Assembly (NCBI RefSeq): GCF_000230835.1
Contig: NZ_CM001240.1
Location: 1,496,501 to 1,560,500, forward strand
Source of the DNA: Clostridium sp. DL-VIII
Lineage (GTDB): Bacteria > Bacillota > Clostridia > Clostridiales > Clostridiaceae
Direction of reading: 5' to 3'
DNA: 64,000 nt
Under the pieces are notes generated by a model, which was not told the origin of the DNA, did not search any database, and worked only from the letters and a program-made list of their open reading frames with translations. Within the stretch, counting starts at the first letter, position 1, and each line of letters starts with the position of its first letter. Positions 1-64,000 of the stretch are shown piece after piece. Both the position numbers and the translations under genes were made by a program.

Positions 1-94
1 TGGAAACAGGATACTTAGAACGGAAACAGCAGGATTTATAAGTGCAGCATTAATTCAGTATGAATTAGGAGATTTAGGAGGAATGCTACTATAA
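1..94 (+). CDS. rsmE: RsmE, 16S rRNA m3U1498 methyltransferase, C-terminal end
   Basis: Only the last 30 codons are in the window. They read GNRILRTETAGFISAALIQY and continue to ELGDLGGMLL before TAA at 92-94. The RILRTETA stretch is the conserved SAM-binding end of the SPOUT-family enzyme that methylates U1498 of 16S rRNA. The stop overlaps the ATG of the next gene (TAATG), which indicates translational coupling to mtaB. The rsmE-mtaB order is usual in Clostridium downstream of dnaJ and prmA. Confidence 0.85.
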   Translation, partial: GNRILRTETAGFISAALIQYELGDLGGMLL

Positions 95-237
95 TGGAAG
101 AAAATCAAATGAAAAAAATAAAAATAAGTAATGGAAAGACTGTATTAAAAAAAATGACATATAAAGAGCTAATAAAATCTTCAAGTGGGAAAAGATTAGT
201 TGCTTTTGCTACTCTAGGCTGTCGGAAAGTAAATTGA
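94..237 (+). pseudogene. mtaB: mtaB 5' fragment cut off by prophage insertion
   Basis: The ATG at 94 overlaps the rsmE stop and opens 47 codons ending RLVAFATLGC-R-K-V-N and a TGA at 235-237. VAFATLGCR is the start of the UPF0004 domain of the tRNA t6A methylthiotransferase MtaB, where the Cys binds an iron-sulfur cluster. The next expected residues, VNHYETEAM, are missing here and occur 44 kb away at about 44502. This is the original host start of mtaB, now left as a short peptide read into phage DNA. It keeps the native promoter and coupling to rsmE, but the product has no catalytic domain. Confidence 0.88.
211..225. other. attL (left prophage junction in mtaB)
   Basis: The sequence actctaggctgtcgg here aligns codon by codon with actttaggatgcaga at 44491-44505. 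An exchange at the shared TG (220-221 and 44500-44501) would regenerate an in-frame host site coding TLGCRVNHYETEAM. An exchange at the upstream shared TA, AG or GG would do the same. Large serine integrases recombine at a 2-bp core with little other identity, which fits the short match. The exact dinucleotide is inferred. Confidence 0.75.
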
Positions 238-290
238 AATATGATTCCTTTTAAGCCTTGATATGTAAGGGGTTAGATGGATGGGAAAAA

Positions 291-316
291 GGTTACTATT
301 TCTTAGAATAGTAACC
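291..316 (-). terminator. Terminator of the integrase gene
   Basis: A perfect 10-bp inverted repeat, GGTTACTATT at 291-300 and AATAGTAACC at 307-316, has a 6-nt loop and abuts the integrase stop codon. Read leftward it is followed by a run of T residues. It separates integrase transcription from attL. Confidence 0.8.
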
Positions 317-2218
317 CTATGCCCTTAAAAAGTATCTTGTTGCAACTGAATTTCCCTTTTTCTCAATAATTTGTTTTTCTAATAATTCTAATAGAAGAGC
401 ATTTGCACTTGAATGAGATAGCCCTGTTATAGTTTCAATATCCTTTCGAGTTATAGAATTATTTTCATTTAGGTATTCTACTATTTGTGGTTCGAATTTT
501 CTATATAAAAACTTTTCTTTTGTTCTAATCACTTGGAGATATTTAACTTTATATAAAAATCTATGAGTAATCCCATTGCTAAAGGTTATAGAATATACTT
601 TTTTATCGTTTATTTCTATTTTATTAATAACAGTATTAACAAAATCTTTAATAAGAGAAATATCAATTGTTTGTAAAAGTTCTCTATAATCTATATTTTT
701 TTTATTTGAAAGTTCATTATGAATAAGGAAATTACCTGCTTTATTTAAAAATGATATATCTGTTGTAATATTAGAATTTTTCTTATTAACATTTGAAATA
801 TCCTCATTTATTTTTTGTATATGCTCAGTTATATCACGCTTTTTAAATAAATAGTCTTTTTTAGAGATACCTTGTTCATCAAATAAATATAAATCTTCAA
901 GTCTAGACAAAGCTTTTTCATATTTAATTTTTTCTTTTTTTAGATTTTCTAATTCAGAATTTGTGTTATTTTCGGAGTTATCTAATTGATTATTTAATGA
1001 AGAGTCAGTAAAGCCTATAGAAAAAGAAAGATAAGTTTCTTCTAGGCCTTTTCTGTCAATACATTCTACATCAGCAAAGTATTTTCCGCGAAGCAAGATT
1101 TTTTCTATATCTCTAAGGGAATGTCTCTGTGTTATTCTATTTTGCAGATTAATAAAATTTGCAATATAATTAAGTATAAACGGTAAGAGTGTTATATCAC
1201 TTATAAAGTTATTACAATTATTCATATTGTCATTTCGGCTAGAATAGCAAGTATAACGTGATGGCCTATAACCATCTTTTCGAGGAGCATCAAGTCCAGC
1301 AGTTAAATTAGATCCGCATTTTCCACATACTAAAATTTGTGAAAAAATATGCGTATTAGTGTTTTCTCTTTGGAATTGTCTTTTGCCTTTATAGTTATCT
1401 GATAGCATTGTATTAACCTTTTCAAATAATTCAACTGGGACTATTCCAGGATGATTATTCTCTATAACAACCCATTCACTTTTTTCTTTCCAACGTCTTG
1501 TGCCACTAGTTTTTACATTATATCTATATGTGCCGACATAAAAAGGGTTTCTAAGAATATCTCCTACAGTCTTTGGAGTCCATACTCCACCTCTTTTAGT
1601 TTTAACCTTTTCTTGATTTAATTGATAAGCAACTTTTGGAGTCGAACCGTTATTGACATAAAGATCATAAATATATTTTATTGTAATGGCTTCAGTATCA
1701 TCTATAACAGGAAATTTCATGCCTTTAGTATATTTATATCCTAGAGGAACGCTAGCACCATTCCAGAGACCTTTTTCAGCTCTACTTAACATTACAGCAG
1801 AGACTCTTTCACTAGTAAGCTTTCTTTCTAATTCTGCAAATACCAAAATAATTTTCAACATTGATTCTCCCATTGCTGAAGAAGTATCGAATTTTTCATT
1901 CTTACTTATAAATGTGCAGTTATATTCTTTTAGTTCATCGTACATAGTGCAGAAGTCTAAAAGATTTCTAGATATTCTATCTATCTTCCATACAATCAAG
2001 TGAGAAAATTCATGATTTTTAATTCTATGCATCATATCTTGAAACGCTGGTCTATCTGTATTTTTTCCACTAAAGCCAGCATCCTCAAAGACTTCATAAT
2101 CATCAATTCCAAGTACATATTTTGAATAATTTATAAGATCTTCACGCTGGAGAGGTAAGGAGTCCTTATCAATCTGATATTGTGTACTTACTCTTATGTA
2201 AAGTGCTGATTTTTTCAA
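317..2218 (-). CDS. int: Large serine recombinase (phage integrase) with C-terminal winged-helix-like extension
   Basis: It catalyses site-specific integration between phage attP and host attB in mtaB. The N-terminal resolvase domain begins KKSALYIRVSTQ, with the nucleophilic Ser at residue 11. It is followed by the recombinase domain, a zinc ribbon (CGKCG and a later C-x-n-C pair, roughly residues 295-340), a long coiled coil, and a C-terminal segment of about 55 residues resembling a winged helix-turn-helix (EYLNENNSITRKDIETITGL). The TTG at 2218 is preferred because GGAGGT lies just upstream; a longer form could start at 2233. At 633 residues it is longer than most integrases of this class. 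It is the left-most phage gene, transcribed toward attL. Confidence 0.93.
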   Translation of the reverse strand: MKKSALYIRVSTQYQIDKDSLPLQREDLINYSKYVLGIDDYEVFEDAGFSGKNTDRPAFQDMMHRIKNHEFSHLIVWKIDRISRNLLDFCTMYDELKEYNCTFISKNEKFDTSSAMGESMLKIILVFAELERKLTSERVSAVMLSRAEKGLWNGASVPLGYKYTKGMKFPVIDDTEAITIKYIYDLYVNNGSTPKVAYQLNQEKVKTKRGGVWTPKTVGDILRNPFYVGTYRYNVKTSGTRRWKEKSEWVVIENNHPGIVPVELFEKVNTMLSDNYKGKRQFQRENTNTHIFSQILVCGKCGSNLTAGLDAPRKDGYRPSRYTCYSSRNDNMNNCNNFISDITLLPFILNYIANFINLQNRITQRHSLRDIEKILLRGKYFADVECIDRKGLEETYLSFSIGFTDSSLNNQLDNSENNTNSELENLKKEKIKYEKALSRLEDLYLFDEQGISKKDYLFKKRDITEHIQKINEDISNVNKKNSNITTDISFLNKAGNFLIHNELSNKKNIDYRELLQTIDISLIKDFVNTVINKIEINDKKVYSITFSNGITHRFLYKVKYLQVIRTKEKFLYRKFEPQIVEYLNENNSITRKDIETITGLSHSSANALLLELLEKQIIEKKGNSVATRYFLRA

Positions 2219-2271
2219 AAAAATTACCTCCAATCTAATTCAAAGAGCCATGAAATACATAGCTCATTAAA

Positions 2272-2685
2272 TTATTTTCTATCCTTGATACCAAGTTGTT
2301 CCTTAATTGCGAGCTGTAAGACTTGAGAAAAATTAATTTTATTTTTTTCGGCTAATTTATTTAACCATTGAGGTATTGTTAAAGTTTTCTTTACAGATTG
2401 ATTTTCGATAGCAGTTCTATAGAGAGGCATATAAACCTCTATTAGCATTGGAATTTGATTTTCTGATAAACTAAGCTTATTTATAAGAGCTGCATCTGGT
2501 ATTATATCGTTATCTTCTTCCATGCCATATAAATGAAGTGCTAAAGCTTCTTTAGCCATCTTGATTGATTCTTCAGTAGTATCACCACAAGAAAAACATC
2601 CGGGTAAATCTGGAAATTCAACCGATACTCCATCATCATCATAAGTGAAAATAGCGGGAAAAGTATATGAGTCTTTCTGATTCAT
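2272..2685 (-). CDS. hicB: HicB antitoxin
   Basis: This is a 137-residue antitoxin that binds HicA and represses the operon. The N-terminal half has the HicB partial-RNase-H fold signature (FPAIFTYDDDGVSVEFPDLPGC followed by the DTTEESIKMAKEAL helix). The C-terminal segment LTIPQWLNKLAEKNKINFSQ resembles a DNA-binding ribbon-helix-helix or HTH. The ATG at 2685 follows AAAGGAGTGA; a GTG three codons upstream lies inside that ribosome site and is unlikely. It is the second gene of the leftward hicA-hicB operon, downstream of hicA by 36 nt. In a prophage such modules can stabilise the element or act against other phages. Confidence 0.9.
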   Translation of the reverse strand: MNQKDSYTFPAIFTYDDDGVSVEFPDLPGCFSCGDTTEESIKMAKEALALHLYGMEEDNDIIPDAALINKLSLSENQIPMLIEVYMPLYRTAIENQSVKKTLTIPQWLNKLAEKNKINFSQVLQLAIKEQLGIKDRK

Positions 2686-2721
2686 AACAATCACTCCTTT
2701 TAAAATGTTAAGGAAGAGGGA

Positions 2722-2919
2722 TTAATTTAAATCAATCCCTGCTTGTTTAAAAATACTTTTTACCGTTTTTATAGGTAAATCTTTATTAGGATGAGGAATC
2801 GTTACCTTACCTTTTTTTAATGGGTGTTTATATTGATGATGATCACCAATACACGCAACTTCATACCAGCCATCAGCTAATAGTATTTTAACAAGTTCCC
2901 TTGAAGAGTATGACTTCAT
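2722..2919 (-). CDS. hicA: HicA mRNA interferase toxin
   Basis: This 65-residue protein has the dsRBD-like HicA fold. The segment GDHHQYKHPLKKGKVTIPHP contains the active-site His in the usual G-x-H-x-x-y/F-x-H context, followed by LPIKTVKSIFKQAGI, which is typical of the family. HicA cleaves mRNA and tmRNA independently of ribosomes when it is freed from HicB. Length and order (toxin first) match the family. The promoter, with a palindromic operator, lies immediately upstream. Confidence 0.92.
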   Translation of the reverse strand: MKSYSSRELVKILLADGWYEVACIGDHHQYKHPLKKGKVTIPHPNKDLPIKTVKSIFKQAGIDLN

Positions 2920-2941
2920 TAGGATTCCTCCTTACAAATAT

Positions 2942-2970
2942 ATTATAACACGTATTATAATACGTGTAAA
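2942..2970 (-). promoter_or_regulatory. hicAB promoter with 20-bp palindromic operator in the spacer
   Basis: On the minus strand TTTACA (2970-2965) and TATAAT (2947-2942) are separated by 17 nt. The perfect 20-bp palindrome ACACGTATTATAATACGTGT (2948-2967) fills the spacer and overlaps the -35 box. Repressor binding there would block RNA polymerase. HicB-type antitoxins are known to autoregulate through such palindromes, so the HicB or HicAB complex is the expected ligand. Confidence 0.82.
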
Positions 2971-3071
2971 GAGAAAAATTGCAAAGGATTATTTTCAGAT
3001 AAAATATTTTTTATATAGGTAATACTGTATTTTTCAAAAGTCACTTTCTTAACAATATAGTTTTTTATAAC

Positions 3072-3118
3072 AAAAAAAGTAATCTTACAGTCATTATGGC
3101 ATGTAGATTACTTTTTTG
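3072..3118. terminator. Hairpin at the end of the XRE regulator gene
   Basis: AAAAAAGTAATCT on the left pairs with AGATTACTTTTTT on the right (about 3073-3085 and 3105-3117). A and T tracts on both sides make it usable in either direction. It overlaps the last codons of the leftward regulator gene 3108-3458 and shields hicAB from read-through. Confidence 0.75.
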
Positions 3119-3458
3119 TTATTTTGTGAGAAACTATAATCTCATAAAGTTTTAATAATATATCTTTATTTTCATACAATTTAAATAATATATCTTTATC
3201 TTCATATAGCATTGATAGAAGTTTCTTATCATCAGCATTTAATTCATTAAAGTTATATTTTTCATCGGTGCGACCAAGTAAATAATCACTGGTAACATTG
3301 AATAGGTCTGCAATTTTTATAACGATATCAGACGGAGGAATAGTTGTATAATTTTCATATCCACCAACAGATTGCCGAGATACATTTAAATATTCTGCTA
3401 AATCGGTTTGACTCATGCCTTGACGTTCTCTAAGTTCTTTCAATCTTTCACCAAACAA
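3108..3458 (-). CDS. XRE-family repressor (116 aa), immunity region
   Basis: The N-terminal HTH_3 domain reads MFGERLKELRERQGMSQTDL and continues AEYLNVSRQSVGGYENYTT, ending near residue 70 with the common DYLLGRTDE motif. The tail holds two near-identical short segments (LYEDKDILFK and LYENKDILLK). It is probably a dimerisation helix, since there is no peptidase domain for RecA-dependent self-cleavage. This is the first of four leftward XRE genes. Its lack of an autoproteolytic domain suggests induction needs a separate antirepressor. Confidence 0.82.
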   Translation of the reverse strand: MFGERLKELRERQGMSQTDLAEYLNVSRQSVGGYENYTTIPPSDIVIKIADLFNVTSDYLLGRTDEKYNFNELNADDKKLLSMLYEDKDILFKLYENKDILLKLYEIIVSHKITKK

Positions 3459-3585
3459 TTTATATGCTCCTTACAATTAACTTTAATTCAATTATATAGG
3501 AACATATAATTGGCATGTGCTGATTATACAGACATTTAAAAAATACGTGTTAATAGAATTGGCATTAATGATAACAGTTATTTTA

Positions 3586-3822
3586 CTAGTTTACAATTTC
3601 TAATAATTCAAGAGGATTTACCTTTAGGGAATTAGCAATTTGTTCTACTGTCCTCAACGTCGGACTCTCCAGTCCATTTTCCACTTCGCTTATATGACTT
3701 TGAGATATCCCTGATATTCTGGCTACATCTTTTTGAGTTTTACATTTCTCAATCCGCTTTTTCTTAAGTTTAAATAATATCTTGAAAGCATCCAACTCCT
3801 TTTTACTCTTAAAATACGACAA
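3586..3822 (-). CDS. Small XRE-family regulator (78 aa)
   Basis: The HTH_3 domain covers nearly the whole protein (KKRIEKCKTQKDVARISGIS followed by QSHISEVENGLESPTLRTVE). A basic N-terminal tail precedes it. The TTG at 3822 opens the longest frame; an internal TTG next to AAGGAG is an alternative start. Its own upstream region holds the palindrome GACAATTGTC, a likely operator. The role in lysogeny control is inferred from position. Confidence 0.75.
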   Translation of the reverse strand: MSYFKSKKELDAFKILFKLKKKRIEKCKTQKDVARISGISQSHISEVENGLESPTLRTVEQIANSLKVNPLELLEIVN

Positions 3823-3851
3823 AATAAATAAAAATACAAGTAGAAAATGTT

Positions 3852-3861
3852 GACAATTGTC
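3852..3861. promoter_or_regulatory. Palindrome GACAATTGTC upstream of the small XRE gene
   Basis: A perfect 10-bp palindrome lies about 30 nt upstream of the leftward start at 3822. A related half-site, CGACAA, sits at the start codon. This arrangement fits autoregulation by the 78-aa regulator. No binding evidence is available from sequence alone. Confidence 0.45.
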
Positions 3862-3983
3862 GTAAATAGACTGAAAATATCGCTGTCAGGGATATTTAGG
3901 TGTGTTATAGTATCTGTATAAGAGAAAAACATATGAATAAAACTAAATGAATTGCTAAAGAAAGATAAAATCTTATTTGCATA

Positions 3984-4013
3984 TTGCGAATGTATGTTCG
4001 TAAGTGATATAAT
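3984..4013 (+). promoter_or_regulatory. Promoter with LexA/SOS-like box
   Basis: TTGCGA (3984-3989) and TATAAT (4008-4013) are 18 nt apart. Between them CGAATGTATGTTCG (3987-4000) matches the Firmicute LexA (DinR) consensus CGAACATATGTTCG at 12 of 14 positions. The box overlaps the -35 element, the usual position for LexA repression. It would make the following microprotein gene DNA-damage inducible. Confidence 0.6.
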
Positions 4014-4061
4014 TTATTTATCAATAATAGCGATATCGTTTATCGGAAGGAATGTTGAAAG

Positions 4062-4166
4062 ATGGAAGAGATGAGGGAAAAAATTTATGAAATCTTAAGC
4101 AATATTAGGGAGGAAAGAAAATTAAAAATTATTTATCAATTTATTCTTGGAATAAGTGGAAAATAA
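4062..4166 (+). CDS. Microprotein (34 aa) under the SOS-like promoter, possible antirepressor
   Basis: ATG at 4062 to TAA at 4164-4166 encodes MEEMREKIYEILSNIREERK followed by LKIIYQFILGISGK. The peptide is amphipathic and helical, with a hydrophobic C-terminal half. GGAAGG stands about 12 nt upstream. It is the only rightward gene inside a block of four leftward repressors and ends in a shared hairpin. I do not know a function. Position and SOS control make an antirepressor plausible, but this is inference. Confidence 0.55.
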   Translation: MEEMREKIYEILSNIREERKLKIIYQFILGISGK

Positions 4167-4193
4167 AAGGCGGCTATGAAGCTGCCTTTTATT
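4166..4193. terminator. Bidirectional terminator between the microprotein and an XRE gene
   Basis: AAAAGGCGGC pairs with GCTGCCTTTT (one mismatch) around a 6-nt loop. A residues stand on the left and TATTTTA on the right. It lies between converging genes 4062-4166 and 4189-4512 and can serve both. Confidence 0.75.
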
Positions 4194-4512
4194 TTAGTTT
4201 GTCTACAATTTTTTTTAATAATGCCCATTCTTCATTTGAGAGCTGCTCAAGTACAGTGAAGACATTCTTTATAAATGAATCATCTGATTTGAATGAAGCA
4301 TTAAACATATCACCATCACCAGTCCTTAGCCAATTTTCATTAACGTTAAATTCTTTGCAAATATCAGAAATAACTCTGTCAGTAAGATTTATTCTACCGA
4401 CTTCTATATTGGCAATATTAGACCTTGACAATCCTATATTTTTTGAAAATTCTTCTTGATTCAATTTTAAGACGTTTTTTCTTAAGTCTTTAAGTCGTTC
4501 ATAAACTTCCAT
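4189..4512 (-). CDS. XRE-family regulator (107 aa), paralogue of the next gene
   Basis: The N-terminal HTH_3 (RLKDLRKNVLKLNQEEFSKN followed by IGLSRSNIANIEVG) is followed by CKEFNVNENWLRTGDGDMF, a motif common in clostridial phage repressors. A C-terminal helical tail ends WALLKKIVDKLK. The protein aligns over its full length with 4560-4913 (EFNVNE-WLRTG-GDMF in both), so the pair arose by duplication. The spacer hairpins after both genes are also alike. The two may form heterodimers or recognise different operators. Confidence 0.82.
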   Translation of the reverse strand: MEVYERLKDLRKNVLKLNQEEFSKNIGLSRSNIANIEVGRINLTDRVISDICKEFNVNENWLRTGDGDMFNASFKSDDSFIKNVFTVLEQLSNEEWALLKKIVDKLK

Positions 4513-4533
4513 TATAGTTTTTTACCTCCATGA

Positions 4534-4565
4534 ATAAAAGGCGGCTTTTCAGCTACCTTTTATTT
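4534..4565. terminator. Imperfect hairpin after the distal XRE gene
   Basis: TAAAAGGCGGCT pairs with AGCTACCTTTTA with one mismatch and one wobble. It closely copies the hairpin at 4166-4193, which supports duplication of gene plus terminator. Confidence 0.6.
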
Positions 4566-4913
4566 TAGATCTTTTACAAATTTTTTTACTTTATCCCATT
4601 GCTCTGGAGACATTTTCCCTAGGGCAATAAAAATATTTTGAACAAATTCATCATCTGTTTTAAGAGCATTTCCAACTATGTTAGCAACAAGTTCTGCCTT
4701 AGATAGATTATCAAACATATCACCCTCGCCAGTTCTCAGCCATTTTTCATTAACGTTAAATTCTCTACATATGGATTTTATCATTTGCTCAGTCAAATTT
4801 CTAGAGCCGCTTTCAATTTTAGAAATTCCAGGCCCAGTAATACCAAGTTGTTTAGCAAAGGAATCTTGACTTAAATTCAGTTCTTTTCTGATAGCTTTTA
4901 AGCGTTCATTCAT
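4560..4913 (-). CDS. XRE-family repressor next to the divergent early promoter (117 aa)
   Basis: The HTH_3 domain spans residues 1-60 (MNERLKAIRKELNLSQDSFA followed by KQLGITGPGISKIESGSR). The motif CREFNVNEKWLRTGEGDMFD and a helical tail (EQWDKVKKFVKDLK) follow. It is the repressor closest to the early rightward promoter and is transcribed divergently from it, which is the usual position of the main lysogeny repressor. No peptidase S24 domain is present. Confidence 0.84.
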   Translation of the reverse strand: MNERLKAIRKELNLSQDSFAKQLGITGPGISKIESGSRNLTEQMIKSICREFNVNEKWLRTGEGDMFDNLSKAELVANIVGNALKTDDEFVQNIFIALGKMSPEQWDKVKKFVKDLK

Positions 4914-4936
4914 TCATAAATTCCTCCTTTCAATAA

Positions 4937-5030
4937 TGATAGTATCAATTTTTGTTGGCAGAGTCAAGAAAAATTGAATAAAAATATTGACAAACTTGAC
5001 TATGACATTATATAATTATGGCATAGTCAA
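4937..5030. promoter_or_regulatory. Divergent immunity promoters with operators
   Basis: Rightward promoter: TTGACA (4987-4992), 18-nt spacer, TATAAT (5011-5016). Leftward promoter: TTGACT (4967-4962), 17-nt spacer, TACTAT (4944-4939). A 9-bp inverted repeat, TTGACTATG (4996-5004) and CATAGTCAA (5022-5030), brackets the rightward -10. A second palindrome, TGATAGTATCA (4937-4947), covers the leftward -10, and the half-site AGTCAA lies at 4962. This is the genetic switch; the assignment of which repressor binds which site is inferred. Confidence 0.8.
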
Positions 5031-5045
5031 TAAGGAGGTATAAAC

Positions 5046-5207
5046 ATGAAAAAAGAAATTTTGAAAGAACAATTAACAGATAAAAATTTAATTCAATTTC
5101 AGGAGCTAATGATGGATATTGGAAAGCTATCATACGAAAAGCGAATGGCGGTTTCTGCTTATGTTCAAGGGATACTTGTAGGAATGGATATGTCAAAACT
5201 TAATTAA
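5046..5207 (+). CDS. First early gene, small helical protein (53 aa)
   Basis: ATG follows AAGGAGG with 9 nt spacing and is the first codon after the early rightward promoter. The product is rich in charged helix-forming residues (KKEILKEQLTDKNLIQFQEL and so on) and ends GMDMSKLN. Similar short proteins often follow the switch in Firmicute phages. I cannot assign a function. Its operator-controlled promoter means it is off in lysogens. Confidence 0.7.
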   Translation: MKKEILKEQLTDKNLIQFQELMMDIGKLSYEKRMAVSAYVQGILVGMDMSKLN

Positions 5208-5237
5208 TCAAAAATAACTTAAAGGGAGATGAGTTAG

Positions 5238-5492
5238 ATGGAGAAGAAAAAGGTAAGGACAAAGAAAGATGCTGCTCTTGGAGTATCACAAGAGCAGCAA
5301 TCAAACAAGTTACCTGAAAGTATGAGAAACGTAAAAATGGATGCAGTTAAAAAAGCACTATTAAAGTATGGAATTCATAATGAAAAAGAATTGGATGAAG
5401 CTATTAAAAAAATGAAACCACTTAATATAGGCTGTATGGTATCTCCAATAAATAAAGATGGAACTGGTAAGAGTAAATTTATCAGGGAATAG
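5238..5492 (+). CDS. Hypothetical early protein (84 aa)
   Basis: The start is preceded by AAAGGGAGATGAG. It has a Lys-rich N-terminus (MEKKKVRTKKDAALGVSQEQ), a predicted helix KMDAVKKALLKYGIHNEKEL, and a short C-terminus. No family is recognised. It is co-oriented with the flanking early genes and has no terminator between. Confidence 0.65.
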   Translation: MEKKKVRTKKDAALGVSQEQQSNKLPESMRNVKMDAVKKALLKYGIHNEKELDEAIKKMKPLNIGCMVSPINKDGTGKSKFIRE

Positions 5493-5561
5493 ATCAATGT
5501 TAGATGCTTCTATTTACCAGTAATTAACATAATAAATATTATTTATTTTGGAGGAAAGATA

Positions 5562-5741
5562 ATGCAAGGCTTTTTAGTTGGGATTAAAGGTAATCAATTA
5601 GAAAAAGCAATCGAAGAGGTAAGAGAAAAGATGCATACAAGCATTAATGTAAATGGAAAATTATCGCCTGTAACTATTAAATTAAGCCAAGAATTGGACA
5701 AGTTAGTGGTTGCGGAGCAGTTAAGGAGGATGAGAGGTTGA
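5562..5741 (+). CDS. Spo0E-like aspartyl-phosphate phosphatase (59 aa)
   Basis: The protein has the two-helix Spo0E family layout: IEEVREKMHTSINVNGKLSP and then KLSQELDKLVV. SQELD is the family signature carrying the catalytic acidic residues. Members dephosphorylate Spo0A~P or bind two-component proteins, delaying sporulation. The length (about 55-85 in the family) agrees. ATG follows GGAGGAAAG. Its position in an early phage operon suggests expression upon induction, when blocking sporulation would favour lytic growth. Confidence 0.75.
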   Translation: MQGFLVGIKGNQLEKAIEEVREKMHTSINVNGKLSPVTIKLSQELDKLVVAEQLRRMRG

Positions 5742-5890
5742 AGAATCCAAAGAGACTAAAAAGGAAGTATAAATTATTCTTGAAGAATTTAGGATGCAAT
5801 CCAGATGATTTTTTAATTGTAGGAGAATATCTTGAGTATTACAAATTTTACAACAAGGTCACTAGAGTGCCTTTTGATTTGAGGAGATAG
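5738..5890 (+). CDS. Small basic phage protein, DUF6906-like (50 aa)
   Basis: The TTG start overlaps the previous stop by 4 nt and is preceded by AAGGAGG at good spacing, so translation is coupled. The product KNPKRLKRKYKLFLKNLGCN followed by PDDFLIVGEY matches the pattern of short phage proteins with a basic helix, a turn and the N-P-[ED]-[ND]-[WF]-L-[IV]-V segment. Function is unknown. Confidence 0.6.
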   Translation: MKNPKRLKRKYKLFLKNLGCNPDDFLIVGEYLEYYKFYNKVTRVPFDLRR

Positions 5891-5894
5891 CAAA

Positions 5895-6110
5895 ATGATA
5901 AGCATAACATGCGGAGCTATACAGATTCCTGTTGAATCATTTAGAAAAATTGAAGAGACGTATATTTGCATTATGGAATCAAGCAAAATGCCAATGGGTA
6001 CAATTGATTTTTCTAGATGTCATTTAAAATTTGTATTTGAAAATAATGGAACTAAATTTTATGAAGCAATAAAAAAGGACAAGCAACATAAGGAAAGTAA
6101 TGGAAAATAA
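5895..6110 (+). CDS. Hypothetical protein (71 aa)
   Basis: ATG is preceded by GAGGAG. The sequence (MISITCGAIQIPVESFRKIE and onward) has mixed strand/helix character and a Lys-rich C-terminus. No family is recognised. It is the last gene before the inverted repeat at 6143-6176 and ends the first early cluster. Confidence 0.6.
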   Translation: MISITCGAIQIPVESFRKIEETYICIMESSKMPMGTIDFSRCHLKFVFENNGTKFYEAIKKDKQHKESNGK

Positions 6111-6142
6111 TAATGTTAAATATTTGTAAAAAGCACATAAAA

Positions 6143-6176
6143 AATGACTATGATTGCACCAACAACCATAGTCATT
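6143..6176. terminator. 10-bp inverted repeat after the first early cluster
   Basis: AATGACTATG (6143-6152) and CATAGTCATT (6167-6176) are perfect complements around 14 nt. There is no T run on the plus side, so it may not terminate strongly. The arms share GACTATG/CATAGTC with the operator at 4996-5030, so a second repressor site is an alternative reading. Confidence 0.5.
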
Positions 6177-6332
6177 AAGCTATACATTTAGCAATAATTT
6201 CTGTAAAAATATTATACCAAATGTATGGCAAAAAATCAATAGAATCAAGACTTTGAGACTTGATAATTATATTAACTCTAGGACAAATATAGATATTAAT
6301 AAATAAAGCAGAAGAGAAAAGAGAGGGAATAT

Positions 6333-7064
6333 ATGCCATACGTAAAAAGGGAAGTAAAAGCTGGTGTAACTATAGAGATAAAAAAGTATTTTACAAGTAA
6401 GTATAAAGCTAAGGGAATGAAAAGAGGAGAAAGGGTTGGAATTACAACAGAGGAACAAGAGAAAATAAATCAGAGACATGCAGAAGATAAATTGAGATGG
6501 AAAATGAATGCAAATTTTGTAGATGGAGATTATCATACTGTTTTTGATTATAATTCAGAAAATAAACCAGATGGAAAAGAAGAAATGAGAAAAGATATGA
6601 GTGATTGTTTGAAGCAGTTAAGAAAAGAATGTAAAAAATTAGGAATGGAACTAAAGTATATACATGTAATGGAAATAGGACAAAAAGGAGCTAGACATCA
6701 TCATTTAGTTATTAATGAAATACCAATTAAAATTTTACGTAAATGTTGGACAAAAGGAAGAATACATGTAACTCCATTAAATACAAATGGGCAATATAAA
6801 AAATTGGCAAACTATTTTATAAAATATTCTTCGACAACAAAGGAATTACAGCGTAAGAGATATTATTCTAGTAAAAATTTGATTATTCCAGAGCCCGATA
6901 TAGAAATAGTTGCTTCCAATAAATATTTGGAAGAACCAAAACCTATAAAAGGGTACTATGTGGAAAAGGAAAGTATCTATAGTGATATGGATCAATATAC
7001 AGGATATAAATATCTAACATATACACTTATAAAAATACCTGAAAGAGGAGGAATTATATGTTAA
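6333..7064 (+). CDS. rep: HUH-type replication initiator-like protein (243 aa)
   Basis: The central segment HVMEIGQKGARHHHLVINEI has the hydrophobic-flanked H-x-H metal site (HUH motif) of rolling-circle Rep and relaxase enzymes. YFIKYSSTTKELQRKRYYSS downstream offers the nicking tyrosine and basic residues. Similar proteins occur in Firmicute phages and small plasmids. It would nick a single-stranded origin and start replication. No DnaC-like loader, helicase, primase or SSB gene is seen nearby. Replication therefore probably depends on this protein plus host enzymes. The stop overlaps the next start. Confidence 0.65.
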   Translation: MPYVKREVKAGVTIEIKKYFTSKYKAKGMKRGERVGITTEEQEKINQRHAEDKLRWKMNANFVDGDYHTVFDYNSENKPDGKEEMRKDMSDCLKQLRKECKKLGMELKYIHVMEIGQKGARHHHLVINEIPIKILRKCWTKGRIHVTPLNTNGQYKKLANYFIKYSSTTKELQRKRYYSSKNLIIPEPDIEIVASNKYLEEPKPIKGYYVEKESIYSDMDQYTGYKYLTYTLIKIPERGGIIC

Positions 7065-7447
7065 CAATAAAAGAATCACAAGAGCAAGCATGGTTGTTTC
7101 AATGGGCAGGATATTATGAACAAAGGTTTCCAGAATTGCGGCTATTATTTCATGTCCCAAATGGTGGTAGAAGAGAAAAAAGGGAAGCTGCTTCATTGAA
7201 AAGGCAAGGTGTAAAAGCAGGTGTACCTGATTTAGTTTTACCTTCACCACATGGTGGTTATTGTGGACTTTATATTGAACTTAAGGCTGGTAAAAATAAA
7301 ACAAGTAAAGAGCAAGATGAATGGATAGAGCTATTAAAAGAGCAAGGCTATTTTGTTACTGTCTGTTATGGATGGAGAGAAGCAGCAGATACAATTGAAA
7401 ATTATTTGATGCAGCCAAGAACTACAATATTAAAAAATATAAGTTAA
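7058..7447 (+). CDS. VRR-NUC domain nuclease (129 aa)
   Basis: This is a single-domain PD-(D/E)xK nuclease of the VRR_NUC family. Conserved elements are visible: FHVPNGGRREKREAASLKRQ, then GVKAGVPDLVLPSPHGGYCG with the active-site Asp, then LYIELKAGKNKTSKEQ with the E-x-K pair, and a WREAADTIENYL C-terminal helix. Family members cut branched DNA such as Holliday junctions. The start overlaps the Rep stop (ATGTTAA), so the two are translationally coupled and probably act together in replication. Confidence 0.88.
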   Translation: MLTIKESQEQAWLFQWAGYYEQRFPELRLLFHVPNGGRREKREAASLKRQGVKAGVPDLVLPSPHGGYCGLYIELKAGKNKTSKEQDEWIELLKEQGYFVTVCYGWREAADTIENYLMQPRTTILKNIS

Positions 7448-7466
7448 AGTTTGGATGGTGATTAGT

Positions 7467-7625
7467 ATGGAAAATCAAAGAATGACACCTCATGAGCTTA
7501 CACAAAAGACAGTTGCAGATATAGCAAGAAAAAGACAGTTGAAGAAGGATGGAGAGAGACAAGCATTGGATTGTTGCATGCGAAATAGGGACAAGATTTG
7601 GAAGAGAATATCTCGCTGTAGATAA
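7467..7625 (+). CDS. Small basic protein (52 aa)
   Basis: ATG 7467 to TAA 7623. The start is preceded by GGATGGTG. The product is highly charged (ELTQKTVADIARKRQLKKDG and so on), with two Cys near the end. It is unrecognised and lies between the nuclease and parA with the same orientation and tight spacing. Confidence 0.55.
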   Translation: MENQRMTPHELTQKTVADIARKRQLKKDGERQALDCCMRNRDKIWKRISRCR

Positions 7626-7662
7626 TAAATAGAAAATAAATAATGAAAGAGGTTAGATAGTT

Positions 7663-8415
7663 ATGAGTATGAAAGTTATAAGCATTATTAATTTAAAAGG
7701 TGGGGTTGCTAAAACTATTAGCAGTGTAAATTTTGCACATATTTTAGCAACAATCCACAACAAAAGAGTACTAATTGTGGATAATGACAAGCAAGGTAAT
7801 ACATCAAAGTTATTTAGTGTTAAAGATGCAAAAAAAACTATAGCTGATATTATGGTGGAAAGCTGCATAAATGTTAAAACAGTTATACAAAAAACTGAAT
7901 ATGAGAACTTAGATATAATTCCAGCAAATATGGATTTGTTAGGAGCTAACTTGGAGGTTATAACAGATCAGGAGAGAGAAGGACAAGCAGAAATATTAAA
8001 AAATGCGTTAGATCAAGTAAGCCATGAGTACGATTATTGCATAATAGATAATCCACCAGACATTAATATATCTGTAATAAACGCGTTAGTGGCTTCAAAT
8101 GATGTATTAATTCCAATAAGAATAGATCAATTTTCATTGGATGGGATGCAAGAGCTTATAAATCAAATTAATAGTGTAGAAACAGCAACTTTAAAAGGTT
8201 GTTTTATAACTCAATTTTCAAAGAATAAATCAAACATAAGTAAATTAGAAGAATTGAGAAATGATTCTAAGTATCCAATATTAAATACTGTTATAAGAAG
8301 ATCAATAAAAGTAGAGGAAAGCACATTTGAGAACTTACCTTTGTTAGAGTATTCAAAGCGTTGCACTGCATCTAAGGACTATATAAGCCTTGTAGAAGAA
8401 TATTTAAGTTTATAG
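7663..8415 (+). CDS. parA: ParA/Soj-family partition ATPase (250 aa)
   Basis: The deviant Walker A box KGGVAKT stands at residues 11-17 (the motif normally ends KT or TS). The family pattern VLIVDNDKQGNTS follows as the Walker A' region, and CIIDNPPDINI is Walker B. This is a full-length ParA without an N-terminal HTH, as in type Ib or chromosomal forms. ParA binds DNA nonspecifically as an ATP dimer and is released by ParB at parS, moving replicons apart. A parB gene lies one gene downstream. The pair is unusual in an integrated phage and implies a plasmid-like phase. Confidence 0.9.
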   Translation: MSMKVISIINLKGGVAKTISSVNFAHILATIHNKRVLIVDNDKQGNTSKLFSVKDAKKTIADIMVESCINVKTVIQKTEYENLDIIPANMDLLGANLEVITDQEREGQAEILKNALDQVSHEYDYCIIDNPPDINISVINALVASNDVLIPIRIDQFSLDGMQELINQINSVETATLKGCFITQFSKNKSNISKLEELRNDSKYPILNTVIRRSIKVEESTFENLPLLEYSKRCTASKDYISLVEEYLSL

Positions 8416-8431
8416 AAAGGATGAATGTAAT

Positions 8432-8836
8432 ATGGGATTTAAATTAAAATTCAAGCTTGTTGACACTAAGACAAATGAAGTAGTAGATTACATTAATTGC
8501 AGTATAGCTGTAGCAGATGGGACAGTTCAGTCATTCAATAGGAAATGCGAATTAGAAGGAACAGCAGTAAATGCACATTTAAGGCCAATTCAATATGCAA
8601 ATAAAGATGATATTAATAAAAAAGAAATATACCAAGGTTTTATAGTAGATAGAAAAGGTGGAGTACCAGGGGAAGAAGACATAATAGGAATAGTTGATTT
8701 TATGGAATGTGCATGGTGGATAGTAAATCATAAAGAACAAAGAGCAGTACCATTATTCAGCAAAACTGCAATTGATACGATCATCGGAAACATTTATAAA
8801 AACAAAGAACTATATGAGGTAGCTGGTTATGAGTAA
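8432..8836 (+). CDS. YopX-like protein between parA and parB (134 aa)
   Basis: The central part LRPIQYANKDDINKKEIYQG followed by FIVDRKGG resembles the YopX pattern (QYTG-x-x-D-x-x-G-K-E-I-Y-x-G-D-I-V), and VDFMECAWWIVN fits the next strand pair. YopX proteins are common in phage early regions and have no established activity. The stop overlaps the parB start by 8 nt, so it is translationally coupled to parB. Any role in partition is inference. Confidence 0.65.
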   Translation: MGFKLKFKLVDTKTNEVVDYINCSIAVADGTVQSFNRKCELEGTAVNAHLRPIQYANKDDINKKEIYQGFIVDRKGGVPGEEDIIGIVDFMECAWWIVNHKEQRAVPLFSKTAIDTIIGNIYKNKELYEVAGYE

Positions 8837-9848
8837 TTTTAATATGATGTCCTTAGTCAATAGCAAAAGTAAGGGCATTAAAGAAATTAATACAGAAGAT
8901 TACAAGAGAATAAAGTTAGATCCTCGAAATGTTATCCCATCACAAAGCAACTTTTATAGTCAGGATAATATTGAAGAATTGGCAGATACATTTTTATTAG
9001 TAGGTCAGCAGCAGCCAACAGTATTAGGGAGAGTAAATAATGAATTTCGAATAATAAGTGGTCATAGAAGAAACTTAGCTAATATTCTAAATATCGAAAG
9101 AGGACATAAAGAATATGAAGAAGTTGAGTATTTATATAAGGATATGACGGAAGCATTTTTCGAATTATCTCTTATAATAGGAAATGCCTTTACTAGAAAG
9201 TTAAGTCCTTTTGAAGAAACAGAACAAGTTATAAGGTTAAAAAAGGCATTGATAAGGGCAAGAGATGAAGATGGATTAGAGATAAAAGGAAAATTAAGAA
9301 ACGTTGTGGCTGAGTTGATGAATACAAGTCGCACTCAGGTAGCTAGAATGGAAGCAATTAATAATAATCTAACTGAAGAAGCTAAGGAACAATTTAAGGA
9401 AGGTAATTTAGGAATAACAGTAGCATATGAGACTAGTAAATTACCTGAAGAGGAGCAAAAGGAAATAGCTAAAAAAGTAGCAAATGGAGAGGAAATAAAA
9501 TCTAAAGATATAGTAACGGTAGTTCAAGAGACTAGAAAAGAAACGGTGTCCGTTTCGGACACCAAAGCCAATGAAGAAAATGATATTAATTTGGTAGTTA
9601 TAGATAATGATGTAGTTGATAAGGATACTGGTGAAATAGTAGAGCAGATAGTTCCAGAATATTTATCTAAAAGTGTAATAGACAGAATAAAAGAAATGAC
9701 AACAAGTGAAATGGCAGATTTTTTGTGTGAAAAGTGTACTGGTATAGGTGGTGGAAATGGATGCTCAGGACTTTGTGATTTTGCTCTTTCATGTAAGTAC
9801 ACAAATAGACGAGAAGTATGTTTACAATGGTTAAATTCAAAACAATAG
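8829..9848 (+). CDS. parB: ParB-like partition protein with Cys-rich C-terminal module (339 aa)
   Basis: The N-terminal ParB/Sulfiredoxin domain carries IISGHRRNLANIL, the G-x-R-R CTP-binding motif, preceded by QSNFYSQDNIEELADTFLLV. A central HTH segment (NVVAELMNTSRTQVARMEAI) is the parS-reading domain. The C-terminal 60 residues are different from ParB dimerisation domains. They form a module with paired Cys (CEKCTGIGGGNGCSGLCDFA and CKYTNRREVCLQWLNS) like the short stand-alone zinc-binding proteins of many phages. A 19-bp GC-rich palindrome lies within the gene at 9545-9563. Confidence 0.87.
   Translation: MSNFNMMSLVNSKSKGIKEINTEDYKRIKLDPRNVIPSQSNFYSQDNIEELADTFLLVGQQQPTVLGRVNNEFRIISGHRRNLANILNIERGHKEYEEVEYLYKDMTEAFFELSLIIGNAFTRKLSPFEETEQVIRLKKALIRARDEDGLEIKGKLRNVVAELMNTSRTQVARMEAINNNLTEEAKEQFKEGNLGITVAYETSKLPEEEQKEIAKKVANGEEIKSKDIVTVVQETRKETVSVSDTKANEENDINLVVIDNDVVDKDTGEIVEQIVPEYLSKSVIDRIKEMTTSEMADFLCEKCTGIGGGNGCSGLCDFALSCKYTNRREVCLQWLNSKQ
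9545..9563. promoter_or_regulatory. GC-rich palindrome inside parB, candidate parS
   Basis: GGTGTCCG-TTT-CGGACACC forms a perfect 8-bp inverted repeat around TTT. It is 12 G/C of 19 in DNA of about 30% GC. It is translated as T-V-S-V-S-D-T in the linker after the HTH domain. Both the composition and the symmetry resemble ParB-binding sites, which often lie in or next to par genes. It differs from the bacterial consensus TGTTCCACGTGAAACA, so a phage-specific parS is inferred. Confidence 0.55.
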
Positions 9849-9870
9849 TAAATAGGAAGGTGGAGAGGTT

Positions 9871-10113
9871 ATGTATATGTTATTTACAGATAAAGCACAT
9901 TTGACTTTAGAAATAAGATCATTTAAAGGACATTTAAGTCCAAATGATACTAAGAAAGTTAAAGAAGGAAAAGTAGTTAAATTCAATATGTATCATGTTG
10001 GAAATAAAAGAAAAGACTTAGAGGAATTAGCTAATAAAATTAAAGATCAATGGATTAAAGAAACACAGGAATTAATATCAAAGTATAGAGGACTAACTGT
10101 ACAACTAAAGTAA
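9871..10113 (+). CDS. Hypothetical protein (80 aa)
   Basis: The start follows AGGAAGGTGGAGAGG. The sequence MYMLFTDKAHLTLEIRSFKG begins with strands and ends in a Lys-rich helix (DLEELANKIKDQWIKETQEL). It is unrecognised and continues the early operon. The 114 nt after it contain a short open stretch without a start codon and no clear gene. Confidence 0.65.
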   Translation: MYMLFTDKAHLTLEIRSFKGHLSPNDTKKVKEGKVVKFNMYHVGNKRKDLEELANKIKDQWIKETQELISKYRGLTVQLK

Positions 10114-10227
10114 AACTTGCAGGACTAGGAGCATTGGCAGGGATTACACAATTGTTAATGTTATGGTTACTGCGAATTATGAGGGGACTATTCCCCTCAA
10201 TATTAAATAATATGGGAGGATGGAATA

Positions 10228-10920
10228 ATGGGATTGAAATATCTATTGGTTAAAGTAAAAGAAGATTCAAATGATGAGTTTAAAGAATATAGAGGATTAG
10301 AATTAATGGCAGCTAAAATAGACGAAGATAGAGAGCTGCTAATAGTTAGACCTATAGAGTTAGATCAGATGGAGAGGTTTTATAAAGCAAGCTATGATTC
10401 AGGAATGAAAGACATGATATCAAATGATTATGAATACTGCGTTTGGTATTTAGCAGATGAAGAATGCGAGCTTCAATGCTCTATAAATGTAGAGGAATTA
10501 GATATTATAAGAGAACTTACTGAAGAAGATTTTAAAGAGCATGAGAAAAACTTTGAAGAGTTCAAAAAAATTCATAAATTTAAAGAACGTCAGCAAAAGA
10601 TGGAAGATGATGAAAAAGAAGATAAAAAGTGTGAAGATGAGTTTAATAGCCAAGACAAAGTTAATTTTAGAATAAAAACTAGAACTAGAGAAGGATATAC
10701 AGAAGTAGAAGGGATAATTTATAAGGGGTTTGGAATTGAAAAGTCATGGAATACCATAACAATTTTAAGTGGAGAATCTAAAGGCTTAAAATTATGCAGC
10801 TGTCCTCCTCGAGAGATCAAAAAGATAATTGATGAGATAAAAGAGACTATTGGAAATGAAGATATTAAAGAAGAAAACAAAGAAGCTGTAATAAGTATTA
10901 TAAGGAAATGGAGAGGATAA
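10228..10920 (+). CDS. Hypothetical acidic protein (230 aa)
   Basis: ATG follows GGGAGGATGG. The N-terminal half (LKYLLVKVKEDSNDEFKEYR and on) looks like a mixed alpha/beta domain. A highly charged helix around residues 105-145 (FKERQQKMEDDEKEDKKCED) links to a second small domain with a possible strand pair. I do not recognise a family. The gene lies 1 nt before the next start and is coupled to the GNAT-like gene. Confidence 0.65.
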   Translation: MGLKYLLVKVKEDSNDEFKEYRGLELMAAKIDEDRELLIVRPIELDQMERFYKASYDSGMKDMISNDYEYCVWYLADEECELQCSINVEELDIIRELTEEDFKEHEKNFEEFKKIHKFKERQQKMEDDEKEDKKCEDEFNSQDKVNFRIKTRTREGYTEVEGIIYKGFGIEKSWNTITILSGESKGLKLCSCPPREIKKIIDEIKETIGNEDIKEENKEAVISIIRKWRG

Positions 10921-10921
10921 T

Positions 10922-11419
10922 ATGCTAAGACAAGCCATTTTATATAGTGAAGATTTAAGAAAAAAGTATGTAGAAGCTATGTGCGATGATTACTTTAAGT
11001 TCTATAGTGGATGTTCATATAGGAGCTTTGATATTGAAATATTAAAAGATGATTGGAATGTAATACAAAGAGTTTCTGTTAATTCTGAAGGTAAAATTAT
11101 AGGATTTATGAGTGCAGAAATAAATAGAGATAGTAAAAATATAGATAGATTTGGAATAATGAATTTTACTAAGAATCCGAATGCAGTGTTTGCTAAGGAC
11201 TTAATAAAGTTTTTAAGGGAATTAAAGCATAGTTACAATGCAAATAAATTTGAATTTGCAGCATACGTAGGAAGTGAAGCAGAAAAAATGTATACAAAAT
11301 TTATATCCAAGTATGGTGGGAATGTTATTGGAAGAAAAAGAAGAAGCCAGAAGTTAGCAGATGGAGAATATTATGACACGACTATCTTTGAAATAATGAG
11401 GGAAGATATGAATTTTTAG
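10922..11419 (+). CDS. GNAT-like acetyltransferase (165 aa)
   Basis: Residues 50-80 (VSVNSEGKIIGFMSAEINRD) resemble the beta2-beta3 hairpin of GCN5-type N-acetyltransferases. The following FAKDLIKFLRELKHSYNANK would be the acetyl-CoA-facing helix, and YTKFISKYGGNVIGRKRRSQ the late strand. The overall length fits the GNAT fold. The canonical Q/R-x-x-G-x-G/A acetyl-CoA loop is not evident, so activity is uncertain. Phage GNATs can modify host proteins; here the substrate is unknown. Confidence 0.45.
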   Translation: MLRQAILYSEDLRKKYVEAMCDDYFKFYSGCSYRSFDIEILKDDWNVIQRVSVNSEGKIIGFMSAEINRDSKNIDRFGIMNFTKNPNAVFAKDLIKFLRELKHSYNANKFEFAAYVGSEAEKMYTKFISKYGGNVIGRKRRSQKLADGEYYDTTIFEIMREDMNF

Positions 11420-11498
11420 TACAAGATACAAGATCTGTAGATTAAATAATCGCTATAAAGTGTTGAATGAAGAAGCAATCAAAGTGAGGTAGAGAGAA

Positions 11499-12044
11499 AT
11501 GATTAAAAAAGGTGAAATGGTTACAATGCATAATTGTGTTGGAGCAATGAATTATCCTAATAAAATATGGAAAGTTGAAGTAGACGAACATACTGATAAT
11601 TATGGACAACAGGTAGTTGGCTTAGAAGATGATGAAGAAAGGAGCTTTCCAGTAAAATTTTTAAATCAATACAGAGCAGTTTATAAATTAAATGATTATG
11701 AATGGTATATAACATCTTGGAGTTTAAAAGATACTTTAGATTGGTATAACAAAGAATTTGAAGATGAATTAACAGGAGACGATATAGAAGAATGCGATTT
11801 AGATTTAGAAGGAATGTGGTGGGAAACAAAAGATAAAAATGATATTGAAATATTAGGCGATTCTGATGAACTCATTCATATTGAAAAAACAGATAAGGGA
11901 ACAATGAAAAAAGTTCAATTTGGAGATTTAATGAGACATGATGGATTAATATGCAAGTACACTTCATTTAGAGAAGTTATTAAAAATAATTATCTTGATG
12001 AACTACTTAATGAACCAGAAGTTATAGCTTCAATTGAGTGGTAA
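11499..12044 (+). CDS. Hypothetical acidic protein (181 aa)
   Basis: ATG is preceded by GAGGTAGAGAG. It begins MIKKGEMVTMHNCVGAMNYP, then an acidic central region (FEDELTGDDIEECDLDLEGM) containing WYITSWSLKDTLDWY. Many Asp/Glu residues suggest a DNA mimic or a binding protein, but nothing specific can be said. It is co-directional with the next two acidic genes. Confidence 0.6.
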   Translation: MIKKGEMVTMHNCVGAMNYPNKIWKVEVDEHTDNYGQQVVGLEDDEERSFPVKFLNQYRAVYKLNDYEWYITSWSLKDTLDWYNKEFEDELTGDDIEECDLDLEGMWWETKDKNDIEILGDSDELIHIEKTDKGTMKKVQFGDLMRHDGLICKYTSFREVIKNNYLDELLNEPEVIASIEW

Positions 12045-12066
12045 GTTGTAGAAGGAGTGAATTTAT

Positions 12067-12369
12067 ATGAAAGCAAATAAAAAAACATTAATAGCTGTAA
12101 AGAAGTTTTTAAATGAAGAGCAAGAATATTGGGATATAGATGAATTTAAAAGCGAATTAGTAACTAAAACAAATCTTTTAAAGCATGAAAGTATGGGAGA
12201 GCATAGTTTATCACCTGACGAATGTGGCATTGAATGGGATGGGCAAGAGATTTGCAACTTACAAGATTTTATAGATGATTATACTAGCAAATTCATTGAG
12301 GGGATATGCAATGTATTAGATTCTTTTGTTGGTGAAGATATTAGTTGCTATTTTGAAGATGAAGAGTAA
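12067..12369 (+). CDS. Hypothetical acidic protein (100 aa)
   Basis: The start follows AGAAGGAGTG. The product is strongly acidic (NEEQEYWDIDEFKSELVTKT, and EDISCYFEDEE at the end) and mostly helical. No family is recognised. It lies 22 nt after the preceding gene. Confidence 0.6.
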   Translation: MKANKKTLIAVKKFLNEEQEYWDIDEFKSELVTKTNLLKHESMGEHSLSPDECGIEWDGQEICNLQDFIDDYTSKFIEGICNVLDSFVGEDISCYFEDEE

Positions 12370-12424
12370 TGCGCAAGCTGTAAAAATTGTGTATCAAATA
12401 AAAATATAGAGAGGAAGAATTAGT

Positions 12425-12856
12425 ATGGAAAATTTATGGTTTAATGAAGATGGCGATTGTGTTTGGGGATATAAGTCTTGTTTTGAGAGTGAAGATGCGT
12501 TTAAAAAGGCTGCTAATGATATTCATGTAAAACAAACTCAATATGGTTGCATCCTCGGAGAAGTTGAATGTGATGTATTTATTATGACAGAAAAAACATT
12601 ACAAGGTGAAAGCTCTTATCCATTGAAGGATAGTGGAGTTGAAATAGCAACTTTGTTTTATGCTGATTGTGAAAGTTTAGAATCTTATGATTTAAAAGAT
12701 AATGGTGAGATTGTGGAATTAGATGATGATACATTAATAAACTTGAAGGGTGAAAGAGTGGCAAAGTGTGATACATGTCAAGTGGTAATGCCATATGAAG
12801 AATACAAAAAGAATGATGGCTTTTGCAATGAATGTTTAGCTGATATGCATAACTAA
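12425..12856 (+). CDS. Hypothetical protein with C-terminal zinc-ribbon-like motif (143 aa)
   Basis: The N-terminal 110 residues are acidic and unrecognised (MENLWFNEDGDCVWGYKSCF). Near the end, CDTCQVVMPYEEYKKNDGFC followed by NEC supplies two C-x-x-C pairs 17 residues apart, a typical zinc ribbon. It is the last gene before the first duplicated intergenic module at 12908. Confidence 0.6.
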   Translation: MENLWFNEDGDCVWGYKSCFESEDAFKKAANDIHVKQTQYGCILGEVECDVFIMTEKTLQGESSYPLKDSGVEIATLFYADCESLESYDLKDNGEIVELDDDTLINLKGERVAKCDTCQVVMPYEEYKKNDGFCNECLADMHN

Positions 12857-12907
12857 TGCTACATAATACTAAAATGTTAAGTAGTTTGTAAAAATCACTA
12901 TAACGAA

Positions 12908-13060
12908 AAATAAGTCCCTACAAAGAGAGACTTATTTTCTAGAGTACGTCTAAAAATTATTTGAAACAACTAACTCATTAGATAGTATTCTAAACTTTAA
13001 AGATAATATGCAAAATATATTATGGTAATTTATGTTATGTAGATTTGGAGAAGAAAGGAG
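12908..13060 (+). repeat. Duplicated intergenic module, copy 1
   Basis: It begins with a terminator-like hairpin (AATAAGTC ... GACTTATT around 12911-12935), followed by TAGTATTCTAAACTTTAA and GATAATAT elements and a ribosome site for 13069. The same order and much of the sequence recur at 13840-13990. The shared block probably carries a promoter, so each small gene here is its own transcription unit. Confidence 0.65.
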
Positions 13061-13068
13061 GATAAAGA

Positions 13069-13242
13069 ATGAGTGAAGGAGTTCAAATAACGCTAATAAT
13101 ATGTGGAACAATTATATTTATTCAAATCTTCGGATTAATAATAATTAAAAGTTTATGGAATAAAAACAATAAGCTACAAATAAGTCATAATCCATCACCA
13201 AAAGGAGAAAAACCGGGATTTCCAGGAAGCAGATTACTATAG
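13069..13242 (+). CDS. Small single-pass membrane protein (57 aa)
   Basis: ATG follows GAAAGGAGGATAAAG. Residues 6-28 (QITLIICGTIIFIQIFGLII) form one transmembrane helix, then a basic stretch (KSLWNKNNK) and a Gly/Pro tail (GEKPGFPGSRLL). It is unrecognised, and lies between two copies of the duplicated intergenic module, which marks it as a mobile small-gene cassette. Confidence 0.6.
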   Translation: MSEGVQITLIICGTIIFIQIFGLIIIKSLWNKNNKLQISHNPSPKGEKPGFPGSRLL

Positions 13243-13624
13243 CTAAATTAAAAAGGTGTTCATCACGAACACCTTACCAATATTAGATAAAAAAAGCCCC
13301 ATATTAAATGGGGAGGTAGAGGAACTACCGATAATGAAAAAAGGCTTATATTATTATATGATAGTTATTCTAAATAATGATTAAAAACGTTCGTTAAAGT
13401 TACAAGTAACTGTAAATAATGAAAGGAGAATTCCACTATCCTAATAATATTATATGAGCGTTAACATTAAGTGACACTTAATATTAAATAAAGAAAATAA
13501 GCCTCCATCAAGAAGAAGAACCTATTTTCTTTAAGCTAATGAAAAGTTCTATATTATATATTTCTATTTCATATTTATTATGTGAAATTAGAAAAGAAAT
13601 ATACAAAGAAGGAGTAAAAGCATT
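13243..13624. other. Non-coding stretch with hairpins and palindromes
   Basis: No supported gene was found. It holds a perfect 9-bp hairpin AAGGTGTTC/GAACACCTT (13253-13275), a short CCCCA/TGGGG hairpin (13297-13313), the 17-bp palindrome ATTAAGTG-A-CACTTAAT (13466-13482), and AAAGAAAATA/TATTTTCTTT (about 13490-13535), which acts as a terminator before the next gene. A 16-codon open frame at about 13334 is too short to call. Confidence 0.6.
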
Positions 13625-13843
13625 ATGAAAAATAAAAAAGATATATTAAATTTGGTAAATGGAATAATTAACAATAGTGAATATAAAGAAGCGATAGAAA
13701 ATTTTATTAAATTAGTACCAGGTATTGTAATGATGCATAGAGCAGTATATGAAGAGATGAAAAAACAGAAATACAGCGAAGAACAGGCATTTGAATTTGC
13801 AAGTGAGTATATTTTAATACTTCAACATTCAAGCAATAAATAA
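13625..13843 (+). CDS. Hypothetical helical protein (72 aa)
   Basis: ATG is preceded by AAGAAGGAG. It is mostly alpha helical (DILNLVNGIINNSEYKEAIE and EEQAFEFASEYILILQHSS). No family is recognised. It sits directly before the second intergenic module copy. Confidence 0.62.
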   Translation: MKNKKDILNLVNGIINNSEYKEAIENFIKLVPGIVMMHRAVYEEMKKQKYSEEQAFEFASEYILILQHSSNK

Positions 13844-13990
13844 GCCCCTACAAAGAGGGACTTACTTTTATGGGATTGGTTCTAACAATTCTTAAGAAAA
13901 TCGCTACATTAAGTAGTATTCTAAATTCTAAGGATAATATACAAAAAAATGATGGTAAGTTTTGTTATTTAAGATAGTGGAGAGGAGCTA
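13840..13990 (+). repeat. Duplicated intergenic module, copy 2
   Basis: It repeats copy 1 (12908-13060): hairpin AATAAGCCCC ... GGGACTTACTT, then TAGTATTCTAAATTCTAA, GATAATAT and a ribosome site. It drives the Cys-rich gene at 13997. Divergence between copies shows an old duplication. Confidence 0.65.
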
Positions 13991-13996
13991 ATAAAT

Positions 13997-14212
13997 ATGA
14001 TAACAACATATGCAAGAGGAAATTTGATATATTTTAAAAATAATGAGTGGTTTTATGTAGAGGATAATTCTAAATTTGATGATTCTAAGTCATGTAAGAA
14101 ATGTGGCAAGTTTCCAACAAAAGAAGGATATGATGCTTGCTTAGGATATGTAAAAGATGCTAAATCTGCTTGCTGTGGTCATGGCATAGAAGAACCTTAT
14201 ATTAAATATTAG
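13997..14212 (+). CDS. Small Cys-rich phage protein with CCGHG motif (71 aa)
   Basis: CKKCGKFPTKEGYDACLGYV is followed by SACCGHGIEEPYIKY. The C-x-x-C plus C-C-G-H-G arrangement suggests one zinc site and is common in short Firmicute phage proteins that end in P-Y-I. The start is preceded by GGAGAGGAG. Function is unknown. Confidence 0.65.
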   Translation: MITTYARGNLIYFKNNEWFYVEDNSKFDDSKSCKKCGKFPTKEGYDACLGYVKDAKSACCGHGIEEPYIKY

Positions 14213-14258
14213 ATTTAAGCAAATGAAATAAAAAACTACAGAGAAAGGAATGATAAAC

Positions 14259-15266
14259 ATGAGCAACCTAAACGAAGAAGTCAGTATAAAACTATTAGGA
14301 AAGTTAACATTAATATTACCAATATTAGAACAAAATTTTTCATTACAATTAGATATAAAAAGAACTATAGACGAAACACTTTACGATTATGAAGTTACAT
14401 CTAAATGTACTGATTTAGTAGCAGGCGATATAGAAGAAAAAGCATCTATATACTTGGCTTGTAAGAAGTTAGAAGGATTAAGTCAAAAAACATTAGATAA
14501 TTATAGATTATTTTTAGTAAAGCTAGATCAATTTTTTACTAAGCCATGTAGTACTATATCAACAATGGATTTAAGAATGTTCTTAGCATTTATGGGAAAA
14601 GGCAAACAAGCAACAACTATAAATGGATATATAACAATGCTTAAAGGCTTCTTCGGATGGTTGCAGTCAGAAGAATATATGATTACAAATCCAGCATTTA
14701 AGCTTAAACAAACAAAAGTACCACGTGTTATTTTACAGCCATATAAAGCTGAAAATTTGGAGAGGTTAAGAGAAGCATGTATTACAGAAAGGGAAAAAGC
14801 TTTATTTGAACTATTGGATAGTACAGCTTGTAGAATATCAGAATTAGATAACATTAAGCTAGAAGATATAAATTGGCAGGAAAGAAGCATAAAAGTGCTT
14901 GGAAAAGGAAGTAAGGAAAGAATCGTATTCTTTTCTACAAAGGCTAAATTACACATGCAAGGATATTTAAGTACAAGAGAAGGAGAATCAGAATATTTAT
15001 TTATATCTGAGAGAGGTTCACATAATCATATAAAAGTAAGAGCATTACAATTAATATTAGCTAAAATAAAAGATAGAGCTGGTGTGGATGAAAGAGTACA
15101 TTGCCATAAGTTCAGACGGACTCAAGCAACTAGATTATTAAACTCTGGTATGAGAATTGAAGGCGTACAAGGAATATTAGGGCATACTACTCCAAGTACA
15201 ACACAAATATATGCTCAATTAAGCCAGGAAAATTTAAGGAATGAATATAGAAGATTAGTTGTATAA
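14259..15266 (+). CDS. Tyrosine recombinase, XerC/D-like (335 aa)
   Basis: The N-terminal SAM-like DNA-binding domain (KTLDNYRLFLVKLDQFFTKP) precedes the catalytic domain. The residues are visible in order: Arg in STACRISELD, Lys in GKGSKERI, H-x-x-R in CHKFRR, His in LGHTTPSTT and Tyr in QIYAQLS. The ATG at 14259 is chosen because AAAGGA is 9 nt upstream; the ATG at 14250 touches the ribosome site. Since the phage integrates by the serine recombinase, this enzyme more likely resolves multimers or circularises genomes, as for plasmid-phages. It lies just upstream of the late regulator. Confidence 0.9.
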   Translation: MSNLNEEVSIKLLGKLTLILPILEQNFSLQLDIKRTIDETLYDYEVTSKCTDLVAGDIEEKASIYLACKKLEGLSQKTLDNYRLFLVKLDQFFTKPCSTISTMDLRMFLAFMGKGKQATTINGYITMLKGFFGWLQSEEYMITNPAFKLKQTKVPRVILQPYKAENLERLREACITEREKALFELLDSTACRISELDNIKLEDINWQERSIKVLGKGSKERIVFFSTKAKLHMQGYLSTREGESEYLFISERGSHNHIKVRALQLILAKIKDRAGVDERVHCHKFRRTQATRLLNSGMRIEGVQGILGHTTPSTTQIYAQLSQENLRNEYRRLVV

Positions 15267-15289
15267 AGTTAATTCAAGGAGGATAACAG

Positions 15290-15703
15290 ATGGAAAGCGT
15301 AATAAACAAAGTAGAAGAATATAAAGAGATTTTAGCGGATATTAATTATATAGATATAAGAGTTCAGGAACTTGAAGAAGAAATAATCGGAATAAGTGCA
15401 CAGCCAGACGGAGAAAAAACAGGACAAACTTATAAGATTACATCAAGTGTAGAACAACAGGCAGAGAGACTCATGAGAAGGAAAGAGGAATTATATAGAG
15501 AACAGGCAGCTAAAAGAAGAGAACTTAAAAAAATTGATAATGCATTATCAATACTAACTGAAGAAGAAAGAGATATAATGCAGATTGTTCATATAGAACG
15601 CAGGAGATATTATATAGTACAAAATAAGTTAGGATTAACATATACACGAATTAAGCAAATAGAAAAGCAAGCAGCTAAGAGAATGAAAAAGTATCTCTAT
15701 TAA
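15290..15703 (+). CDS. Sigma-70 region 4-like late transcription regulator (137 aa)
   Basis: The N-terminal half is a coiled coil (YIDIRVQELEEEIIGISAQP, RLMRRKEELYREQAAKRREL). The C-terminal 55 residues (LTEEERDIMQIVHIERRRYY followed by IVQNKLGLTYTRIKQIEKQA) form a region-4-like HTH of the DUF1492/ArpU group. Such proteins sit before packaging genes and switch on the late operon, like Xpf in PBSX. The start follows AAGGAGG. A strong terminator is 135 nt downstream. Confidence 0.78.
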   Translation: MESVINKVEEYKEILADINYIDIRVQELEEEIIGISAQPDGEKTGQTYKITSSVEQQAERLMRRKEELYREQAAKRRELKKIDNALSILTEEERDIMQIVHIERRRYYIVQNKLGLTYTRIKQIEKQAAKRMKKYLY

Positions 15704-15837
15704 GAGGTTTATAGAAAAACTGTAGGAAATATCTATAAAAGTTTAAGAAAAACTCCAAGAAATCACAAAATAAAAGGCTTATAATAGTAAATAGGAAAAG
15801 CATAAATTTTCCCTTCATAAATTATTAACCCCTTTCG

Positions 15838-15870
15838 AAATACCCTGTAGATAATATAGGGTATTTTTAT
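15838..15870 (+). terminator. Rho-independent terminator after the late regulator
   Basis: AAATACCCT (15838-15846) and AGGGTATTT (15858-15866) form a perfect 9-bp stem followed by a T-rich tail. It closes the early/middle transcript. The gap 15704-16038 holds nothing else clear except a TATAAT at 16008-16013 before the next gene. Confidence 0.85.
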
Positions 15871-16038
15871 TATGCTTATAGATTAGTAGAATAAAAATAT
15901 ATTATGAAAAGAAATGTAATTCATCCATTGCTCGAGAAAATATAGTGAGTTTTATTGGTTTATTTTATGTATTTTTGTAAAATATATAATTTATATGTCT
16001 ATTTTTGTATAATTAGATATATGAAGGGGGGAAGAGTT

Positions 16039-16335
16039 ATGGATGATAAAGAAGTAAAAAGTATTGTAGACGAATATATGAAACAAATTAAAGAACAAAG
16101 TATTGTTCTTAAGGCAAAAGGAAATTTCAGCATAAACTCTACTATAAGGCCAGACAGAAATATGCTAACTATTCAACTACTTATGGCACATGATAGTATT
16201 GAAAAAGTAATGGAAATAAAATTTAAAAATAATTGTTATTATGTAGCTGGAATCTTAAGCACTTCAATAAATAAAAAAACATGTTCTTCTTTAAAAGAAT
16301 CTATTTATTGTGCGCTTGATAATATGCTGAGATAG
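16039..16335 (+). CDS. Hypothetical protein in its own transcription unit (98 aa)
   Basis: ATG at 16039 follows AAGGGGGGAAGAG; an upstream in-frame ATG at 15955 has no ribosome site. The protein has a helical N-terminus (MDDKEVKSIVDEYMKQIKEQ) and a mixed strand/helix remainder. It lies between two strong terminators (15838 and 16342) with a TATAAT at 16008, so it is transcribed alone, the layout of a lysogenically expressed moron. Function is unknown. Confidence 0.65.
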   Translation: MDDKEVKSIVDEYMKQIKEQSIVLKAKGNFSINSTIRPDRNMLTIQLLMAHDSIEKVMEIKFKNNCYYVAGILSTSINKKTCSSLKESIYCALDNMLR

Positions 16336-16341
16336 GAAAAT

Positions 16342-16370
16342 AAGAGACTCTAGGAATAGAGTCTCTTTTA
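16342..16370 (+). terminator. Strong terminator, 11-bp stem with GGAA tetraloop
   Basis: AAGAGACTCTA (16342-16352) and TAGAGTCTCTT (16357-16367) are perfectly complementary around GGAA and end in a T run. It isolates gene 16039-16335 from the packaging operon. Confidence 0.9.
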
Positions 16371-16402
16371 ATGCAATAAAACAGAAAGGAGATAAACCAT
16401 GT

Positions 16403-16585
16403 ATGAGAAAGAGAGTAAAACTTAATGTCAGATTCATCAATGGAAATGTAATATGTGCTAAGCCTCCTGGGCAATGTAATAACTGTAAGGACATAAAGCA
16501 ATGCGAGAAGATGGATTTTTATTATTATCCATATAAAGATAGAGATATAAGAGAATGTTTTAATAATAGTGATAAGAAAAAATAA
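16403..16585 (+). CDS. Small Cys-containing protein (60 aa)
   Basis: MRKRVKLNVRFINGNVICAK is followed by PPGQCNNCKDIKQCEKMDFY. The Cys cluster could bind zinc. AAAGGAG lies 12 nt before the ATG at 16403; another ATG 4 nt earlier opens only 7 codons. Short zinc-binding proteins often precede HNH genes in Firmicute phages. Function is unknown. Confidence 0.55.
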   Translation: MRKRVKLNVRFINGNVICAKPPGQCNNCKDIKQCEKMDFYYYPYKDRDIRECFNNSDKKK

Positions 16586-16609
16586 ATTTTAAAAATAGAA
16601 GGTGATAGC

Positions 16610-16888
16610 ATGGCTAGGCATAGTGAAATATATAAAACTAAAGAATGGAAAGATGCAAGGAGATATGTTATCTCTAGAAGCAATGGGTTATGCGAAAGGT
16701 GTAAGCATAAAGGTAAGATGGTGCCAGGTAAGATTGTACATCATAAGAAGTGGTTAACTGATGATAACAAAAATAATTGGGATATAGCTTACAACCCTAA
16801 TAACTTAGAATATATTTGCAATGATTGCCATGAAGAGGAACACGATAGAAGTATAGGACTACAAAGTTTTTTAATCCCCCCGGGGTAA
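16610..16888 (+). CDS. HNH endonuclease of the packaging module (92 aa)
   Basis: Zinc ligands CERC and CNDC flank the HNH core, IVHHKKWLTDDN ... NPNNLEYICNDCHEEEH. This is the single-domain HNH that lies directly upstream of terminase in HK97-like phages and is required with TerS/TerL for cutting DNA at cos. It ends in P-P-G encoded by a C6G4 run, a typical feature of these genes just before the cos region. Start by GAAGGTGATAGC. Confidence 0.9.
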   Translation: MARHSEIYKTKEWKDARRYVISRSNGLCERCKHKGKMVPGKIVHHKKWLTDDNKNNWDIAYNPNNLEYICNDCHEEEHDRSIGLQSFLIPPG

Positions 16889-16967
16889 ACAAATTTTATC
16901 GATTGCTGTGAGACCGTATAGGTGAGATAATTTATCACTCGAGCTTCGCGTACATGAGGGGTGTGGT
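16876..16967. other. Probable cos/packaging start region
   Basis: It begins with CCCCCCGGGG (16876-16885), with the palindrome CCCCGGGG in it, and continues through about 80 nt of non-coding, relatively GC-rich DNA with small symmetries (CTCGAG, and GATAATTTATC). It lies between HNH and terminase small subunit, where cos is found in phages with this gene pair. The cut positions cannot be fixed from sequence alone. Confidence 0.5.
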
Positions 16968-17402
16968 ATGAAAGAAGGTGAAATAATGAAAGATTACATT
17001 TTATCGCAGGAAACAACAGAAGATGAAGGATTTTTGAAAAAGATAGAAAATGAAAAAAGAATCAAAAAAGAGGCAAATAGGTTGAAAAAATTATTCAAAG
17101 ATATGCCTAAAAATACTATGGATAAAGTATCTTCATTAATAAAAAATGCTGCTTTTATGACAATCACTCTTGAGGATTTACAAGAAAAAATAATTCAAGA
17201 CGGAACTGTTTCAGAATATAAAAATGGTGAAAATCAATTTGGAACTAAAAAGAGTCCTGAAGTTGAAATATATAATACCATGATTAAAAATCATATGGGA
17301 ATAATAAAGCAATTAACTGATCTTATGCCAGAAAAGCCACAAAAAGAAACAAATGAAAATGATCAATTATTCAATATAATAAATCGTGGTAAAAATGGCT
17401 AA
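16968..17402 (+). CDS. terS: Terminase small subunit, P27 family (144 aa)
   Basis: It recognises the packaging start and recruits the large subunit. The C-terminal half SPEVEIYNTMIKNHMGIIKQ followed by LTDLMPEKP is the P27 signature, preceded by a coiled helical region (KRIKKEANRLKKLFKDMPKN). ATG at 16968 has GAGGGG upstream; ATG at 16986 also has a good site (AGAAGGTGA) and is an alternative. It overlaps the large-subunit gene. Confidence 0.85.
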   Translation: MKEGEIMKDYILSQETTEDEGFLKKIENEKRIKKEANRLKKLFKDMPKNTMDKVSSLIKNAAFMTITLEDLQEKIIQDGTVSEYKNGENQFGTKKSPEVEIYNTMIKNHMGIIKQLTDLMPEKPQKETNENDQLFNIINRGKNG

Positions 17403-19131
17403 AGTAAAAGCTGAAGTTCCACAATATATAAAGGAATGGCATGATTATGTTTCAGAAAAACCTAAGAATCATGGTAAGGATATTAAGAAACTAAAAAAAT
17501 TAGTTGAGAAGCTTCTTAAGAGTAAAACTGTATTTTATGATGATACGGATGTAAAAGCTTTTATTGATTTTTGTAGGTTAGTAAAACATAGAGAAGGTCG
17601 TTGGGCAGGACAGCCCTTAGAGTTAAGTATTGAGCAAAAGTATATAGCAGCATGTGTATTTGGATTTAAAATATACGATACTGAGTTAAATATGGTAGTA
17701 AGATATTTTAAAGAAATGGCTTTATTGGTTGCTAGAAAATGGGGTAAAAGCACATTCGTATCTGCAATAGCTGATTTTATGCTGATGTGCGACAGGGAAC
17801 CAGCAGCTCAAGTATGGTGTTTAGCAACACAAAAACAACAAGCAAGTATAGTATATGAAGCGGCTAAAAATTTTGCTTTAAGTAGTGAAGCTCTAAAACC
17901 TCATGTAAAAACTAGAAGGGATAAAGATAATTCAGAAATGTTTTTGTTTCCTGCTGGAAATAGCTATATGAAGGCAGGAAGTAAAAATAGTAATTCACAA
18001 GATGGATTAAATCCTCATTGTGTTGTTATTGATGAAATGCATGCTATAAAAGATAGAAATACTTATGATGTATTTTCATCCGCAATGGGAGCTAGGACAC
18101 AACCTCTAATATTTATTATAAGTACTTTTGGATTTCAAAGAGAAGGTATTTTTGATAGTGTACTTGAAAGATGTGAAGCAGTACTAAATGGTGAGAGCCA
18201 AGAAAGACTTTTTCCTATTATATTTAGAATAGATGAGAATGATAAAGCAGAAGATAGAAAATGCTGGATAAAAGCTAATCCAGGATTGATAGAAGCTAGA
18301 CCGACAATGAGCTATCTTGAAGGAGAATATCAAAAAGCGTTGAAAGATCCTGCTCAAATGCCATCATTTTTAGCTAAACATTTAAATAGAGCAAGTTCTA
18401 TGAGTGTAGTTTACTTTAACTTACAAGATGTAGACAGATGCGCTATTGATATGAATTTAGATATGATACAGGACAAGTATGCAGTTGGTGGTGCTGATTT
18501 AGCAGAAACAACAGATTTATGTTGTGCTTCAGCTTTAATACCTATAGATGGAAAGTTATATTTGTTCCAAAAATATTTTATAGCAGAATCTAGAATTCAA
18601 CAAAATTCAAAGGCTGATAAAATGGCATATGAAAGTTTTTGCCATACTAATGCATTAGATCCACTTAATAATGAATTACTTAAAATATGTGAAGGTAGTT
18701 TAGTAAAAAAAAGTGATGTAACTGAATGGTTTATTGAATTATCTGAGAAATATCAAGTAACATTTTGGAAAATTGGCGCCGACAGGTGGCATTTTGATGA
18801 ATGGAGCGAAGACATGGCACTAAATGGGTTTCCAAAGGAAGATAAAGATGGTAGAGGTGTATTATTTCCAGTAGCAATGGGAGCTAAGAGTTTATCAGAG
18901 CCTATGAAAGAAACTAGGGTATTATTTGAAGATGAGATAATACAATTTAGCAGGCATAATGGTTTATTTAGATGGTGTACAACAAATACAGCAGCGAAGA
19001 TAACAATGCCTAATAATGACATACAACCAGATAAATCAAAATCAAAGGCACGTATCGATGGATATGTGTCTTTTTTATGTGCCTATATTGCTTATAAAAA
19101 ATGCAAAGATTTGTTTGAAGAATATCAATAA
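17395..19131 (+). CDS. terL: Terminase large subunit (578 aa)
   Basis: This is the packaging motor. The Walker A-like motif ARKWGKST stands about residue 114 and Walker B is CVVIDEMHA. The C-terminal nuclease has the acidic GGADLAETTD and later KIGADRWHFDEW motifs. Length and order match Terminase_1 family enzymes of HK97-type phages. The ATG at 17395 is preferred over GTG 17386. The first 8 nt overlap terS. Confidence 0.94.
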   Translation: MAKVKAEVPQYIKEWHDYVSEKPKNHGKDIKKLKKLVEKLLKSKTVFYDDTDVKAFIDFCRLVKHREGRWAGQPLELSIEQKYIAACVFGFKIYDTELNMVVRYFKEMALLVARKWGKSTFVSAIADFMLMCDREPAAQVWCLATQKQQASIVYEAAKNFALSSEALKPHVKTRRDKDNSEMFLFPAGNSYMKAGSKNSNSQDGLNPHCVVIDEMHAIKDRNTYDVFSSAMGARTQPLIFIISTFGFQREGIFDSVLERCEAVLNGESQERLFPIIFRIDENDKAEDRKCWIKANPGLIEARPTMSYLEGEYQKALKDPAQMPSFLAKHLNRASSMSVVYFNLQDVDRCAIDMNLDMIQDKYAVGGADLAETTDLCCASALIPIDGKLYLFQKYFIAESRIQQNSKADKMAYESFCHTNALDPLNNELLKICEGSLVKKSDVTEWFIELSEKYQVTFWKIGADRWHFDEWSEDMALNGFPKEDKDGRGVLFPVAMGAKSLSEPMKETRVLFEDEIIQFSRHNGLFRWCTTNTAAKITMPNNDIQPDKSKSKARIDGYVSFLCAYIAYKKCKDLFEEYQ

Positions 19132-19153
19132 AAGATTTTATCTGCGAAAGGTG

Positions 19154-20359
19154 GTGAGAAATATAGGAATATTTAATAGTATAAAAAACTTTTTTCAGCA
19201 AGATCAACTGACAGCAACAAAACTTATAAATATGCTTAACCAAGGTTACTCCATACTTCAAATAAATAGACAATTATATGACATTCCAGAAGTAAGAACA
19301 GCAATTAATTTTGTGGCTGAAAAAATAGCATGTGTACCTTTTTATCATATACGTGGAGATACAGAGGGCAATATGACAATGGTTAATGATAGTTTTCAAT
19401 ATGTTTTGAATGTAAGAACTAATAAGTATCAAGGCCCTCAAGTATTTTGGACTCAAATGATTACAAATTATCTTGTAGCAAACAATGCTTTTGGAATGCC
19501 AGAATGGAATGATAATGGAACTTTAGCAGCTATATATCCACTTCCATTTACTCAATTTGAATTTACTCAAGATGAAAATGAAAAATTGATAATTGTCTTC
19601 AGTGGAAATTTAAATTATGCATTTTATTATGATGATATTATCCACTTACAAAGATTTCCGACATTTAAAGGCGGAGCACCTAAACAAGCTACAGGAAACT
19701 ATACAAAGATAGTTGGAACTATGCAGAATCAAGCAGTTGGAGATAGTGAAACAAATGGAAGAATATCAGCATTATTGCAGGTTAAAGCTTCTTTAAAATC
19801 AAGTGATATGAAGAAAAAGCTTGATGAATTTAAGCAGACATTTCTAACTTCTGAAAATACAACAGGAATGGGAATGATAGGAGCTGAATATGAACTCTTA
19901 CCATTTAATTATAAAAGTAGCCCATTAAATACCGAATTATTAACTGAAGTTATAAAACAACTTTATAACTACTTTGGGCCATCTTATGAAATTATAAATG
20001 GTACTGCTGACGAATTAGATTATGAACAGTTTGTAGATAATAAACTTAAACCAATAATATATCAAGCTGAAGAGGAATTGACATATAAATTATTTTCAAG
20101 TAATGAAATATACTTCAATAACAAAATTCAAGCTGAAACAGTTGACTTGGAGATAAGTACATTAGCAGCAAAAACAGCATTCTACAAAGAAATGGTTTAT
20201 GGAACAATCATGAATAGAAATGAAATAAGACGGAGATTAGGAATGCCAAGAGGTCCAGCTGAACTTGACAAATTCCTTGGAAATAAGAACTTTGAAACAC
20301 TTGAACCAGGAATTTATGAAGTTGGAGGAACATTAGACAATCCGAATGATGGAAAGTAA
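19154..20359 (+). CDS. Portal protein (about 400 aa)
   Basis: It forms the dodecameric ring at the capsid vertex. The body (QVFWTQMITNYLVANNAFGM, DDIIHLQRFPTFKGG, NRNEIRRRLGMPRGPAELDK) is typical of HK97-family portals. The usual N-terminus would be M-G-I-F-N-S. Here the codon before GIFNSIKNFF is ATA (19163), placed 8 nt after AAAGGTGGTGA, the best ribosome site. GTG at 19154 or 19151 lies within that site. I give GTG 19154 as the conventional start, but initiation at ATA is possible. Confidence 0.88.
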   Translation: MRNIGIFNSIKNFFQQDQLTATKLINMLNQGYSILQINRQLYDIPEVRTAINFVAEKIACVPFYHIRGDTEGNMTMVNDSFQYVLNVRTNKYQGPQVFWTQMITNYLVANNAFGMPEWNDNGTLAAIYPLPFTQFEFTQDENEKLIIVFSGNLNYAFYYDDIIHLQRFPTFKGGAPKQATGNYTKIVGTMQNQAVGDSETNGRISALLQVKASLKSSDMKKKLDEFKQTFLTSENTTGMGMIGAEYELLPFNYKSSPLNTELLTEVIKQLYNYFGPSYEIINGTADELDYEQFVDNKLKPIIYQAEEELTYKLFSSNEIYFNNKIQAETVDLEISTLAAKTAFYKEMVYGTIMNRNEIRRRLGMPRGPAELDKFLGNKNFETLEPGIYEVGGTLDNPNDGK

Positions 20360-20373
20360 AGGAGGAAATTAGT

Positions 20374-21192
20374 TTGGAAATTAAAGAAAAGAAGTCCCCA
20401 TTAATAGCTTCAAACAAAAGAAAAGTTAATTTTGAAAATACAAAATCAAAATTTAGAGCTTCAACCGAAGAAATAAATGGACAACAGGTAAGAACATTAA
20501 AAGGATATCCAATACTTTTTGATGTTTATGGGCATCCATATATGGGGAGCAATTGGGTAGAGAAAATAGACAAAAATGCGTTGGCAACTGTAGATTTTTC
20601 GAACCTAGTAATACTGTTTAATCATGACAGCTCAATGGTATTAGGAAGAATGGGTAAAAATCTTACTGCTGTTATTGATGATGTTGGCTTGTTTATAACT
20701 GTTACATTAGGGAATACAGCTCTTGATGATTATGTCTATGACAGAGTTGAAAGAGAATTAGTAGATGGAATGTCATTTTGGTTTGATAACCAATCAATGG
20801 TAGCAACTGACTGGGAAAATAAAATTGATGTTGTTACAAAAATAAATCAAGTTTATGAAGTTAGTATTGTAACATTTCCAGCTTATGAGCAAACAGTTGT
20901 TATAAGTGATAATAACCAAAGTAGTGGAAATGCATTAACCAATAGCACATGTAACTTAGCATGTCCTAATTGCACGTGCCCTAAAGTAGATAAACCATGT
21001 ATTACTTGTAATTACAATTGTTCTCAATGTGAAGTATGTACATGTCCTGTAAATAAGGTTATGAGTACGAACACAAGTAATAATAATACAAACACCAATG
21101 ATGATACATCAATGGGTATGGATATGAACACCAGAAATGAAGAAGAAGAAAGTAAAAAAGAAGCATTATTTAAATTTATTGAATGCATGTAG
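20374..21192 (+). CDS. Prohead protease (U35) with Cys-rich C-terminal tail (272 aa)
   Basis: It matures the HK97-type capsid. The protease domain shows the catalytic His in LFNHDSSMVLGR and the Ser in DGMSFWF, spaced as in the family. After about residue 185 there is a tail with ten Cys in a short span (CNLACPNCTCPKV, CITCNYNCSQCEVCTCP), then a polar Asn/Thr region. This tail is not part of the protease family. TTG start follows AAAGGAGGAAAT. Confidence 0.9.
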   Translation: MEIKEKKSPLIASNKRKVNFENTKSKFRASTEEINGQQVRTLKGYPILFDVYGHPYMGSNWVEKIDKNALATVDFSNLVILFNHDSSMVLGRMGKNLTAVIDDVGLFITVTLGNTALDDYVYDRVERELVDGMSFWFDNQSMVATDWENKIDVVTKINQVYEVSIVTFPAYEQTVVISDNNQSSGNALTNSTCNLACPNCTCPKVDKPCITCNYNCSQCEVCTCPVNKVMSTNTSNNNTNTNDDTSMGMDMNTRNEEEESKKEALFKFIECM

Positions 21193-21203
21193 GAGGGAAT
21201 AAA

Positions 21204-22451
21204 ATGAAATTAACACAAAAAGAAATAGCAGAACTTAAAAGGGAACAAACAGAACTTGAATCAAAGAGATCAGAGTTAAAAGAAAAATGTAAAAATCATA
21301 GAGATATGTCAGTTGAAGATTTAAATGGAGCTGCTGAAAACATACGCTCAATATCAGCAAGGCTTGATGAAATAGGAACACAACTAAAAGACGCACCAGT
21401 TGAAAAAAGAGGAGGACTTGGAATGTTAAAAGATTTAAAGGGAAATGAAATAACAGAAGAAAATTACAGATCATCGGCAAAGTATAGAGATGCGTTTTAT
21501 AGAAGTTTCTTAAACAATAAAGTAAGTGAAGAGGATTCAGAAATAATGGCTTTTGGTAAAAGAGCTGTTACTAGCATGAATGGAGAGAGCGTTACAACAG
21601 GAAGTGAATATCTAGTACCTCAAACAACTTTAAATAATGTTTATAGTGTTATAAAACAATATGGTAAGTTATATAGTGCTATAACTAAGTTTGGTTTTAC
21701 TGGAGATGTATCATTACCAATAGGTACAGTAGATTCACCAACAACTGATAATGCAGATGGAAGTGCAACTCTTACATTCTCATTTACAGAAGTTAAGATA
21801 AGTCAAATGGCAGTTGTAGCTACCATAGTAGTAAAAAATTTATTGCTTAGAAATAGTATTCCAGCATTTGAGCAATATTTATCAATGGAAATAGGAAAGT
21901 ATATAGGGCTTTTATGTGAAAATTATGTATTGAATGGAACTCTTGATACTTCAACATTTGAAGGAATTATAACAGCTATAAAAGTAGCACCTTCGCAGGC
22001 TAAAACTTATTCAATATTAGATTGGAAAGGTATAGCTGGAATAATGGGAAGTGTAGAAAGTCCTTATGGAGATAATGCAACATGGGTAATGAAAAGAAGT
22101 ACGTTTTTTAATAGATTTTTTGCATTAACTGATTCTACAGGTAAACCAATAGTTACTGTTTCACCATTAATTCAAGGCTTACCAGGTCAGGACAATTATG
22201 GAACTGCTACACCGTATCTAATTGCAGGACAACCTGTAATATTTACTTCGCAAATGCCAGATACTGATGGCATATTATATGGAGATTTAAGCACATATAT
22301 AGTAAATGAATCAGAATCATTTGTTATAGAATCCAATACTTCTGAAAAATTTAGTGAAGATAAGACAGTATGGAGAGGTAAACTATATAGTGGCGGTAAA
22401 GGAACATTCCCTAAAGAAACATTTGCATATTATTCATATAGTGCATCTTAA
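21204..22451 (+). CDS. Major capsid protein, HK97 fold (415 aa)
   Basis: The N-terminal about 85 residues are a charged coiled coil (KREQTELESKRSELKEKCKN), the scaffolding delta domain removed by the prohead protease. The remaining part (SEYLVPQTTLNNVYSVIKQY, VVVKNLLLRNS) is the phage_capsid HK97 fold. ATG at 21204 follows AGGAGGG; the longer frame starting at 21183 lacks a site and overlaps the protease gene. Confidence 0.92.
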   Translation: MKLTQKEIAELKREQTELESKRSELKEKCKNHRDMSVEDLNGAAENIRSISARLDEIGTQLKDAPVEKRGGLGMLKDLKGNEITEENYRSSAKYRDAFYRSFLNNKVSEEDSEIMAFGKRAVTSMNGESVTTGSEYLVPQTTLNNVYSVIKQYGKLYSAITKFGFTGDVSLPIGTVDSPTTDNADGSATLTFSFTEVKISQMAVVATIVVKNLLLRNSIPAFEQYLSMEIGKYIGLLCENYVLNGTLDTSTFEGIITAIKVAPSQAKTYSILDWKGIAGIMGSVESPYGDNATWVMKRSTFFNRFFALTDSTGKPIVTVSPLIQGLPGQDNYGTATPYLIAGQPVIFTSQMPDTDGILYGDLSTYIVNESESFVIESNTSEKFSEDKTVWRGKLYSGGKGTFPKETFAYYSYSAS

Positions 22452-22468
22452 GAAAGGAGCGGTAATTA

Positions 22469-22729
22469 ATGGCTAAAGCTAAAAATGTGCCAGAAGATGT
22501 AGTGATAGAAGATACTACGGAAATCAAAAGTGAAACAGAAAATGTAGTAATTGAAAATGCTACAGAAATAAAAAGAGACGAAATAGTAATATACTTTAAG
22601 GCTATTAAACCATTAACAACTCAAGAACATGAGAATCTACATGAAAAAATAGAAGTTGAGATGAAAAGTTCAGGACTAAAAGTTATATTAGTCCCTTTTC
22701 TTGTAGATTTAGTTGATAGCCAGGATTAG
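22469..22729 (+). CDS. Small head-region protein (86 aa)
   Basis: The start follows AAGAAAGGAGCGG. An acidic N-terminus with repeats of TTEIK/ATEIK precedes a C-terminal segment (YFKAIKPLTTQEHENLHEKI) that looks like a small alpha/beta fold. It stands between capsid and connector genes, the place of head-decoration or assembly proteins. No firm family. Confidence 0.6.
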   Translation: MAKAKNVPEDVVIEDTTEIKSETENVVIENATEIKRDEIVIYFKAIKPLTTQEHENLHEKIEVEMKSSGLKVILVPFLVDLVDSQD

Positions 22730-22746
22730 AAAGGAGTAAATTTGGT

Positions 22747-23016
22747 ATGGATGATCAAGAAATACTCGATAAAGTTAAACAAGGATTAAGTGTCGATGGA
22801 AATGATACTGATGAAACACTAAAAGTTAAGATTATGGCTGTCAAGCAATATATGATGAATGCTGGAATAGCCCAAACAACCATTGAAACTGAATTAGGTA
22901 TTGCAGCTTTAACTATAGGAGTTAATGATATATGGCAATTATCACCTGGAGAAATAAAATTTTCATTTGCTTTTGAAATGTGTTTTATACCACAATTACA
23001 AGCAATAAGTATATGA
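22747..23016 (+). CDS. Head-tail connector (gp6-like, 89 aa)
   Basis: All-helical protein (DDQEILDKVKQGLSVDGNDT, VKIMAVKQYMMNAGI) with the length and position of HK97 gp6-like connectors, which attach below the portal. It lies between capsid and the H_T_join protein. Assigned mainly on fold pattern and gene order. Confidence 0.7.
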   Translation: MDDQEILDKVKQGLSVDGNDTDETLKVKIMAVKQYMMNAGIAQTTIETELGIAALTIGVNDIWQLSPGEIKFSFAFEMCFIPQLQAISI

Positions 23017-23026
23017 TGGTAATGCT

Positions 23027-23356
23027 ATGCAAGGAAGATTAGATAAGAGAATAGTTGTATGGGGAAATATAGAATTTGATAATGAGATTGACGAAAAAGA
23101 TTTTGGACCAAGAGAAATAAAAACTATTTGGGCACAAATAATCCCACAAACAAGTTCATTACAAAAACAACAGACTGATACAATACTTTCTAATACGACA
23201 CATAAGGTTATAGTCAGATATGGAGCCGGAAAAGATATTACTCAAGATATGTGGTTTATTTATCAAGGCCATAGATTAGATATTAAATATGTACTAGATC
23301 CTTATTTTTCGCATCAATTTCTTGAAATATTCTGCGAAGAGATCATAGGAGGATAA
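23027..23356 (+). CDS. Head-tail joining/stopper protein (109 aa)
   Basis: The sequence (LDKRIVVWGNIEFDNEIDEK, then IWAQIIPQTSSLQKQQTDTI) and the final FLEIFCEEI match the Phage_H_T_join (SPP1 gp16-like) pattern of a small beta barrel. It closes the connector channel. Order connector-stopper-gp10-terminator is canonical. Confidence 0.78.
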   Translation: MQGRLDKRIVVWGNIEFDNEIDEKDFGPREIKTIWAQIIPQTSSLQKQQTDTILSNTTHKVIVRYGAGKDITQDMWFIYQGHRLDIKYVLDPYFSHQFLEIFCEEIIGG

Positions 23357-23357
23357 T

Positions 23358-23813
23358 ATGAGTAGTGATGGATTTGATTTTAGTGAACTAACTAAATTTG
23401 AAAAAAAGTTAGTTGAAAAAGCAAATGATACTATGCCAAAAGAAAGCAAGAAATTCATAAAAAAAGAAGGTAATAAGCTAAATAAAAAAAATAAAGCTGT
23501 ATTTAAGAGTAAAGGAATAGAAGAGAAAACAGGAAATTTAATTAGAGGATTTAAAGCAGGAAAAGCCTATAAATACAGAGGTGTTTGGTCTGTAAGAGCT
23601 CTTAATAGTAGTCCCCATGTTCACTTAATTAATGATGGATATATGTGGACTCCACATAAAAAAGTTGCAAGAGGGCAATCGCATAAGCAAACTGGAGAGG
23701 AAAAATTTATTCCTGGGTTTCATTTCATGGAAGAAGCAGCGAAAGCATTTGAAAGTGGTTATTATTCAGATGTTGAAGAATTTTTGCAAGAAGTATTTAT
23801 AAAGGGGTTATAA
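23358..23813 (+). CDS. HK97 gp10-like tail component (151 aa)
   Basis: The HK97-gp10 pattern is seen: an N-terminal helix pair (LTKFEKKLVEKANDTMPKES), the TGNLIRGF turn, and H-x-x-L-x-x-x-G (VHLINDGYMW). The protein completes the tail or acts at the neck. Starts 1 nt after the preceding stop, GGAGG upstream. Confidence 0.8.
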   Translation: MSSDGFDFSELTKFEKKLVEKANDTMPKESKKFIKKEGNKLNKKNKAVFKSKGIEEKTGNLIRGFKAGKAYKYRGVWSVRALNSSPHVHLINDGYMWTPHKKVARGQSHKQTGEEKFIPGFHFMEEAAKAFESGYYSDVEEFLQEVFIKGL

Positions 23814-23815
23814 CT

Positions 23816-24313
23816 ATGATTACACTGAAACAAATAAATAAGGCTATAAATAATGTTATACAAGCTGCATTAGTAAATACAGAATTTGCAGATGTTCAGG
23901 TAAGAACAGAAGATACTAAAGAAGATATAAAAAAAGATGTAGATGGATCATATATAAATGCTATAAGGCCATCAATAAAAGTAACATTTGATACTATACA
24001 AGCAGGAAAATTTAATAGTCAATTAAAAGAAAGAACTCTTCCAGTAAGGGTTTATTTTTTTGCTAAAGATAGGTACAAACCTAAATTAGATAATTTAGCA
24101 ATGGAGGATTTATTAGTAAATACATTTTTAGAAGATGTAAAAGTCACAGATACATTTTACATGCCAATTGCTGAAGATGGAGAGATACAGTGCAGCACAA
24201 CTGACGGTGTATTACAGGTTACTTTTGAGTTATATTCCCTTGAAGAAATTTATGACGATTCAAATTTAGAGAATATAGAAGAGTTAAATTTCAACTTAAA
24301 TTTAAAAGAATAG
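23816..24313 (+). CDS. Tail terminator-like protein (165 aa)
   Basis: MITLKQINKAINNVIQAALV and the following strand-rich part (LPVRVYFFAKDRYKPKLDNL) resemble phage DUF6838/tail-terminator proteins that lie just upstream of the sheath in PBSX-like phages. It probably caps the tail and joins it to the head. Assigned mainly on position. Confidence 0.68.
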   Translation: MITLKQINKAINNVIQAALVNTEFADVQVRTEDTKEDIKKDVDGSYINAIRPSIKVTFDTIQAGKFNSQLKERTLPVRVYFFAKDRYKPKLDNLAMEDLLVNTFLEDVKVTDTFYMPIAEDGEIQCSTTDGVLQVTFELYSLEEIYDDSNLENIEELNFNLNLKE

Positions 24314-24325
24314 GAGTGATGATTA

Positions 24326-25447
24326 ATGACAGTAGAAATGCCAAACATAGATGTAAGCTTTAAGCAAAAGGCAAATTCACTCGTTGATCGTAGTGAGAGA
24401 GGTTACGCAATCCTTATTATTAGGGATGATACCGTTAAGACATTTGATTATAGAGAATATGACATAATTACTGATGTTAAAGAAAATGATTATTCGTCAA
24501 GTAATTATCAGTACATTAATGATATATTTGCATTTGCACCGTATAAAGTTTGTATAGTTAGGATAGATGCTACAGCAGAAGAAGGGGAAACAGCTCCAAC
24601 TATAGCGGATGCATTAAATATTGTTTCGCAGAATGTTGCGACTGGATGGATTACTATTGGAAATGGTTCAGCAGATGATTTTACTACGTTATCAAGTTGG
24701 ATAAAAACTAAAGCAACAATGGAAAAGAGAACTTATAAGGCTGTAGTTTTTAATGTCACAATTGCACCAGATGAAAAGCATGTAGTTAATTTTGTAAATG
24801 ACCATGTGACTTTTTCAGATACTACAAGAGGAGAAGTCGAAGGAGTACATTATTGTCCAAGCTTAATAGGAATATTAGCTAAATGCAATATTAGTCAAGG
24901 TTGTAACTATTTTAAATGTACAAACCTTAGTAAAGTCACTGAGGTTGATGATAGGAATGCAGCTCTCGGAGCTGGTAAATTTATATTAATTAATGATGGT
25001 GCTAATGTAAGAATTGCACGTGGAATTAATTCACTGATAACTACAAATGGTACTACTATAACAGAAGATATGAAAGAGATTGAAGTTGTTGAAGCTATGG
25101 ATCTTATGCAAGATGATATATCAACAACATTTAAAGAAGATTATCTTGGCGGTGGATATAAGAATAAATATGATAATCAAATTTTATTTATATCAGCAGT
25201 TAATGGTTATTTTAAAGAGTTATCAGCAGAGGGGACTGACGTTTTAGATGGAGAATATGACAATAAAAGTGATATTGATGTGGAAGCACAGAGAGCTGCA
25301 TGGATAGCTGCCGGAACTTCAGAAGCTTCAGGATGGACAGATTTACAAGTCAGAAAGAATACTTTTAAAAGAAGTTTATTCTTAACTGCAAATGCAAAAG
25401 TATTACAAAGCATGGTTGATTTGAAATTTGCAATCAATTTAGCTTAA
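24326..25447 (+). CDS. Contractile tail sheath protein (373 aa)
   Basis: VEMPNIDVSFKQKANSLVDR, with the N-terminal GYAILIIRD strand, and the late LRKN-type end (WTDLQVRKNTFKRSLFLTAN) mark an XkdK-type phage tail sheath. This makes the phage a myovirus. It is shorter than XkdK of PBSX (about 466 residues), so it has lost peripheral domains. It is directly followed by the tube gene, as usual. Confidence 0.9.
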   Translation: MTVEMPNIDVSFKQKANSLVDRSERGYAILIIRDDTVKTFDYREYDIITDVKENDYSSSNYQYINDIFAFAPYKVCIVRIDATAEEGETAPTIADALNIVSQNVATGWITIGNGSADDFTTLSSWIKTKATMEKRTYKAVVFNVTIAPDEKHVVNFVNDHVTFSDTTRGEVEGVHYCPSLIGILAKCNISQGCNYFKCTNLSKVTEVDDRNAALGAGKFILINDGANVRIARGINSLITTNGTTITEDMKEIEVVEAMDLMQDDISTTFKEDYLGGGYKNKYDNQILFISAVNGYFKELSAEGTDVLDGEYDNKSDIDVEAQRAAWIAAGTSEASGWTDLQVRKNTFKRSLFLTANAKVLQSMVDLKFAINLA

Positions 25448-25463
25448 GGGAGGTATTTAGATT

Positions 25464-25895
25464 ATGGCAAATCAAGCTTTAGCTAATAAAGTTTTAACAG
25501 GTAGTAGCGGTAATTTATGGTTCAATGGTCAGCTTTTAGCTAATTTAAGTAAAATTGAAGCCAAGGTAAAAGGTGACTTTGAAAGTATTGAATTTTGCGG
25601 AGATAATGCAACATATAGTAGATATAATGGTTGGAGCGGTGAAGGAACTATTACTGTAAAAAAAGTAGACAGTACAATATGGAAGATTTGTGCTGATGCA
25701 TATAAAAGTGGAGTTATGCCAGATATTAAATTAATATCGAGTTTAACTGACAATGCCACTGGGAAAAGTGAAAAGGCAAGTATAGAAGGAGTAGTAATAA
25801 CTGAATTTTTGCTTGCCGGTTTTGAGTCTAAAAAAATAATTGAAGAAGAATTTCCATTTAATTTTGGAGATTTTGAACCAATTGAAACTATTTAA
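25464..25895 (+). CDS. Tail tube protein, XkdM-like (143 aa)
   Basis: LTGSSGNLWFNGQLLANLSK and the F-C-G-D segment followed by GWSGEGTITVKK match XkdM tail tubes, which form the inner rigid tube. Length matches the family (about 145-150). A strong terminator overlaps the stop codon, letting tube and sheath be made in excess over the distal tail genes. Confidence 0.9.
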   Translation: MANQALANKVLTGSSGNLWFNGQLLANLSKIEAKVKGDFESIEFCGDNATYSRYNGWSGEGTITVKKVDSTIWKICADAYKSGVMPDIKLISSLTDNATGKSEKASIEGVVITEFLLAGFESKKIIEEEFPFNFGDFEPIETI

Positions 25896-25922
25896 GATGC
25901 TTTTAATTAAGCATCTTTTTAA
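25894..25922 (+). terminator. Terminator after tail tube gene
   Basis: AAGATGCTT (25894-25902) and AAGCATCTT (25909-25917) with a 6-nt loop are followed by T residues. It lies between the highly expressed tube and the chaperone. Partial read-through must occur because no new promoter is clear before 25953. Confidence 0.85.
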
Positions 25923-25952
25923 TTTTAATATGAATATTTGGAGGAATTTATT

Positions 25953-26414
25953 ATGGAAAAAAATTTAAAAGAATTTGATGAAAAGCAGGAAGAAAAACAA
26001 CTAAAGAAATTATCTTTAGAGGAATTCATAAATCAGGGATTAGAAAGAGAATCAAGTAGAAAGAAAGAAGCAGATATTCTAATAGAAGGCTGGGGAGTAA
26101 TAACATTTATTAAACCAACTGAAGATAATTTACTAGAATTCTTAAATGCACAGGCAAATGCTATAAAAATGAATAAAAATGAAGAAATCATAGGAACAAA
26201 TTTGAGAGCTATAACTGAAGCAGCAAAAGACTTTATTTATTTTTCATGCCCTTTTTTACAAAATCCAGAATTGCATAAAGCATGGGGAATACAAGATCCA
26301 TTGGATGCACCTATTAAAGCTTTTGGAGTTGAAAATTTACCTAACATAGCAAATCAAATTAAAGATACTTTCGGAGATGGCAAGAAAACTAAGAAAAAAA
26401 TAAAAAACTCATAA
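25953..26414 (+). CDS. Tail assembly chaperone, unshifted form (XkdN/gpG-like, 153 aa)
   Basis: A helical protein (SLEEFINQGLERESSRKKEA, DFIYFSCPFLQNPELHKAWG) placed between tube and tape-measure genes, the invariant position of the G/GT chaperones. ATG at 25953 follows GGAGG with 8-9 nt; an upstream TTG at 25938 overlaps that site. The last codons run over the A-rich slippery sequence at 26402-26408, giving two products. Confidence 0.85.
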   Translation: MEKNLKEFDEKQEEKQLKKLSLEEFINQGLERESSRKKEADILIEGWGVITFIKPTEDNLLEFLNAQANAIKMNKNEEIIGTNLRAITEAAKDFIYFSCPFLQNPELHKAWGIQDPLDAPIKAFGVENLPNIANQIKDTFGDGKKTKKKIKNS

Positions 26415-26584
26415 GAGGGAATGACAAAGGAGATATAGGGCCACTATTTTGGCTCTGTTATTTCTTTGAATGTGGTCATTCTCTCGAATATTTATGGAAT
26501 CTTCCTGAAACTCAAAAGGAGGTTTTAAAAGAATATGTTCTTTACAAAAATGAATTAATGAATGCCAAACCACCAAAAACTTAA
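26402..26584 (+). CDS. -1 frameshift extension of the tail assembly chaperone (gpGT-like)
   Basis: The heptamer A-AAA-AAC (26402-26408) lies in the correct phase, just before the zero-frame stop TAA at 26412. Slipping one base back continues as L-I-R-G-N-D-K and then GDIGPLFWLCYFFECGHSLE, ending at TAA 26582-26584. The extension (about 58 residues) has no start codon of its own. Fusion of chaperone forms by -1 shift is conserved in tailed phages, where GT binds the tape measure and tube. The extension ends 16 nt before the tape-measure start. Confidence 0.85.
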   Translation, partial: KKLIRGNDKGDIGPLFWLCYFFECGHSLEYLWNLPETQKEVLKEYVLYKNELMNAKPPKT

Positions 26585-26599
26585 TAAGGATGTGATAAT

Positions 26600-28852
26600 T
26601 TGGCTTCAAAAGTAATTAGTACGATTTTAAATTTAAAAGATAATTTTAGTGATACAATTCAAAACGTTGCTAAAAATACGCAATCTTTTAGAAATGGAAT
26701 GAAAAATACTGAAGATCAAGCTTTGAACATGAAAAAAACTGTTTCTAATGCATATGATACCATTGGACAATCTATATTAAGAGGTATTGGCGTTGGTGCG
26801 GGAATGGACATTTGGGAACAAATGAAAGAAGGAATTGTTGAAACAGTTACTTTTGGTAATGAGCTTCAAAAATCTTTAAATGGTATTCAAGCAGCAACTG
26901 GAATAAGTGATGATGCATTAGGAAGCATGCGAGATACTATGCTTGATATTTATAATGATAATTTCGGAGAAAATTTTGACGAAATTGGAGAAGCAATTAA
27001 AGGCATAAGGCAACAAACAGGTGCTAGTGGTGATGATTTAAAAGAATTAGCAGAAGATGCATTTGCATTAAGAGATACCTTTGGCATAGACGTAAATGAA
27101 TCTATAAGAAGTGCCAATACGATTATGAACCAATTTGGAGTAGATGGTGAGAATGCTTTTAATTTGATTGCACAAGGGAAGCAAAAAGGATTAGATTTCA
27201 GTGATGAAATGGTTGACTCTATTAATGAATATAGCGTGCAATTTAAGAAGGTTGGTTTAAGTGCTCAAGATATGTTTAATATTTTTGCAAATGGAACAGC
27301 TTCAGGGGCATTTAACCTTGATAAAGTTGGAGATGCAGTTAAGGAATTTTCTATAAGAGCAGTTGATGGAAGTAAAACTACAACAGATGGTTTTACTCAG
27401 CTTGGATTTAATGCAGCCGATTTGTCAGCTAAATTTGCACAAGGTGGAGATATTGCAAGAAGTTCATTTGAAAATGTAGTTAGTGCATTAGGTAATATGC
27501 AAGATCCATTAAAGCAATCTCAGATTGGTGTTGAGTTATTTGGAACTCAATTTGAGGATTTGGGTATAAATGCAATTGAAAGTTTAGGGAATTTAAATGG
27601 TTCGATTGATAGCACATATGATGCAATGAGTTCTATTAAAGATATTAAATACAATGATATAGGCAGTGCATTTGAAGGAATAAAACGTAATATTCAAACG
27701 AGTATTTTAGTTCCAATATCTGATGAGGCGCTGCCGAGACTAAATGATTTTGCTAATTGGTTTAAGGATAAAATACCAGGAGTAAAAGAGACTATTTCAA
27801 GTGTCACAGGTGAATTTTTAAATGTTGCAAGTAATATTTTAGATACTGATTTACCAGCATTGCAGAACTTAGGTAGTTCCATTGGAAATTTAGCTAAAAC
27901 AATATATGATAGTGTTGCGCCTGCTTTCGACTCAATAAAACCAGATAGCTGGGACTCTGTTGGAGATGCAATAAAGGATATTATAGATAGTTCAACAAAA
28001 GTTGTAGATTTTTATAGAAATAACTGGACTACAATAAAGCCGATAATAGAGGGCGTTACAATGGCTGTAGTGGCGTGGAAGCTTGCAATTATAGCGGTTA
28101 ATACATGGACAAAGATAGTTTCTATCACTACTAAAGCGTGGGAAACGATAGAAATGATTATATGGGGCATTAAGAATGCAACAAACGCATGGGAAGCTGC
28201 ACAATGGGCTCTAGATGTAGCTATGGATGCAAACCCAATAGGAGTTGTAGCGCTTGCAATAGCGGGTTTAGGTTTTGTTATATACGAAGTAGTTAAACAT
28301 TGGCAAGATATATATAATTGGATTAAATGGGTTTGGGGAATTCTTGAGGATAATCCAATATTGCTATTTATAAGTGCTGTATTAAATCCTTTTGGAACTG
28401 CTTTATTAGCAATTGTAGCTAATTGGGATAAGATAACTGGAGCGATTCAACGAGCTTATGATTGGTTTAAATCATGGACAAATAAATGGAACAATACAAC
28501 CTTAGCAGATAAAGAGGTTAATATTACTGGAAATTATTCAAATGTTGATACATCTAATGCAGATCAAGTAACATTTAATCCTTGGGGATGGAAAGCTACA
28601 GGAACACAATATGCTACTGGTGGACCTACAATAGTTGGAGAACATGGACCAGAAGCTATTGACTTACCAGGTGGTGCAAAAGTTTATACAGCAAACCAAA
28701 CTAAGAAGATATTAAATGGAAATGGTAATAATGGAATGAACATATATGTAATAGTTCAAGGCAATATGGTAGGAAATGAAGAGTTTGCAAATCAAGTAGG
28801 GCAGCATGTTTATAATCAAATTCAATTAGGAATGGTTAATTCTAAAGGTTAG
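26600..28852 (+). CDS. Tape measure protein (750 aa)
   Basis: It sets tail length and helps DNA passage. It has long alpha-helical segments, a TMP core (FGNELQKSLNGIQAATGISD, DAFALRDTFGIDVNESIRSA), hydrophobic segments around residues 490-620 (AVVAWKLAIIAVNTWTKIVS, GVVALAIAGLGFVIYEVVKH), and the common end GGPTIVGEHGPEAIDLPGGA. TTG start at 26600 follows AAGGATGTG. No muralytic domain is visible. The size predicts a short to medium tail. Confidence 0.93.
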   Translation: MASKVISTILNLKDNFSDTIQNVAKNTQSFRNGMKNTEDQALNMKKTVSNAYDTIGQSILRGIGVGAGMDIWEQMKEGIVETVTFGNELQKSLNGIQAATGISDDALGSMRDTMLDIYNDNFGENFDEIGEAIKGIRQQTGASGDDLKELAEDAFALRDTFGIDVNESIRSANTIMNQFGVDGENAFNLIAQGKQKGLDFSDEMVDSINEYSVQFKKVGLSAQDMFNIFANGTASGAFNLDKVGDAVKEFSIRAVDGSKTTTDGFTQLGFNAADLSAKFAQGGDIARSSFENVVSALGNMQDPLKQSQIGVELFGTQFEDLGINAIESLGNLNGSIDSTYDAMSSIKDIKYNDIGSAFEGIKRNIQTSILVPISDEALPRLNDFANWFKDKIPGVKETISSVTGEFLNVASNILDTDLPALQNLGSSIGNLAKTIYDSVAPAFDSIKPDSWDSVGDAIKDIIDSSTKVVDFYRNNWTTIKPIIEGVTMAVVAWKLAIIAVNTWTKIVSITTKAWETIEMIIWGIKNATNAWEAAQWALDVAMDANPIGVVALAIAGLGFVIYEVVKHWQDIYNWIKWVWGILEDNPILLFISAVLNPFGTALLAIVANWDKITGAIQRAYDWFKSWTNKWNNTTLADKEVNITGNYSNVDTSNADQVTFNPWGWKATGTQYATGGPTIVGEHGPEAIDLPGGAKVYTANQTKKILNGNGNNGMNIYVIVQGNMVGNEEFANQVGQHVYNQIQLGMVNSKG

Positions 28853-28862
28853 GAGGTAATAT

Positions 28863-29633
28863 ATGAGCGGATATAATATATATGTGAGTGATTATAATAG
28901 AACAAAAGTATTACAATTTCCTACGATACCTAAAGAGCTGCCAGCCTTTTCTAGTGAGAGTAAAAATGAAGAATTCGAGACTTATTGGGATATACCATAT
29001 AACTTTATTGATAAAAAAGGATTATTGCAAGGCTCTTGGGACGATTGGTTGCCACGTGATGCAAGTAAATATTATTATTGCAAAAGCAAGGTCAATGGAA
29101 AAGAAATTATTGATTTAATTGAAGATGCTAAAACCAATGCCGAACCAATTAGGTTACTTATTACTACAAAGGATGGTAATTATGTAAATGATACTTTCAG
29201 TGTTGAAAAGTTCGAACATCCAATAATGAAAAATGGCGATTATAAATATAGCTTAGATCTTAAACAATGGAGAGAGTATAATGCTACAATAACTACTACG
29301 TCAACTACAATTGGATGGCAGCAGGATTCCACTGGATGGTATTACTATTATGATACAGCAGGGAGTTACTATTCTGATTCATGGCAGTTAATAGATAATG
29401 AATGGTATAGTTTTGATCCTCAAGGATATGCAAGGCAAACTACTTGGCTACAGGATGGAGGAAACTATTATTGGCTTAAAGAAGACTGCAAAATGGCACG
29501 TAATGAATGGGTATATTATAACTATACATGGTATTATTTTGGTTCAGATGGTGCTATGTATTATGGTGGAACATACAATATAGACGGAACTGATTACACA
29601 TTCGATGATAGCGGCGCATGGATAGAAGGTTAG
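28863..29633 (+). CDS. XkdP-like tail protein with choline-binding-type repeats (256 aa)
   Basis: Residues 1-140 (NRTKVLQFPTIPKELPAFSS, PIRLLITTKDGNYVNDTFSV, MKNGDYKYSLDLKQWREY) match the XkdP-type domain just after the tape measure. Normally a LysM domain follows. Here it is replaced by about five aromatic cell-wall-binding repeats (GWQQDSTGWYYYYDTAGSYY, WYSFDPQGYARQTTWLQDGG). The endolysin at 36433 has the same repeat type. The tail tip therefore probably grips wall polymers of the host. Confidence 0.82.
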   Translation: MSGYNIYVSDYNRTKVLQFPTIPKELPAFSSESKNEEFETYWDIPYNFIDKKGLLQGSWDDWLPRDASKYYYCKSKVNGKEIIDLIEDAKTNAEPIRLLITTKDGNYVNDTFSVEKFEHPIMKNGDYKYSLDLKQWREYNATITTTSTTIGWQQDSTGWYYYYDTAGSYYSDSWQLIDNEWYSFDPQGYARQTTWLQDGGNYYWLKEDCKMARNEWVYYNYTWYYFGSDGAMYYGGTYNIDGTDYTFDDSGAWIEG

Positions 29634-29641
29634 GTGATATT

Positions 29642-30550
29642 ATGTATAAATTAATGGTTAATGGTGTAGATATAATAAACGATAGCAATACTATTACATG
29701 GAGCAGTGATTCGGATTCTTTAGGGACTCAATTAAGTTTTGATAGCATAAAAGAAATACCAACTGGAACTGTAGTGCAATTATTAAATGATGATGTAGAG
29801 ATCTTCAGGGGGATTACATTAAAGCCAACTCAAAAAAGATGGACATGGTCATATACTTGTCAAGATTATAGCTATTATTTAAAGAATGACAAAATACCTA
29901 TTAAACAATTTAATGGAATAGCAGCTAGTGATGCAATTAATGAATTATTAAATGAAGCTTATTTAACTGGTGAAGTAGTCAATATTCCTACGATTATAGA
30001 TCAATATTATTCAAATACTAATAGAGACAGCATGATTGAAGATATTTTAAAGCAGGCTTCTGATGACCAGGGCACGACTTATTTTAAGGAAATACAAGGT
30101 GCGACAACATATGTATATGATATTGCTGATATGAAGATTTCTCCGGATATTATTCTACCTAAAGAAATTAATATCGAAGCCAGTATGGAAAATATGAAAA
30201 ATGTAATAGTTGTAATCAGTGGAAACGGAGATAGCACAGTAATACAAGCTACTGCACAAGATACAAGTAAGCAAAATTTCTATGGTATTTTAACTGATGT
30301 AATAAGTGTAGATGATAAGAATATAGCACAGGCTCAGAATATGGCTGATAATGCTTTAGCAAGTAGTAATAAAATAGAATATCAGTCAACCTTTGAAGTT
30401 GTAGCAGTAAGCGGTGGTGATGATATTAAAGCTAACCGCTTAATTTATATACATGCAGGAAGTAGGCTTAATGATTATTATAAGATAAAAAATGCACAAC
30501 ATACACTGGCTAAAGGAAAGCATAAAGTAAATATAACAATAACTTGGTAG
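29642..30550 (+). CDS. Baseplate hub protein, XkdQ/gpD-like (302 aa)
   Basis: The domain signature of late control D/XkdQ (IEIFRGITLKPTQKRWTWSY, then YTCQDYSYYLKNDKIPIKQF) is visible, and the C-terminal HTLAKGKHKVNITITW is typical. It forms the hub through which the tube pierces. ATG 29642 follows TTAGGTGATATT; the 24-nt longer frame overlaps the previous gene. Confidence 0.85.
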   Translation: MYKLMVNGVDIINDSNTITWSSDSDSLGTQLSFDSIKEIPTGTVVQLLNDDVEIFRGITLKPTQKRWTWSYTCQDYSYYLKNDKIPIKQFNGIAASDAINELLNEAYLTGEVVNIPTIIDQYYSNTNRDSMIEDILKQASDDQGTTYFKEIQGATTYVYDIADMKISPDIILPKEINIEASMENMKNVIVVISGNGDSTVIQATAQDTSKQNFYGILTDVISVDDKNIAQAQNMADNALASSNKIEYQSTFEVVAVSGGDDIKANRLIYIHAGSRLNDYYKIKNAQHTLAKGKHKVNITITW

Positions 30551-30558
30551 GTGATATT

Positions 30559-30864
30559 ATGGATGATTATAGAGTTGGATTTGCTAAAATGTTTAATGAT
30601 AGAAATAATGTAGATTCACCTCAATTTCAAATTGGAAAAGTAGTTTCTTTGAATCCATTAAAAATTTCAATATCAGATGGAGCAGCATATTTCACAGAAG
30701 GCCAAAATTTAAAAGTTTGTGAAACTCTTAAGATAATGACAGGATCAATTGTCATTAATGGAGAATCGCAAACTTTTTCTATTACAAGAAATTTAAATGT
30801 TAATGATGAAGTATTGTGTTTTCCATTAAATAAGAAATATTTTATAGCTTTTGATAAGGTATAG
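30559..30864 (+). CDS. XkdR-like baseplate protein, DUF2577 (101 aa)
   Basis: A compact beta-barrel-like protein (IGKVVSLNPLKISISDGAAY, EVLCFPLNKKYFIAFDKV). The position between XkdQ and XkdS homologues and the length fit DUF2577. ATG 30559 follows TAGGTGATATT, the same leader as the preceding gene. Confidence 0.8.
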   Translation: MDDYRVGFAKMFNDRNNVDSPQFQIGKVVSLNPLKISISDGAAYFTEGQNLKVCETLKIMTGSIVINGESQTFSITRNLNVNDEVLCFPLNKKYFIAFDKV

Positions 30865-30880
30865 AAACGAGGTGAGAGGG

Positions 30881-31324
30881 TTGTTTCCCAATCAGAATAT
30901 AGTAAACACGACGACACAATTGAATACTTCAAATTCTATTAATAGTAATGGTAAATCTCCGAGTTTTGATTTTGAAATAGGAGACTTTGTAGTTAAAGAC
31001 GGTAAAGTGCAAATGTTAACTGGATATGATGCACTTAAGCAATGGATACAGAAGGTTTTAAAAACTGAAAAGAATAAATATAAAATTTATAATACTGATG
31101 ATGTAGAAAAATATGGAGTATCCTTATTAGAGCTTATCACTAGTAAGTATCCTATTGCTTATATACAAGCACAAGTTGAGACAATCGTTATAGAAGCATT
31201 ATTAAAAAATTCTAATATTAAAGCTGTAAATAATTTTGTATTTGTTCGAGACAAAATGCTTTTAAATTGTGAATTTGATGTTATTAGTATCTATGGAGCA
31301 AATACCGAAAGTGTGGTGATTTAA
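30881..31324 (+). CDS. XkdS-like baseplate protein, DUF2634 (147 aa)
   Basis: TTG 30881 follows GAGGTGAG. The body SFDFEIGDFVVKDGKVQMLT followed by GYDALKQWIQKVLKTEKNKY is the gp25/W-like lysozyme-fold pattern of DUF2634, a wedge component of contractile tails. The stop overlaps the next start (TTAATG). Confidence 0.85.
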   Translation: MFPNQNIVNTTTQLNTSNSINSNGKSPSFDFEIGDFVVKDGKVQMLTGYDALKQWIQKVLKTEKNKYKIYNTDDVEKYGVSLLELITSKYPIAYIQAQVETIVIEALLKNSNIKAVNNFVFVRDKMLLNCEFDVISIYGANTESVVI

Positions 31325-32385
31325 TGAGTGATAGCAGAGATAAAATACAAGATAGGTTGTTAAGTGATATTGATGATAACTACAATAAATCACAGGGCGA
31401 ATTTATGTATGATGCTGAAAAACCAGTCTCTATTGAATTAGAGAGTGCATATAAAAAAATTGAGAATTTACCTAATGTTCCATTTGCAGATACTGCAGAA
31501 GGAAAAGATTTAGACAAAGTAGTAAATAAATTTGGAGTTTATAGAAAAGAAACTACTCAATCTAATGGCCCTGTAATTATAACAGGAACACCAGGATCAC
31601 CAATAACAAAAGGTGAACTTGTAGGAAGTGATGCTTTAAATTTTGAATTCATAGATACAACCATAGTTCCAGTAAGTGGAAGTATAGTTGTAAATGTACA
31701 ATGTAAAACCTATGGGAGTATTGGGAATGTACCTTCAGGAGCTATTAAATATTTTCCAAAGACTCTTTCGGGATTGCAAAAAGTAACGAATAGCAGTGCT
31801 TTTACCAATGGATATGATGAAGAAGATAACGACAGTTTAAGAGCTAGATATTATGCTAAAATTCAAAATTTAGTTACCAGCGCAAATAAAGCTCAATTTA
31901 GAAATTGGGCCTTAGAAGTTACTGGTGTTGGTGATGCCAAGGTAATACCTTTATGGAATGGAAATGGTACTGTTAAAGTTGTAATAATAAATTCTAATAA
32001 AGTTGGTGCTGATTCAACATTAATACAAGCAGTTCAAAATTATATTGATCCTAATAAAAACGGAGATGGTAGTGGAAAGATGCCACTATGCGGAGCCGTC
32101 TGCACTGTAGTTAGTGCAACAGAAACAGCGATTCATATAAGTGTCAATATACAAAGTGGTTTAGATCCAGCTACAGCGAAAACAAATATAGAAAACTCAA
32201 TTATGGAGTATCTTAAAACAGTAGCATTTCAACAAAGTTATGTTAGCTATGCATTTATAGGTGACAGAATTTTAAATGCAGAAGGTATAACAGATTATAG
32301 TAATTTGCTTTTAAATGGAGCTGCTGAAAATGTAACTATTGGAGATGAAGAAGTTGCAGTGTTAGGAGATGTTAATGTTGGATAG
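31324..32385 (+). CDS. Baseplate J-like wedge protein, XkdT (353 aa)
   Basis: This is a Baseplate_J family protein. GKDLDKVVNKFGVYRKETTQ, TYGSIGNVPSGAIKYFPKTL and DDSLRARYYAKIQNLVTSAN are characteristic. It forms the wedge that links hub to fibres. ATG overlaps the XkdS stop and its end overlaps the XkdU-like gene. Confidence 0.92.
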   Translation: MSDSRDKIQDRLLSDIDDNYNKSQGEFMYDAEKPVSIELESAYKKIENLPNVPFADTAEGKDLDKVVNKFGVYRKETTQSNGPVIITGTPGSPITKGELVGSDALNFEFIDTTIVPVSGSIVVNVQCKTYGSIGNVPSGAIKYFPKTLSGLQKVTNSSAFTNGYDEEDNDSLRARYYAKIQNLVTSANKAQFRNWALEVTGVGDAKVIPLWNGNGTVKVVIINSNKVGADSTLIQAVQNYIDPNKNGDGSGKMPLCGAVCTVVSATETAIHISVNIQSGLDPATAKTNIENSIMEYLKTVAFQQSYVSYAFIGDRILNAEGITDYSNLLLNGAAENVTIGDEEVAVLGDVNVG

Positions 32386-33004
32386 CAATACATTATTAGG
32401 ATATCAGCCTGATTATTATAAAACATCTAAAGTTATGCAGCAAATTAATAATGCTAATGCTAACGAGTTGAACATATTAAACTCACGCATTGACCTTATA
32501 AAGCTGAACTATGACATAGATACAGCAGATGCAAATACTTTAACTAGATGGGAAAAAGAATTTAAAATAAAGAGTTTGCCTAATGATAGTTTAGATGCTA
32601 GAAGAGCACGAGTTAAGTCAAGGTTCTTGGGACAAGGTGATTTCTCTGAACAAATGATAAAGGATATTGCTAAAGCCTATATAAGTGAAGAGATAGATGT
32701 AATATTGGATTTACCTAATTTTGAATTTAAAATTGAGTTTATTTCTAATTCAGGAATATCAAAAAATATAGAAGACTTTTTTGAAGTTATAGAGGAAGTA
32801 AAAACCACATATTTAAGAGCAGATTACAAAATTACATCTAATACTAATAGTGTTTTATCTATAAAAGCATTTGGATTATATGGGGAAGAAATAAGAGTAC
32901 TTCCATATCAAATAACTAGTATAAGTACAAATGGGAATATAGATATCGGTTTAGCACAAACAAGCGGAGCTGAAACAATAACAGTACAGCCTAAGGAGGG
33001 ATAA
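32375..33004 (+). CDS. XkdU/YmfQ-like baseplate protein, DUF2313 (209 aa)
   Basis: The N-terminus (LDSNTLLGYQPDYYKTSKVM, then RWEKEFKIKSLPNDSLDARR) matches the YmfQ/XkdU family (P2 gpI-like tail tip wedge). ATG 32375 follows TTAGGAG at 7 nt. It overlaps the Baseplate J gene by 11 nt, so the two are coupled. Confidence 0.85.
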   Translation: MLDSNTLLGYQPDYYKTSKVMQQINNANANELNILNSRIDLIKLNYDIDTADANTLTRWEKEFKIKSLPNDSLDARRARVKSRFLGQGDFSEQMIKDIAKAYISEEIDVILDLPNFEFKIEFISNSGISKNIEDFFEVIEEVKTTYLRADYKITSNTNSVLSIKAFGLYGEEIRVLPYQITSISTNGNIDIGLAQTSGAETITVQPKEG

Positions 33005-33008
33005 TATA

Positions 33009-33659
33009 ATGGCAGAACAATTTTATACAATACCGACTGCTATAGGTAAGGCAAAGATAGCTAATAGCATAGCACTAGGGACTAAAATTAATCTAACGAC
33101 TATGAAAATTGGAGATAGTAATGGTAGTTACTATAATCCAAATGAAAGTCAAACTGACTTAGTACATTCGGTTTATTCTTGTAATATAAATTCGGTTGCG
33201 GTTGATGAGGATAATGCAAATTGGATCAATATAATATGTGCCCTTCCTTCAGATGTAGGAGATTTTTATATAAGAGAAGTAGGTGCATTTGATGATACTG
33301 GTGCTTTAATATCAATCGGTAAATATCCTGAGACATATAAACCAATTGCAACTAATGGCAGTACAAAAGAAATCTATATTAAAATGACATTAGAAGTAAC
33401 CAGCACTAGCAGTATTGAACTAAAAATAGATCCAACGGTGGTACTTGCAACAAAGAAAGATATAGATATTTTAACCAATTCTATTAATTCAATTACTACA
33501 CACTTGTCAGAAAAAATAGAATTGTACATTGGAGAGACATTACCAGCTATAGCTGACAGAAAGAAAAACACTTTATATTTTAAAGTAACAGATACAATAA
33601 GCACCGGTACTACAGAAAATATAAAAGTAAGTCCAACAATGGGTATAAAAGTAATTTAA
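33009..33659 (+). CDS. Tail fibre/collar protein N-terminal type (216 aa)
   Basis: FYTIPTAIGKAKIANSIALG and later DFYIREVGAFDDTGALISIG match the phage tail-collar/fibre N-terminal domain (DUF3751) that joins fibres to the baseplate. It is short: the distal parts are carried by the next proteins, so the fibre is split over several genes. Confidence 0.85.
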   Translation: MAEQFYTIPTAIGKAKIANSIALGTKINLTTMKIGDSNGSYYNPNESQTDLVHSVYSCNINSVAVDEDNANWINIICALPSDVGDFYIREVGAFDDTGALISIGKYPETYKPIATNGSTKEIYIKMTLEVTSTSSIELKIDPTVVLATKKDIDILTNSINSITTHLSEKIELYIGETLPAIADRKKNTLYFKVTDTISTGTTENIKVSPTMGIKVI

Positions 33660-33678
33660 AAGGAAGGGTGATTATATA

Positions 33679-34215
33679 ATGGCAAGTTTAAACAAAGTAA
33701 GGGTTCAATTGCTAAATGAAAGTACAGGAGAAGTTTTACAAGAAGTAGATGTAATGACAAGTGCAGATGCAGTCACATTCAGCGATGGAGAAACGTTTCA
33801 AGAGAAGTTAGATGCAGGAGAATTAAAAGGCAATAAGGGAGATACTGGTGCAACAGGGCCTCAAGGCGCAACAGGAGCTACTGGTTCTACAGGTGCAACT
33901 GGAACTAGAGGTTCACAATGGTTTACTGGAACAGCAATAACAGGAACTAGCACAACAGCAACTATATTTAGTGGTAGCGGAATAACATCTGCTTTAGTAG
34001 GAGACCAATATTTTAATACAAGTACTGGAAATGTATATAACTGTACCGTTGCCGGAAATGCAGCCACAGCAAAATGGGTATATACTACTTGTCTAAAAGG
34101 TGCTACTGGTGCTACAGGAGCACAAGGCCCAGCAGGTGCGGATGGTGCGAGTGCTAAAGTTGGTACAACATATGCAACAGGAACGGAAGTAAAATTATTT
34201 TTAAAGACTATGTAA
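33679..34215 (+). CDS. Collagen-like tail fibre protein (178 aa)
   Basis: Two blocks of G-X-Y triplets (GDTGATGPQGATGATGSTGA and GATGATGAQGPAGADGAS) flank a small beta domain (FTGTAITGTSTTATIFSGSG). The repeats predict a trimeric triple helix, giving a rod-like fibre segment. The short repeat DNA is prone to slippage and length change, which can alter host range. Confidence 0.85.
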   Translation: MASLNKVRVQLLNESTGEVLQEVDVMTSADAVTFSDGETFQEKLDAGELKGNKGDTGATGPQGATGATGSTGATGTRGSQWFTGTAITGTSTTATIFSGSGITSALVGDQYFNTSTGNVYNCTVAGNAATAKWVYTTCLKGATGATGAQGPAGADGASAKVGTTYATGTEVKLFLKTM

Positions 34216-34229
34216 AGGAGGCAGAATAA

Positions 34230-34757
34230 ATGTCAATAAAAGATGTAGAAATACAAGATGATCAAGGTAATATTTATTATCCTCATACGAATGCATCACT
34301 GGTAAAATATAATGAAAGTACAGTTGAAGAGGCACTGGATGCTCATGGTACGTCCTTGTCAGAAAAGGCGAATAACACAGATAATTCTAGAACAACGACA
34401 AATAAAACTGTAACAGGAGCTATAAATGAACTAAATAATAATAAAGCAAGTAATGTATATGAGGCTCCAACTGCTCCTACATTAATAAATGGATGGATAA
34501 ACTATAGTGGTTATGGATATCTGTATTACTGGAAAGATAGTCTTGGATATGTATGTATAAGAGGAGTTGTTTCGAGTGGAACTCCAGACACGCCTATTTT
34601 TACTCTTCCAGCAGGGTATAGACCAAATATTCCGCTAATTTTTGCAGCAGATGATAATTGTACACATAGCTATGTTTATATTGGAGTTAATGGTATGGTT
34701 GTGGGACACACAAATACTAGATTATCGGTTAACATAAAATTTAGGGAGAGTGTTTAG
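34230..34757 (+). CDS. Tail fibre tip protein (175 aa)
   Basis: The N-terminal trimerising coil (VKYNESTVEEALDAHGTSLS, KTVTGAINELNNNKASNVYE) is common in clostridial fibres. The C-terminal beta-rich domain (GYGYLYYWKDSLGYVCIRGV, FTLPAGYRPNIPLIFAADDN) is the likely receptor-binding head. Start follows AAGGAGGCAG. Confidence 0.8.
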   Translation: MSIKDVEIQDDQGNIYYPHTNASLVKYNESTVEEALDAHGTSLSEKANNTDNSRTTTNKTVTGAINELNNNKASNVYEAPTAPTLINGWINYSGYGYLYYWKDSLGYVCIRGVVSSGTPDTPIFTLPAGYRPNIPLIFAADDNCTHSYVYIGVNGMVVGHTNTRLSVNIKFRESV

Positions 34758-35087
34758 ATGAGAAAAGTATTAAAAATAGATGATAATGGATTTTTTATAG
34801 AAGATGTTTTACTAGAAAATAAAGAAATAACTCCAGATGATTGCATAGAAATTAATTGTCCTGTAGGTTTTTACAAACCTAAATGGGATGGTGATAAATG
34901 GGTTGAAGGATTAACGAAAGAAGAACTTAATGTAATTAAAAATAAAACTATACAACCAACACAAGAGGAAATTTTAAGGGCAAAACTAATAAAAGATAAT
35001 GCTAATATTCAATTACTATTAACACATCAACAACAAATTAATGCAAATTTATTAAGTCAAATAGCTAAATTAGGAGGTGCAAAATAA
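34758..35087 (+). CDS. Fibre-associated/assembly protein (109 aa)
   Basis: The N-terminus (KIDDNGFFIEDVLLENKEIT, then GFYKPKWDGDKWVEGLTKEE) resembles small phage proteins between fibres and XkdX with an F-Y-K-P-[KR]-[WF]-[DN] segment. The C-terminal helix may be a chaperone handle. Starts right after the fibre stop and overlaps the XkdX ATG by one base. Confidence 0.7.
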   Translation: MRKVLKIDDNGFFIEDVLLENKEITPDDCIEINCPVGFYKPKWDGDKWVEGLTKEELNVIKNKTIQPTQEEILRAKLIKDNANIQLLLTHQQQINANLLSQIAKLGGAK

Positions 35088-35242
35088 TGGACAATTTTTG
35101 GTATGGAATAATAAAGGAATACTATGGATTAGGGCTGTATGCAGTTAGTGACTTAGATACATTTGTACAGGCTAAGTGGATTACAGCGGATGAAAAAACA
35201 GAAATAATTGGAACTAATATAACTCAAGTTTCTGCATCATAG
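35087..35242 (+). CDS. XkdX family protein (51 aa)
   Basis: DNFWYGIIKEYYGLGLYAVS and KWITADEKTEI match XkdX, a short conserved phage protein downstream of fibre genes. ATG is joined to the preceding stop (TAATG). Function unknown. Confidence 0.85.
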   Translation: MDNFWYGIIKEYYGLGLYAVSDLDTFVQAKWITADEKTEIIGTNITQVSAS

Positions 35243-35273
35243 AAAGATAGGGCGCAGAAAAGAGGTGATTATT

Positions 35274-35435
35274 TTGCAAGAAAGGAATAAGACATATCCC
35301 TGCGATCCAACTAAAAATATGGAATGTAATAAGAACCATTGTTTCATTATTAATGGAGAATGTTCTGAAACTTTAAATAAAAAGTATAAAATCAGTGCTA
35401 TTAAAAAAATATTATTTAAAATATTGGGAATATAA
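35274..35435 (+). CDS. Small Cys-containing phage protein (53 aa)
   Basis: TTG 35274 follows AGAGGTGATT. KTYPCDPTKNMECNKNHCFI and NGECSETLNKKY form a four-Cys pattern common among clostridial phage short proteins near the lysis genes. It ends in a basic hydrophobic helix. Function unknown. A weak hairpin with a T run follows at about 35450-35480. Confidence 0.65.
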   Translation: MQERNKTYPCDPTKNMECNKNHCFIINGECSETLNKKYKISAIKKILFKILGI

Positions 35436-35522
35436 AGATAAGGAATTTAAGCGTAAATCGGGACTTTTAGGAGTCTTTTTTTATGCTTATTTTTATAAAA
35501 TTTGAATCAAGGAAGGTGAAAT

Positions 35523-35807
35523 ATGGATATAACAACAATTGGGATTATTTGCACGGTATCTGGAGCAATAATAGGATTCTTAGGCTATAAAAGAACAGCA
35601 ACAAAAGATATAAAAGAGGAAAGTAATACTCAGACAAAGCTTGAAATGCAACTTAATTATATTTCTAGAGGTGTTGATGATATTAAACTAGATATGAAAA
35701 TGCAAGATAATAAAATCAATGGAGTTATAGAGAGAGTTGCAAAAGTAGAAGAATCAGCAAAATCAGCCCATAAGAGGCTAGATGATATAGAAAAAGGAGA
35801 AATGTAA
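35523..35807 (+). CDS. XhlA/BhlA-type holin accessory protein (94 aa)
   Basis: One N-terminal membrane helix (IGIICTVSGAIIGFLGY) is followed by a basic stretch and a long coiled coil (LEMQLNYISRGVDDIKLDMK, RVAKVEESAKSAHKRLDDIE). The layout fits hemolysin XhlA-like or BhlA-like proteins that work with a holin. It lies 1 nt before the holin. Confidence 0.65.
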   Translation: MDITTIGIICTVSGAIIGFLGYKRTATKDIKEESNTQTKLEMQLNYISRGVDDIKLDMKMQDNKINGVIERVAKVEESAKSAHKRLDDIEKGEM

Positions 35808-35808
35808 A

Positions 35809-36420
35809 ATGAAAGAATTATTAATTAGTCAAATTGCCCCTATTGCTACTACTGCTATTACTGCAATTTTAGTAGTGATTATTAAAACAATTGGAAGTGC
35901 TGCAGTAGAAGTGCTATCTAAAAAGAAAGAACAAATTGATCAAGCTATTAAAGCTAGTGGACATGAACAGGATTTACAAACAGCCAAGGAAGTATGGAAT
36001 ATAGTTGAAGAGAAATTCAGGATCACTAAAAATGCATCGAAACTATTCAAATCAAAAGCAGATGAATTTAATAAACTGCTACTTCAAAGAATACCAGGAT
36101 TATCAGAACAGAATTTGTATGATTTAAGGCAAGCTATAGCTGGAGAAGTTAATGCTTATAAATCTACACTATTAACTGGAGAAGCTATTAACACAGGTAT
36201 TATTACAGTATCAGATAGAGAGAGCTTAGCTAAAGTTTCAGATGATAAATCTGTTGATGAAGCTACTCAAAATACTTTACAGGCTTCAACAGATATTCAA
36301 AATGATGTTGCTCAAGATTCTATAAGCTCAAATGGTGCAGATATTAAAAACGCAATAGTTATTAATTCTACAATTACACCAAAAGCAAATACAGCAGATG
36401 ATGCAACTACAAATGCATAG
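35809..36420 (+). CDS. LL-H-type holin (203 aa)
   Basis: An N-terminal TM segment (ISQIAPIATTAITAILVVII) and the following coiled helical region (FRITKNASKLFKSKADEFNK, LRQAIAGEVNAYKSTLLTGE) match Phage_holin_6/LL-H family proteins. It is longer than normal because of an Asn/Thr/Asp-rich C-terminus. It would permeabilise the membrane for the endolysin 12 nt downstream. Confidence 0.78.
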   Translation: MKELLISQIAPIATTAITAILVVIIKTIGSAAVEVLSKKKEQIDQAIKASGHEQDLQTAKEVWNIVEEKFRITKNASKLFKSKADEFNKLLLQRIPGLSEQNLYDLRQAIAGEVNAYKSTLLTGEAINTGIITVSDRESLAKVSDDKSVDEATQNTLQASTDIQNDVAQDSISSNGADIKNAIVINSTITPKANTADDATTNA

Positions 36421-36432
36421 GGAGATGATAGC

Positions 36433-37299
36433 GTGTTAGATATACAAGAACAAATTATTAGTTATAATAAAACTGCTAGAAGTACAGTTCCACAGTATAT
36501 AGTCATTCATGATACAGGAGATCCAGGAGCAATCGCACAAAATGAACATGATTATTTTGCTGGCGGAGATAGGCAAGCATCAGCAGATTTTTTTGTTGAT
36601 TCAGCAAACATAATTCAAATTATAAATACAGATGCATATTACTCTTGGCATTGTGGTGATGGTCATGGAGTATATGGAATAAGTAATAGTAATTCATTAG
36701 GTATTGAAATGTGCATTGAATCTGATGGTATTCCATCAGGTGCAACAATTCAAAATACCCTAGATTTAATTAAATATCTTATGAACAAATACAATATAGA
36801 TATAGACCATGTGGTAAGACATTATGATGCTAGTAGAAAGTGTTGCCCTAATTCATTTAGTTCTAATAATTGGCAAAGATGGACAGACATTAAGCAAAAA
36901 TTGCAAGAAGTCAATATTGTATTAGGATGGAATAAAAATAATACTGGCTGGTGGTATTGTACAGATACTGCTAATAAATACTATTATAAAGATTCTTGGC
37001 GATATATAGATGGAGAGTGGTATTCGTTTGATTCTGATGGATATGCAAGGCAATCAGTTTGGATTCAAGATGGAGGATATTACTATTATTTAAAAGATAA
37101 CTGTATGATGGCAAAAGCTGAATGGATTAAATATAATTCAGATTGGTATTACTTACAAGCAGATGGCAAAATGGCTACTGGTTGGGTTTTAGATAATGAT
37201 AAATATTATTTATTATATTCTAATGGCTCAATGGCTCATGATTGTAATTCATATGGTTACAGCTTTGATAGTAATGGTGTAGCTACTAAAATAAGTTAG
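36433..37299 (+). CDS. Endolysin: N-acetylmuramoyl-L-alanine amidase with cell-wall-binding repeats (288 aa)
   Basis: The Amidase_2 domain (residues 1-160) has the zinc His in YIVIHDTGDPG and the second site in DHVVRHYDASRKCCPNSF. The C-terminal 120 residues carry about five aromatic repeats of the choline-binding type (GWNKNNTGWWYCTDTANKYY, WYSFDSDGYARQSVWIQDGG), near-identical in pattern to those of the XkdP-like protein. GTG start follows GGGAGATGATAGC. There is no signal peptide, so export depends on the holin. Confidence 0.93.
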   Translation: MLDIQEQIISYNKTARSTVPQYIVIHDTGDPGAIAQNEHDYFAGGDRQASADFFVDSANIIQIINTDAYYSWHCGDGHGVYGISNSNSLGIEMCIESDGIPSGATIQNTLDLIKYLMNKYNIDIDHVVRHYDASRKCCPNSFSSNNWQRWTDIKQKLQEVNIVLGWNKNNTGWWYCTDTANKYYYKDSWRYIDGEWYSFDSDGYARQSVWIQDGGYYYYLKDNCMMAKAEWIKYNSDWYYLQADGKMATGWVLDNDKYYLLYSNGSMAHDCNSYGYSFDSNGVATKIS

Positions 37300-37303
37300 A
37301 TTT

Positions 37304-37338
37304 TTAGGGTATAGGAGTTAATCCTGTACCCTTTATTT
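37304..37338 (+). terminator. Terminator of the lysis operon
   Basis: AGGGTATAGGA and TCCTGTACCCT form the stem around GTTAA, followed by TTTATTTTTTTT. A degraded copy of this hairpin occurs at about 40488-40520. Confidence 0.85.
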
Positions 37339-37396
37339 TTTTTGAAAAATTGCGAATATAATAATACATTTATGAACTGATAAAAGGAGTAGCATA

Positions 37397-37756
37397 ATGA
37401 ATTTAACAGATATAAAAGTTTGACTTAATTATTTAGAGGCCATAAGGCAAGTATGTATTTTTATAATTATAATCATATCAATATCGAAAATTTTTAATTA
37501 TCCCCGAACCATTAATGAAAGTGGTTTTGGAATAAAGGAAATTCTTATTGATACTTTTAGAAGCGCGGGATATTTCTTTTTAGCATATATAATATATACA
37601 TATTATACTCTACGTGTAATTGATATAGATATTTTAACTTTTTTTACATATATGCTATCGTGTGTTGAAGGAACTGCTGCAGGTTGTAATATAGCTGAGT
37701 ATATTATAAAAATAATAAAAACATTTATTTTAACTTTTTTCTATAATGAGTATTAA
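37397..37756 (+). pseudogene. Membrane protein gene interrupted by one in-frame TGA (119 codons)
   Basis: ATG follows AAAGGAG and reads MNLTDIKV, then TGA at 37421-37423, then stays open for 110 codons to TAA at 37754. The remaining part has two or three hydrophobic helices (VCIFIIIIISISKIF, FFLAYIIYTYYTL). TGG at the ninth codon would restore the frame with Trp. This is most simply a recent nonsense mutation. I do not recognise the family. Confidence 0.7.
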
Positions 37757-37880
37757 CATAGGAATTTAATATATTTACTTTAAAATAAAAGAATGCTAAA
37801 ATATAATAAGAGAACAAATGTTCTGATAGATAAATTTTTTGGAATTATTGTGAAAAATGTAGAAATGTTTTACAATATAT

Positions 37881-37926
37881 AACAAGAAATCAAATTTACA
37901 CAATTAAAATTATTTCTTGTTATAAT
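37881..37926 (+). promoter_or_regulatory. Promoter with 10-bp inverted repeat upstream of the two-gene cassette
   Basis: AACAAGAAAT (37881-37890) and ATTTCTTGTT (37912-37921) are perfect complements. They bracket TTTACA (37895-37900) and touch TATAAT (37921-37926). The -35/-10 spacing is 20 nt, which suggests a weak or factor-dependent promoter. The repeat may be an operator or a structured RNA start. Confidence 0.55.
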
Positions 37927-37998
37927 AGAGCATATTCTATTACCTCTGTTATAGCATAAATTTAAAATGATATGAACATTATAATGGAGGGGATAAAA

Positions 37999-38931
37999 AT
38001 GCAAAGAACAACAACTATTGCTAATTTCAACTGTACTTTTGGAAAGAATAATGATCCTATGTTAACGTATTTTTCAGAAATAATTTATCCAGCTTTTACA
38101 TCAGAAGATATAAGAAGAGTAGGAGATGATGAATATTTTTTTGAAGATGTAAAGTTAGAAAATCTTCAAAGTGGAAGAATAGTGTTAAAAGGTATGCTTG
38201 TTAAGAAGACAAAGCTAGAAGTAAGAACTGAATATGATGTTGAAAAAGGTAAAATTAATTTTACAAATAAGTTATATGATACTGCGCCAATTTCTATATT
38301 TACACTATTTTTGGATAATCATAGAATGCTATATACTCCAAATCAAAAAGGTAGTCCTAATATACGTAGCTTTGCTGCAACTATAAAATATATGACAAGT
38401 ATTATTATAAAAAAATTCAATGAAGATTTACCTAAAGACGAAAAAATACCTTATCCAACAATAGATGTAGTAGATATACCATCTCAAAAAGAAATTATAG
38501 AAAAATTAAAAAATGTTAGAACTATAAGCAAGCTAAGATTTAGATTTTTTCATAAAAATGGTGATATAAACACAGAAGATGCATTTGAATGGATGGAAGA
38601 TGATTTGAAAGAACTAGGAGCTAAAAATAGTGAAATAGTTATTACTTCACCAACTAAATTTAATAAAGTTGCTGAAAGAATAAATCAAAGTAAAGGTTTG
38701 GCAAAAGTTGATTTAAAAGTTATATATGAAAATGGAGCAAGAGGTAAACTTGATAATGAATCGATGAGTGAACGATTTCCGATAGAATATCCAGAAGGTT
38801 CATCTGTTGAGACTGTGTCAACTGTCTCCATGAATACACTTAAAGATAATGAGTTGATGAATGAAGTAGGGAAAGAGAATGCTAAAATATTTGATTTAAA
38901 TAAGATAAAGTTAACAAGGTTTCTGAAATAA
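37999..38931 (+). CDS. Soluble protein of unknown function, first gene of an accessory pair (310 aa)
   Basis: ATG follows GGAGGGGATAAAA. It begins QRTTTIANFNCTFGKNNDPM and appears soluble, with alternating strands and charged helices (EYFFEDVKLENLQSGRIVLK, KLRFRFFHKNGDINTEDAFE). It has no recognised motif and no Walker box or nuclease signature. It lies 21 nt before a four-helix membrane protein with no terminator between. Soluble sensor plus membrane partner recalls RexAB and Kiwa phage-defence pairs in layout only; no homology is claimed. Its place beside attR marks it as a lysogenic cargo gene. Confidence 0.7.
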   Translation: MQRTTTIANFNCTFGKNNDPMLTYFSEIIYPAFTSEDIRRVGDDEYFFEDVKLENLQSGRIVLKGMLVKKTKLEVRTEYDVEKGKINFTNKLYDTAPISIFTLFLDNHRMLYTPNQKGSPNIRSFAATIKYMTSIIIKKFNEDLPKDEKIPYPTIDVVDIPSQKEIIEKLKNVRTISKLRFRFFHKNGDINTEDAFEWMEDDLKELGAKNSEIVITSPTKFNKVAERINQSKGLAKVDLKVIYENGARGKLDNESMSERFPIEYPEGSSVETVSTVSMNTLKDNELMNEVGKENAKIFDLNKIKLTRFLK

Positions 38932-38952
38932 ATAGTAAAATGGAGGTGCAAA

Positions 38953-39600
38953 ATGACTAAAAAACAAATTCTGATAGATAACCTATCTGATATAAAAAAA
39001 TATAAAAGTAAAAAGTTTAGTGAAGTAATAAAAGAAGCTTTTTGCACCATAATACCATCAAAAAGACGATTAGTGGTGATTTTAATAGTATTAGTAATAC
39101 TAGCATATCCAATAGAAATAAGTGTTAAATCTAATAATACACTAAGTAACCTAAAAGATTTATTAGGATTATCAAATGGAGTAATAATGGCTATGTTTGC
39201 AATATTGTTTACTGGCTATGCATTATTTCAGGCATTGATTAATAGAAACACATTAAAGATACTTTTCTTAAGCAAAAGTAAGCATGGAAAGTCACTATTC
39301 TCTGAATATAATCTATATTTTTTCGCCATGTGTATATTATATGTTTTATTAATAATAATTAATTATATAGGAACATTTATAATAATATATATAGGAACAA
39401 ATAATATCGTAAATATTAATGAAGAAGCAAAGAACATAATTTTGAGAATATGCATATATTTATACTTATTTATAAACATTTTCGCGATTATAGAAATTAA
39501 GAGTTTTATATATAATTTATTTCAATGCTTTAATATAAGTGCGATGTCGACAATGATAGAGTCATTATCCAAATATGATGATAATCTACATGAAAAGTAG
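38953..39600 (+). CDS. Four-helix membrane protein, second gene of the accessory pair (215 aa)
   Basis: ATG follows TGGAGGTGC. A basic cytoplasmic N-terminus of about 30 residues is followed by four TM segments: LVVILIVLVILAYPIEISV, VIMAMFAILFTGYALFQAL, YFFAMCILYVLLIIINYIG and ILRICIYLYLFINIFAIIEI. The C-terminus is short and polar. No transporter motif is seen. It is coupled with the preceding soluble protein, and the two probably act together, with this one as membrane effector or anchor. Confidence 0.7.
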   Translation: MTKKQILIDNLSDIKKYKSKKFSEVIKEAFCTIIPSKRRLVVILIVLVILAYPIEISVKSNNTLSNLKDLLGLSNGVIMAMFAILFTGYALFQALINRNTLKILFLSKSKHGKSLFSEYNLYFFAMCILYVLLIIINYIGTFIIIYIGTNNIVNINEEAKNIILRICIYLYLFINIFAIIEIKSFIYNLFQCFNISAMSTMIESLSKYDDNLHEK

Positions 39601-39640
39601 TAGCTAGGAGCAATCCAACTACTGCTTTATTTTTTATGCA
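39595..39640 (+). terminator. Terminator repeat, copy 1
   Basis: AGTAGTAGCTAGGAG ... CAACTACTGCTTTATTTTTT forms a hairpin with T run. Close copies stand at 41546-41590 and 41731-41766, so this terminator type has been spread within the accessory arm. Confidence 0.75.
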
Positions 39641-39702
39641 ATATTATTACATTTTACATATTATATGGTATAATTGTGTAAAACTATAGGAAGGGTGAGA
39701 GT

Positions 39703-39873
39703 ATGGGGATAACAAGAGGTTTGATTAAACCACTATCTGGATTTTTTATATTAGCTATGTGCATAGCGTATAACCAACAGATTGGATTAGTAGTTGCAAA
39801 AGCTGTATTTAAATTTGGAGAAATATTTAGCAGTGTAATTAGTCCTATTTTTTTAAGAATACTTGGAATTTAA
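39703..39873 (+). CDS. Small hydrophobic protein (56 aa)
   Basis: ATG 39703 follows AGGAAGGGTGAG. The product (ITRGLIKPLSGFFILAMCIA and so on) has one strong membrane segment and an amphipathic second half. A TATAAT lies at about 39669-39674. It is unrecognised. The small size and hydrophobicity would fit a phage-resistance or toxin peptide, but no evidence decides. Confidence 0.5.
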   Translation: MGITRGLIKPLSGFFILAMCIAYNQQIGLVVAKAVFKFGEIFSSVISPIFLRILGI

Positions 39874-39923
39874 ATGCTTGAAATTAAATACTTATGTAAA
39901 AATAATGATCAGAGGTGAATCGC

Positions 39924-40145
39924 ATGGAAATAAAGTTAGATGAAATAGAAGTATTGACAATATTACAGGCTATAGAAGCATTATATGACGATTCAAAAGA
40001 ACTTAAGAATATAATATATGAGGATGAGAAAGAATATTTTATGGATACCAATGAAATTAAAATGTTATATAATAAATTATTAATTCGGGCACAAAATGAA
40101 GGGATGATTGATGATAGATTAAATTTTACAATGAATATAGAATGA
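39924..40145 (+). CDS. Hypothetical helical protein (73 aa)
   Basis: ATG 39924 follows AGAGGTG. It is acidic and helical (EIKLDEIEVLTILQAIEALY, EYFMDTNEIKMLYNKLLIRA). No family is recognised. It is the last intact gene before the endolysin vestige. Confidence 0.58.
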   Translation: MEIKLDEIEVLTILQAIEALYDDSKELKNIIYEDEKEYFMDTNEIKMLYNKLLIRAQNEGMIDDRLNFTMNIE

Positions 40146-40402
40146 TTAGTTAAGATATGGTAAAATTAAATAAATATAAGTATAAACCCGTTTTACCCAT
40201 TAAGCTTAACAATTTAGAATAAGGGTAGTAGATAATAGAAATATTGCTGACTACTCTTATTTGGTTTATAATTATCATTTACTTGATTTCAATATAATGG
40301 TAATACATAAATGAAAGCATTACTTTATTTTATAATAATAGCAGCAGACAAGGATATCTTTGTTTGTTGCTATTGTTTTAGTGTAGAGCTATTTAAAATT
40401 AT
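40146..40402. other. Non-coding stretch with two hairpins
   Basis: AATAAGGGTAGTAG pairs imperfectly with CTACTCTTATT (about 40217-40262). AGCAGCAGACAA pairs with TTTGTTTGTTGCT (about 40348-40375) and is followed by T residues. No gene was found. Confidence 0.6.
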
Positions 40403-40520
40403 AGTGATGGGAAAATGATTCATGATTGTGGATTATATGGATATTCTTTTGATAGTAACGGTGTAGTTAGTAAAATTAAGTTAGATTTTTTAGGGGATGG
40501 GAGTTAATCCTATGCCATTT
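40403..40520 (+). pseudogene. Vestigial second copy of the endolysin 3' end and its terminator
   Basis: In frame it reads SDGKMIHDCGLYGYSFDSNG and then VVSKIKLD. This matches the end of the endolysin at 37222-37299 (SNGSMAHDCNSYGYSFDSNG, then VATKIS). The homology continues into the terminator (TTAGATTTTTTAGGGG, GGAGTTAATCCTATGCC). Only about 35 codons remain, without start. It shows that the DNA between the two copies (about 37300-40400) was inserted by recombination or that a second lysin was lost. Confidence 0.8.
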
Positions 40521-40696
40521 ATTTCTTGTAGAAAATTTGTAAATTATAGAAATATTAACACTTTAAATTCTTACATTATAATTTTTATATGGTATAATAT
40601 GTTTAAATCAACATAGTTGATTTAAGCTTAAAAAGATATAAGAATTAGTGTTAAATGTTATTTATCTGAAAGTTATTGAAAGGGGACTAATGAATT

Positions 40697-41539
40697 ATGT
40701 TGGAAAATATTACAGAATTTTTACTGAATGATGGACTTAAAGTACCTAGCATAGGTTTTGGAACATATGGCCTAAATGGTATAGAAGGAGCTAATAACAT
40801 TAAACAGGCAATTGATTTAGGATATAGATTAATTGACACAGCTTTTAATTATGAAAATGAAGGTGCAGTTGGAGAGGCAGTGAGAAAAAGCTCTGTTTCA
40901 AGAGAAAAACTTATAATAACTTCTAAATTACCTGGACGTCATCACTCATATAAAGAGGCTATTACTACAATTCAAGAATCACTATTTAGAGGTGGAGTAG
41001 AGTATTACGATTTATATCTTATTCATTGGCCTAATCCAAAAATTAATTTATATGTTGAAGCTTGGCAGGCAATGATTGAATTAAAAAAACAAGGCTTAAT
41101 TAGATCAATAGGCGTTTGCAATTTCATGCCAGAACATTTAGAGACTCTAATAAAAGAAACTGGAGTGACTCCTAGTATTAATCAAATCGAGCTTCATCCT
41201 TATTTCAATCAAGAAGAACAACGTGATTTTGATAAAGAACATGGTATAGTTACAGAGTCTTGGAGCCCTCTTGGAAGAGGTAATAGCATGTTAAGTAATG
41301 AGAAACTTGCTAAAATAGCTGAAACATATGGAAAATCTATTTCACAAATAATTTTACGTTGGCATATGCAACTTGGAGTTATTCCAATTCCAAAAGCATC
41401 ATCAAAAGAACATCAATTAGATAATTTAAACATTTTTGATTTTAAATTATCAGAAAAAGAAATGAAAATAATTTCTGGACTTTCTCGTAAGAATGGACGT
41501 ACAAATAATCAAGATCCTAGAATTTATGAAGAATTTTAA
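40697..41539 (+). CDS. Aldo/keto reductase carried by the prophage (280 aa)
   Basis: It is a NADPH-dependent carbonyl reductase of the AKR5-like group. The catalytic tetrad is visible: Asp in IDTAFNYENE, Tyr in the same segment, Lys in IITSKLPG and His in LIHWPNP. The cofactor pocket motif IPIPKASSKEHQLDNLNIF is near the end. Length is standard. The protein has no phage function; it is metabolic cargo in the accessory arm. ATG follows AAAGGGGAC with a plausible promoter (TATAAT at about 40594). Confidence 0.9.
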   Translation: MLENITEFLLNDGLKVPSIGFGTYGLNGIEGANNIKQAIDLGYRLIDTAFNYENEGAVGEAVRKSSVSREKLIITSKLPGRHHSYKEAITTIQESLFRGGVEYYDLYLIHWPNPKINLYVEAWQAMIELKKQGLIRSIGVCNFMPEHLETLIKETGVTPSINQIELHPYFNQEEQRDFDKEHGIVTESWSPLGRGNSMLSNEKLAKIAETYGKSISQIILRWHMQLGVIPIPKASSKEHQLDNLNIFDFKLSEKEMKIISGLSRKNGRTNNQDPRIYEEF

Positions 41540-41545
41540 TGTATA

Positions 41546-41590
41546 AGCAGTAACTAAGAGAAATCCAGCTACTGCTTTATTTTTTGATAT
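41546..41590 (+). terminator. Terminator repeat, copy 2 (after the reductase)
   Basis: AGCAGTAACTAAGAG ... CAGCTACTGCTTTATTTTTT ends the reductase transcript and matches copy 1 at 39595. Confidence 0.8.
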
Positions 41591-41676
41591 TTGTGTGATA
41601 CAATCTAAAATAAATTGAATTATAAATAAAAATATGTTAAATTAGAAAAAAAGCTTGGTCCATAATAGCTTTAATA

Positions 41677-41721
41677 AAGGTAGATTTAATTGGTGTATAT
41701 TATCTACCTTTATTTTTTTAT
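41677..41721 (+). terminator. Orphan terminator hairpin
   Basis: AAAGGTAGAT (41677-41686) and ATCTACCTTT (41702-41711) with T run. No gene precedes it within about 130 nt, so the gene it served has probably been lost. Confidence 0.7.
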
Positions 41722-41730
41722 ACTAAAATA

Positions 41731-41766
41731 AGCAGTAGCTAAGAGTAATTTAATTACCGCTTATTA
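41731..41766 (+). repeat. Terminator repeat, copy 3 (degraded)
   Basis: AGCAGTAGCTAAGAGTAA ... TTACCGCTTATTAG keeps the pattern of copies 1 and 2 but lacks the T run. It again has no gene before it. Confidence 0.65.
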
Positions 41767-41976
41767 GGCAAAAAGAGAAAATAATCATAATTTTGTTGAG
41801 ATATGGGCACAAATAATTTTTATTTTATTTATATTGTAGTATATTAAAATGAGATAAGAAATGTTCCTTGTTAAAATCTTGATTTAGTAGACGTATTATG
41901 TTAAGGTAAATATATTACCTATATCTTTGTACCTTTTATTTTAGGCGGCACACAATAGAAATGTTGTTTGCTGCCA

Positions 41977-42090
41977 TTATTTTTTAATTTTATATAGAAA
42001 TGCTAAAAATAAGACCCAATTAATACTAACAGACGTTAGAAAAAATATGGAGTAAATAACTGTCTTGCTTGAACCACCATCAGAACTCAT
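41977..42090 (-). CDS. Leftward small membrane peptide (37 aa)
   Basis: ATG at 42090 (minus strand) follows ATGGAGGTAATTATT, a strong ribosome site. The peptide has a polar start (MSSDGGSSKT), one TM helix (VIYSIFFLTSVSINWVLFLA) and a basic end (YKIKK). A stable hairpin (41944-41976, GGCGGCACACAA with TTGTTTGCTGCC) lies directly past its stop. Another (GTAGTTAGGA/TCCTAACTAC, 42135-42162) lies in its 5' region. The layout resembles type I toxins but is not diagnostic. Confidence 0.5.
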   Translation of the reverse strand: MSSDGGSSKTVIYSIFFLTSVSINWVLFLAFLYKIKK

Positions 42091-42745
42091 AATAATTACC
42101 TCCATAATTTTCTGTTAAATTAATTTATAAAATAGTAGTTAGGACCATATTAAGAATCCTAACTACTGAAGATGATACTAGCTCTTTTATGATAAAATGG
42201 TTGCTAATAATATATATTATATTAAAACACAAGAAAAATGTTACTAAAACAAAGGGACTATATAAAAATATAATCCATTTGAATTTATTGTATTAATACT
42301 AGATAAGAGGAAACTCAAGTGATCCTACTATATATTATATTAAAGGACTTCCTAATAAATAACAAAAGGCAGTAAATTTTTTTGATGCTAACTAAATTTA
42401 CTGCTTATAAAAAAATTATAATAAGGAGGGAACTTTAATGAATTACTTGTATAAAACAATATTGAAATATTAATATATATCATATTCTATTATATTAAAT
42501 AAATATAATAATGTTACTTATTCAGAATAAAAAAGAAGGAATCACATTTTAATGATTCCTCAAGATAATAAAAATTAATATTTTAATCAGGCAAGAAAAT
42601 ATGAGACTTAGTATAATATATTAAATGTATTCTTAATAAGTGATTATAAATTATAGAATTGGCAAATTTGCAAAAAATACGTTATAGATGATTTAACAGT
42701 ATAATAATATAATATTGTATGATACTAAATTAGGGGGGATGGCAT
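42091..42745. other. Gene-poor stretch with several hairpins
   Basis: It holds hairpins at 42135-42162, at about 42368-42405 (GCAGTAAATTT with AAATTTACTGC) and at 42537-42560 (AGGAATCA/TGATTCCT). One strong ribosome site (AAGGAGGGAAC, 42423) leads to only 11 codons (42439-42474), which looks like a remnant. No other gene was found. Confidence 0.6.
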
Positions 42746-42895
42746 ATGGGAAAAGTAACTATAGATACAATATTGGAAACAATAAAAGGGCTACCAGAGG
42801 AGCAACAGGAGATTATATTATATTTAACAGATATATTCCAAGGGGAAGAAGAGACTATTAATGAGTATGTAAAAAATGAATTACTTAAGAAATAG
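42746..42895 (+). CDS. Small acidic protein (49 aa)
   Basis: ATG 42746 follows TAGGGGGGATGGC. The product (KVTIDTILETIKGLPEEQQE, LYLTDIFQGEEETINEYVKN) is helical and resembles short phage or chromosomal antitoxin-like peptides in clostridia. No partner toxin is adjacent. Function unknown. Confidence 0.58.
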   Translation: MGKVTIDTILETIKGLPEEQQEIILYLTDIFQGEEETINEYVKNELLKK

Positions 42896-43313
42896 ATCTA
42901 TAATAGTTATGGATTAAAGGGGTAAGATATGATATTGTAAATGAGAAATATTATTAATGAGAGGTTTCGATATAAATAATATAGCTAGTATGTAAGTTCT
43001 GGGATTACATACTAGCTATATTTGTTTAGGGGATAAAAAGCTTAACATCTTAATTATTGACACTAATATTAAACATTATACAAATAAAAAAGAGGCAGTA
43101 ACCGAAGTTGCCACCAGTCCATTTTGCAAATCTATTATATCTTAGTTTAGTAATTAAAATCAAGAGGTAAAATATAGAGATAGCTAAAAATTAGCAGAAA
43201 GAAGAGCTATCTCTATTGATAAATTATTACCCTTTACGATTAGGAATATTGACATATTAATGAAATATTATACAATTATATTATATAACTTGTAAAAAGA
43301 AGGGAAGATATTA
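42896..43313. other. Non-coding stretch with strong hairpins
   Basis: A perfect 16-bp hairpin, TATAGCTAGTATGTAA (42980-42995) with its complement at 43005-43020, is followed by TTTGTTT and ends the preceding transcript. A 12-bp hairpin, ATAGAGATAGCT (43174-43185) with AGCTATCTCTAT (43205-43216), precedes the Ltp-like gene. No gene was found. Confidence 0.7.
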
Positions 43314-44051
43314 ATGCCTAAAATGATTCAATGCAAAACGTGTGGGAAAGAAATAGTTAAAAATGCCAAAACATGTCCAAGCTGTGGGGCAAAAAATAAA
43401 AAGCCTATTTATAAAAGATGGTGGTTTATAGTTACTGTCTTAATAGTAATAATAGGAGCTGCATCTTCTGGTGGAAATAAAAACAAACAAGATGTAGCAA
43501 CAAGTGATACAACTAATTCAAGCATAAGTAATACTAAAGATACATCTGAAACGCATAACAACCAAGATGCTACAAATGATACAAAAGATAATGCACCTAA
43601 GGAATATCAATCAGCATTAAAAAAAGCAGATAGTTACGCCAACATAATGAATTTATCTAAAAAAGGCTTATATCAGCAATTAACATCAGATGCTGGGGAA
43701 AAATTTACTGAAGAAGCTGCACAATATGCTGTAGATAACGTAAAAGCAGATTGGAAAAACAATGCATTAAAAAAAGCAGATAGTTACGCCAACACAATGA
43801 ATTTATCTAAAAAAGGCTTATATCAGCAATTAACATCAGACGCTGGAGAAAAATTTACTGAAGAAGAAGCACAATACGCCATAGATAACGTAAAAGCAGA
43901 TTGGAAAAAGAATGCATTAGCAAAAGCCAAAACATATCAAAATGAAATGAATATGTCTAAGAGTGCTGTACATGATCAATTAGTGTCAGATGCAGGAGAG
44001 AAATTTACTGAAGAAGAAGCACAATATGCTATAAATAATTTAGAAAATTAA
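43314..44051 (+). CDS. Zinc-ribbon/TM protein with three Ltp repeats, likely superinfection exclusion (245 aa)
   Basis: Residues 1-30 form a zinc ribbon (CKTCGKEIVKNAKTCPSCG). WWFIVTVLIVIIGAA is one TM helix, then a Ser/Asn/Thr linker. From about residue 100 come three 50-residue Ltp repeats (ALKKADSYANIMNLSKKGLY, QQLTSDAGEKFTEEAAQYAV). The family is named after Ltp of phage TP-J34, whose repeats block DNA injection of other phages. Here the lipobox is replaced by a ribbon-TM anchor. Repeats 1 and 2 are nearly identical DNA (period 150 nt: 43614, 43764, 43914). Likely expressed in the lysogen. Confidence 0.85.
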   Translation: MPKMIQCKTCGKEIVKNAKTCPSCGAKNKKPIYKRWWFIVTVLIVIIGAASSGGNKNKQDVATSDTTNSSISNTKDTSETHNNQDATNDTKDNAPKEYQSALKKADSYANIMNLSKKGLYQQLTSDAGEKFTEEAAQYAVDNVKADWKNNALKKADSYANTMNLSKKGLYQQLTSDAGEKFTEEEAQYAIDNVKADWKKNALAKAKTYQNEMNMSKSAVHDQLVSDAGEKFTEEEAQYAINNLEN

Positions 44052-44186
44052 AAATAACAAAGTAAAAAACATACTATAACCGTACTTAAATTTATTTAAA
44101 ACATAAAAATATAGATTTAAGATTGAAGTACCTTTAAATTAATATATTAAATAAAATATAATATATTAAGGAAGAAATAAAATAAG

Positions 44187-44229
44187 AGCAAGAATTAATT
44201 GATGATATTTTTTCTTGCTTTTATATTTT
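44187..44229 (+). terminator. Terminator-like hairpin after the Ltp gene
   Basis: AGCAAGAA (44187-44194) and TTCTTGCT (44212-44219) with a T-rich tail. Confidence 0.65.
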
Positions 44230-44281
44230 TAAGAGAGAATTAGATATAATACAAAAAATTAATAGAACTATAGAAATCACT

Positions 44282-44312
44282 AGGCCATGACTATTATTGT
44301 CATGGCCTTTAT
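44282..44312 (+). terminator. Last phage terminator before mtaB
   Basis: AGGCCATGAC (44282-44291) and GTCATGGCCT (44299-44308) form a perfect 10-bp stem with T residues. It insulates the rebuilt mtaB from phage transcription. Between here and 44380 only a weak promoter is seen (TTGTCT 44324, 17 nt, TAAACT 44347). Confidence 0.85.
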
Positions 44313-44397
44313 TACAAATTTCCTTGTCTTTCAAAAGAAAATATATTAAACTCTATCAATAGACATGAGGATTGAAGTTTGGAGGAAAGCTATTGCT

Positions 44398-45777
44398 ATG
44401 GAAAAAAATAAAATAAAAATAGTTGATGTTAATCGTTATAAAATAAGGAACAATAGAGAAAATAATAATAAAAAAATCGTAGCCTTTTTTACTTTAGGAT
44501 GCAGAGTAAACCATTATGAAACAGAGGCTATGGCAGAAAAATTTATAAGAGAAGGTTATGAAATCACCCAATTTGAGAATTTTGCGGATGTTTATGTAAT
44601 AAATACATGTTCAGTGACTAATATGAGCGATAAAAAATCCAGACAGATAATAAGTAGGGCGAGAAGAAGAAATAAAGAAGCTATAATTGCTGCAGTTGGT
44701 TGCTATTCTCAAGTAGCACCAGATGAGGTTTCTAAAATAGAGGGCGTAGATGTTGTACTTGGAACTAGAAACAAGGGAGATATTGTTTATTACGTAAACA
44801 AGGCTAAAGATGAGCATAAGCCTCAATTAATGGTTGGAGAAGTTCTTAAAAATAAGCAATTTGAGGAATTAAATATAGAAGAGTATCAAGATAAAACCAG
44901 AGCTTTCTTAAAGATACAGGATGGATGTAATAGATTCTGTGCATATTGCTTAATACCATATACAAGAGGAACAACCTGTTCAAAAGATCCTGATAAAGTG
45001 CTAACGGAAATAAAGAAGTTAAATGAACATGGATTTAAGGAAATAATATTATCTGGAATTCATACTGCGTCTTATGGTGTTGATTTAGATGGAAATGTAA
45101 GCTTGATAACTTTATTGGAAGAAATTGAAAAATTGGATGGTATAGAAAGAGTGAGAATAGGCTCAATTGAACCTAGTTTCTTTACTGATGAAGTCATAGA
45201 GAAAATAAAGAACATGAAAAAATTATGTCCGCAATTTCATTTATCTCTTCAAAGTGGATGTGATGCTACTTTAAAGAGGATGAATAGAAGATATACGGCT
45301 AAAGAGTATGAGGATGCAGTGAATAGAATTAGAGAAAATTTGAAAGATGCATCAATAACAACTGATGTAATCGTAGGATTTCCAGGTGAAACTGACGAAG
45401 AATTTAATGAAACCTATGAATACTTAAAACGAATAAAATTAACTAAAACGCATATATTTAAATTTAGTCCGAGAAAAGGAACTAAGGCAGCAGACATGTC
45501 AAACCAGGTTGATGGAAATGTTAAGGAACAGAGAAGCAAAGCTCTAATTGAGCTTAACGAAAAAAATGAAGGCGATTTTAGTAAATCCTTAGTTGGAAGA
45601 GAGCTTGATGTCTTAATTGAACAAGAAGTTTCAAATAAGCCTGGGGTATTTGAGGGATATACAAGAAACTATGTCAAAGTTGAGATTTTTATTGGAAATG
45701 AAAACATGATAGGTAAATTGGTTCCTTGCAAAATAGTAGAAGCATGTGGAAATTATGTGGTTGGAAAAAAAATATAA
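44398..45777 (+). CDS. mtaB: MtaB, tRNA t6A37 methylthiotransferase, rebuilt with a phage-encoded N-terminus (459 aa)
   Basis: MtaB adds a methylthio group to t6A37 of tRNA by radical-SAM chemistry. UPF0004 cluster Cys are in TLGCRVN, INTCSVTN and AVGCYSQ. The radical-SAM motif is CNRFCAYC (GCNRFCAYCLIPYTRG). A C-terminal TRAM domain follows. ATG 44398 follows GGAGGA at 44381 (11 nt); an upstream ATG 44365 has no site. Residues 1 to about 34 (MEKNKIKIVDVNRYKIRNNR and on to KKIVAFFTLG) are phage DNA up to the junction at 44500. They replace the host N-terminus left at 94-220. Confidence 0.92.
   Translation: MEKNKIKIVDVNRYKIRNNRENNNKKIVAFFTLGCRVNHYETEAMAEKFIREGYEITQFENFADVYVINTCSVTNMSDKKSRQIISRARRRNKEAIIAAVGCYSQVAPDEVSKIEGVDVVLGTRNKGDIVYYVNKAKDEHKPQLMVGEVLKNKQFEELNIEEYQDKTRAFLKIQDGCNRFCAYCLIPYTRGTTCSKDPDKVLTEIKKLNEHGFKEIILSGIHTASYGVDLDGNVSLITLLEEIEKLDGIERVRIGSIEPSFFTDEVIEKIKNMKKLCPQFHLSLQSGCDATLKRMNRRYTAKEYEDAVNRIRENLKDASITTDVIVGFPGETDEEFNETYEYLKRIKLTKTHIFKFSPRKGTKAADMSNQVDGNVKEQRSKALIELNEKNEGDFSKSLVGRELDVLIEQEVSNKPGVFEGYTRNYVKVEIFIGNENMIGKLVPCKIVEACGNYVVGKKI
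44491..44505. other. attR (right prophage junction in mtaB)
   Basis: actttaggatgcaga pairs with actctaggctgtcgg at 211-225 (see attL). The shared TG is at 44500-44501. Left of the exchange the phage DNA codes VAFFTLG, almost the same as the host VAFATLG, so the attP half-site is itself a functional coding end. Confidence 0.75.
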
Positions 45778-45789
45778 ATTTGGTATAAT
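45761..45789 (+). promoter_or_regulatory. Promoter for hinT
   Basis: TTGGAA (45761-45766), 17-nt spacer, TATAAT (45784-45789). It overlaps the last codons of mtaB and gives hinT its own transcription, which matters since phage insertion cut the former operon. Confidence 0.6.
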
Positions 45790-45866
45790 GATTGTTAAGA
45801 AAAATAAATACAAGAAAACTAAGTTAGAAATTTGTCACTTGTAACTACTTAGAGGGAGGTGAAACC

Positions 45867-46211
45867 ATGGAAGATTGTATATTTTGCAAAATTGCGATGG
45901 GAGAAATTCCAAGTAAAAAGTTATATGAAGATGATAAGGTATATGCTTTTTACGATATAAATCCAGAAGCTCCTGTTCATTTTTTAGTGATACCTAAAGA
46001 ACACATTGAAAGTGTAAATGCTTTGAATGATAATAATATTAATATTGTTTCACACATATTTAATGTTATTAACAAGTTAGTTGTGGAACTTAATATATCA
46101 GATACAGGGTATAGGATTGTCAATAATTGCGGTGAAGATGGAGGTCAGACAGTGAAACATATTCATTTTCATGTACTTGGAGGGAGAAGCTTGAAGTGGC
46201 CTCCAGGCTAA
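45867..46211 (+). CDS. hinT: HIT family protein HinT (114 aa)
   Basis: It hydrolyses nucleoside phosphoramidates. CIFCKIAMGEIPSKKLYEDD and the histidine triad HIHFHVLGG are present; N-terminal Cys pair is typical for this branch. ATG follows GGGAGGTGAAACC. The gene follows mtaB in many clostridia. Confidence 0.93.
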   Translation: MEDCIFCKIAMGEIPSKKLYEDDKVYAFYDINPEAPVHFLVIPKEHIESVNALNDNNINIVSHIFNVINKLVVELNISDTGYRIVNNCGEDGGQTVKHIHFHVLGGRSLKWPPG

Positions 46212-46263
46212 GAATTAAGGGGATAAGTAATCCGCAAATCAATGGAGATTTTTTCTTAATTTC

Positions 46264-46293
46264 TTGACATTGTTTATTTAAATATTGTATAAT
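46264..46293 (+). promoter_or_regulatory. Promoter for rpsU-yqeY
   Basis: TTGACA (46264-46269), 18-nt spacer, TATAAT (46288-46293). A clear sigma-A promoter about 60 nt before the rpsU start. Confidence 0.8.
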
Positions 46294-46355
46294 ATAGCAT
46301 GTGTTATTAAGCCCATAGCTGAGTTAATTTAAGCTAGCGGAGGGAGGGATAGTAA

Positions 46356-46532
46356 ATGTCAGAAATTAAAGTTGGAGAAAACGAAACACTTGAAAGTGCG
46401 TTAAGAAGATTTAAGAGAAAATGTGCTAGAGCTGGGGTTCTTTCAGAAGTTAGGAAGAGAGAACATTACGAAAAGCCAAGCGTTAAGAAAAAGAAAAAAT
46501 CAGAAGCTGCTAGAAAGAGAAAGTTTAAATAG
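46356..46532 (+). CDS. rpsU: 30S ribosomal protein S21 (58 aa)
   Basis: [20 protein letters not shown] and the basic tail ([15 protein letters not shown]) are diagnostic for S21. ATG follows GGAGGGAGGG. It is joined with yqeY, as in most Firmicutes. Confidence 0.96.
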
Positions 46533-46562
46533 TGAGATTTTCTTTTGAAAGAAGGTACAATT

Positions 46563-47015
46563 ATGCTAACAATTAAAGAAAAATTACAAGATGATTGGAA
46601 AGCTGCTTTAAAGACAAAAGATAAATTCACAGCTAACGTAATTAGTACTGCTAAGTCTGCTATATTATTGGTTGAAAAAACTGATAATAGAAAGCTTGAA
46701 GATGATGAAGTTATTAGTATATTAGCTAAAGAAATCAAGCAAAGAAGAGAATCCATGCTTGAATTTGAAAAAGGAAATAGGCAAGATTTGGTAGATCAGT
46801 GTAAAGCTGAAATAGAGATTTTGTTAAAATACCTTCCTCAGCAATTAGGTGAAGAAGAGATAAAACAAATAGTAAAAGAATCGGCTGAAGAGTTGGGTGC
46901 AAATAGCATTAAAGATATGGGAAAAGTTATGTCAGCTGTTAAGCCTAAAGTAGTAGGAAGAGCTGATGGTAAACTTGTAAGTCAAATTGTTAAAGAATAT
47001 TTAAATAATAAATAA
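46563..47015 (+). CDS. yqeY: YqeY/GatB-domain protein (150 aa)
   Basis: LTIKEKLQDDWKAALKTKDK, LAKEIKQRRESMLEFEKGNR and the C-terminal GKVMSAVKPKVVGRADGKLV are typical of the GatB/YqeY helical domain, which binds tRNA-like substrates. ATG 46563 follows AAAGAAGGTAC. Exact function is unknown; the gene is always next to rpsU. Confidence 0.93.
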   Translation: MLTIKEKLQDDWKAALKTKDKFTANVISTAKSAILLVEKTDNRKLEDDEVISILAKEIKQRRESMLEFEKGNRQDLVDQCKAEIEILLKYLPQQLGEEEIKQIVKESAEELGANSIKDMGKVMSAVKPKVVGRADGKLVSQIVKEYLNNK

Positions 47016-47016
47016 T

Positions 47017-47050
47017 AAAAGAACTCAAGAAAACCTTGAGTTCTTTTATT
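47017..47050 (+). terminator. Terminator of rpsU-yqeY
   Basis: AAAAGAACTCAAG and CTTGAGTTCTTTT form a 13-bp stem around AAAAC with T residues after. Confidence 0.92.
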
Positions 47051-47173
47051 ATTTATTGCTGAAAAGATTCTAAAATTAATCATATATAAAAAATACTTAA
47101 AGATAATAATTTGTGTATTAATTTCCAAGCGCCATCATAAATTACAATGAAGAAGTTTATGAGGGAGGCAATT

Positions 47174-47464
47174 ATGGAAGAAAAATTTCAAAAGGGAAGA
47201 GAGAAGATACTAAATAAATTAGATTTTCCAAGTGATATTTCATTAGATTTACCAAAGATAATAGTTGTAGGGGATAGAGAGATAACAATTGAGAATCATA
47301 AGGGCATTATATTTTTTGAAACTAATATGGTTAAAATAAATTCAAGAATTGGAGCTATAGTAATAAGTGGTAGAGATTTTGAAATACTTTTTATAGCAGA
47401 GACAAGCATTACAATAAGTGGTGTGTTTAAGGGTATTTCATATGAGGCAAAAAATGATTTATAA
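47174..47464 (+). CDS. yqfC: Sporulation protein YqfC (96 aa)
   Basis: The YabP/YqfC pattern is seen (LPKIIVVGDREITIENHKGI, KINSRIGAIVISGRDFEI, ISGVFKGISYE). ATG 47174 follows GAGGGAGGC. In sporulating Firmicutes it belongs to the mother-cell sigma-E regulon and is coupled to yqfD. Confidence 0.92.
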   Translation: MEEKFQKGREKILNKLDFPSDISLDLPKIIVVGDREITIENHKGIIFFETNMVKINSRIGAIVISGRDFEILFIAETSITISGVFKGISYEAKNDL

Positions 47465-48584
47465 AAGTCTGAAATCGGGAATGATAACCATAGAAGTTAA
47501 TGCGTTAATGCCAGAAAAAATGTTAAATTTGCTTTGGAATAATGAAATCTACACTTGTAATATAATTAAGGTTAACTTGACAACAATCAGATTTACCATA
47601 TACTTTAAAGATTACAAAGAAGCAGAAATGCTTATAAAGAAACATAAAGGAAAGGTAAAAACAGTTAGAGCGAGTGGTATAATAGTCTTACTTATGAAAA
47701 TGAAAAAGAGAATCTCTTTAGTTATTGGGGCAATGCTGTTTTTTGTTGTAATATATTTACTATCTAATTATATATGGGCTATAGATATACAGACAGAGAG
47801 AAATCTAAGTCCTTTTGAAATTAGGCAGCAGCTTTCATCAATTGGAATCAGACCGGGACTTAGTAAATCAAGCGTAAATGTGTATCAACTTGAGAAAAAG
47901 ATGGAAGATTTAAATGACCAGATAATGTGGATCAGGGTAAGAATAGAAGGATCAACTTTAAAATTAGTTATAAAGGAAAAAGTCAATCCGCCCTCTACAG
48001 AAAAAACATTATATAATCAAGTTGTTGCCAGTATGGATGGTGAAGTAAAAAGAGTCTATACTAATTCTGGAAATCCATCGGTATCACCAGGAGACATAGT
48101 AAAAGAGGGAGATGAGTTAATATCACCAATTCAAGGAAGAGAAGGCTTTGAAAAAGAAGTAAAACCAAGTGGAACTGTAATAGCTAACACCTTCTATGAA
48201 AAACTCATGGAAATTCAAGTTAGCGGGGAAAAGCTTGAAAGGTCTGGAAGAAAAAATAGTGATATATACTTAAGTTTCTTTGGGAAAAAAATTTACTTGA
48301 AAAAAGCTATAAATGCATTTGAGTATTATGATAAAATAGAAGAAAAGAATGGATTTTTTAACAAGATAACATATTATGAGAAAACAGGAACAAATATAAA
48401 TTTAGATAAAGATGCTGCGGTTGCAGATGCTGCTGATAAGTTACAAGCATCATTAATTAAAACACTTAGCAATGATGCTAAGATTACAGATAAAAAAATT
48501 ACTGTAGAGGATATAGAAAACGGAAAAATATTAGTTAAAGTTATATTTACTGTGGAGCAGAATATTGCAAAAAACATATCATAA
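47454..48584 (+). CDS. yqfD: Sporulation protein YqfD (376 aa)
   Basis: It overlaps the end of yqfC by 11 nt. A cytoplasmic N-domain (LKSGMITIEVNALMPEKMLN), one TM helix (ISLVIGAMLFFVVIYLLSNY) and a POTRA-like outer domain (WAIDIQTERNLSPFEIRQQL) match YqfD. ATG 47454 has GAGG at 6 nt; an alternative ATG is 47442. Acts in forespore engulfment or coat formation. Confidence 0.92.
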   Translation: MIYKSLKSGMITIEVNALMPEKMLNLLWNNEIYTCNIIKVNLTTIRFTIYFKDYKEAEMLIKKHKGKVKTVRASGIIVLLMKMKKRISLVIGAMLFFVVIYLLSNYIWAIDIQTERNLSPFEIRQQLSSIGIRPGLSKSSVNVYQLEKKMEDLNDQIMWIRVRIEGSTLKLVIKEKVNPPSTEKTLYNQVVASMDGEVKRVYTNSGNPSVSPGDIVKEGDELISPIQGREGFEKEVKPSGTVIANTFYEKLMEIQVSGEKLERSGRKNSDIYLSFFGKKIYLKKAINAFEYYDKIEEKNGFFNKITYYEKTGTNINLDKDAAVADAADKLQASLIKTLSNDAKITDKKITVEDIENGKILVKVIFTVEQNIAKNIS

Positions 48585-48649
48585 ATGACATCTTTGAATG
48601 TTATTCTTAATACCTAATAACTTTATTACAGGATGAAAAGGTGAAAAGC

Positions 48650-50752
48650 ATGAATATAGGACAAAATAATAAAATTAATAATAATAAACTTCAAAGAGTT
48701 ATATTGTTTATGCTTGTGTTTATTATAGGTTATTTATTGCTTGTTACTGCAATAACACCAAAGCAATATAGCTTGAAGGAAGGGGATATCCCTAGAGTGG
48801 ATATAAAAGCACCTAGGGATATAGTAGATGAAAAGGCTACAAAAGAGAAAGAAGATCAAGCTCTCGAAAAAGTTGGAAAGCAATATACATTAAAACCAGA
48901 AGTAAAAAAGCAAGCAGAGGATAATATTAAAGCTTTATTTGATAAGCTGATTTCTTTGAGTAGTACAGCGAATTCTGCAAGCGGTGAAAGTGATAAAATA
49001 GCAGAGTTAAAGAAATTAACAGCATTTCAATTAACAGATGATCAATGTAAGGTATTGGTGAATATTCAAGCGGATAAGCTATCAGATTTAGAAGATAGAA
49101 TAACCAATATAGTTGATAAGGTTTATGAAAAAAATATAAATGAAAATGATGATGCGGCTCTTAGTGAGGCAAAAAACTCAAGTATGACTCAAATAGATGC
49201 TTTGAATTTAGATGTTGCAACAATCAATGTGTTAAAACAGTTGGTTCCAACACAGATAAATCCTGATGTCTTTTCTGATGAAGAAAAGACACAAGAAAAG
49301 ATTCAAGAGGCTCAAAAAGGTGTGTCAAAGGTGATAATAAAGCAAAATCAGACTATAGTGAAAGAGGGAGAACCCGTAACTCAAGATCAATTAGATATCT
49401 TATCTGATTTGGGAATGTTAGATAATCAGAATAAAACTGTATATATATATGTATATTTGGCAGTTGCAGTGTTTTTAGCTATAATATTATTTCTGCAATA
49501 CAATTACGTTAAAATGAATTACAATGATATATTTATGAACACTAAAAAGCTTACTTTAATAAGTACCATTAATATAATTTCATTGTTATTTGCAAGAATA
49601 ATAGGAGTTATATCACCATTTCTAATTCCTTTTGCTTGTGCTCCAATGATGATGACTTTGCTGTTTAATTATAAGATAGCAATTGTGTTAAGCACCCTAA
49701 ATATAATAATTATAAGTGCAGTGAATGGATTTGACGTTCAGGTTATAATATTAGGTATAGTAAGTTCTATATTAGGTGCTGCGCTGCTTAGAAGAATGCA
49801 GCAAAGAAATGAATTATTATATTCAACTGTATATATTGCAGCTATCAGTGCTATATTATCATTGTCGACAGGAATATTAGTTTCAAGCAACTTTAGTGAT
49901 ATTTTATTAAAAGGTGGAATTGCAATTGCCGGAGGACTTTTATCTGGTGTATTTGCATTAGGAATATTACCATTTTTAGAGGGAACCTTTAATGAAGTCA
50001 CATCTTTAAAGCTATTAGAATTATCAAATCCGAATAATCCACTTTTGAAGAAATTATTAATGGAGGCACCAGGAACTTACCATCATAGTATGCTTGTTGC
50101 AAATCTCGCAGAAATGGCAGCGGATGTTGTAGGTGCAAATTCTGTAATCACAAGGATTGGATCATATTTTCATGATGTTGGAAAAATAGAGAGACCATAT
50201 TTTTTTGGGGAGAACCAAATGGGTGGAGATAATCCACATAATAATATACCCCCCAATTTAAGCACAATGATAATAAAATCCCATGTAAGTGATGGACTTG
50301 AACTGGCAAAAAAATATAAATTGCCAAAGGTAATTCAGGATATTATAGCTGAACATCATGGAAAAACATTGGTAAAATATTTTTATTATACAATGAAGAA
50401 CAGTGCTGAAGATCCGAATGAAATAAAAGAATCAGATTACATGTATGAAGGCCCAATACCGAGTTCAAAGGAAGCTGCTATAGTAATGCTTTCAGATAGT
50501 GTTGAAGCTGCTGTAAGGTCAATTAAGGAGCCTAACAAGGAAAAAATTAATGAAATGGTTAATTTCATAGTAGATGATAAATTGTCATCAGGACAGCTTA
50601 ATAATTGCAATTTAACATTAAAGGATATAGAAAAAATTAGAGAATGTTTTTGCACTGTATTAAATGGAATATATCATCAAAGGATAGAATATCCAAAAGA
50701 AAAGATTAAAGATTTAAACAGTGAAAAAAATAAAACAGAGACTAAGGAGTAA
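48650..50752 (+). CDS. pgpH: PgpH, 7TM-HD c-di-AMP phosphodiesterase (700 aa)
   Basis: An N-terminal TM anchor, an outer 7TMR-HDED domain of about 240 residues, seven TM helices ([20 protein letters not shown] to [16 protein letters not shown]), and a cytoplasmic HD domain with [26 protein letters not shown] and [12 protein letters not shown]. It degrades c-di-AMP to pApA. ATG 48650 follows AAAAGGTGA; GTG 48641 lies in that site. Adjacent to ybeY as usual. Confidence 0.94.
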
Positions 50753-50759
50753 CATAATA

Positions 50760-51260
50760 ATGATATATGTAGACAACAGACAGGATAAACTGGAAGTAAA
50801 AGAGGAATTTATAAAGGGATTAGAGGAAGTAATAGAATTTGCATTAAAAGAAGAAGAAGTTGATATAGAATGCGAAGTTTCATTAGTATTTGTAGACAAT
50901 AATGAAATTAAAGAGATTAATAATGATACAAGAAAAATAAATAAGGAGACTGACGTACTTTCTTTTCCTATGCTTGAATATGAAGATAAGAAGGTTTTTA
51001 AGGAAGTATATAAAAATTATAAGTTTTCAGCAAGTGATTTTGATGGAGATGAACTTGTTCTTGGAGATATTGTATTATCTTTAGAAAAAGCATTAGAGCA
51101 AAGTATAGAGTTTAATCATTCATATGAAAGAGAAGCATCATATTTAGTAGTGCACTCAGTACTGCATTTATTGGGATATGATCATATGGAGGATGAAGAA
51201 AAACAAATCATGAGAAAGAGAGAGGAAGAGATTCTGGCTAAACTTAATATAAGCAGATAA
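50760..51260 (+). CDS. ybeY: YbeY endoribonuclease (166 aa)
   Basis: The zinc motif [14 protein letters not shown] (H-x3-H-x5-H) marks YbeY, needed for 16S rRNA 3' processing and ribosome quality control. [17 protein letters not shown] is the other conserved block. ATG 50760 follows AAGGAG, 7 nt after the pgpH stop. Confidence 0.95.
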
Positions 51261-51337
51261 AAGTCAATTTGGTATTATGGTATTAGCGGGTATGGTATTG
51301 TATTTAAAGAGTTAAATATGAGAAGCAGGGGTAAACT

Positions 51338-52039
51338 ATGAAAATAAAAAAAACATTAGAAAGCTTTAATAATGCAATAAATGGGATCATAGATACAGTA
51401 AGAACAGAAAGAAATATGAAAATACATTTGTTTGTAGCTTTAGGTGTATTAATTGCCAGCTTTTTCTTTGATATAACAAGAAACGAGTTTCTAATACTGG
51501 CAGTAACAATTACTATGGTGATAGCAGCAGAACTAGTAAATACAGCTATAGAAGCAACTATAGATATGACTACAAACTATTATCATCCATTAGCAAAAAT
51601 AGCCAAAAATGCAGCAGCTGGTGCAGTGCTAATCACGGCTATAAATGCATTATTAGTTGGGTATATTATATTTTGGGATAAGTTAGCTAAGTTTTCGTTT
51701 ACTACAATCAATAAGTTCAAAAATTCTGAACCATATACAATATTTATAGTACTAGTAATAGTGTGCATAGCAACCTTAATTGCAAAAGCTATTTTTGGAG
51801 AAGGAACTCCTTTAAAAGGAGGAATGCCTAGTGGTCACAGTGCATTAGGATTTTCCATTGCAACTGCAATATCGTTGATTACAGAAGAGCCAATATGCAT
51901 ATTACTTAGTTTTTTATTAGCATTCATAACAGCACAGAGTAGAGTCGATTCAGAGGTGCATAGTATTTTGGAAGTAATAGTTGGAGCAATTTTTGGAATA
52001 GTGCTGACCCTATTTATTTTTACTTTATTTAGACTATAA
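51338..52039 (+). CDS. dgkA: Diacylglycerol/undecaprenol kinase fused to a PAP2 phosphatase (233 aa)
   Basis: The N-terminal half is DagK (RTERNMKIHLFVALGVLIAS, then ELVNTAIEATIDM). The C-terminal half has the PAP2 motifs GGMPSGHSALGFS and SRVDSEVHSILEVIVG. Kinase and phosphatase of a lipid carrier in one chain could cycle undecaprenol and its phosphate. Such fusions occur in clostridia. Cdd, usual between dgkA and era in Bacillus, is absent. Confidence 0.93.
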   Translation: MKIKKTLESFNNAINGIIDTVRTERNMKIHLFVALGVLIASFFFDITRNEFLILAVTITMVIAAELVNTAIEATIDMTTNYYHPLAKIAKNAAAGAVLITAINALLVGYIIFWDKLAKFSFTTINKFKNSEPYTIFIVLVIVCIATLIAKAIFGEGTPLKGGMPSGHSALGFSIATAISLITEEPICILLSFLLAFITAQSRVDSEVHSILEVIVGAIFGIVLTLFIFTLFRL

Positions 52040-52315
52040 TTAAGATTTCTTATAATAAAGATGTTATTTTTAGGATAAGATATATGATAAAAAATATATG
52101 ATGAGTAGCATTAATAATGATGCAGAATATAAAATTAATGAATTATAATATACATGATAATTAGAGCAAGATAAATAAATTAGCATAGTAATGAGAATAT
52201 CACATTGTCAATTAACTTATAAATAGAGTATACTATTTGTAAAATCGTATAACGTTAGCTGTGCCTTTAGTACAATCATGTGCCTTAAGGTAAAGCTTAT
52301 TTTGAGGAGGAAAAA

Positions 52316-53206
52316 ATGTTTAAATCAGGATTTGTTACAATAGTTGGAAGACCTAACGTAGGAAAGTCAACTTTGTTAAATTATATAATGGGAGAAAAGC
52401 TATCAATAGTATCTAATAAACCACAAACTACAAGAAATAATATTCAAACAATATTAACTGGTGATGATTATCAGATGGTTTTTGTAGATACTCCAGGTAT
52501 ACATAAACCTAAACATAAATTAGGAGAGTATATGGTGAATTCTGCAAAAGAATCTACTAAGGATGTTGACTTAGTACTATTTTTGACTAATCCAGATGAG
52601 GAAATAGGACGAGGAGATAAATTTATCTTAGAAACCTTAAAGGACAAGAAATGTCCAATATTTTTGGTTTTAAATAAAATTGATGAAAATACACAGGATA
52701 GAGTGGCAAAAAGTTTAGAGATGTATGCAAAAGAATTTAATTTTGCAGAGATAATACCTATTTCCGCAGTTAAGGGAAAAAATGTCGATAAATTAGTAGA
52801 TCTTATGAAAAATGTAATGCCTGAAGGACCTAAATATTATCCAGATGATATGATAACAGATGTTCAAGAAAAATTTGTTGTATCAGAAATAATTAGGGAG
52901 AAAGCCTTGAGAACACTAAGAGATGAGGTACCACATGGCATAGCTGTAGACATAATTCAGATGAAACAAAATGAAAAAGGTACATATCATATAGAAGTAG
53001 ATCTAATTTGTGAAAAAGACTCTCATAAGGGCATAATAATAGGTAAGAATGGGCAAACCCTCAAAAGAATTGGGGAAACCTCAAGATATGAATTAGAAAG
53101 ATTTTTAAGATGTAAGGTTAATTTAAAAATATGGGTTAAAGTCAGAAAAGAGTGGAGAGATAACCAACTACTATTAAAGGAGCTAGGTTATAAGGCAAAA
53201 AAATAA
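52316..53206 (+). CDS. era: Era GTPase (296 aa)
   Basis: G motifs are clear: [22 protein letters not shown] and the SAVKG G5. The C-terminal KH domain contains [14 protein letters not shown]. Era helps mature 16S rRNA and couples 30S assembly to growth. ATG follows TGAGGAGG. Confidence 0.97.
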
Positions 53207-53297
53207 TAGCAGGCAAAATTAGTGGTAAATGATAAGTGACAAATTATATTATTTAACTTGTCACTCATAACTTATCACTAAATAAGGGGGTGGTAGT

Positions 53298-54038
53298 CTG
53301 GCGATTTTTAAAACTAAAGCTGTAATTATTAAAACTCAGGATTTTAAGGAGAATGATAAGTTAGTTTGGTTTTATACAGAGGAACTCGGAAAGATTACAG
53401 CAGTGGTTAGAGGAGCCAAAAAGAGCAGGAGTAAGTTTTTATCATTAACACTGCCATTATGCTATGGAGAATATGTTGTGTATAAAGGGAAGAACTTATA
53501 TACTCTTCAAGAAGGAAAGATAATTAATTCATTTCAAGGACTTTTAAATAATTTATATAAACTTACCTATTCATCATATTTATGTGAGCTCATAGATATT
53601 GCCTGCACAGATAATGAAGAAAATATTGAAATTTTTAGAAATTTGGTTACGACATTATATTTATTAAATACAGATGCACTAGATTATGAACTGCTTATAA
53701 GAGCTTTTGAATTAAAGTTATTAAGAGCTACAGGATATTCTTTGACATTAGATCATTGTAGTATCTGTAGAAAGAAAATATCAGCTTCCAATTATATAAG
53801 TTTATCTTATTATGGAGGGGTGTGCGATGAATGTCCTAAAGAGCACGGGGTATTTATATCAAAAGGTACATACAATGCACTAAGATTTTTAATGAATATG
53901 AATGTTGATAAATTGTATAGATTAAATTTAAATGATGAAATAAAAGCTGAAATAGAAAAAGTTATTACTTTTTTAATAGCCAACAATTATGCAAAAAGAC
54001 CTAAAAGTTTAGATATGTTAAAGTTTATTAAGGAGTGA
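53298..54038 (+). CDS. recO: RecO recombination mediator with CTG start (246 aa)
   Basis: The conserved RecO N-terminus A-I-F-K-T-K-A-V-I-I-K-T-Q-D is encoded from 53301 with only CTG (53298) before it, and no ATG, GTG or TTG in frame upstream up to a stop. AAGGGGGTGG (53284-53293) lies at suitable distance. RecO loads RecA with RecF/R. The zinc Cys (LDHCSICRKKI and GGVCDECP) are complete. Taking the GTG at 53403 as start would remove the OB-fold strands. Confidence 0.9.
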   Translation: MAIFKTKAVIIKTQDFKENDKLVWFYTEELGKITAVVRGAKKSRSKFLSLTLPLCYGEYVVYKGKNLYTLQEGKIINSFQGLLNNLYKLTYSSYLCELIDIACTDNEENIEIFRNLVTTLYLLNTDALDYELLIRAFELKLLRATGYSLTLDHCSICRKKISASNYISLSYYGGVCDECPKEHGVFISKGTYNALRFLMNMNVDKLYRLNLNDEIKAEIEKVITFLIANNYAKRPKSLDMLKFIKE

Positions 54039-54044
54039 TGAATT

Positions 54045-54671
54045 ATGGAAAATGTAACATTAGAAAAAGTTGATATGATACGAGAAAGAACAGGTATTAG
54101 TTATGAAAAGGCAAAAAATGCATTAGAAATATGCGAAGGAGATGTATTAGAAGCTTTAATATACATTGAGAAGAATGAAAAAATATCAGAGAATAATAAA
54201 TATGCTGATGATGAAAAAAATAAAACTTCAGTTTCTATAGAAGAGTTAAAAGCATGGTTTAAACAAATTATAGAAAAAGGTAATGTGACAAGGATAAAAA
54301 TTAAAAAGGATGAAACTGAACTAATTGATATTCCAGTTAATGCAGGAATCGCAGCAGGAGTTGTGGCAGTTGTAATACCACCAGTCCTTGCAGCAGGTGT
54401 TATTGCAGCAATAGCGACAAAAATTACAATAGAAATAACTAAAGAAGATGGTTCAATAGAAGTAGTAAATAAATATGTTTCAGAAGTTGCCAATAATGTT
54501 AAAGATAAAGCAACAGATTTTGCAGATAAGATTAGAACTAAAGTTAATGAAGTGAAAAATGATGCTAATTGGCACAATAATGATTCGAAGCAGAAAGGAA
54601 CTACAGGTTCTGATACAGTATATAGTTATACTGTTAATTTTGAAGACGAGAAAGAAAAATCAGAAAATTAA
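54045..54671 (+). CDS. UBA-like/DUF4342 protein (208 aa)
   Basis: The N-terminal 45 residues are a UBA/EF-Ts-like helical bundle (EKVDMIRERTGISYEKAKNA, LEICEGDVLEALIYIE). The middle (VTRIKIKKDETELIDIPVNA) leads to a hydrophobic segment (GIAAGVVAVVIPPVLAAGVI) typical of DUF4342. It is commonly found next to recO in clostridia. Function unknown. Confidence 0.85.
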   Translation: MENVTLEKVDMIRERTGISYEKAKNALEICEGDVLEALIYIEKNEKISENNKYADDEKNKTSVSIEELKAWFKQIIEKGNVTRIKIKKDETELIDIPVNAGIAAGVVAVVIPPVLAAGVIAAIATKITIEITKEDGSIEVVNKYVSEVANNVKDKATDFADKIRTKVNEVKNDANWHNNDSKQKGTTGSDTVYSYTVNFEDEKEKSEN

Positions 54672-54870
54672 CTTATATTATAAGTAAAATGAAGAAAAAC
54701 AGATTTAAAAGTGATATAAAATAATTAAACAAGAAGTATTTGGTGAATTTATTTGATTTTTCTGAAAATTAAGTCTAGTCAAACAATAATTACATGATAT
54801 AATTAGAGTGTAATAAAAATTATTGAATGTGTGCCAAATATTTCTTGTAAATGTAGAAAGAGGGATAAGA

Positions 54871-55509
54871 TTGGAATTATCACCTAGGCAAGAAGAAATA
54901 GTATGTTTAGTAAAAGAAGGTGCACCAATAACAAGTGAAGCACTTGCTGAAAAAATTGGCGTGACTAGGGCTGCACTTAGAGCTGATCTAGCAGTACTTA
55001 CAATGATAGGAGTTTTAGATGCTAGACCAAAGGTTGGATATGTATATACTGGAAAGCCTTCTAGTGGATTAGTTTATCAACACATAAGCAAAATAAAAGT
55101 ATCCGAAATAATGTCAAAACCTGTGACTGTAAGTGAAGATACAATGGTATATGATGCAATCGTATACCTGTTTCTTAACGATGTAGGGACATTATTTGTA
55201 GAAAATAACGGGGTACTTACAGGGGCAGTTTCAAGAAAGGACTTCCTTAAAATTTCAATAGGGGGAACTGATATACATAAGGTACCAATTGGTGTAATTA
55301 TGACAAGAATGCCAAATATAATTTGTGCAAATGAAAATGACAATGCCTATGATTTAGCTAAGAAGATTATTGAACATGAAATTGATAGTATTCCAGTTGT
55401 TGATGTTTTGAAAAAAGCAGATGGAAAAGATGGGATTAAAATAATAGGCAAGGTTTCTAAGACCAACATAACAAAATTATTTGTTAAACTTGGAGAAAAT
55501 CAAAACTAA
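54871..55509 (+). CDS. ccpN: CcpN-type HTH/CBS repressor (212 aa)
   Basis: N-terminal winged HTH (LSPRQEEIVCLVKEGAPITS, ALAEKIGVTRAALRADLAVL), then two CBS domains (KVSEIMSKPVTVSEDTMVYD, VIMTRMPNIICANENDNAYD). The 212-residue length equals B. subtilis CcpN, which represses gluconeogenic genes and senses ATP/ADP. TTG 54871 follows AGAAAGAGGG. It stands directly before ppdK. The usual PpdK regulator (PDRP/YqfL) is not adjacent. Confidence 0.9.
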   Translation: MELSPRQEEIVCLVKEGAPITSEALAEKIGVTRAALRADLAVLTMIGVLDARPKVGYVYTGKPSSGLVYQHISKIKVSEIMSKPVTVSEDTMVYDAIVYLFLNDVGTLFVENNGVLTGAVSRKDFLKISIGGTDIHKVPIGVIMTRMPNIICANENDNAYDLAKKIIEHEIDSIPVVDVLKKADGKDGIKIIGKVSKTNITKLFVKLGENQN

Positions 55510-55514
55510 TTAAT

Positions 55515-55690
55515 AGGGTGACTACGAAGTCGTTAGGCATATGAAAGAAAATAATAGGTCCATGATGCGATGTATATTTCTAGTTAGATAGGAAGGATGT
55601 TTACCTCATAATGGGCTTTAGATCGAGGGTTAACATGCTTACGAAATAAACTAAAAGTATAGTGGCATGCTGACTTATTATTTTTTTATA
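55515..55690 (+). ncRNA. Structured non-coding segment between ccpN and ppdK, ending in a terminator
   Basis: The 176 nt have no reading frame and more GC than other intergenic DNA here. It contains a small GACTACGAAGTC hairpin (about 55520), a central GC-containing section and, at the end, GTTAACATGC (55629-55638) pairing with GCATGCTGAC (55665-55674) before a run of seven T (55681-55687). It may be a leader with attenuator for ppdK, a small RNA, or only the ccpN terminator. I do not recognise a known RNA class. Confidence 0.45.
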
Positions 55691-55752
55691 TGGTTTAGTC
55701 AGGCATCGATAGTAAATATATTGAGAATAACAAGAAGAGAGGGAGTATTGAA

Positions 55753-58380
55753 ATGACAAATAAGTATGTATACCTTTTTAGTGAAGGAAATGCTTCAATG
55801 AGAAATCTGCTTGGAGGAAAAGGTGCTAATTTGGCAGAAATGACGAACTTAGGTATTCCAGTTCCTCACGGATTTACTGTTACTACAGAAGCATGTAATA
55901 AGTATTATGAAGATGGTAAGAAAATTTCTGATGAAATTATCGACCAAATTTATAATGCTTTAGCAAAGCTTGAAGAAGTAACAGGAAAGAAATTTGGAGA
56001 TAACTCAAATCCTTTACTAGTTTCAGTAAGATCTGGAGCAAGAGTTTCAATGCCAGGTATGATGGATACTATTCTAAACTTAGGATTAAATGATGTAGCT
56101 GTAGAGGCTATGGCAGAATTAACTAAGAATCCTAGATTCGCTTATGATTCTTATAGAAGATTTATTCAAATGTTCTCAGATGTTGTTATGGGAATAGAGA
56201 AGAGATTATTTGAAAATAAAATTGATGAAATTAAAGAAAAAAAGGGTGTTGAGTTTGATACAGAATTGACAGCTGAAGATTTAAAGGAATTGGTCAGTCA
56301 ATTTAAGGAAATTTATAAGAAGGAAAAGGGAGAAGAATTTCCAAGTGATCCAAAAATTCAATTGGTTGAATCTGTTACAGCTGTATTTAGGTCATGGGAT
56401 AATCCAAGAGCAATAGTATACAGAAGACTAAATGATATACCAGGTGAGTGGGGTACAGCAGTTAATGTACAACAAATGGTATTTGGTAATAAAGGAGAAA
56501 CATCAGGAACAGGAGTTGCATTTTCAAGAAATCCAGCTAATGGTGAAAAAGCTATTTATGGTGAATATTTGATGAATGCACAAGGTGAAGATGTTGTTGC
56601 TGGTATTAGAACACCACTTGTAATTGGAAAGTTAAAAGAACAAAATCCAGAAATATATGCTCAATTTGAAGGAATCGTTAATACTCTTGAAAATCATTAT
56701 AAAGATATGCAAGACATGGAATTCACAATAGAAGAAGGTAAGTTGTACTTCTTACAAACTAGAAATGGTAAGAGAACTGCTCAGTCTGCTTTAAAAATTG
56801 CAGTTGATTTAGTTGAGGAGGGAATGCTTACTAAAGAAGAGGCAATATTAAAAGTTGAACCAAAACAATTAGATACATTATTACATCCAGCATTCTATAC
56901 TGAAGATTTAAAGAAAGCTACTCCAATTGCAAAAGGATTACCAGCATCTCCAGGAGCTGCATGCGGTAAGATTGCATTTACTGCTGATGAGGCTAAAGAT
57001 AGAGCAGCACTTGGTGAAGATGTAGTTCTTGTAAGACTTGAAACTTCTCCAGAAGATATCGAAGGTATGATAGCTGCACAAGGTATTCTTACAGTAAGAG
57101 GAGGGATGACTTCTCATGCAGCAGTTGTTGCAAGAGGAATGGGAACTTGCTGTGTAGCAGGATGCGGAGCTATTAAAGTCGATGAGGAAAAGAGAATAAT
57201 AGAAGTCGACGGAAAAGTTTATACACCTGATGATTATATTTCAATTGATGGTACTAGTGGTAATGTATATGGAGAAAAGATAAAGACAGTTACACCAGAA
57301 ATATCAGGTCATTTTGCAACATTCATGGAATGGGCTGATGAAATAAGAAAATTAAAAGTCAGAGCTAATGCAGATAGTCCAAGAGATGCAAAGCAAGCAG
57401 TTGAATTTGGAGCACAAGGAATAGGGCTTTGTAGAACAGAGCATATGTTCTTTGCAGAAGATAGAATAATGGCAGTAAGACAAATGATTACATCTAAAGA
57501 TGTAGAACAAAGAAAAGTAGCTTTAGATAAGATATTACCAATGCAAAAATCAGATTTTGTAGGAATTTATGAAGAAATGGGTGAAAGACCAGTTACTATA
57601 AGATTATTGGATCCACCTTTACATGAATTCTTACCAACTGCAGATCAAGATATTAAGGATTTAGCAAAGGAAATTGGTATAACTTACGAGGAATTAAAAG
57701 CTACAGTTTCTGAATTACATGAGTTTAATCCAATGATGGGTCATAGAGGCTGCCGTCTTGCAGTATCTTATCCAGAAATTGCTGAAATGCAGGCAAGAGC
57801 AATTATAGAAGCAGCTATAGAGGTTAAAAAGGATAAGGGATATAACATTACTCCAGAAATAATGATTCCATTAGTTGGAGAAATTAAAGAATTGAAATAT
57901 GTTAAAGATGTTATAGTAAAGACTGTAGAAGAAGTTATGAAAGAAAAAGGAGTGACTTTAGAATACAAGGTTGGTACTATGATTGAAATACCAAGAGCAG
58001 CTTTAACAGCTGATGAAATAGCTAAAGAAGCAGAATTCTTCTCTTTTGGTACAAATGATTTAACTCAAATGACTTTTGGATTCTCAAGAGATGATGCAGC
58101 TAAATTCTTATCTGCTTATTATGATAAGAAGATATATGAACAAGATCCATTTGCTAAACTAGATCAAACAGGAGTTGGTTCTTTAATTAAGATAGCAGTA
58201 GAAAAAGGAAAGGCCACTCGCCCAGACATTCACTTGGGAATTTGCGGAGAGCACGGTGGAGATCCATCATCAATTGAATTCTGCCATAATACAGGTCTTG
58301 ACTATGTATCATGCTCACCATTTAGAGTACCACTTGCAAGACTTGCAGCAGCACAAGCACAAGTTAAAAAGCCAAGATAA
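55753..58380 (+). CDS. ppdK: Pyruvate, phosphate dikinase (875 aa)
   Basis: It interconverts pyruvate, ATP and Pi with PEP, AMP and PPi. N-terminal ATP-grasp (GGKGANLAEMTNLGIPVPHG), the phospho-His in GGMTSHAAVVARGMGTCC and the C-terminal PEP/pyruvate barrel (GLCRTEHMF, GTNDLTQMTFGFSRDDA, with Cys in the GICGEHGGDPSS loop) are all present. Length is standard. ATG follows GAGAGGGAG. Probably controlled by CcpN. Confidence 0.97.
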   Translation: MTNKYVYLFSEGNASMRNLLGGKGANLAEMTNLGIPVPHGFTVTTEACNKYYEDGKKISDEIIDQIYNALAKLEEVTGKKFGDNSNPLLVSVRSGARVSMPGMMDTILNLGLNDVAVEAMAELTKNPRFAYDSYRRFIQMFSDVVMGIEKRLFENKIDEIKEKKGVEFDTELTAEDLKELVSQFKEIYKKEKGEEFPSDPKIQLVESVTAVFRSWDNPRAIVYRRLNDIPGEWGTAVNVQQMVFGNKGETSGTGVAFSRNPANGEKAIYGEYLMNAQGEDVVAGIRTPLVIGKLKEQNPEIYAQFEGIVNTLENHYKDMQDMEFTIEEGKLYFLQTRNGKRTAQSALKIAVDLVEEGMLTKEEAILKVEPKQLDTLLHPAFYTEDLKKATPIAKGLPASPGAACGKIAFTADEAKDRAALGEDVVLVRLETSPEDIEGMIAAQGILTVRGGMTSHAAVVARGMGTCCVAGCGAIKVDEEKRIIEVDGKVYTPDDYISIDGTSGNVYGEKIKTVTPEISGHFATFMEWADEIRKLKVRANADSPRDAKQAVEFGAQGIGLCRTEHMFFAEDRIMAVRQMITSKDVEQRKVALDKILPMQKSDFVGIYEEMGERPVTIRLLDPPLHEFLPTADQDIKDLAKEIGITYEELKATVSELHEFNPMMGHRGCRLAVSYPEIAEMQARAIIEAAIEVKKDKGYNITPEIMIPLVGEIKELKYVKDVIVKTVEEVMKEKGVTLEYKVGTMIEIPRAALTADEIAKEAEFFSFGTNDLTQMTFGFSRDDAAKFLSAYYDKKIYEQDPFAKLDQTGVGSLIKIAVEKGKATRPDIHLGICGEHGGDPSSIEFCHNTGLDYVSCSPFRVPLARLAAAQAQVKKPR

Positions 58381-58410
58381 ATTTAGAAATAAAAATATAA
58401 AAATATAATA

Positions 58411-58463
58411 AAAGTTAGTTCTTTTTATATAAATTAATTATTTAAAAGAACTAACTTTATTTT
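58411..58463 (+). terminator. Terminator of ppdK
   Basis: AAAGTTAGTTCTTTT (58411-58425) and AAAAGAACTAACTTT (58444-58458) form a 15-bp stem followed by ATTTTTG. Confidence 0.9.
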
Positions 58464-58597
58464 TGTCTAAAAGATGAATAACATGAAATATGATCTTGAG
58501 GCTATAAAAGATATTGTTAAAGATAAAAGAATAGAACATAGCTGAATATCCATAATATGATTTAGATAACATCTTAGATTATGTTATAGGTATTTTA

Positions 58598-60595
58598 CTA
58601 TATATCATCCTTATCTATCCATACTCTCATTTCACCAGCAGACCGATTTGCCCAACTGTAATATGGAATAAATGTAAGGTTAGAATTTTCATAGACAGAA
58701 GCTTCTGTGTTTCGCTTGTATAACTGATCTCTCCAATTGCTGTTTATTGTCATTTTTTTGCCCTGAACTTTGATTTTTCCAACGCCACCAAGCATTTCTG
58801 AATCAAATTCATATTTATATTCAACATCCTTAGGCAGTGTAATTAGGTGTAAGTTTTTACCGTTATCAAATTCTTCTAAGCAGTATACAAAAGGTCCTTT
58901 TTGTATAGCAACTTTTCCTACGTTATATTTAATATATGGGTTTGCTCTTATTTCCTGGATTTCCATTTTGAAATGAATTTCTATTATATCAGATTTACTC
59001 CAAGTTCTTGTAATATAAGCATAACCATTACAAATGCTATATTCAGGAATCTCACTATTAACCTTGATGGAATAAGAATTACACCATTCTGGTATTCTAA
59101 AAGCTAAACTTAAGTTAACGTTTTCTTCGCCAGCTAGAGATATTGTAATGTTTTCAGACCATGGATAGCTTGTCTCCTGTTTGACAGATATTTTATTGTT
59201 ATATACTAAAATATTTGATTCATTAGAGATATATAAGTGAATGTATAAAGTACTATTGGACACAGTATATATATACTTACCTAAAGAAGTTAAAGTTCTT
59301 GCAACATTTGGCGGACAACATGCACATCCAAACCAGGCTGGTCTTGTTGGTTTTACATGACTTTTTGTAGGATCTTTCTCGCTGGCTTCAGGATTAACTT
59401 CTAAGGGGTTTACATAAAAGAAGTGTTTACCATCTAGTGCCATTCCACTAATGACAGAATTATATAAACATTTTTCCATAACATCTCCATATATACTTAG
59501 AGGGTCATTTTTAAGCATATTATAAGCAAAAAATATTAGTCCAACTGAAGCACAGGTTTCGCTATACATTGTATCATTAGGTAAGTCATAGTCAAATGTG
59601 AAAGATTCACCTATAACAGTAGAGCCAATACCTCCTGTTATATACATTCTTTTTTCTGTTATGCTTTTCCACAATGTTTTACAAGCATCTAACATTTCTG
59701 TATCATCTGTCAAATAAGCAACATTTGCTAGAGCTGTGCACATGTATACTAGTCTTACAGCATGTCCTTCAGCATCTTTTTGTTCCAAAATCGGTTTGTG
59801 AACCTGAAAATATTTATATGAGAACCTTTCCATTCCAGGTAATATATAATTTTTATTAGGATCTTCATTTATTTGATTTTTAAGAAAATCTTTATTCTTT
59901 CCTCTCTCGGTTAAAAAATATTTGCTAAGTTTTAAATATTTTTTATTTTGAGTTATAGAATATAACTTAGCTAAGCCGATTTCTATTTCTTCATGACCAT
60001 CATATCCATGAATTTTAGATTCCTCTGGTCCGAAACAACTATCAATATTGTCAGCTAAGCGGCAAGCTATTTCCAATGCTTTTCTTTTATTAGTAGCTTC
60101 AGAGTAAGCCACAGCTGCTTCAAGAAAATGACCTGCGCAGTATAATTCATGACTTTCTAGTAGTCTTTTAAATTTTCTTTCAGGAGCATCAATAGAAAAA
60201 TAAGTATCGAGATACCCGTCTTTTTCTTGTGCCAGAGCTATTAAATCTATAACGTTATCAGCAATAGCTTCCAATTCTGAATCTGGATAGTTAACTAAAG
60301 AATATGCAGCAGCTTCTAACCATTTATAAACATCACTATCCTGAAAAACATATCCATAATGGTGACCTTTTTTTAAACCAGCAGCGATTTTAAAGTTTTC
60401 AATCGCATGACTTTTTTCAGATGGAATATTTTCATCATCTCGTTCTCTTTCAATTACTATATCAGCTTCATCATTTAAAACTTTCCATTGGTAGGGGATC
60501 ATTTTGTTTTTAACTAAATCAATATATTTAGTCCAAAACTTATCAGTGATGTTAATACTTTTTAAATTTATTTCATTACTTTTTGCACGTTCCAA
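58598..60595 (-). CDS. GH127 beta-L-arabinofuranosidase-like protein (665 aa)
   Basis: This family (DUF1680, HypBA1-like) uses a Cys nucleophile on a zinc site. The Glu-x-Cys in MYSETCASVG and the Cys pair in WFGCACCPPNVART match HypBA1 Glu338/Cys340 and Cys417/Cys418. No signal peptide, so it acts on internalised oligosaccharides. ATG follows AAGGAGAG. It is divergent from an AraC-type regulator which probably controls it. Substrate may be arabinofuranosides from plant hydroxyproline-rich glycans. Confidence 0.92.
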   Translation of the reverse strand: MERAKSNEINLKSINITDKFWTKYIDLVKNKMIPYQWKVLNDEADIVIERERDDENIPSEKSHAIENFKIAAGLKKGHHYGYVFQDSDVYKWLEAAAYSLVNYPDSELEAIADNVIDLIALAQEKDGYLDTYFSIDAPERKFKRLLESHELYCAGHFLEAAVAYSEATNKRKALEIACRLADNIDSCFGPEESKIHGYDGHEEIEIGLAKLYSITQNKKYLKLSKYFLTERGKNKDFLKNQINEDPNKNYILPGMERFSYKYFQVHKPILEQKDAEGHAVRLVYMCTALANVAYLTDDTEMLDACKTLWKSITEKRMYITGGIGSTVIGESFTFDYDLPNDTMYSETCASVGLIFFAYNMLKNDPLSIYGDVMEKCLYNSVISGMALDGKHFFYVNPLEVNPEASEKDPTKSHVKPTRPAWFGCACCPPNVARTLTSLGKYIYTVSNSTLYIHLYISNESNILVYNNKISVKQETSYPWSENITISLAGEENVNLSLAFRIPEWCNSYSIKVNSEIPEYSICNGYAYITRTWSKSDIIEIHFKMEIQEIRANPYIKYNVGKVAIQKGPFVYCLEEFDNGKNLHLITLPKDVEYKYEFDSEMLGGVGKIKVQGKKMTINSNWRDQLYKRNTEASVYENSNLTFIPYYSWANRSAGEMRVWIDKDDI

Positions 60596-60707
60596 AGTTA
60601 TCTCTCCTTATAAAATATTTCTAGGTGGACAAATACGATATTTAGTGTTGAAATTATCTAGTGTATCATTAATAAATCACCTCCATTAAATATTATTTTT
60701 TCTTTGT

Positions 60708-60736
60708 TTGACATTAAATTTTTAGCAAATTATAAT
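60708..60736 (+). promoter_or_regulatory. Promoter for the AraC regulator
   Basis: TTGACA (60708-60713), 17-nt spacer, TATAAT (60731-60736). It lies in the 238-nt divergent region that must also hold the leftward GH127 promoter. Confidence 0.78.
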
Positions 60737-60833
60737 GTAAGTAGGAATTAATAGGTTATTTTTGATTTAATTATAAATCGTTTACTTGTATGGAACAACT
60801 GACAAAATTGTGTTTTTGGTGGTGAAATCAGAT

Positions 60834-61772
60834 ATGTTATATTTTAAAACAAATGTAAGTAAACCTCTTTATTATTTTAAGTCGGGACAATTTGTTTGTG
60901 GTGAAAATTGGTACCATAAAGCTGTTACTTTTGTAAAGGATTATGAAATCATTGTTGGAATTAAAGGAACAATATATATTCAGCAAGGAAATGAACAATA
61001 TGAAATAAATCCAGGAGATGTTTTATTTTTAGTTCCTAAAGTATTACATTTTGGATATGCACCTTCACAAGAAGGCAGTAGTTTTTATTGGATTCATTTT
61101 TTGTGTAATGCCGAAGAGATGATGATAAATAAATCTGAGATTTATAAAGAAATTATTTTAATGTTAAATTCAAATGAGTCAGAAAATATTTTATTACCAA
61201 CTTTCTTTTCATTAACTGATCTAGATAAAGCATTAATTTATTTGAAACAGATACTACACACGGCTAATTCATCATATTATACACATTTATCAACTGATTA
61301 TTTGGTGTCAGAATTAACAGTTGAGCTAACTCAACAATTCATAAATTCAATTAATACATCAAATGCAGAGAGGAATGTATTAAATCAAAAATTCTTTCAA
61401 ATTCTGGAGTGGATACGGATAAATGATGGGAAAGATATATCCGTGCAAATGCTAGCAGATAGATTCAATTTTACTGCTGATCATATAAACCGCTTGTTTA
61501 AAAAAAATACTGGCACAAGTACATTAAAATATATAAATAATGTTAAAATAAACAAGTCAAAAGAATTACTAATAGGCTCCGATAAAAGTGTTAAAGAAAT
61601 CTCTCGCATACTAAGTTTTAAAGATGAAAAATATTTTATGAAACTTTTTAAGAAATACGAAGGTGTAACTCCGTCGAAATATAGAGATGCATACCCTAAA
61701 ACATATATTAATACTGACTCTCACGATCCAGATATCCCTTTACCAGATCATTTACAATCTAAAAACTTATAA
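60834..61772 (+). CDS. AraC-family regulator with cupin domain (312 aa)
   Basis: The N-terminal cupin (GTIYIQQGNEQYEINPGDVL, HFGYAPSQEGSSFYWIHFLC) is the sugar-binding part. The C-terminal two HTH motifs (VQMLADRFNFTADHINRLFK and VKEISRILSFKDEKYFMKLF) are typical AraC/XylS. ATG 60834 follows GGTGGTGAAATC; an in-frame start at 60786 is an alternative. Likely activates the divergent GH127 gene. Confidence 0.9.
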   Translation: MLYFKTNVSKPLYYFKSGQFVCGENWYHKAVTFVKDYEIIVGIKGTIYIQQGNEQYEINPGDVLFLVPKVLHFGYAPSQEGSSFYWIHFLCNAEEMMINKSEIYKEIILMLNSNESENILLPTFFSLTDLDKALIYLKQILHTANSSYYTHLSTDYLVSELTVELTQQFINSINTSNAERNVLNQKFFQILEWIRINDGKDISVQMLADRFNFTADHINRLFKKNTGTSTLKYINNVKINKSKELLIGSDKSVKEISRILSFKDEKYFMKLFKKYEGVTPSKYRDAYPKTYINTDSHDPDIPLPDHLQSKNL

Positions 61773-61937
61773 AAGTTAATTAATTGTATCACAAATTTAT
61801 ATTAAAGCTGTCTGTCAGCTGCATATTTAGGAGTCTTTAAGTAGATGTATCTACTTATTTTTTGCTATTCTAAATTAAAGTAATTAAGCCACAGATAGTA
61901 TGGAGTTTTTAACATGATTTATAGAGATTATGCATGC

Positions 61938-61984
61938 AGCAATACCCTTTAGCAAATCATTTTGCTTTGCTAAAGGGTATTGCT
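61938..61984. terminator. 19-bp perfect hairpin between convergent regulators
   Basis: AGCAATACCCTTTAGCAAA (61938-61956) and its exact complement at 61966-61984 enclose a 9-nt loop. There is no long T run on either side. It lies between the AraC gene (+) and the TetR gene (-) and probably ends both transcripts. Confidence 0.75.
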
Positions 61985-62054
61985 ATATGAGGACATCTAT
62001 ATTTTAAGTAGTTTTTATCTTTTATCTATATAATAAATATGCAATAAAATTGTT

Positions 62055-62615
62055 TTATTTATTCTTAAGTGATGAAATAAAGTCATCAATCATTACTTGA
62101 AAGCTTTCATCTATATTTATTTCACGCTGGAAATATCCAAAAGCATGCAAGGATACAAAACCATGTAGAAGACTTCGTAAGGTTCGGCTCTTATGAACCA
62201 AGAGAATTTCATCTTTAATATAAAATTCTAAAAGCTGACGAATAATATGAGAAGTTTCTCTTGCTAAACGAAACAATTCAGTATTTTCTGTACTTGGAAT
62301 ACTAATAAAAAGCCCATAAGCAACGGTATTTTCAAAGGCAAACTCTTTGTAAATAGAGGCATATTCTCTTATAGCATCGTCTCCGCTCTTGCCAACTAAT
62401 CTCTGCATTAATTTCACATTCAATTCATTTAAAAGATACACAGTCATTTCTGTTTTTAGGTTATCCATATTAGTAAAATAATTATATAAAGATTGGTATT
62501 TTATATTTAATTCTTTTGCAATTTTTTGAAAAGTGACTTGATTAATGCCAATTTCATCTGCCAAAGAAAAAGCAATTTTAATAATTCTTTCTTTTGTTAA
62601 ATTTCTTTTTTGCAT
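62055..62615 (-). CDS. TetR-family repressor (186 aa)
   Basis: N-terminal HTH (RIIKIAFSLADEIGINQVTF, then KELNIKYQSLYNYFTNMDNL) and the helical C-terminal ligand domain are typical. Divergent from an MFS exporter, with AT-rich palindromes between. It probably represses the exporter until an effector binds. Confidence 0.93.
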   Translation of the reverse strand: MQKRNLTKERIIKIAFSLADEIGINQVTFQKIAKELNIKYQSLYNYFTNMDNLKTEMTVYLLNELNVKLMQRLVGKSGDDAIREYASIYKEFAFENTVAYGLFISIPSTENTELFRLARETSHIIRQLLEFYIKDEILLVHKSRTLRSLLHGFVSLHAFGYFQREINIDESFQVMIDDFISSLKNK

Positions 62616-62718
62616 TTGATTTTCACTCCTATAATCATACGTTATAACAGTAGTTTAACATTATCAAATATAATTATCAAATTATAATTATAATAACAAA
62701 CTATAATTTATAATTTAC

Positions 62719-62737
62719 AAACTATAAAATATAGTTT
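62719..62737. promoter_or_regulatory. Palindrome in the TetR/MFS intergenic region, likely operator
   Basis: AAACTATA-AAA-TATAGTTT is a perfect 19-bp inverted repeat. A further copy of the half site (ACAAACTATAATTTATAA) lies 20-odd nt upstream. This fits a TetR operator controlling both divergent genes. The 301-nt gap 62616-62916 holds no gene. Confidence 0.65.
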
Positions 62738-62916
62738 ATAATAAAATTGCGGATAAGAGATGACTAAGAAATATAAATAATGAACAATTTAGTGTTGTGT
62801 TATTTAATAAAACTTTTATTGCTTACTATTCTATTTTATATTGTGCTATAAATATGATAATTATTATCAAAAAATCTTATCACATATTAATTTATACAAA
62901 AGAGAGGAGTATGTTT

Positions 62917-64000
62917 ATGGAAATGTGGAAGAAAAATTTAATAGTATGTTGGTTTGGAATATTTGTGGCTGCTATAGGAATGAGTCAGATTGCCCCAGTA
63001 TTACCACTTTACATACAACATCTTGGCGTTCAAGATACAGCAACAATTACAAAAATTTCAGGAATTGCCTTTGGGATCACATTTATAATTTCTGCTATTT
63101 TTTCACCAATTTGGGGAAGTGCAGCTGATAAATATGGAAGAAAGCCAATGATACTTAGAGCAAGCCTTGGTATGGCAATAACTATAGGCTGCATGGGGTT
63201 TGCACCAAACGTGTATATACTCATAGGTTTAAGGCTACTTCAAGGTGTAATTACTGGTTACAGTACAGCTTGTACTGCACTTATTGCAACTCAAACTGAT
63301 AAGGAACATGCGGGATATGCGTTAGGTACACTATCAACAGCAAGTATTGCAGGTTCTTTACTAGGCCCAACAGTTGGTGGTTTTATAGATGAGATATTAG
63401 GACTACAAAGTGTATTTTTCATAACAGGGGCTTTACTTTTAATTTCATTTATTACAACGCTTATATTTGTAAAAGAATCATTTGTTAGAGAAGAGAAAAA
63501 GGTACTTACTATTAAAGAAATTTGGAGTTCTGTTCCACAAAAAAGCTTAACTGTTACGATGTTTTTAACTTTCTTTATATTATCTGTAGCATTATATTCT
63601 GTAGAACCAATTGTAACAATATATGTTAAGCAGTTATCTAATAATAGTTCACATATTGCACTTCTAGCTGGAATTACATTTTCAGCTTCTGGCCTTGCTA
63701 ATATAATTGCTGCTCCAAGGCTTGGAAAACTTTCAGATAAGATAGGAGCTCATAAAGTAATGTTAGTATGTCTTATAGGTGCAGTGATCATTTTTATACC
63801 ACAAGCTTTTGTGCAAAATACTTGGCAGTTAATGGGACTTCGATTTCTATTGGGACTAGCATCTGCAGGGCTTAATCCATCTGTAAATATTATATTAAAA
63901 AAAATAACACCATCTTCTCTTACTGGCAGAGTATTTGGTTTTAATATGTCAGCAGGATATTTGGGGGTATTTGGAGGTTCAGTCTTAGGTGGTCAGATTG
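62917..64000 (+). CDS. MFS multidrug exporter, DHA1-type, truncated by window end
   Basis: The frame EMWKKNLIVCWFGIFVAAIG runs open from ATG 62917 (AGAGAGGAG at 7 nt; ATG 62911 also in frame) to the last base. It has at least ten TM helices so far, motif A as GSAADKYGRKPM, and GLRLLQGVITGYSTACTALI. It is most like drug exporters of the MDR/NorA-Bmr type. The C-terminus is outside the window. Divergent TetR gene suggests inducible efflux. Confidence 0.92.
   Translation, partial: MEMWKKNLIVCWFGIFVAAIGMSQIAPVLPLYIQHLGVQDTATITKISGIAFGITFIISAIFSPIWGSAADKYGRKPMILRASLGMAITIGCMGFAPNVYILIGLRLLQGVITGYSTACTALIATQTDKEHAGYALGTLSTASIAGSLLGPTVGGFIDEILGLQSVFFITGALLLISFITTLIFVKESFVREEKKVLTIKEIWSSVPQKSLTVTMFLTFFILSVALYSVEPIVTIYVKQLSNNSSHIALLAGITFSASGLANIIAAPRLGKLSDKIGAHKVMLVCLIGAVIIFIPQAFVQNTWQLMGLRFLLGLASAGLNPSVNIILKKITPSSLTGRVFGFNMSAGYLGVFGGSVLGGQI

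What the first reader, a model, noticed from the sequence alone, without database searches (positions are those of the whole stretch)
44398..44505. The prophage carries its own replacement 5' end for the host gene it interrupts (mtaB)
Insertion splits mtaB after codon 43 (94-220). At the other junction phage DNA provides GGAGGA, an ATG and 34 codons ending KKIVAFFTLG, fused in frame to CRVNHYETEAM. The host original read GKRLVAFATLG. So attP contains a coding mimic of its target, and lysogens keep an intact MtaB with a different leader and different 5' control. Restoring a 3' end is common for phages in tRNA genes or icd; restoring a 5' end with ribosome site is much rarer.
Basis: partly seen in the sequence, partly recalled or inferred. 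Interest (0 to 1): 0.85.

Follow-up and report, generated by a model that had tools for sequence, protein, structure and literature searches.

The report
Prophage carries replacement gene start
A bacterial virus that inserts itself into the start of a tRNA-modification gene carries its own substitute start for that gene, so the host appears to keep a complete gene while the virus is in place, and the same arrangement recurs with related viral integrases in other Firmicutes.

Summary
Confirmed, and wider than reported. A 44.3-kb prophage with a large serine integrase (317-2233, minus) splits mtaB at the TG of the codon for the conserved first Cys (220-221, 44500-44501). The host piece left of it (94-219) is the native mtaB start, displaced behind rsmE. 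At the right end phage DNA supplies a Shine-Dalgarno sequence, an ATG (44398) and 34 in-frame codons ahead of the host's remaining codons. This is the only full mtaB found in the genome.

Three lines show that the new start is phage DNA. (1) Inspected relatives without the prophage resemble the left-hand version. (2) A related species is a fossil: decayed native start, integrase-gene remnant, and mtaB on a phage-type start. (3) A viral contig has such a leader between endolysin and integrase, the uninserted (attP) order.

Related integrases do the same in miaB, the paralogue, at the equivalent Cys codon. 21 of 23 replacement starts examined are in frame. By position, attP's left arm is both integrase half-site and coding sequence.

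Activity of the hybrid MtaB and its promoter are inferred. The principle is known (SXT in prfC, islands in dusA), so this is a new variant of a known kind.

The parts
94..221 (+). Displaced native 5' end of host mtaB (42 codons plus TG of the Cys codon), downstream of the rsmE 3' end; frame runs on to a stop at 235-237
   Evidence: 31 of 43 residues identical to the closest empty-site relative L018, against 13 of 43 to the right-hand leader
220..221 (.). attL crossover dinucleotide TG (B arm to the left, P' arm to the right)
   Evidence: dyad centre in 20 att sites
222..251 (.). attP right arm (P')
   Evidence: Dyad with the left arm (AAAGTAAA against TTTACTTT)
317..2233 (-). Large serine recombinase (integrase), 638 aa
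   Evidence: Pfam Resolvase 1.3e-35, Recombinase 3e-27, Zn_ribbon_recom 5.1e-7
222..44501 (.). Prophage, about 44.3 kb: terminase, portal, major head protein, tail sheath, tape measure, amidase endolysin, superinfection-exclusion lipoprotein
   Evidence: PHROGs matches of 8 of 10 proteins scanned; Pfam
44282..44308 (.). Inverted repeat (10 pairs, 6 G-C), terminator-like; scored on the minus strand only
44324..44352 (+). Weak candidate promoter TTGTCT-17-TAAACT, found by eye; it overlaps a block AAAATATATTAAACTnTATCAA shared with fossil G021
   Evidence: Sequence; shared block 21 of 22; not listed by the consensus scan
44381..44385 (+). Shine-Dalgarno GGAGG of the replacement leader
44398..44499 (+). 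Phage-supplied replacement 5' coding sequence of mtaB, 34 codons (MEKNKIKIVDVNRYKIRNNRENNNKKIVAFFTLG); its last 25-30 bases are, by position, also the left arm (P) of attP
44500..44501 (.). attR crossover dinucleotide TG of the Cys codon TGC
44398..45777 (+). Hybrid mtaB (459 aa), phage leader plus host body; the only full mtaB found in the genome
   Evidence: NCBIfam TIGR01579 MtaB above cut-off; Pfam UPF0004, Radical_SAM, TRAM; one full copy
45867..46211 (+). HIT-family protein downstream of mtaB, host side; ribosomal protein S21 follows at 46356
   Evidence: Pfam

Best explanation
A temperate phage with a large serine integrase recombines its attP with an attB inside mtaB, exchanging strands at the TG of the codon for the first conserved Cys of the methylthiotransferase domain. 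attP evolved so that its left half-site and the bases before it (about 100 in all) form a ribosome site, a start codon and an N-terminal coding segment for MtaB, in frame with TG. Integration therefore swaps the gene's first 42 codons for 34 phage codons and moves the old start, with rsmE, to the far side of the prophage. The lysogen keeps an uninterrupted mtaB frame that should give a working enzyme (tRNA ms2t6A37 synthesis); excision should return the native start. Shown by sequence: the split, the swap, frame and ribosome site, phage ownership of the leader, recurrence in relatives, dyad of attP at TG. Inferred: transcription from a phage-borne promoter, activity of the hybrid enzyme, excision, and selection for keeping the target gene alive as the reason.
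For: Junctions and frame. Native relatives match the left fragment, and 28 of 30 inspected loci read rsmE-mtaB without interruption. Fossil G021: decayed native start broken at the same point, integrase-tail remnant (31 of 37 identical; 0 of 2000 shuffles as good), then mtaB with a phage-type leader (17 of 35 identical to the window's leader, alignment score 93; 16 natives score 51-72). Viral contig L158 has endolysin, leader MNNDNEKVDISLSSEEFKKKHGRPKTISFFTLGC and integrase in attP order. The same swap in miaB in 8 Clostridiaceae genomes, gene and integrase 35-45 kb apart on one contig in the same relative orientation in 6 of them. 21 of 23 leaders examined are in frame with start and ribosome site. 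attP dyad centred on TG: 10.05 of 18 complementary positions on average in 20 sites, 3.75-6.45 at 18 other centres, shuffled arms never above 6.4 in 2000.
Against: No RNA, protein or tRNA data. The window's promoter candidate is weak. In two MAGs (G210, G211) the replacement leader is one base out of frame with mtaB, so the mimic is not always intact. One miaB element (G151) shows no attP dyad (2 of 18). Pairing left arms with right arms of other elements still gives 8.48 of 18, so most of the dyad is a family-wide motif rather than element-specific. For CD160 the displaced and replacing leaders are nearly the same DNA, which leaves its direction open.
Confidence: 0.9

Rival explanations
1. 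The leader is present but mute: mtaB is in effect inactivated by the prophage and the open frame is a leftover of attB-attP similarity needed by the integrase.
For: Two MAGs have the leader one base out of frame; the window's promoter is weak.
Against: Integrase recognition explains about 25-30 bases (the half-site), not 100 bases with start codon and GGAGG; 21 of 23 leaders are in frame with start and ribosome site, and the 8 Clostridiaceae miaB leaders also carry TGnTATAAT; in the fossil G021 the native start has decayed while the frame behind the phage-type start stayed open and still scores as MtaB.
Confidence: 0.08
2. The right-hand version is the native mtaB of this lineage and the left fragment is a foreign or duplicated piece brought by the phage.
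For: Both versions are homologous.
Against: The left fragment sits directly behind rsmE, as in 28 of 30 inspected genus loci, and is closest to empty-site relatives (31 of 43 to L018); among the loci read, the right-hand type was seen only in the window, the fossil and phage contexts.
Confidence: 0.01
3. Beyond sparing the gene, lysogeny puts mtaB (and perhaps HIT and rpsU behind it) under phage-borne signals, so the prophage tunes tRNA modification.
For: Insertion separates mtaB from the rsmE side; IMEVchUSA3 lowers dusA expression by supplying its own signals (PMC8409611).
Against: No evidence here for regulation by phage state; weak promoter candidate only.
Confidence: 0.2

Closest known systems
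Integrative elements in the 5' end of dusA (Farrugia et al. 2015, PMC4482086; IMEVchUSA3, PMC8409611)
   Same: Prophages or islands insert in the 5' end of a tRNA-modification gene and supply new N-terminal codons and a promoter; for IMEVchUSA3 expression was shown with lacZ fusions (its section 13 read; section 18 of the other paper read; otherwise passages).
   Different: Different integrase superfamily (that the dusA and SXT integrases are tyrosine recombinases is recalled, not from a call); Proteobacteria; dusA/dusB. Here large serine integrases, Firmicutes, methylthiotransferase genes mtaB and miaB, exchange at a 2-base core.
SXT/R391 ICEs in prfC (Hochhut and Waldor 1999, not seen; as described in a passage of PMC8409611)
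   Different: ICE, gene prfC; different integrase superfamily (recalled).
Large serine integrases (phiC31, Bxb1, LI integrase; PMC3783163 and PMC10083194, passages seen)
   Same: Enzyme type; attP half-site of about 25 bp (LI integrase); directional integration.
   Different: In the passages seen there is no attP that restores the 5' end of its target; the survey PMC10083194 speaks of target genes as disrupted.
3'-end restoring phages (tRNA genes, icd; recalled)
   Same: attP carries a functional copy of the interrupted gene end.
   Different: There the 3' end is restored; here start codon, ribosome site and N-terminus are.

Membership tests
Large serine recombinase prophage | Resolvase catalytic domain, Recombinase domain and zinc ribbon | tested here: met
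Large serine recombinase prophage | attP as imperfect inverted repeat around a central dinucleotide shared by attL and attR | tested here: met
   TG; 10 of 18 complementary positions for the window, 20-site mean 10.05
Large serine recombinase prophage | Active excision with a directionality factor | not testable with these tools
   No induction data
5'-end-replacing integrative elements (SXT/prfC, dusA type) | Insertion near the 5' end of a protein gene with in-frame replacement codons from the element | tested here: met
5'-end-replacing integrative elements (SXT/prfC, dusA type) | Element supplies a promoter | tested here: inconclusive
   TGnTATAAT in the 8 Clostridiaceae miaB elements; only a weak candidate in the window
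5'-end-replacing integrative elements (SXT/prfC, dusA type) | Integrase of the same superfamily as theirs (tyrosine, recalled) | tested here: not met
   The integrase next to attL is a serine recombinase. A tyrosine-type integrase gene does lie mid-prophage at 14250-15266, far from either att site
MtaB-type methylthiotransferase (hybrid protein) | NCBIfam MtaB model above cut-off; conserved first Cys | tested here: met
   TIGR01579 470 bits, cut-off 357; Cys invariant in the 17 aligned sequences, the window's included
MtaB-type methylthiotransferase (hybrid protein) | ms2t6A synthesis | not testable with these tools
   No biochemical data

The most novel reading that the evidence does not exclude
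A clade of large serine integrases in Firmicutes phages has specialised on tRNA-modification genes (miaB, mtaB, and queA at its 3' end) and evolved attP half-sites that are simultaneously protein-coding exons, so that lysogeny is gene-preserving. In some hosts the phage-borne start has outlived the phage and become the host's only start for mtaB, and lysogeny places methylthiolation of tRNA under phage-borne expression signals.
Probability: 0.4. Interest if true: 0.75.

Novelty: new variant of a known kind. Interest (0 to 1): 0.62.

Why it matters
A survey of large serine integrases speaks of target genes as disrupted (PMC10083194, passages). Here a group of them spares the target by carrying a substitute start, in hosts from Clostridiaceae, Peptostreptococcaceae, Eubacteriaceae and others. 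It shows a DNA half-site under two constraints at once, recombinase recognition and protein coding, and a host gene that has adopted a phage start (G021). It also warns annotators: the full-length mtaB or miaB beside such a prophage is a hybrid, and the displaced fragment is the original. Because lysogeny changes the 5' region of a tRNA-modifying enzyme's gene, a simple question becomes testable: does a prophage alter decoding in its host?

Tried and rejected
Whether the right-hand version could be native: rejected with relatives. A second full mtaB elsewhere: none found in the own genome. Phage collection (INPHARED) by DNA with the attR region: no match; by integrase protein only under 60% identity, best Faecalibacterium phage Brigit at 46%, whose record begins and ends at genes so that its att site could not be read. 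The closest viral relative L040 (88% integrase) is cut at the integrase on one side and at a gene end on the other, so its attP is not visible. mtaB in viral contigs: no match. First genome-contig scan with the single integrase: none; with an alignment 73 loci. Crossover at GG instead of TG considered; the dyad centre favours TG. My motif search for target genes missed L084, L085 and L088 (stop or frame shift at the junction), which I assigned by eye. Acetobacterium paludosum was left out of the dyad count because the script picked a wrong attL; G021, G210 and G211 were not in it either. L085 is an aberrant long branch in the tree, probably because its integrase is read across a frame break. 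For C. difficile CD160 the displaced and the replacing leader are the same in protein and 98.4% identical over 251 bases, so its contig L093 may be attP or attL; it counts among the 23 leaders and the 20 dyads but says little about direction. For the genomes reached through named loci I did not check contig identity between integrase and MTTase gene; that their starts are replaced rests on the broken start beside the integrase and, for 7 of 9 loci scanned for it, a phage-family match just upstream of the MTTase gene (8 of 10 proteins; some matches weak; none for L241 and L249). G043 has a broken miaB start but no miaB was recovered. G159 has no broken start beside its partial integrase. PADLOC on 7 prophage proteins: nothing.

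Prior description: searches for prophage + serine recombinase + miaB (2 papers, 2 listed), C. difficile + prophage + miaB + integrase + attB (14 listed), large serine recombinase + attachment site + tRNA modification + prophage (15 of 50 listed), mtaB + prophage + methylthiotransferase (12 of 82 listed) and serine integrase + queA + phage (none) showed no paper that, from title and abstract start, describes serine-integrase phages replacing the 5' end of methylthiotransferase genes. The library is open-access only, and most hits were seen as listings.

Full report
WHAT IS THERE. The window starts in the 3' end of rsmE (family named from its homologue in G021, TIGR00046 199 bits, cut-off 41), followed by the start of mtaB at 94 (MEENQMKKIKISNGKTVLKKMTYKELIKSSSGKRLVAFATLGC), which breaks off via RKVN into a stop. 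A large serine recombinase gene (317-2233, minus; Resolvase, Recombinase and zinc-ribbon domains) and about 44 kb of phage genes follow: terminase, portal, major head protein, tail sheath, tape measure, amidase endolysin and a superinfection-exclusion lipoprotein. At the far end phage DNA has GGAGG (44381-44385), ATG (44398) and 34 codons ending KKIVAFFTLG, continuing in frame into CRVNHYETEAM... to 45777. The hybrid scores as MtaB (TIGR01579, 470 bits, cut-off 357). The genome has one full mtaB; its next two matches are 34% and 33% identical and score as MiaB and RimO.

NATIVE STATE. mtaB was found in 66 of 68 genomes of the genus; 30 of these 66 loci were laid out and read by eye. In 28 of 30 mtaB follows rsmE directly with a native leader; the exceptions are the window's genome and G021. 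The left fragment is closest to such natives (31 of 43 residues to L018), while left and right versions share 13 of 43. The right leader's ribosome site and spacer (GGAGGAAAGCTATTGCTATGG) resemble native ones (for example L010, GGAGGAAAGCTATTGTAATGG), so the phage's copy probably derives from a clostridial mtaB start (inference).

FOSSIL. In G021 rsmE is followed by a decayed native mtaB start with a stop, broken at the same point. Then comes a stretch matching the 3' end of the window's integrase gene (31 of 37 identical, score 44; best of 2000 shuffles 34; best of 570 other places in the fetched 64 kb, one strand, 31), then about 8 kb with AraC-type, adenylyltransferase-like, DUF2334 and reverse-transcriptase genes, then mtaB with leader MDKNKIIIMKFNKHKYKVMNKNTNKSTVSFYTLGC. 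This leader scores 93 against the window's phage leader (17 of 35 identical); the 16 natives compared score 51-72. A block AAAATATATTAAACTnTATCAA ahead of both leaders is shared (21 of 22; 1 of 2000 shuffles reached the score). No integrase of this kind was found in G021 at E <= 1e-60, and one mtaB. I read it as an old insertion whose phage was lost and whose phage-borne start became the host's (inference).

UNINSERTED FORM. Viral contig L158 (integrase 65% identical) has an amidase-LysM endolysin, then the ATG-led leader MNNDNEKVDISLSSEEFKKKHGRPKTISFFTLGC, then TG, the P' arm and the integrase 3' end. Phage lysis gene on one side and integrase on the other is the attP order (a tandem array would look the same). 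L086 shows a leader beside an integrase for another clade, with a one-base frame difference.

GENERALITY. In the genome's family 10 of 206 genomes hold an integrase at E <= 1e-100. Of the nine besides the window's, eight abut a broken MTTase start, here of miaB (ETWGC| and similar); G159 does not. G023, with a partial integrase found in the genus search, also does. miaB with a replaced start was seen in G023, G025, G092, G099, G144, G151, G154 and G169; six of these eight have integrase and miaB on one contig, 35-45 kb apart, in the window's relative orientation; in G025 and G151 they are on different contigs, and in G043 no miaB was recovered. An alignment-based scan of named genomes gave 73 loci: 17 by motif and 3 by eye next to a MTTase start, 27 at the 3' end of queA by motif (3 of 3 tested are Queuosine_synth), 26 unassigned, 4 of them with under 80 bases of flank. 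Hosts with MTTase insertions include Clostridium, Clostridioides difficile CD160, Peptostreptococcus, Alkaliphilus, Halonatronum, Acetobacterium, Niameybacter and Oceanobacillus. Just upstream of the re-started genes 8 of 10 proteins scanned match phage families, among them a holin (CD160) and an endolysin (Peptostreptococcus); some matches are weak. In a tree of 38 integrases the mtaB-targeting ones other than the aberrant L085 form one supported set with L040 (97/89), queA-targeting ones another (100/100), and miaB-targeting ones the rest.

LEADERS. 21 of 21 leaders put through the script have a start codon and a Shine-Dalgarno sequence in frame with the Cys codon (15 miaB, 6 mtaB including window and fossil). 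Two further mtaB loci printed there, G210 and G211, are one base out of frame (MENKENKKKKSVALFTL... in one, a close variant in the other), so 21 of 23. The 8 Clostridiaceae miaB leaders have TGnTATAAT. For the window the script found nothing good; TTGTCT-17-TAAACT at 44324-44352 is my candidate by eye, which the consensus scan did not list. Displaced and replacing leaders share 3-8 of the last 8 residues before Cys and 32-100% overall (19 pairs, the 100% being CD160).

ATT SITE. attP was written from attR-left and attL-right for 19 insertions and read directly in L158. Complementarity of 18 positions on either side of TG averages 10.05; at 18 other centres 3.75-6.45; with shuffled right arms never above 6.4 in 2000. 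Re-pairing arms between elements gives 8.48 on average and reached the observed value in 1 of 2000, so the dyad is mainly a family motif. G151 is an outlier with 2 of 18. The arm length agrees with the 25-bp half-site of the LI integrase (PMC3783163, passages). So eight to ten codons before Cys serve as half-site and coding sequence together (inference from position).

HOW IT WORKS. Integration at TG puts phage leader codons before the host's CRVN... codons and pushes the native start away. Frame is kept because TG is at the same codon position in attP and attB. The replaced part is a variable extension plus the short stretch before Cys; many distant relatives have no extension at all (M-KVAFATLGC), which makes a working hybrid plausible. 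The match to solved MiaB structures starts at residue 20 of the 458 after Met. Insertion cuts mtaB off from the rsmE side, so a phage-borne promoter or read-through is needed; a 10-bp inverted repeat (44282-44308) lies in between. Behind mtaB come a HIT gene and rpsU. Not shown: expression, activity, tRNA modification, excision.

PRECEDENT. Farrugia et al. (PMC4482086, section 18 read): most dusA islands and prophages replace the 5' end with their own sequence, with putative promoters. PMC8409611 (section 13 read, passages otherwise; [quoted passage not shown] The principle is known; serine integrases, methylthiotransferase targets, the dual-use half-site and the fossil are what is new in the material I saw. 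My searches are listed under Tried and rejected.

Noticed in passing
window 14250-15266: A second, tyrosine-type integrase gene (PF00589 8.1e-36; phrog_1 2e-48) lies inside the prophage, just ahead of the terminase region and apart from the serine integrase at attL.
   Followed up: partly
window 43314-44051: The last long phage ORF before the leader encodes a lipoprotein with three Ltp repeats, matching superinfection-exclusion families (phrog_4980, 7.9e-91).
   Followed up: no
window 40697-41539: Aldo/keto reductase gene (PF00248, 5.7e-53) inside the prophage, possibly cargo.
   Followed up: no
window 2272-2694: HicB-like antitoxin domain protein next to the integrase; no partner looked for.
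   Followed up: no
27 of the loci L101-L155: Relatives of this integrase, many in gut Firmicutes, sit at the 3' end of queA (...YRFFSFGDAMFI), another tRNA-modification gene, where the phage would restore a 3' end instead.
   Followed up: partly
L237, L238, L086, L088: In one mtaB clade the phage leader is one base out of frame with mtaB, and the attL of L088 shows the same extra base as the phage arm; conversion between att sites or an unusual exchange point is possible. Unexplained.
   Followed up: partly
L089 and L242 (G212 C4): If both lie on the same contig, integrase and re-started mtaB are only about 2.6 kb apart: a very small or nearly deleted element.
   Followed up: no
L085 and L240 (Oceanobacillus jeddahense): If both lie on the same contig, integrase and re-started mtaB are about 136 kb apart, which suggests a very large element; the integrase match spans more DNA than its length, as if interrupted.
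   Followed up: no
L045 3444-5292: The closest viral relative (record of L040) has at its right end a gene with an ATP-binding motif (FtsK/TraG-like by eye) and one resembling replication-relaxation proteins (recalled).
   Followed up: no
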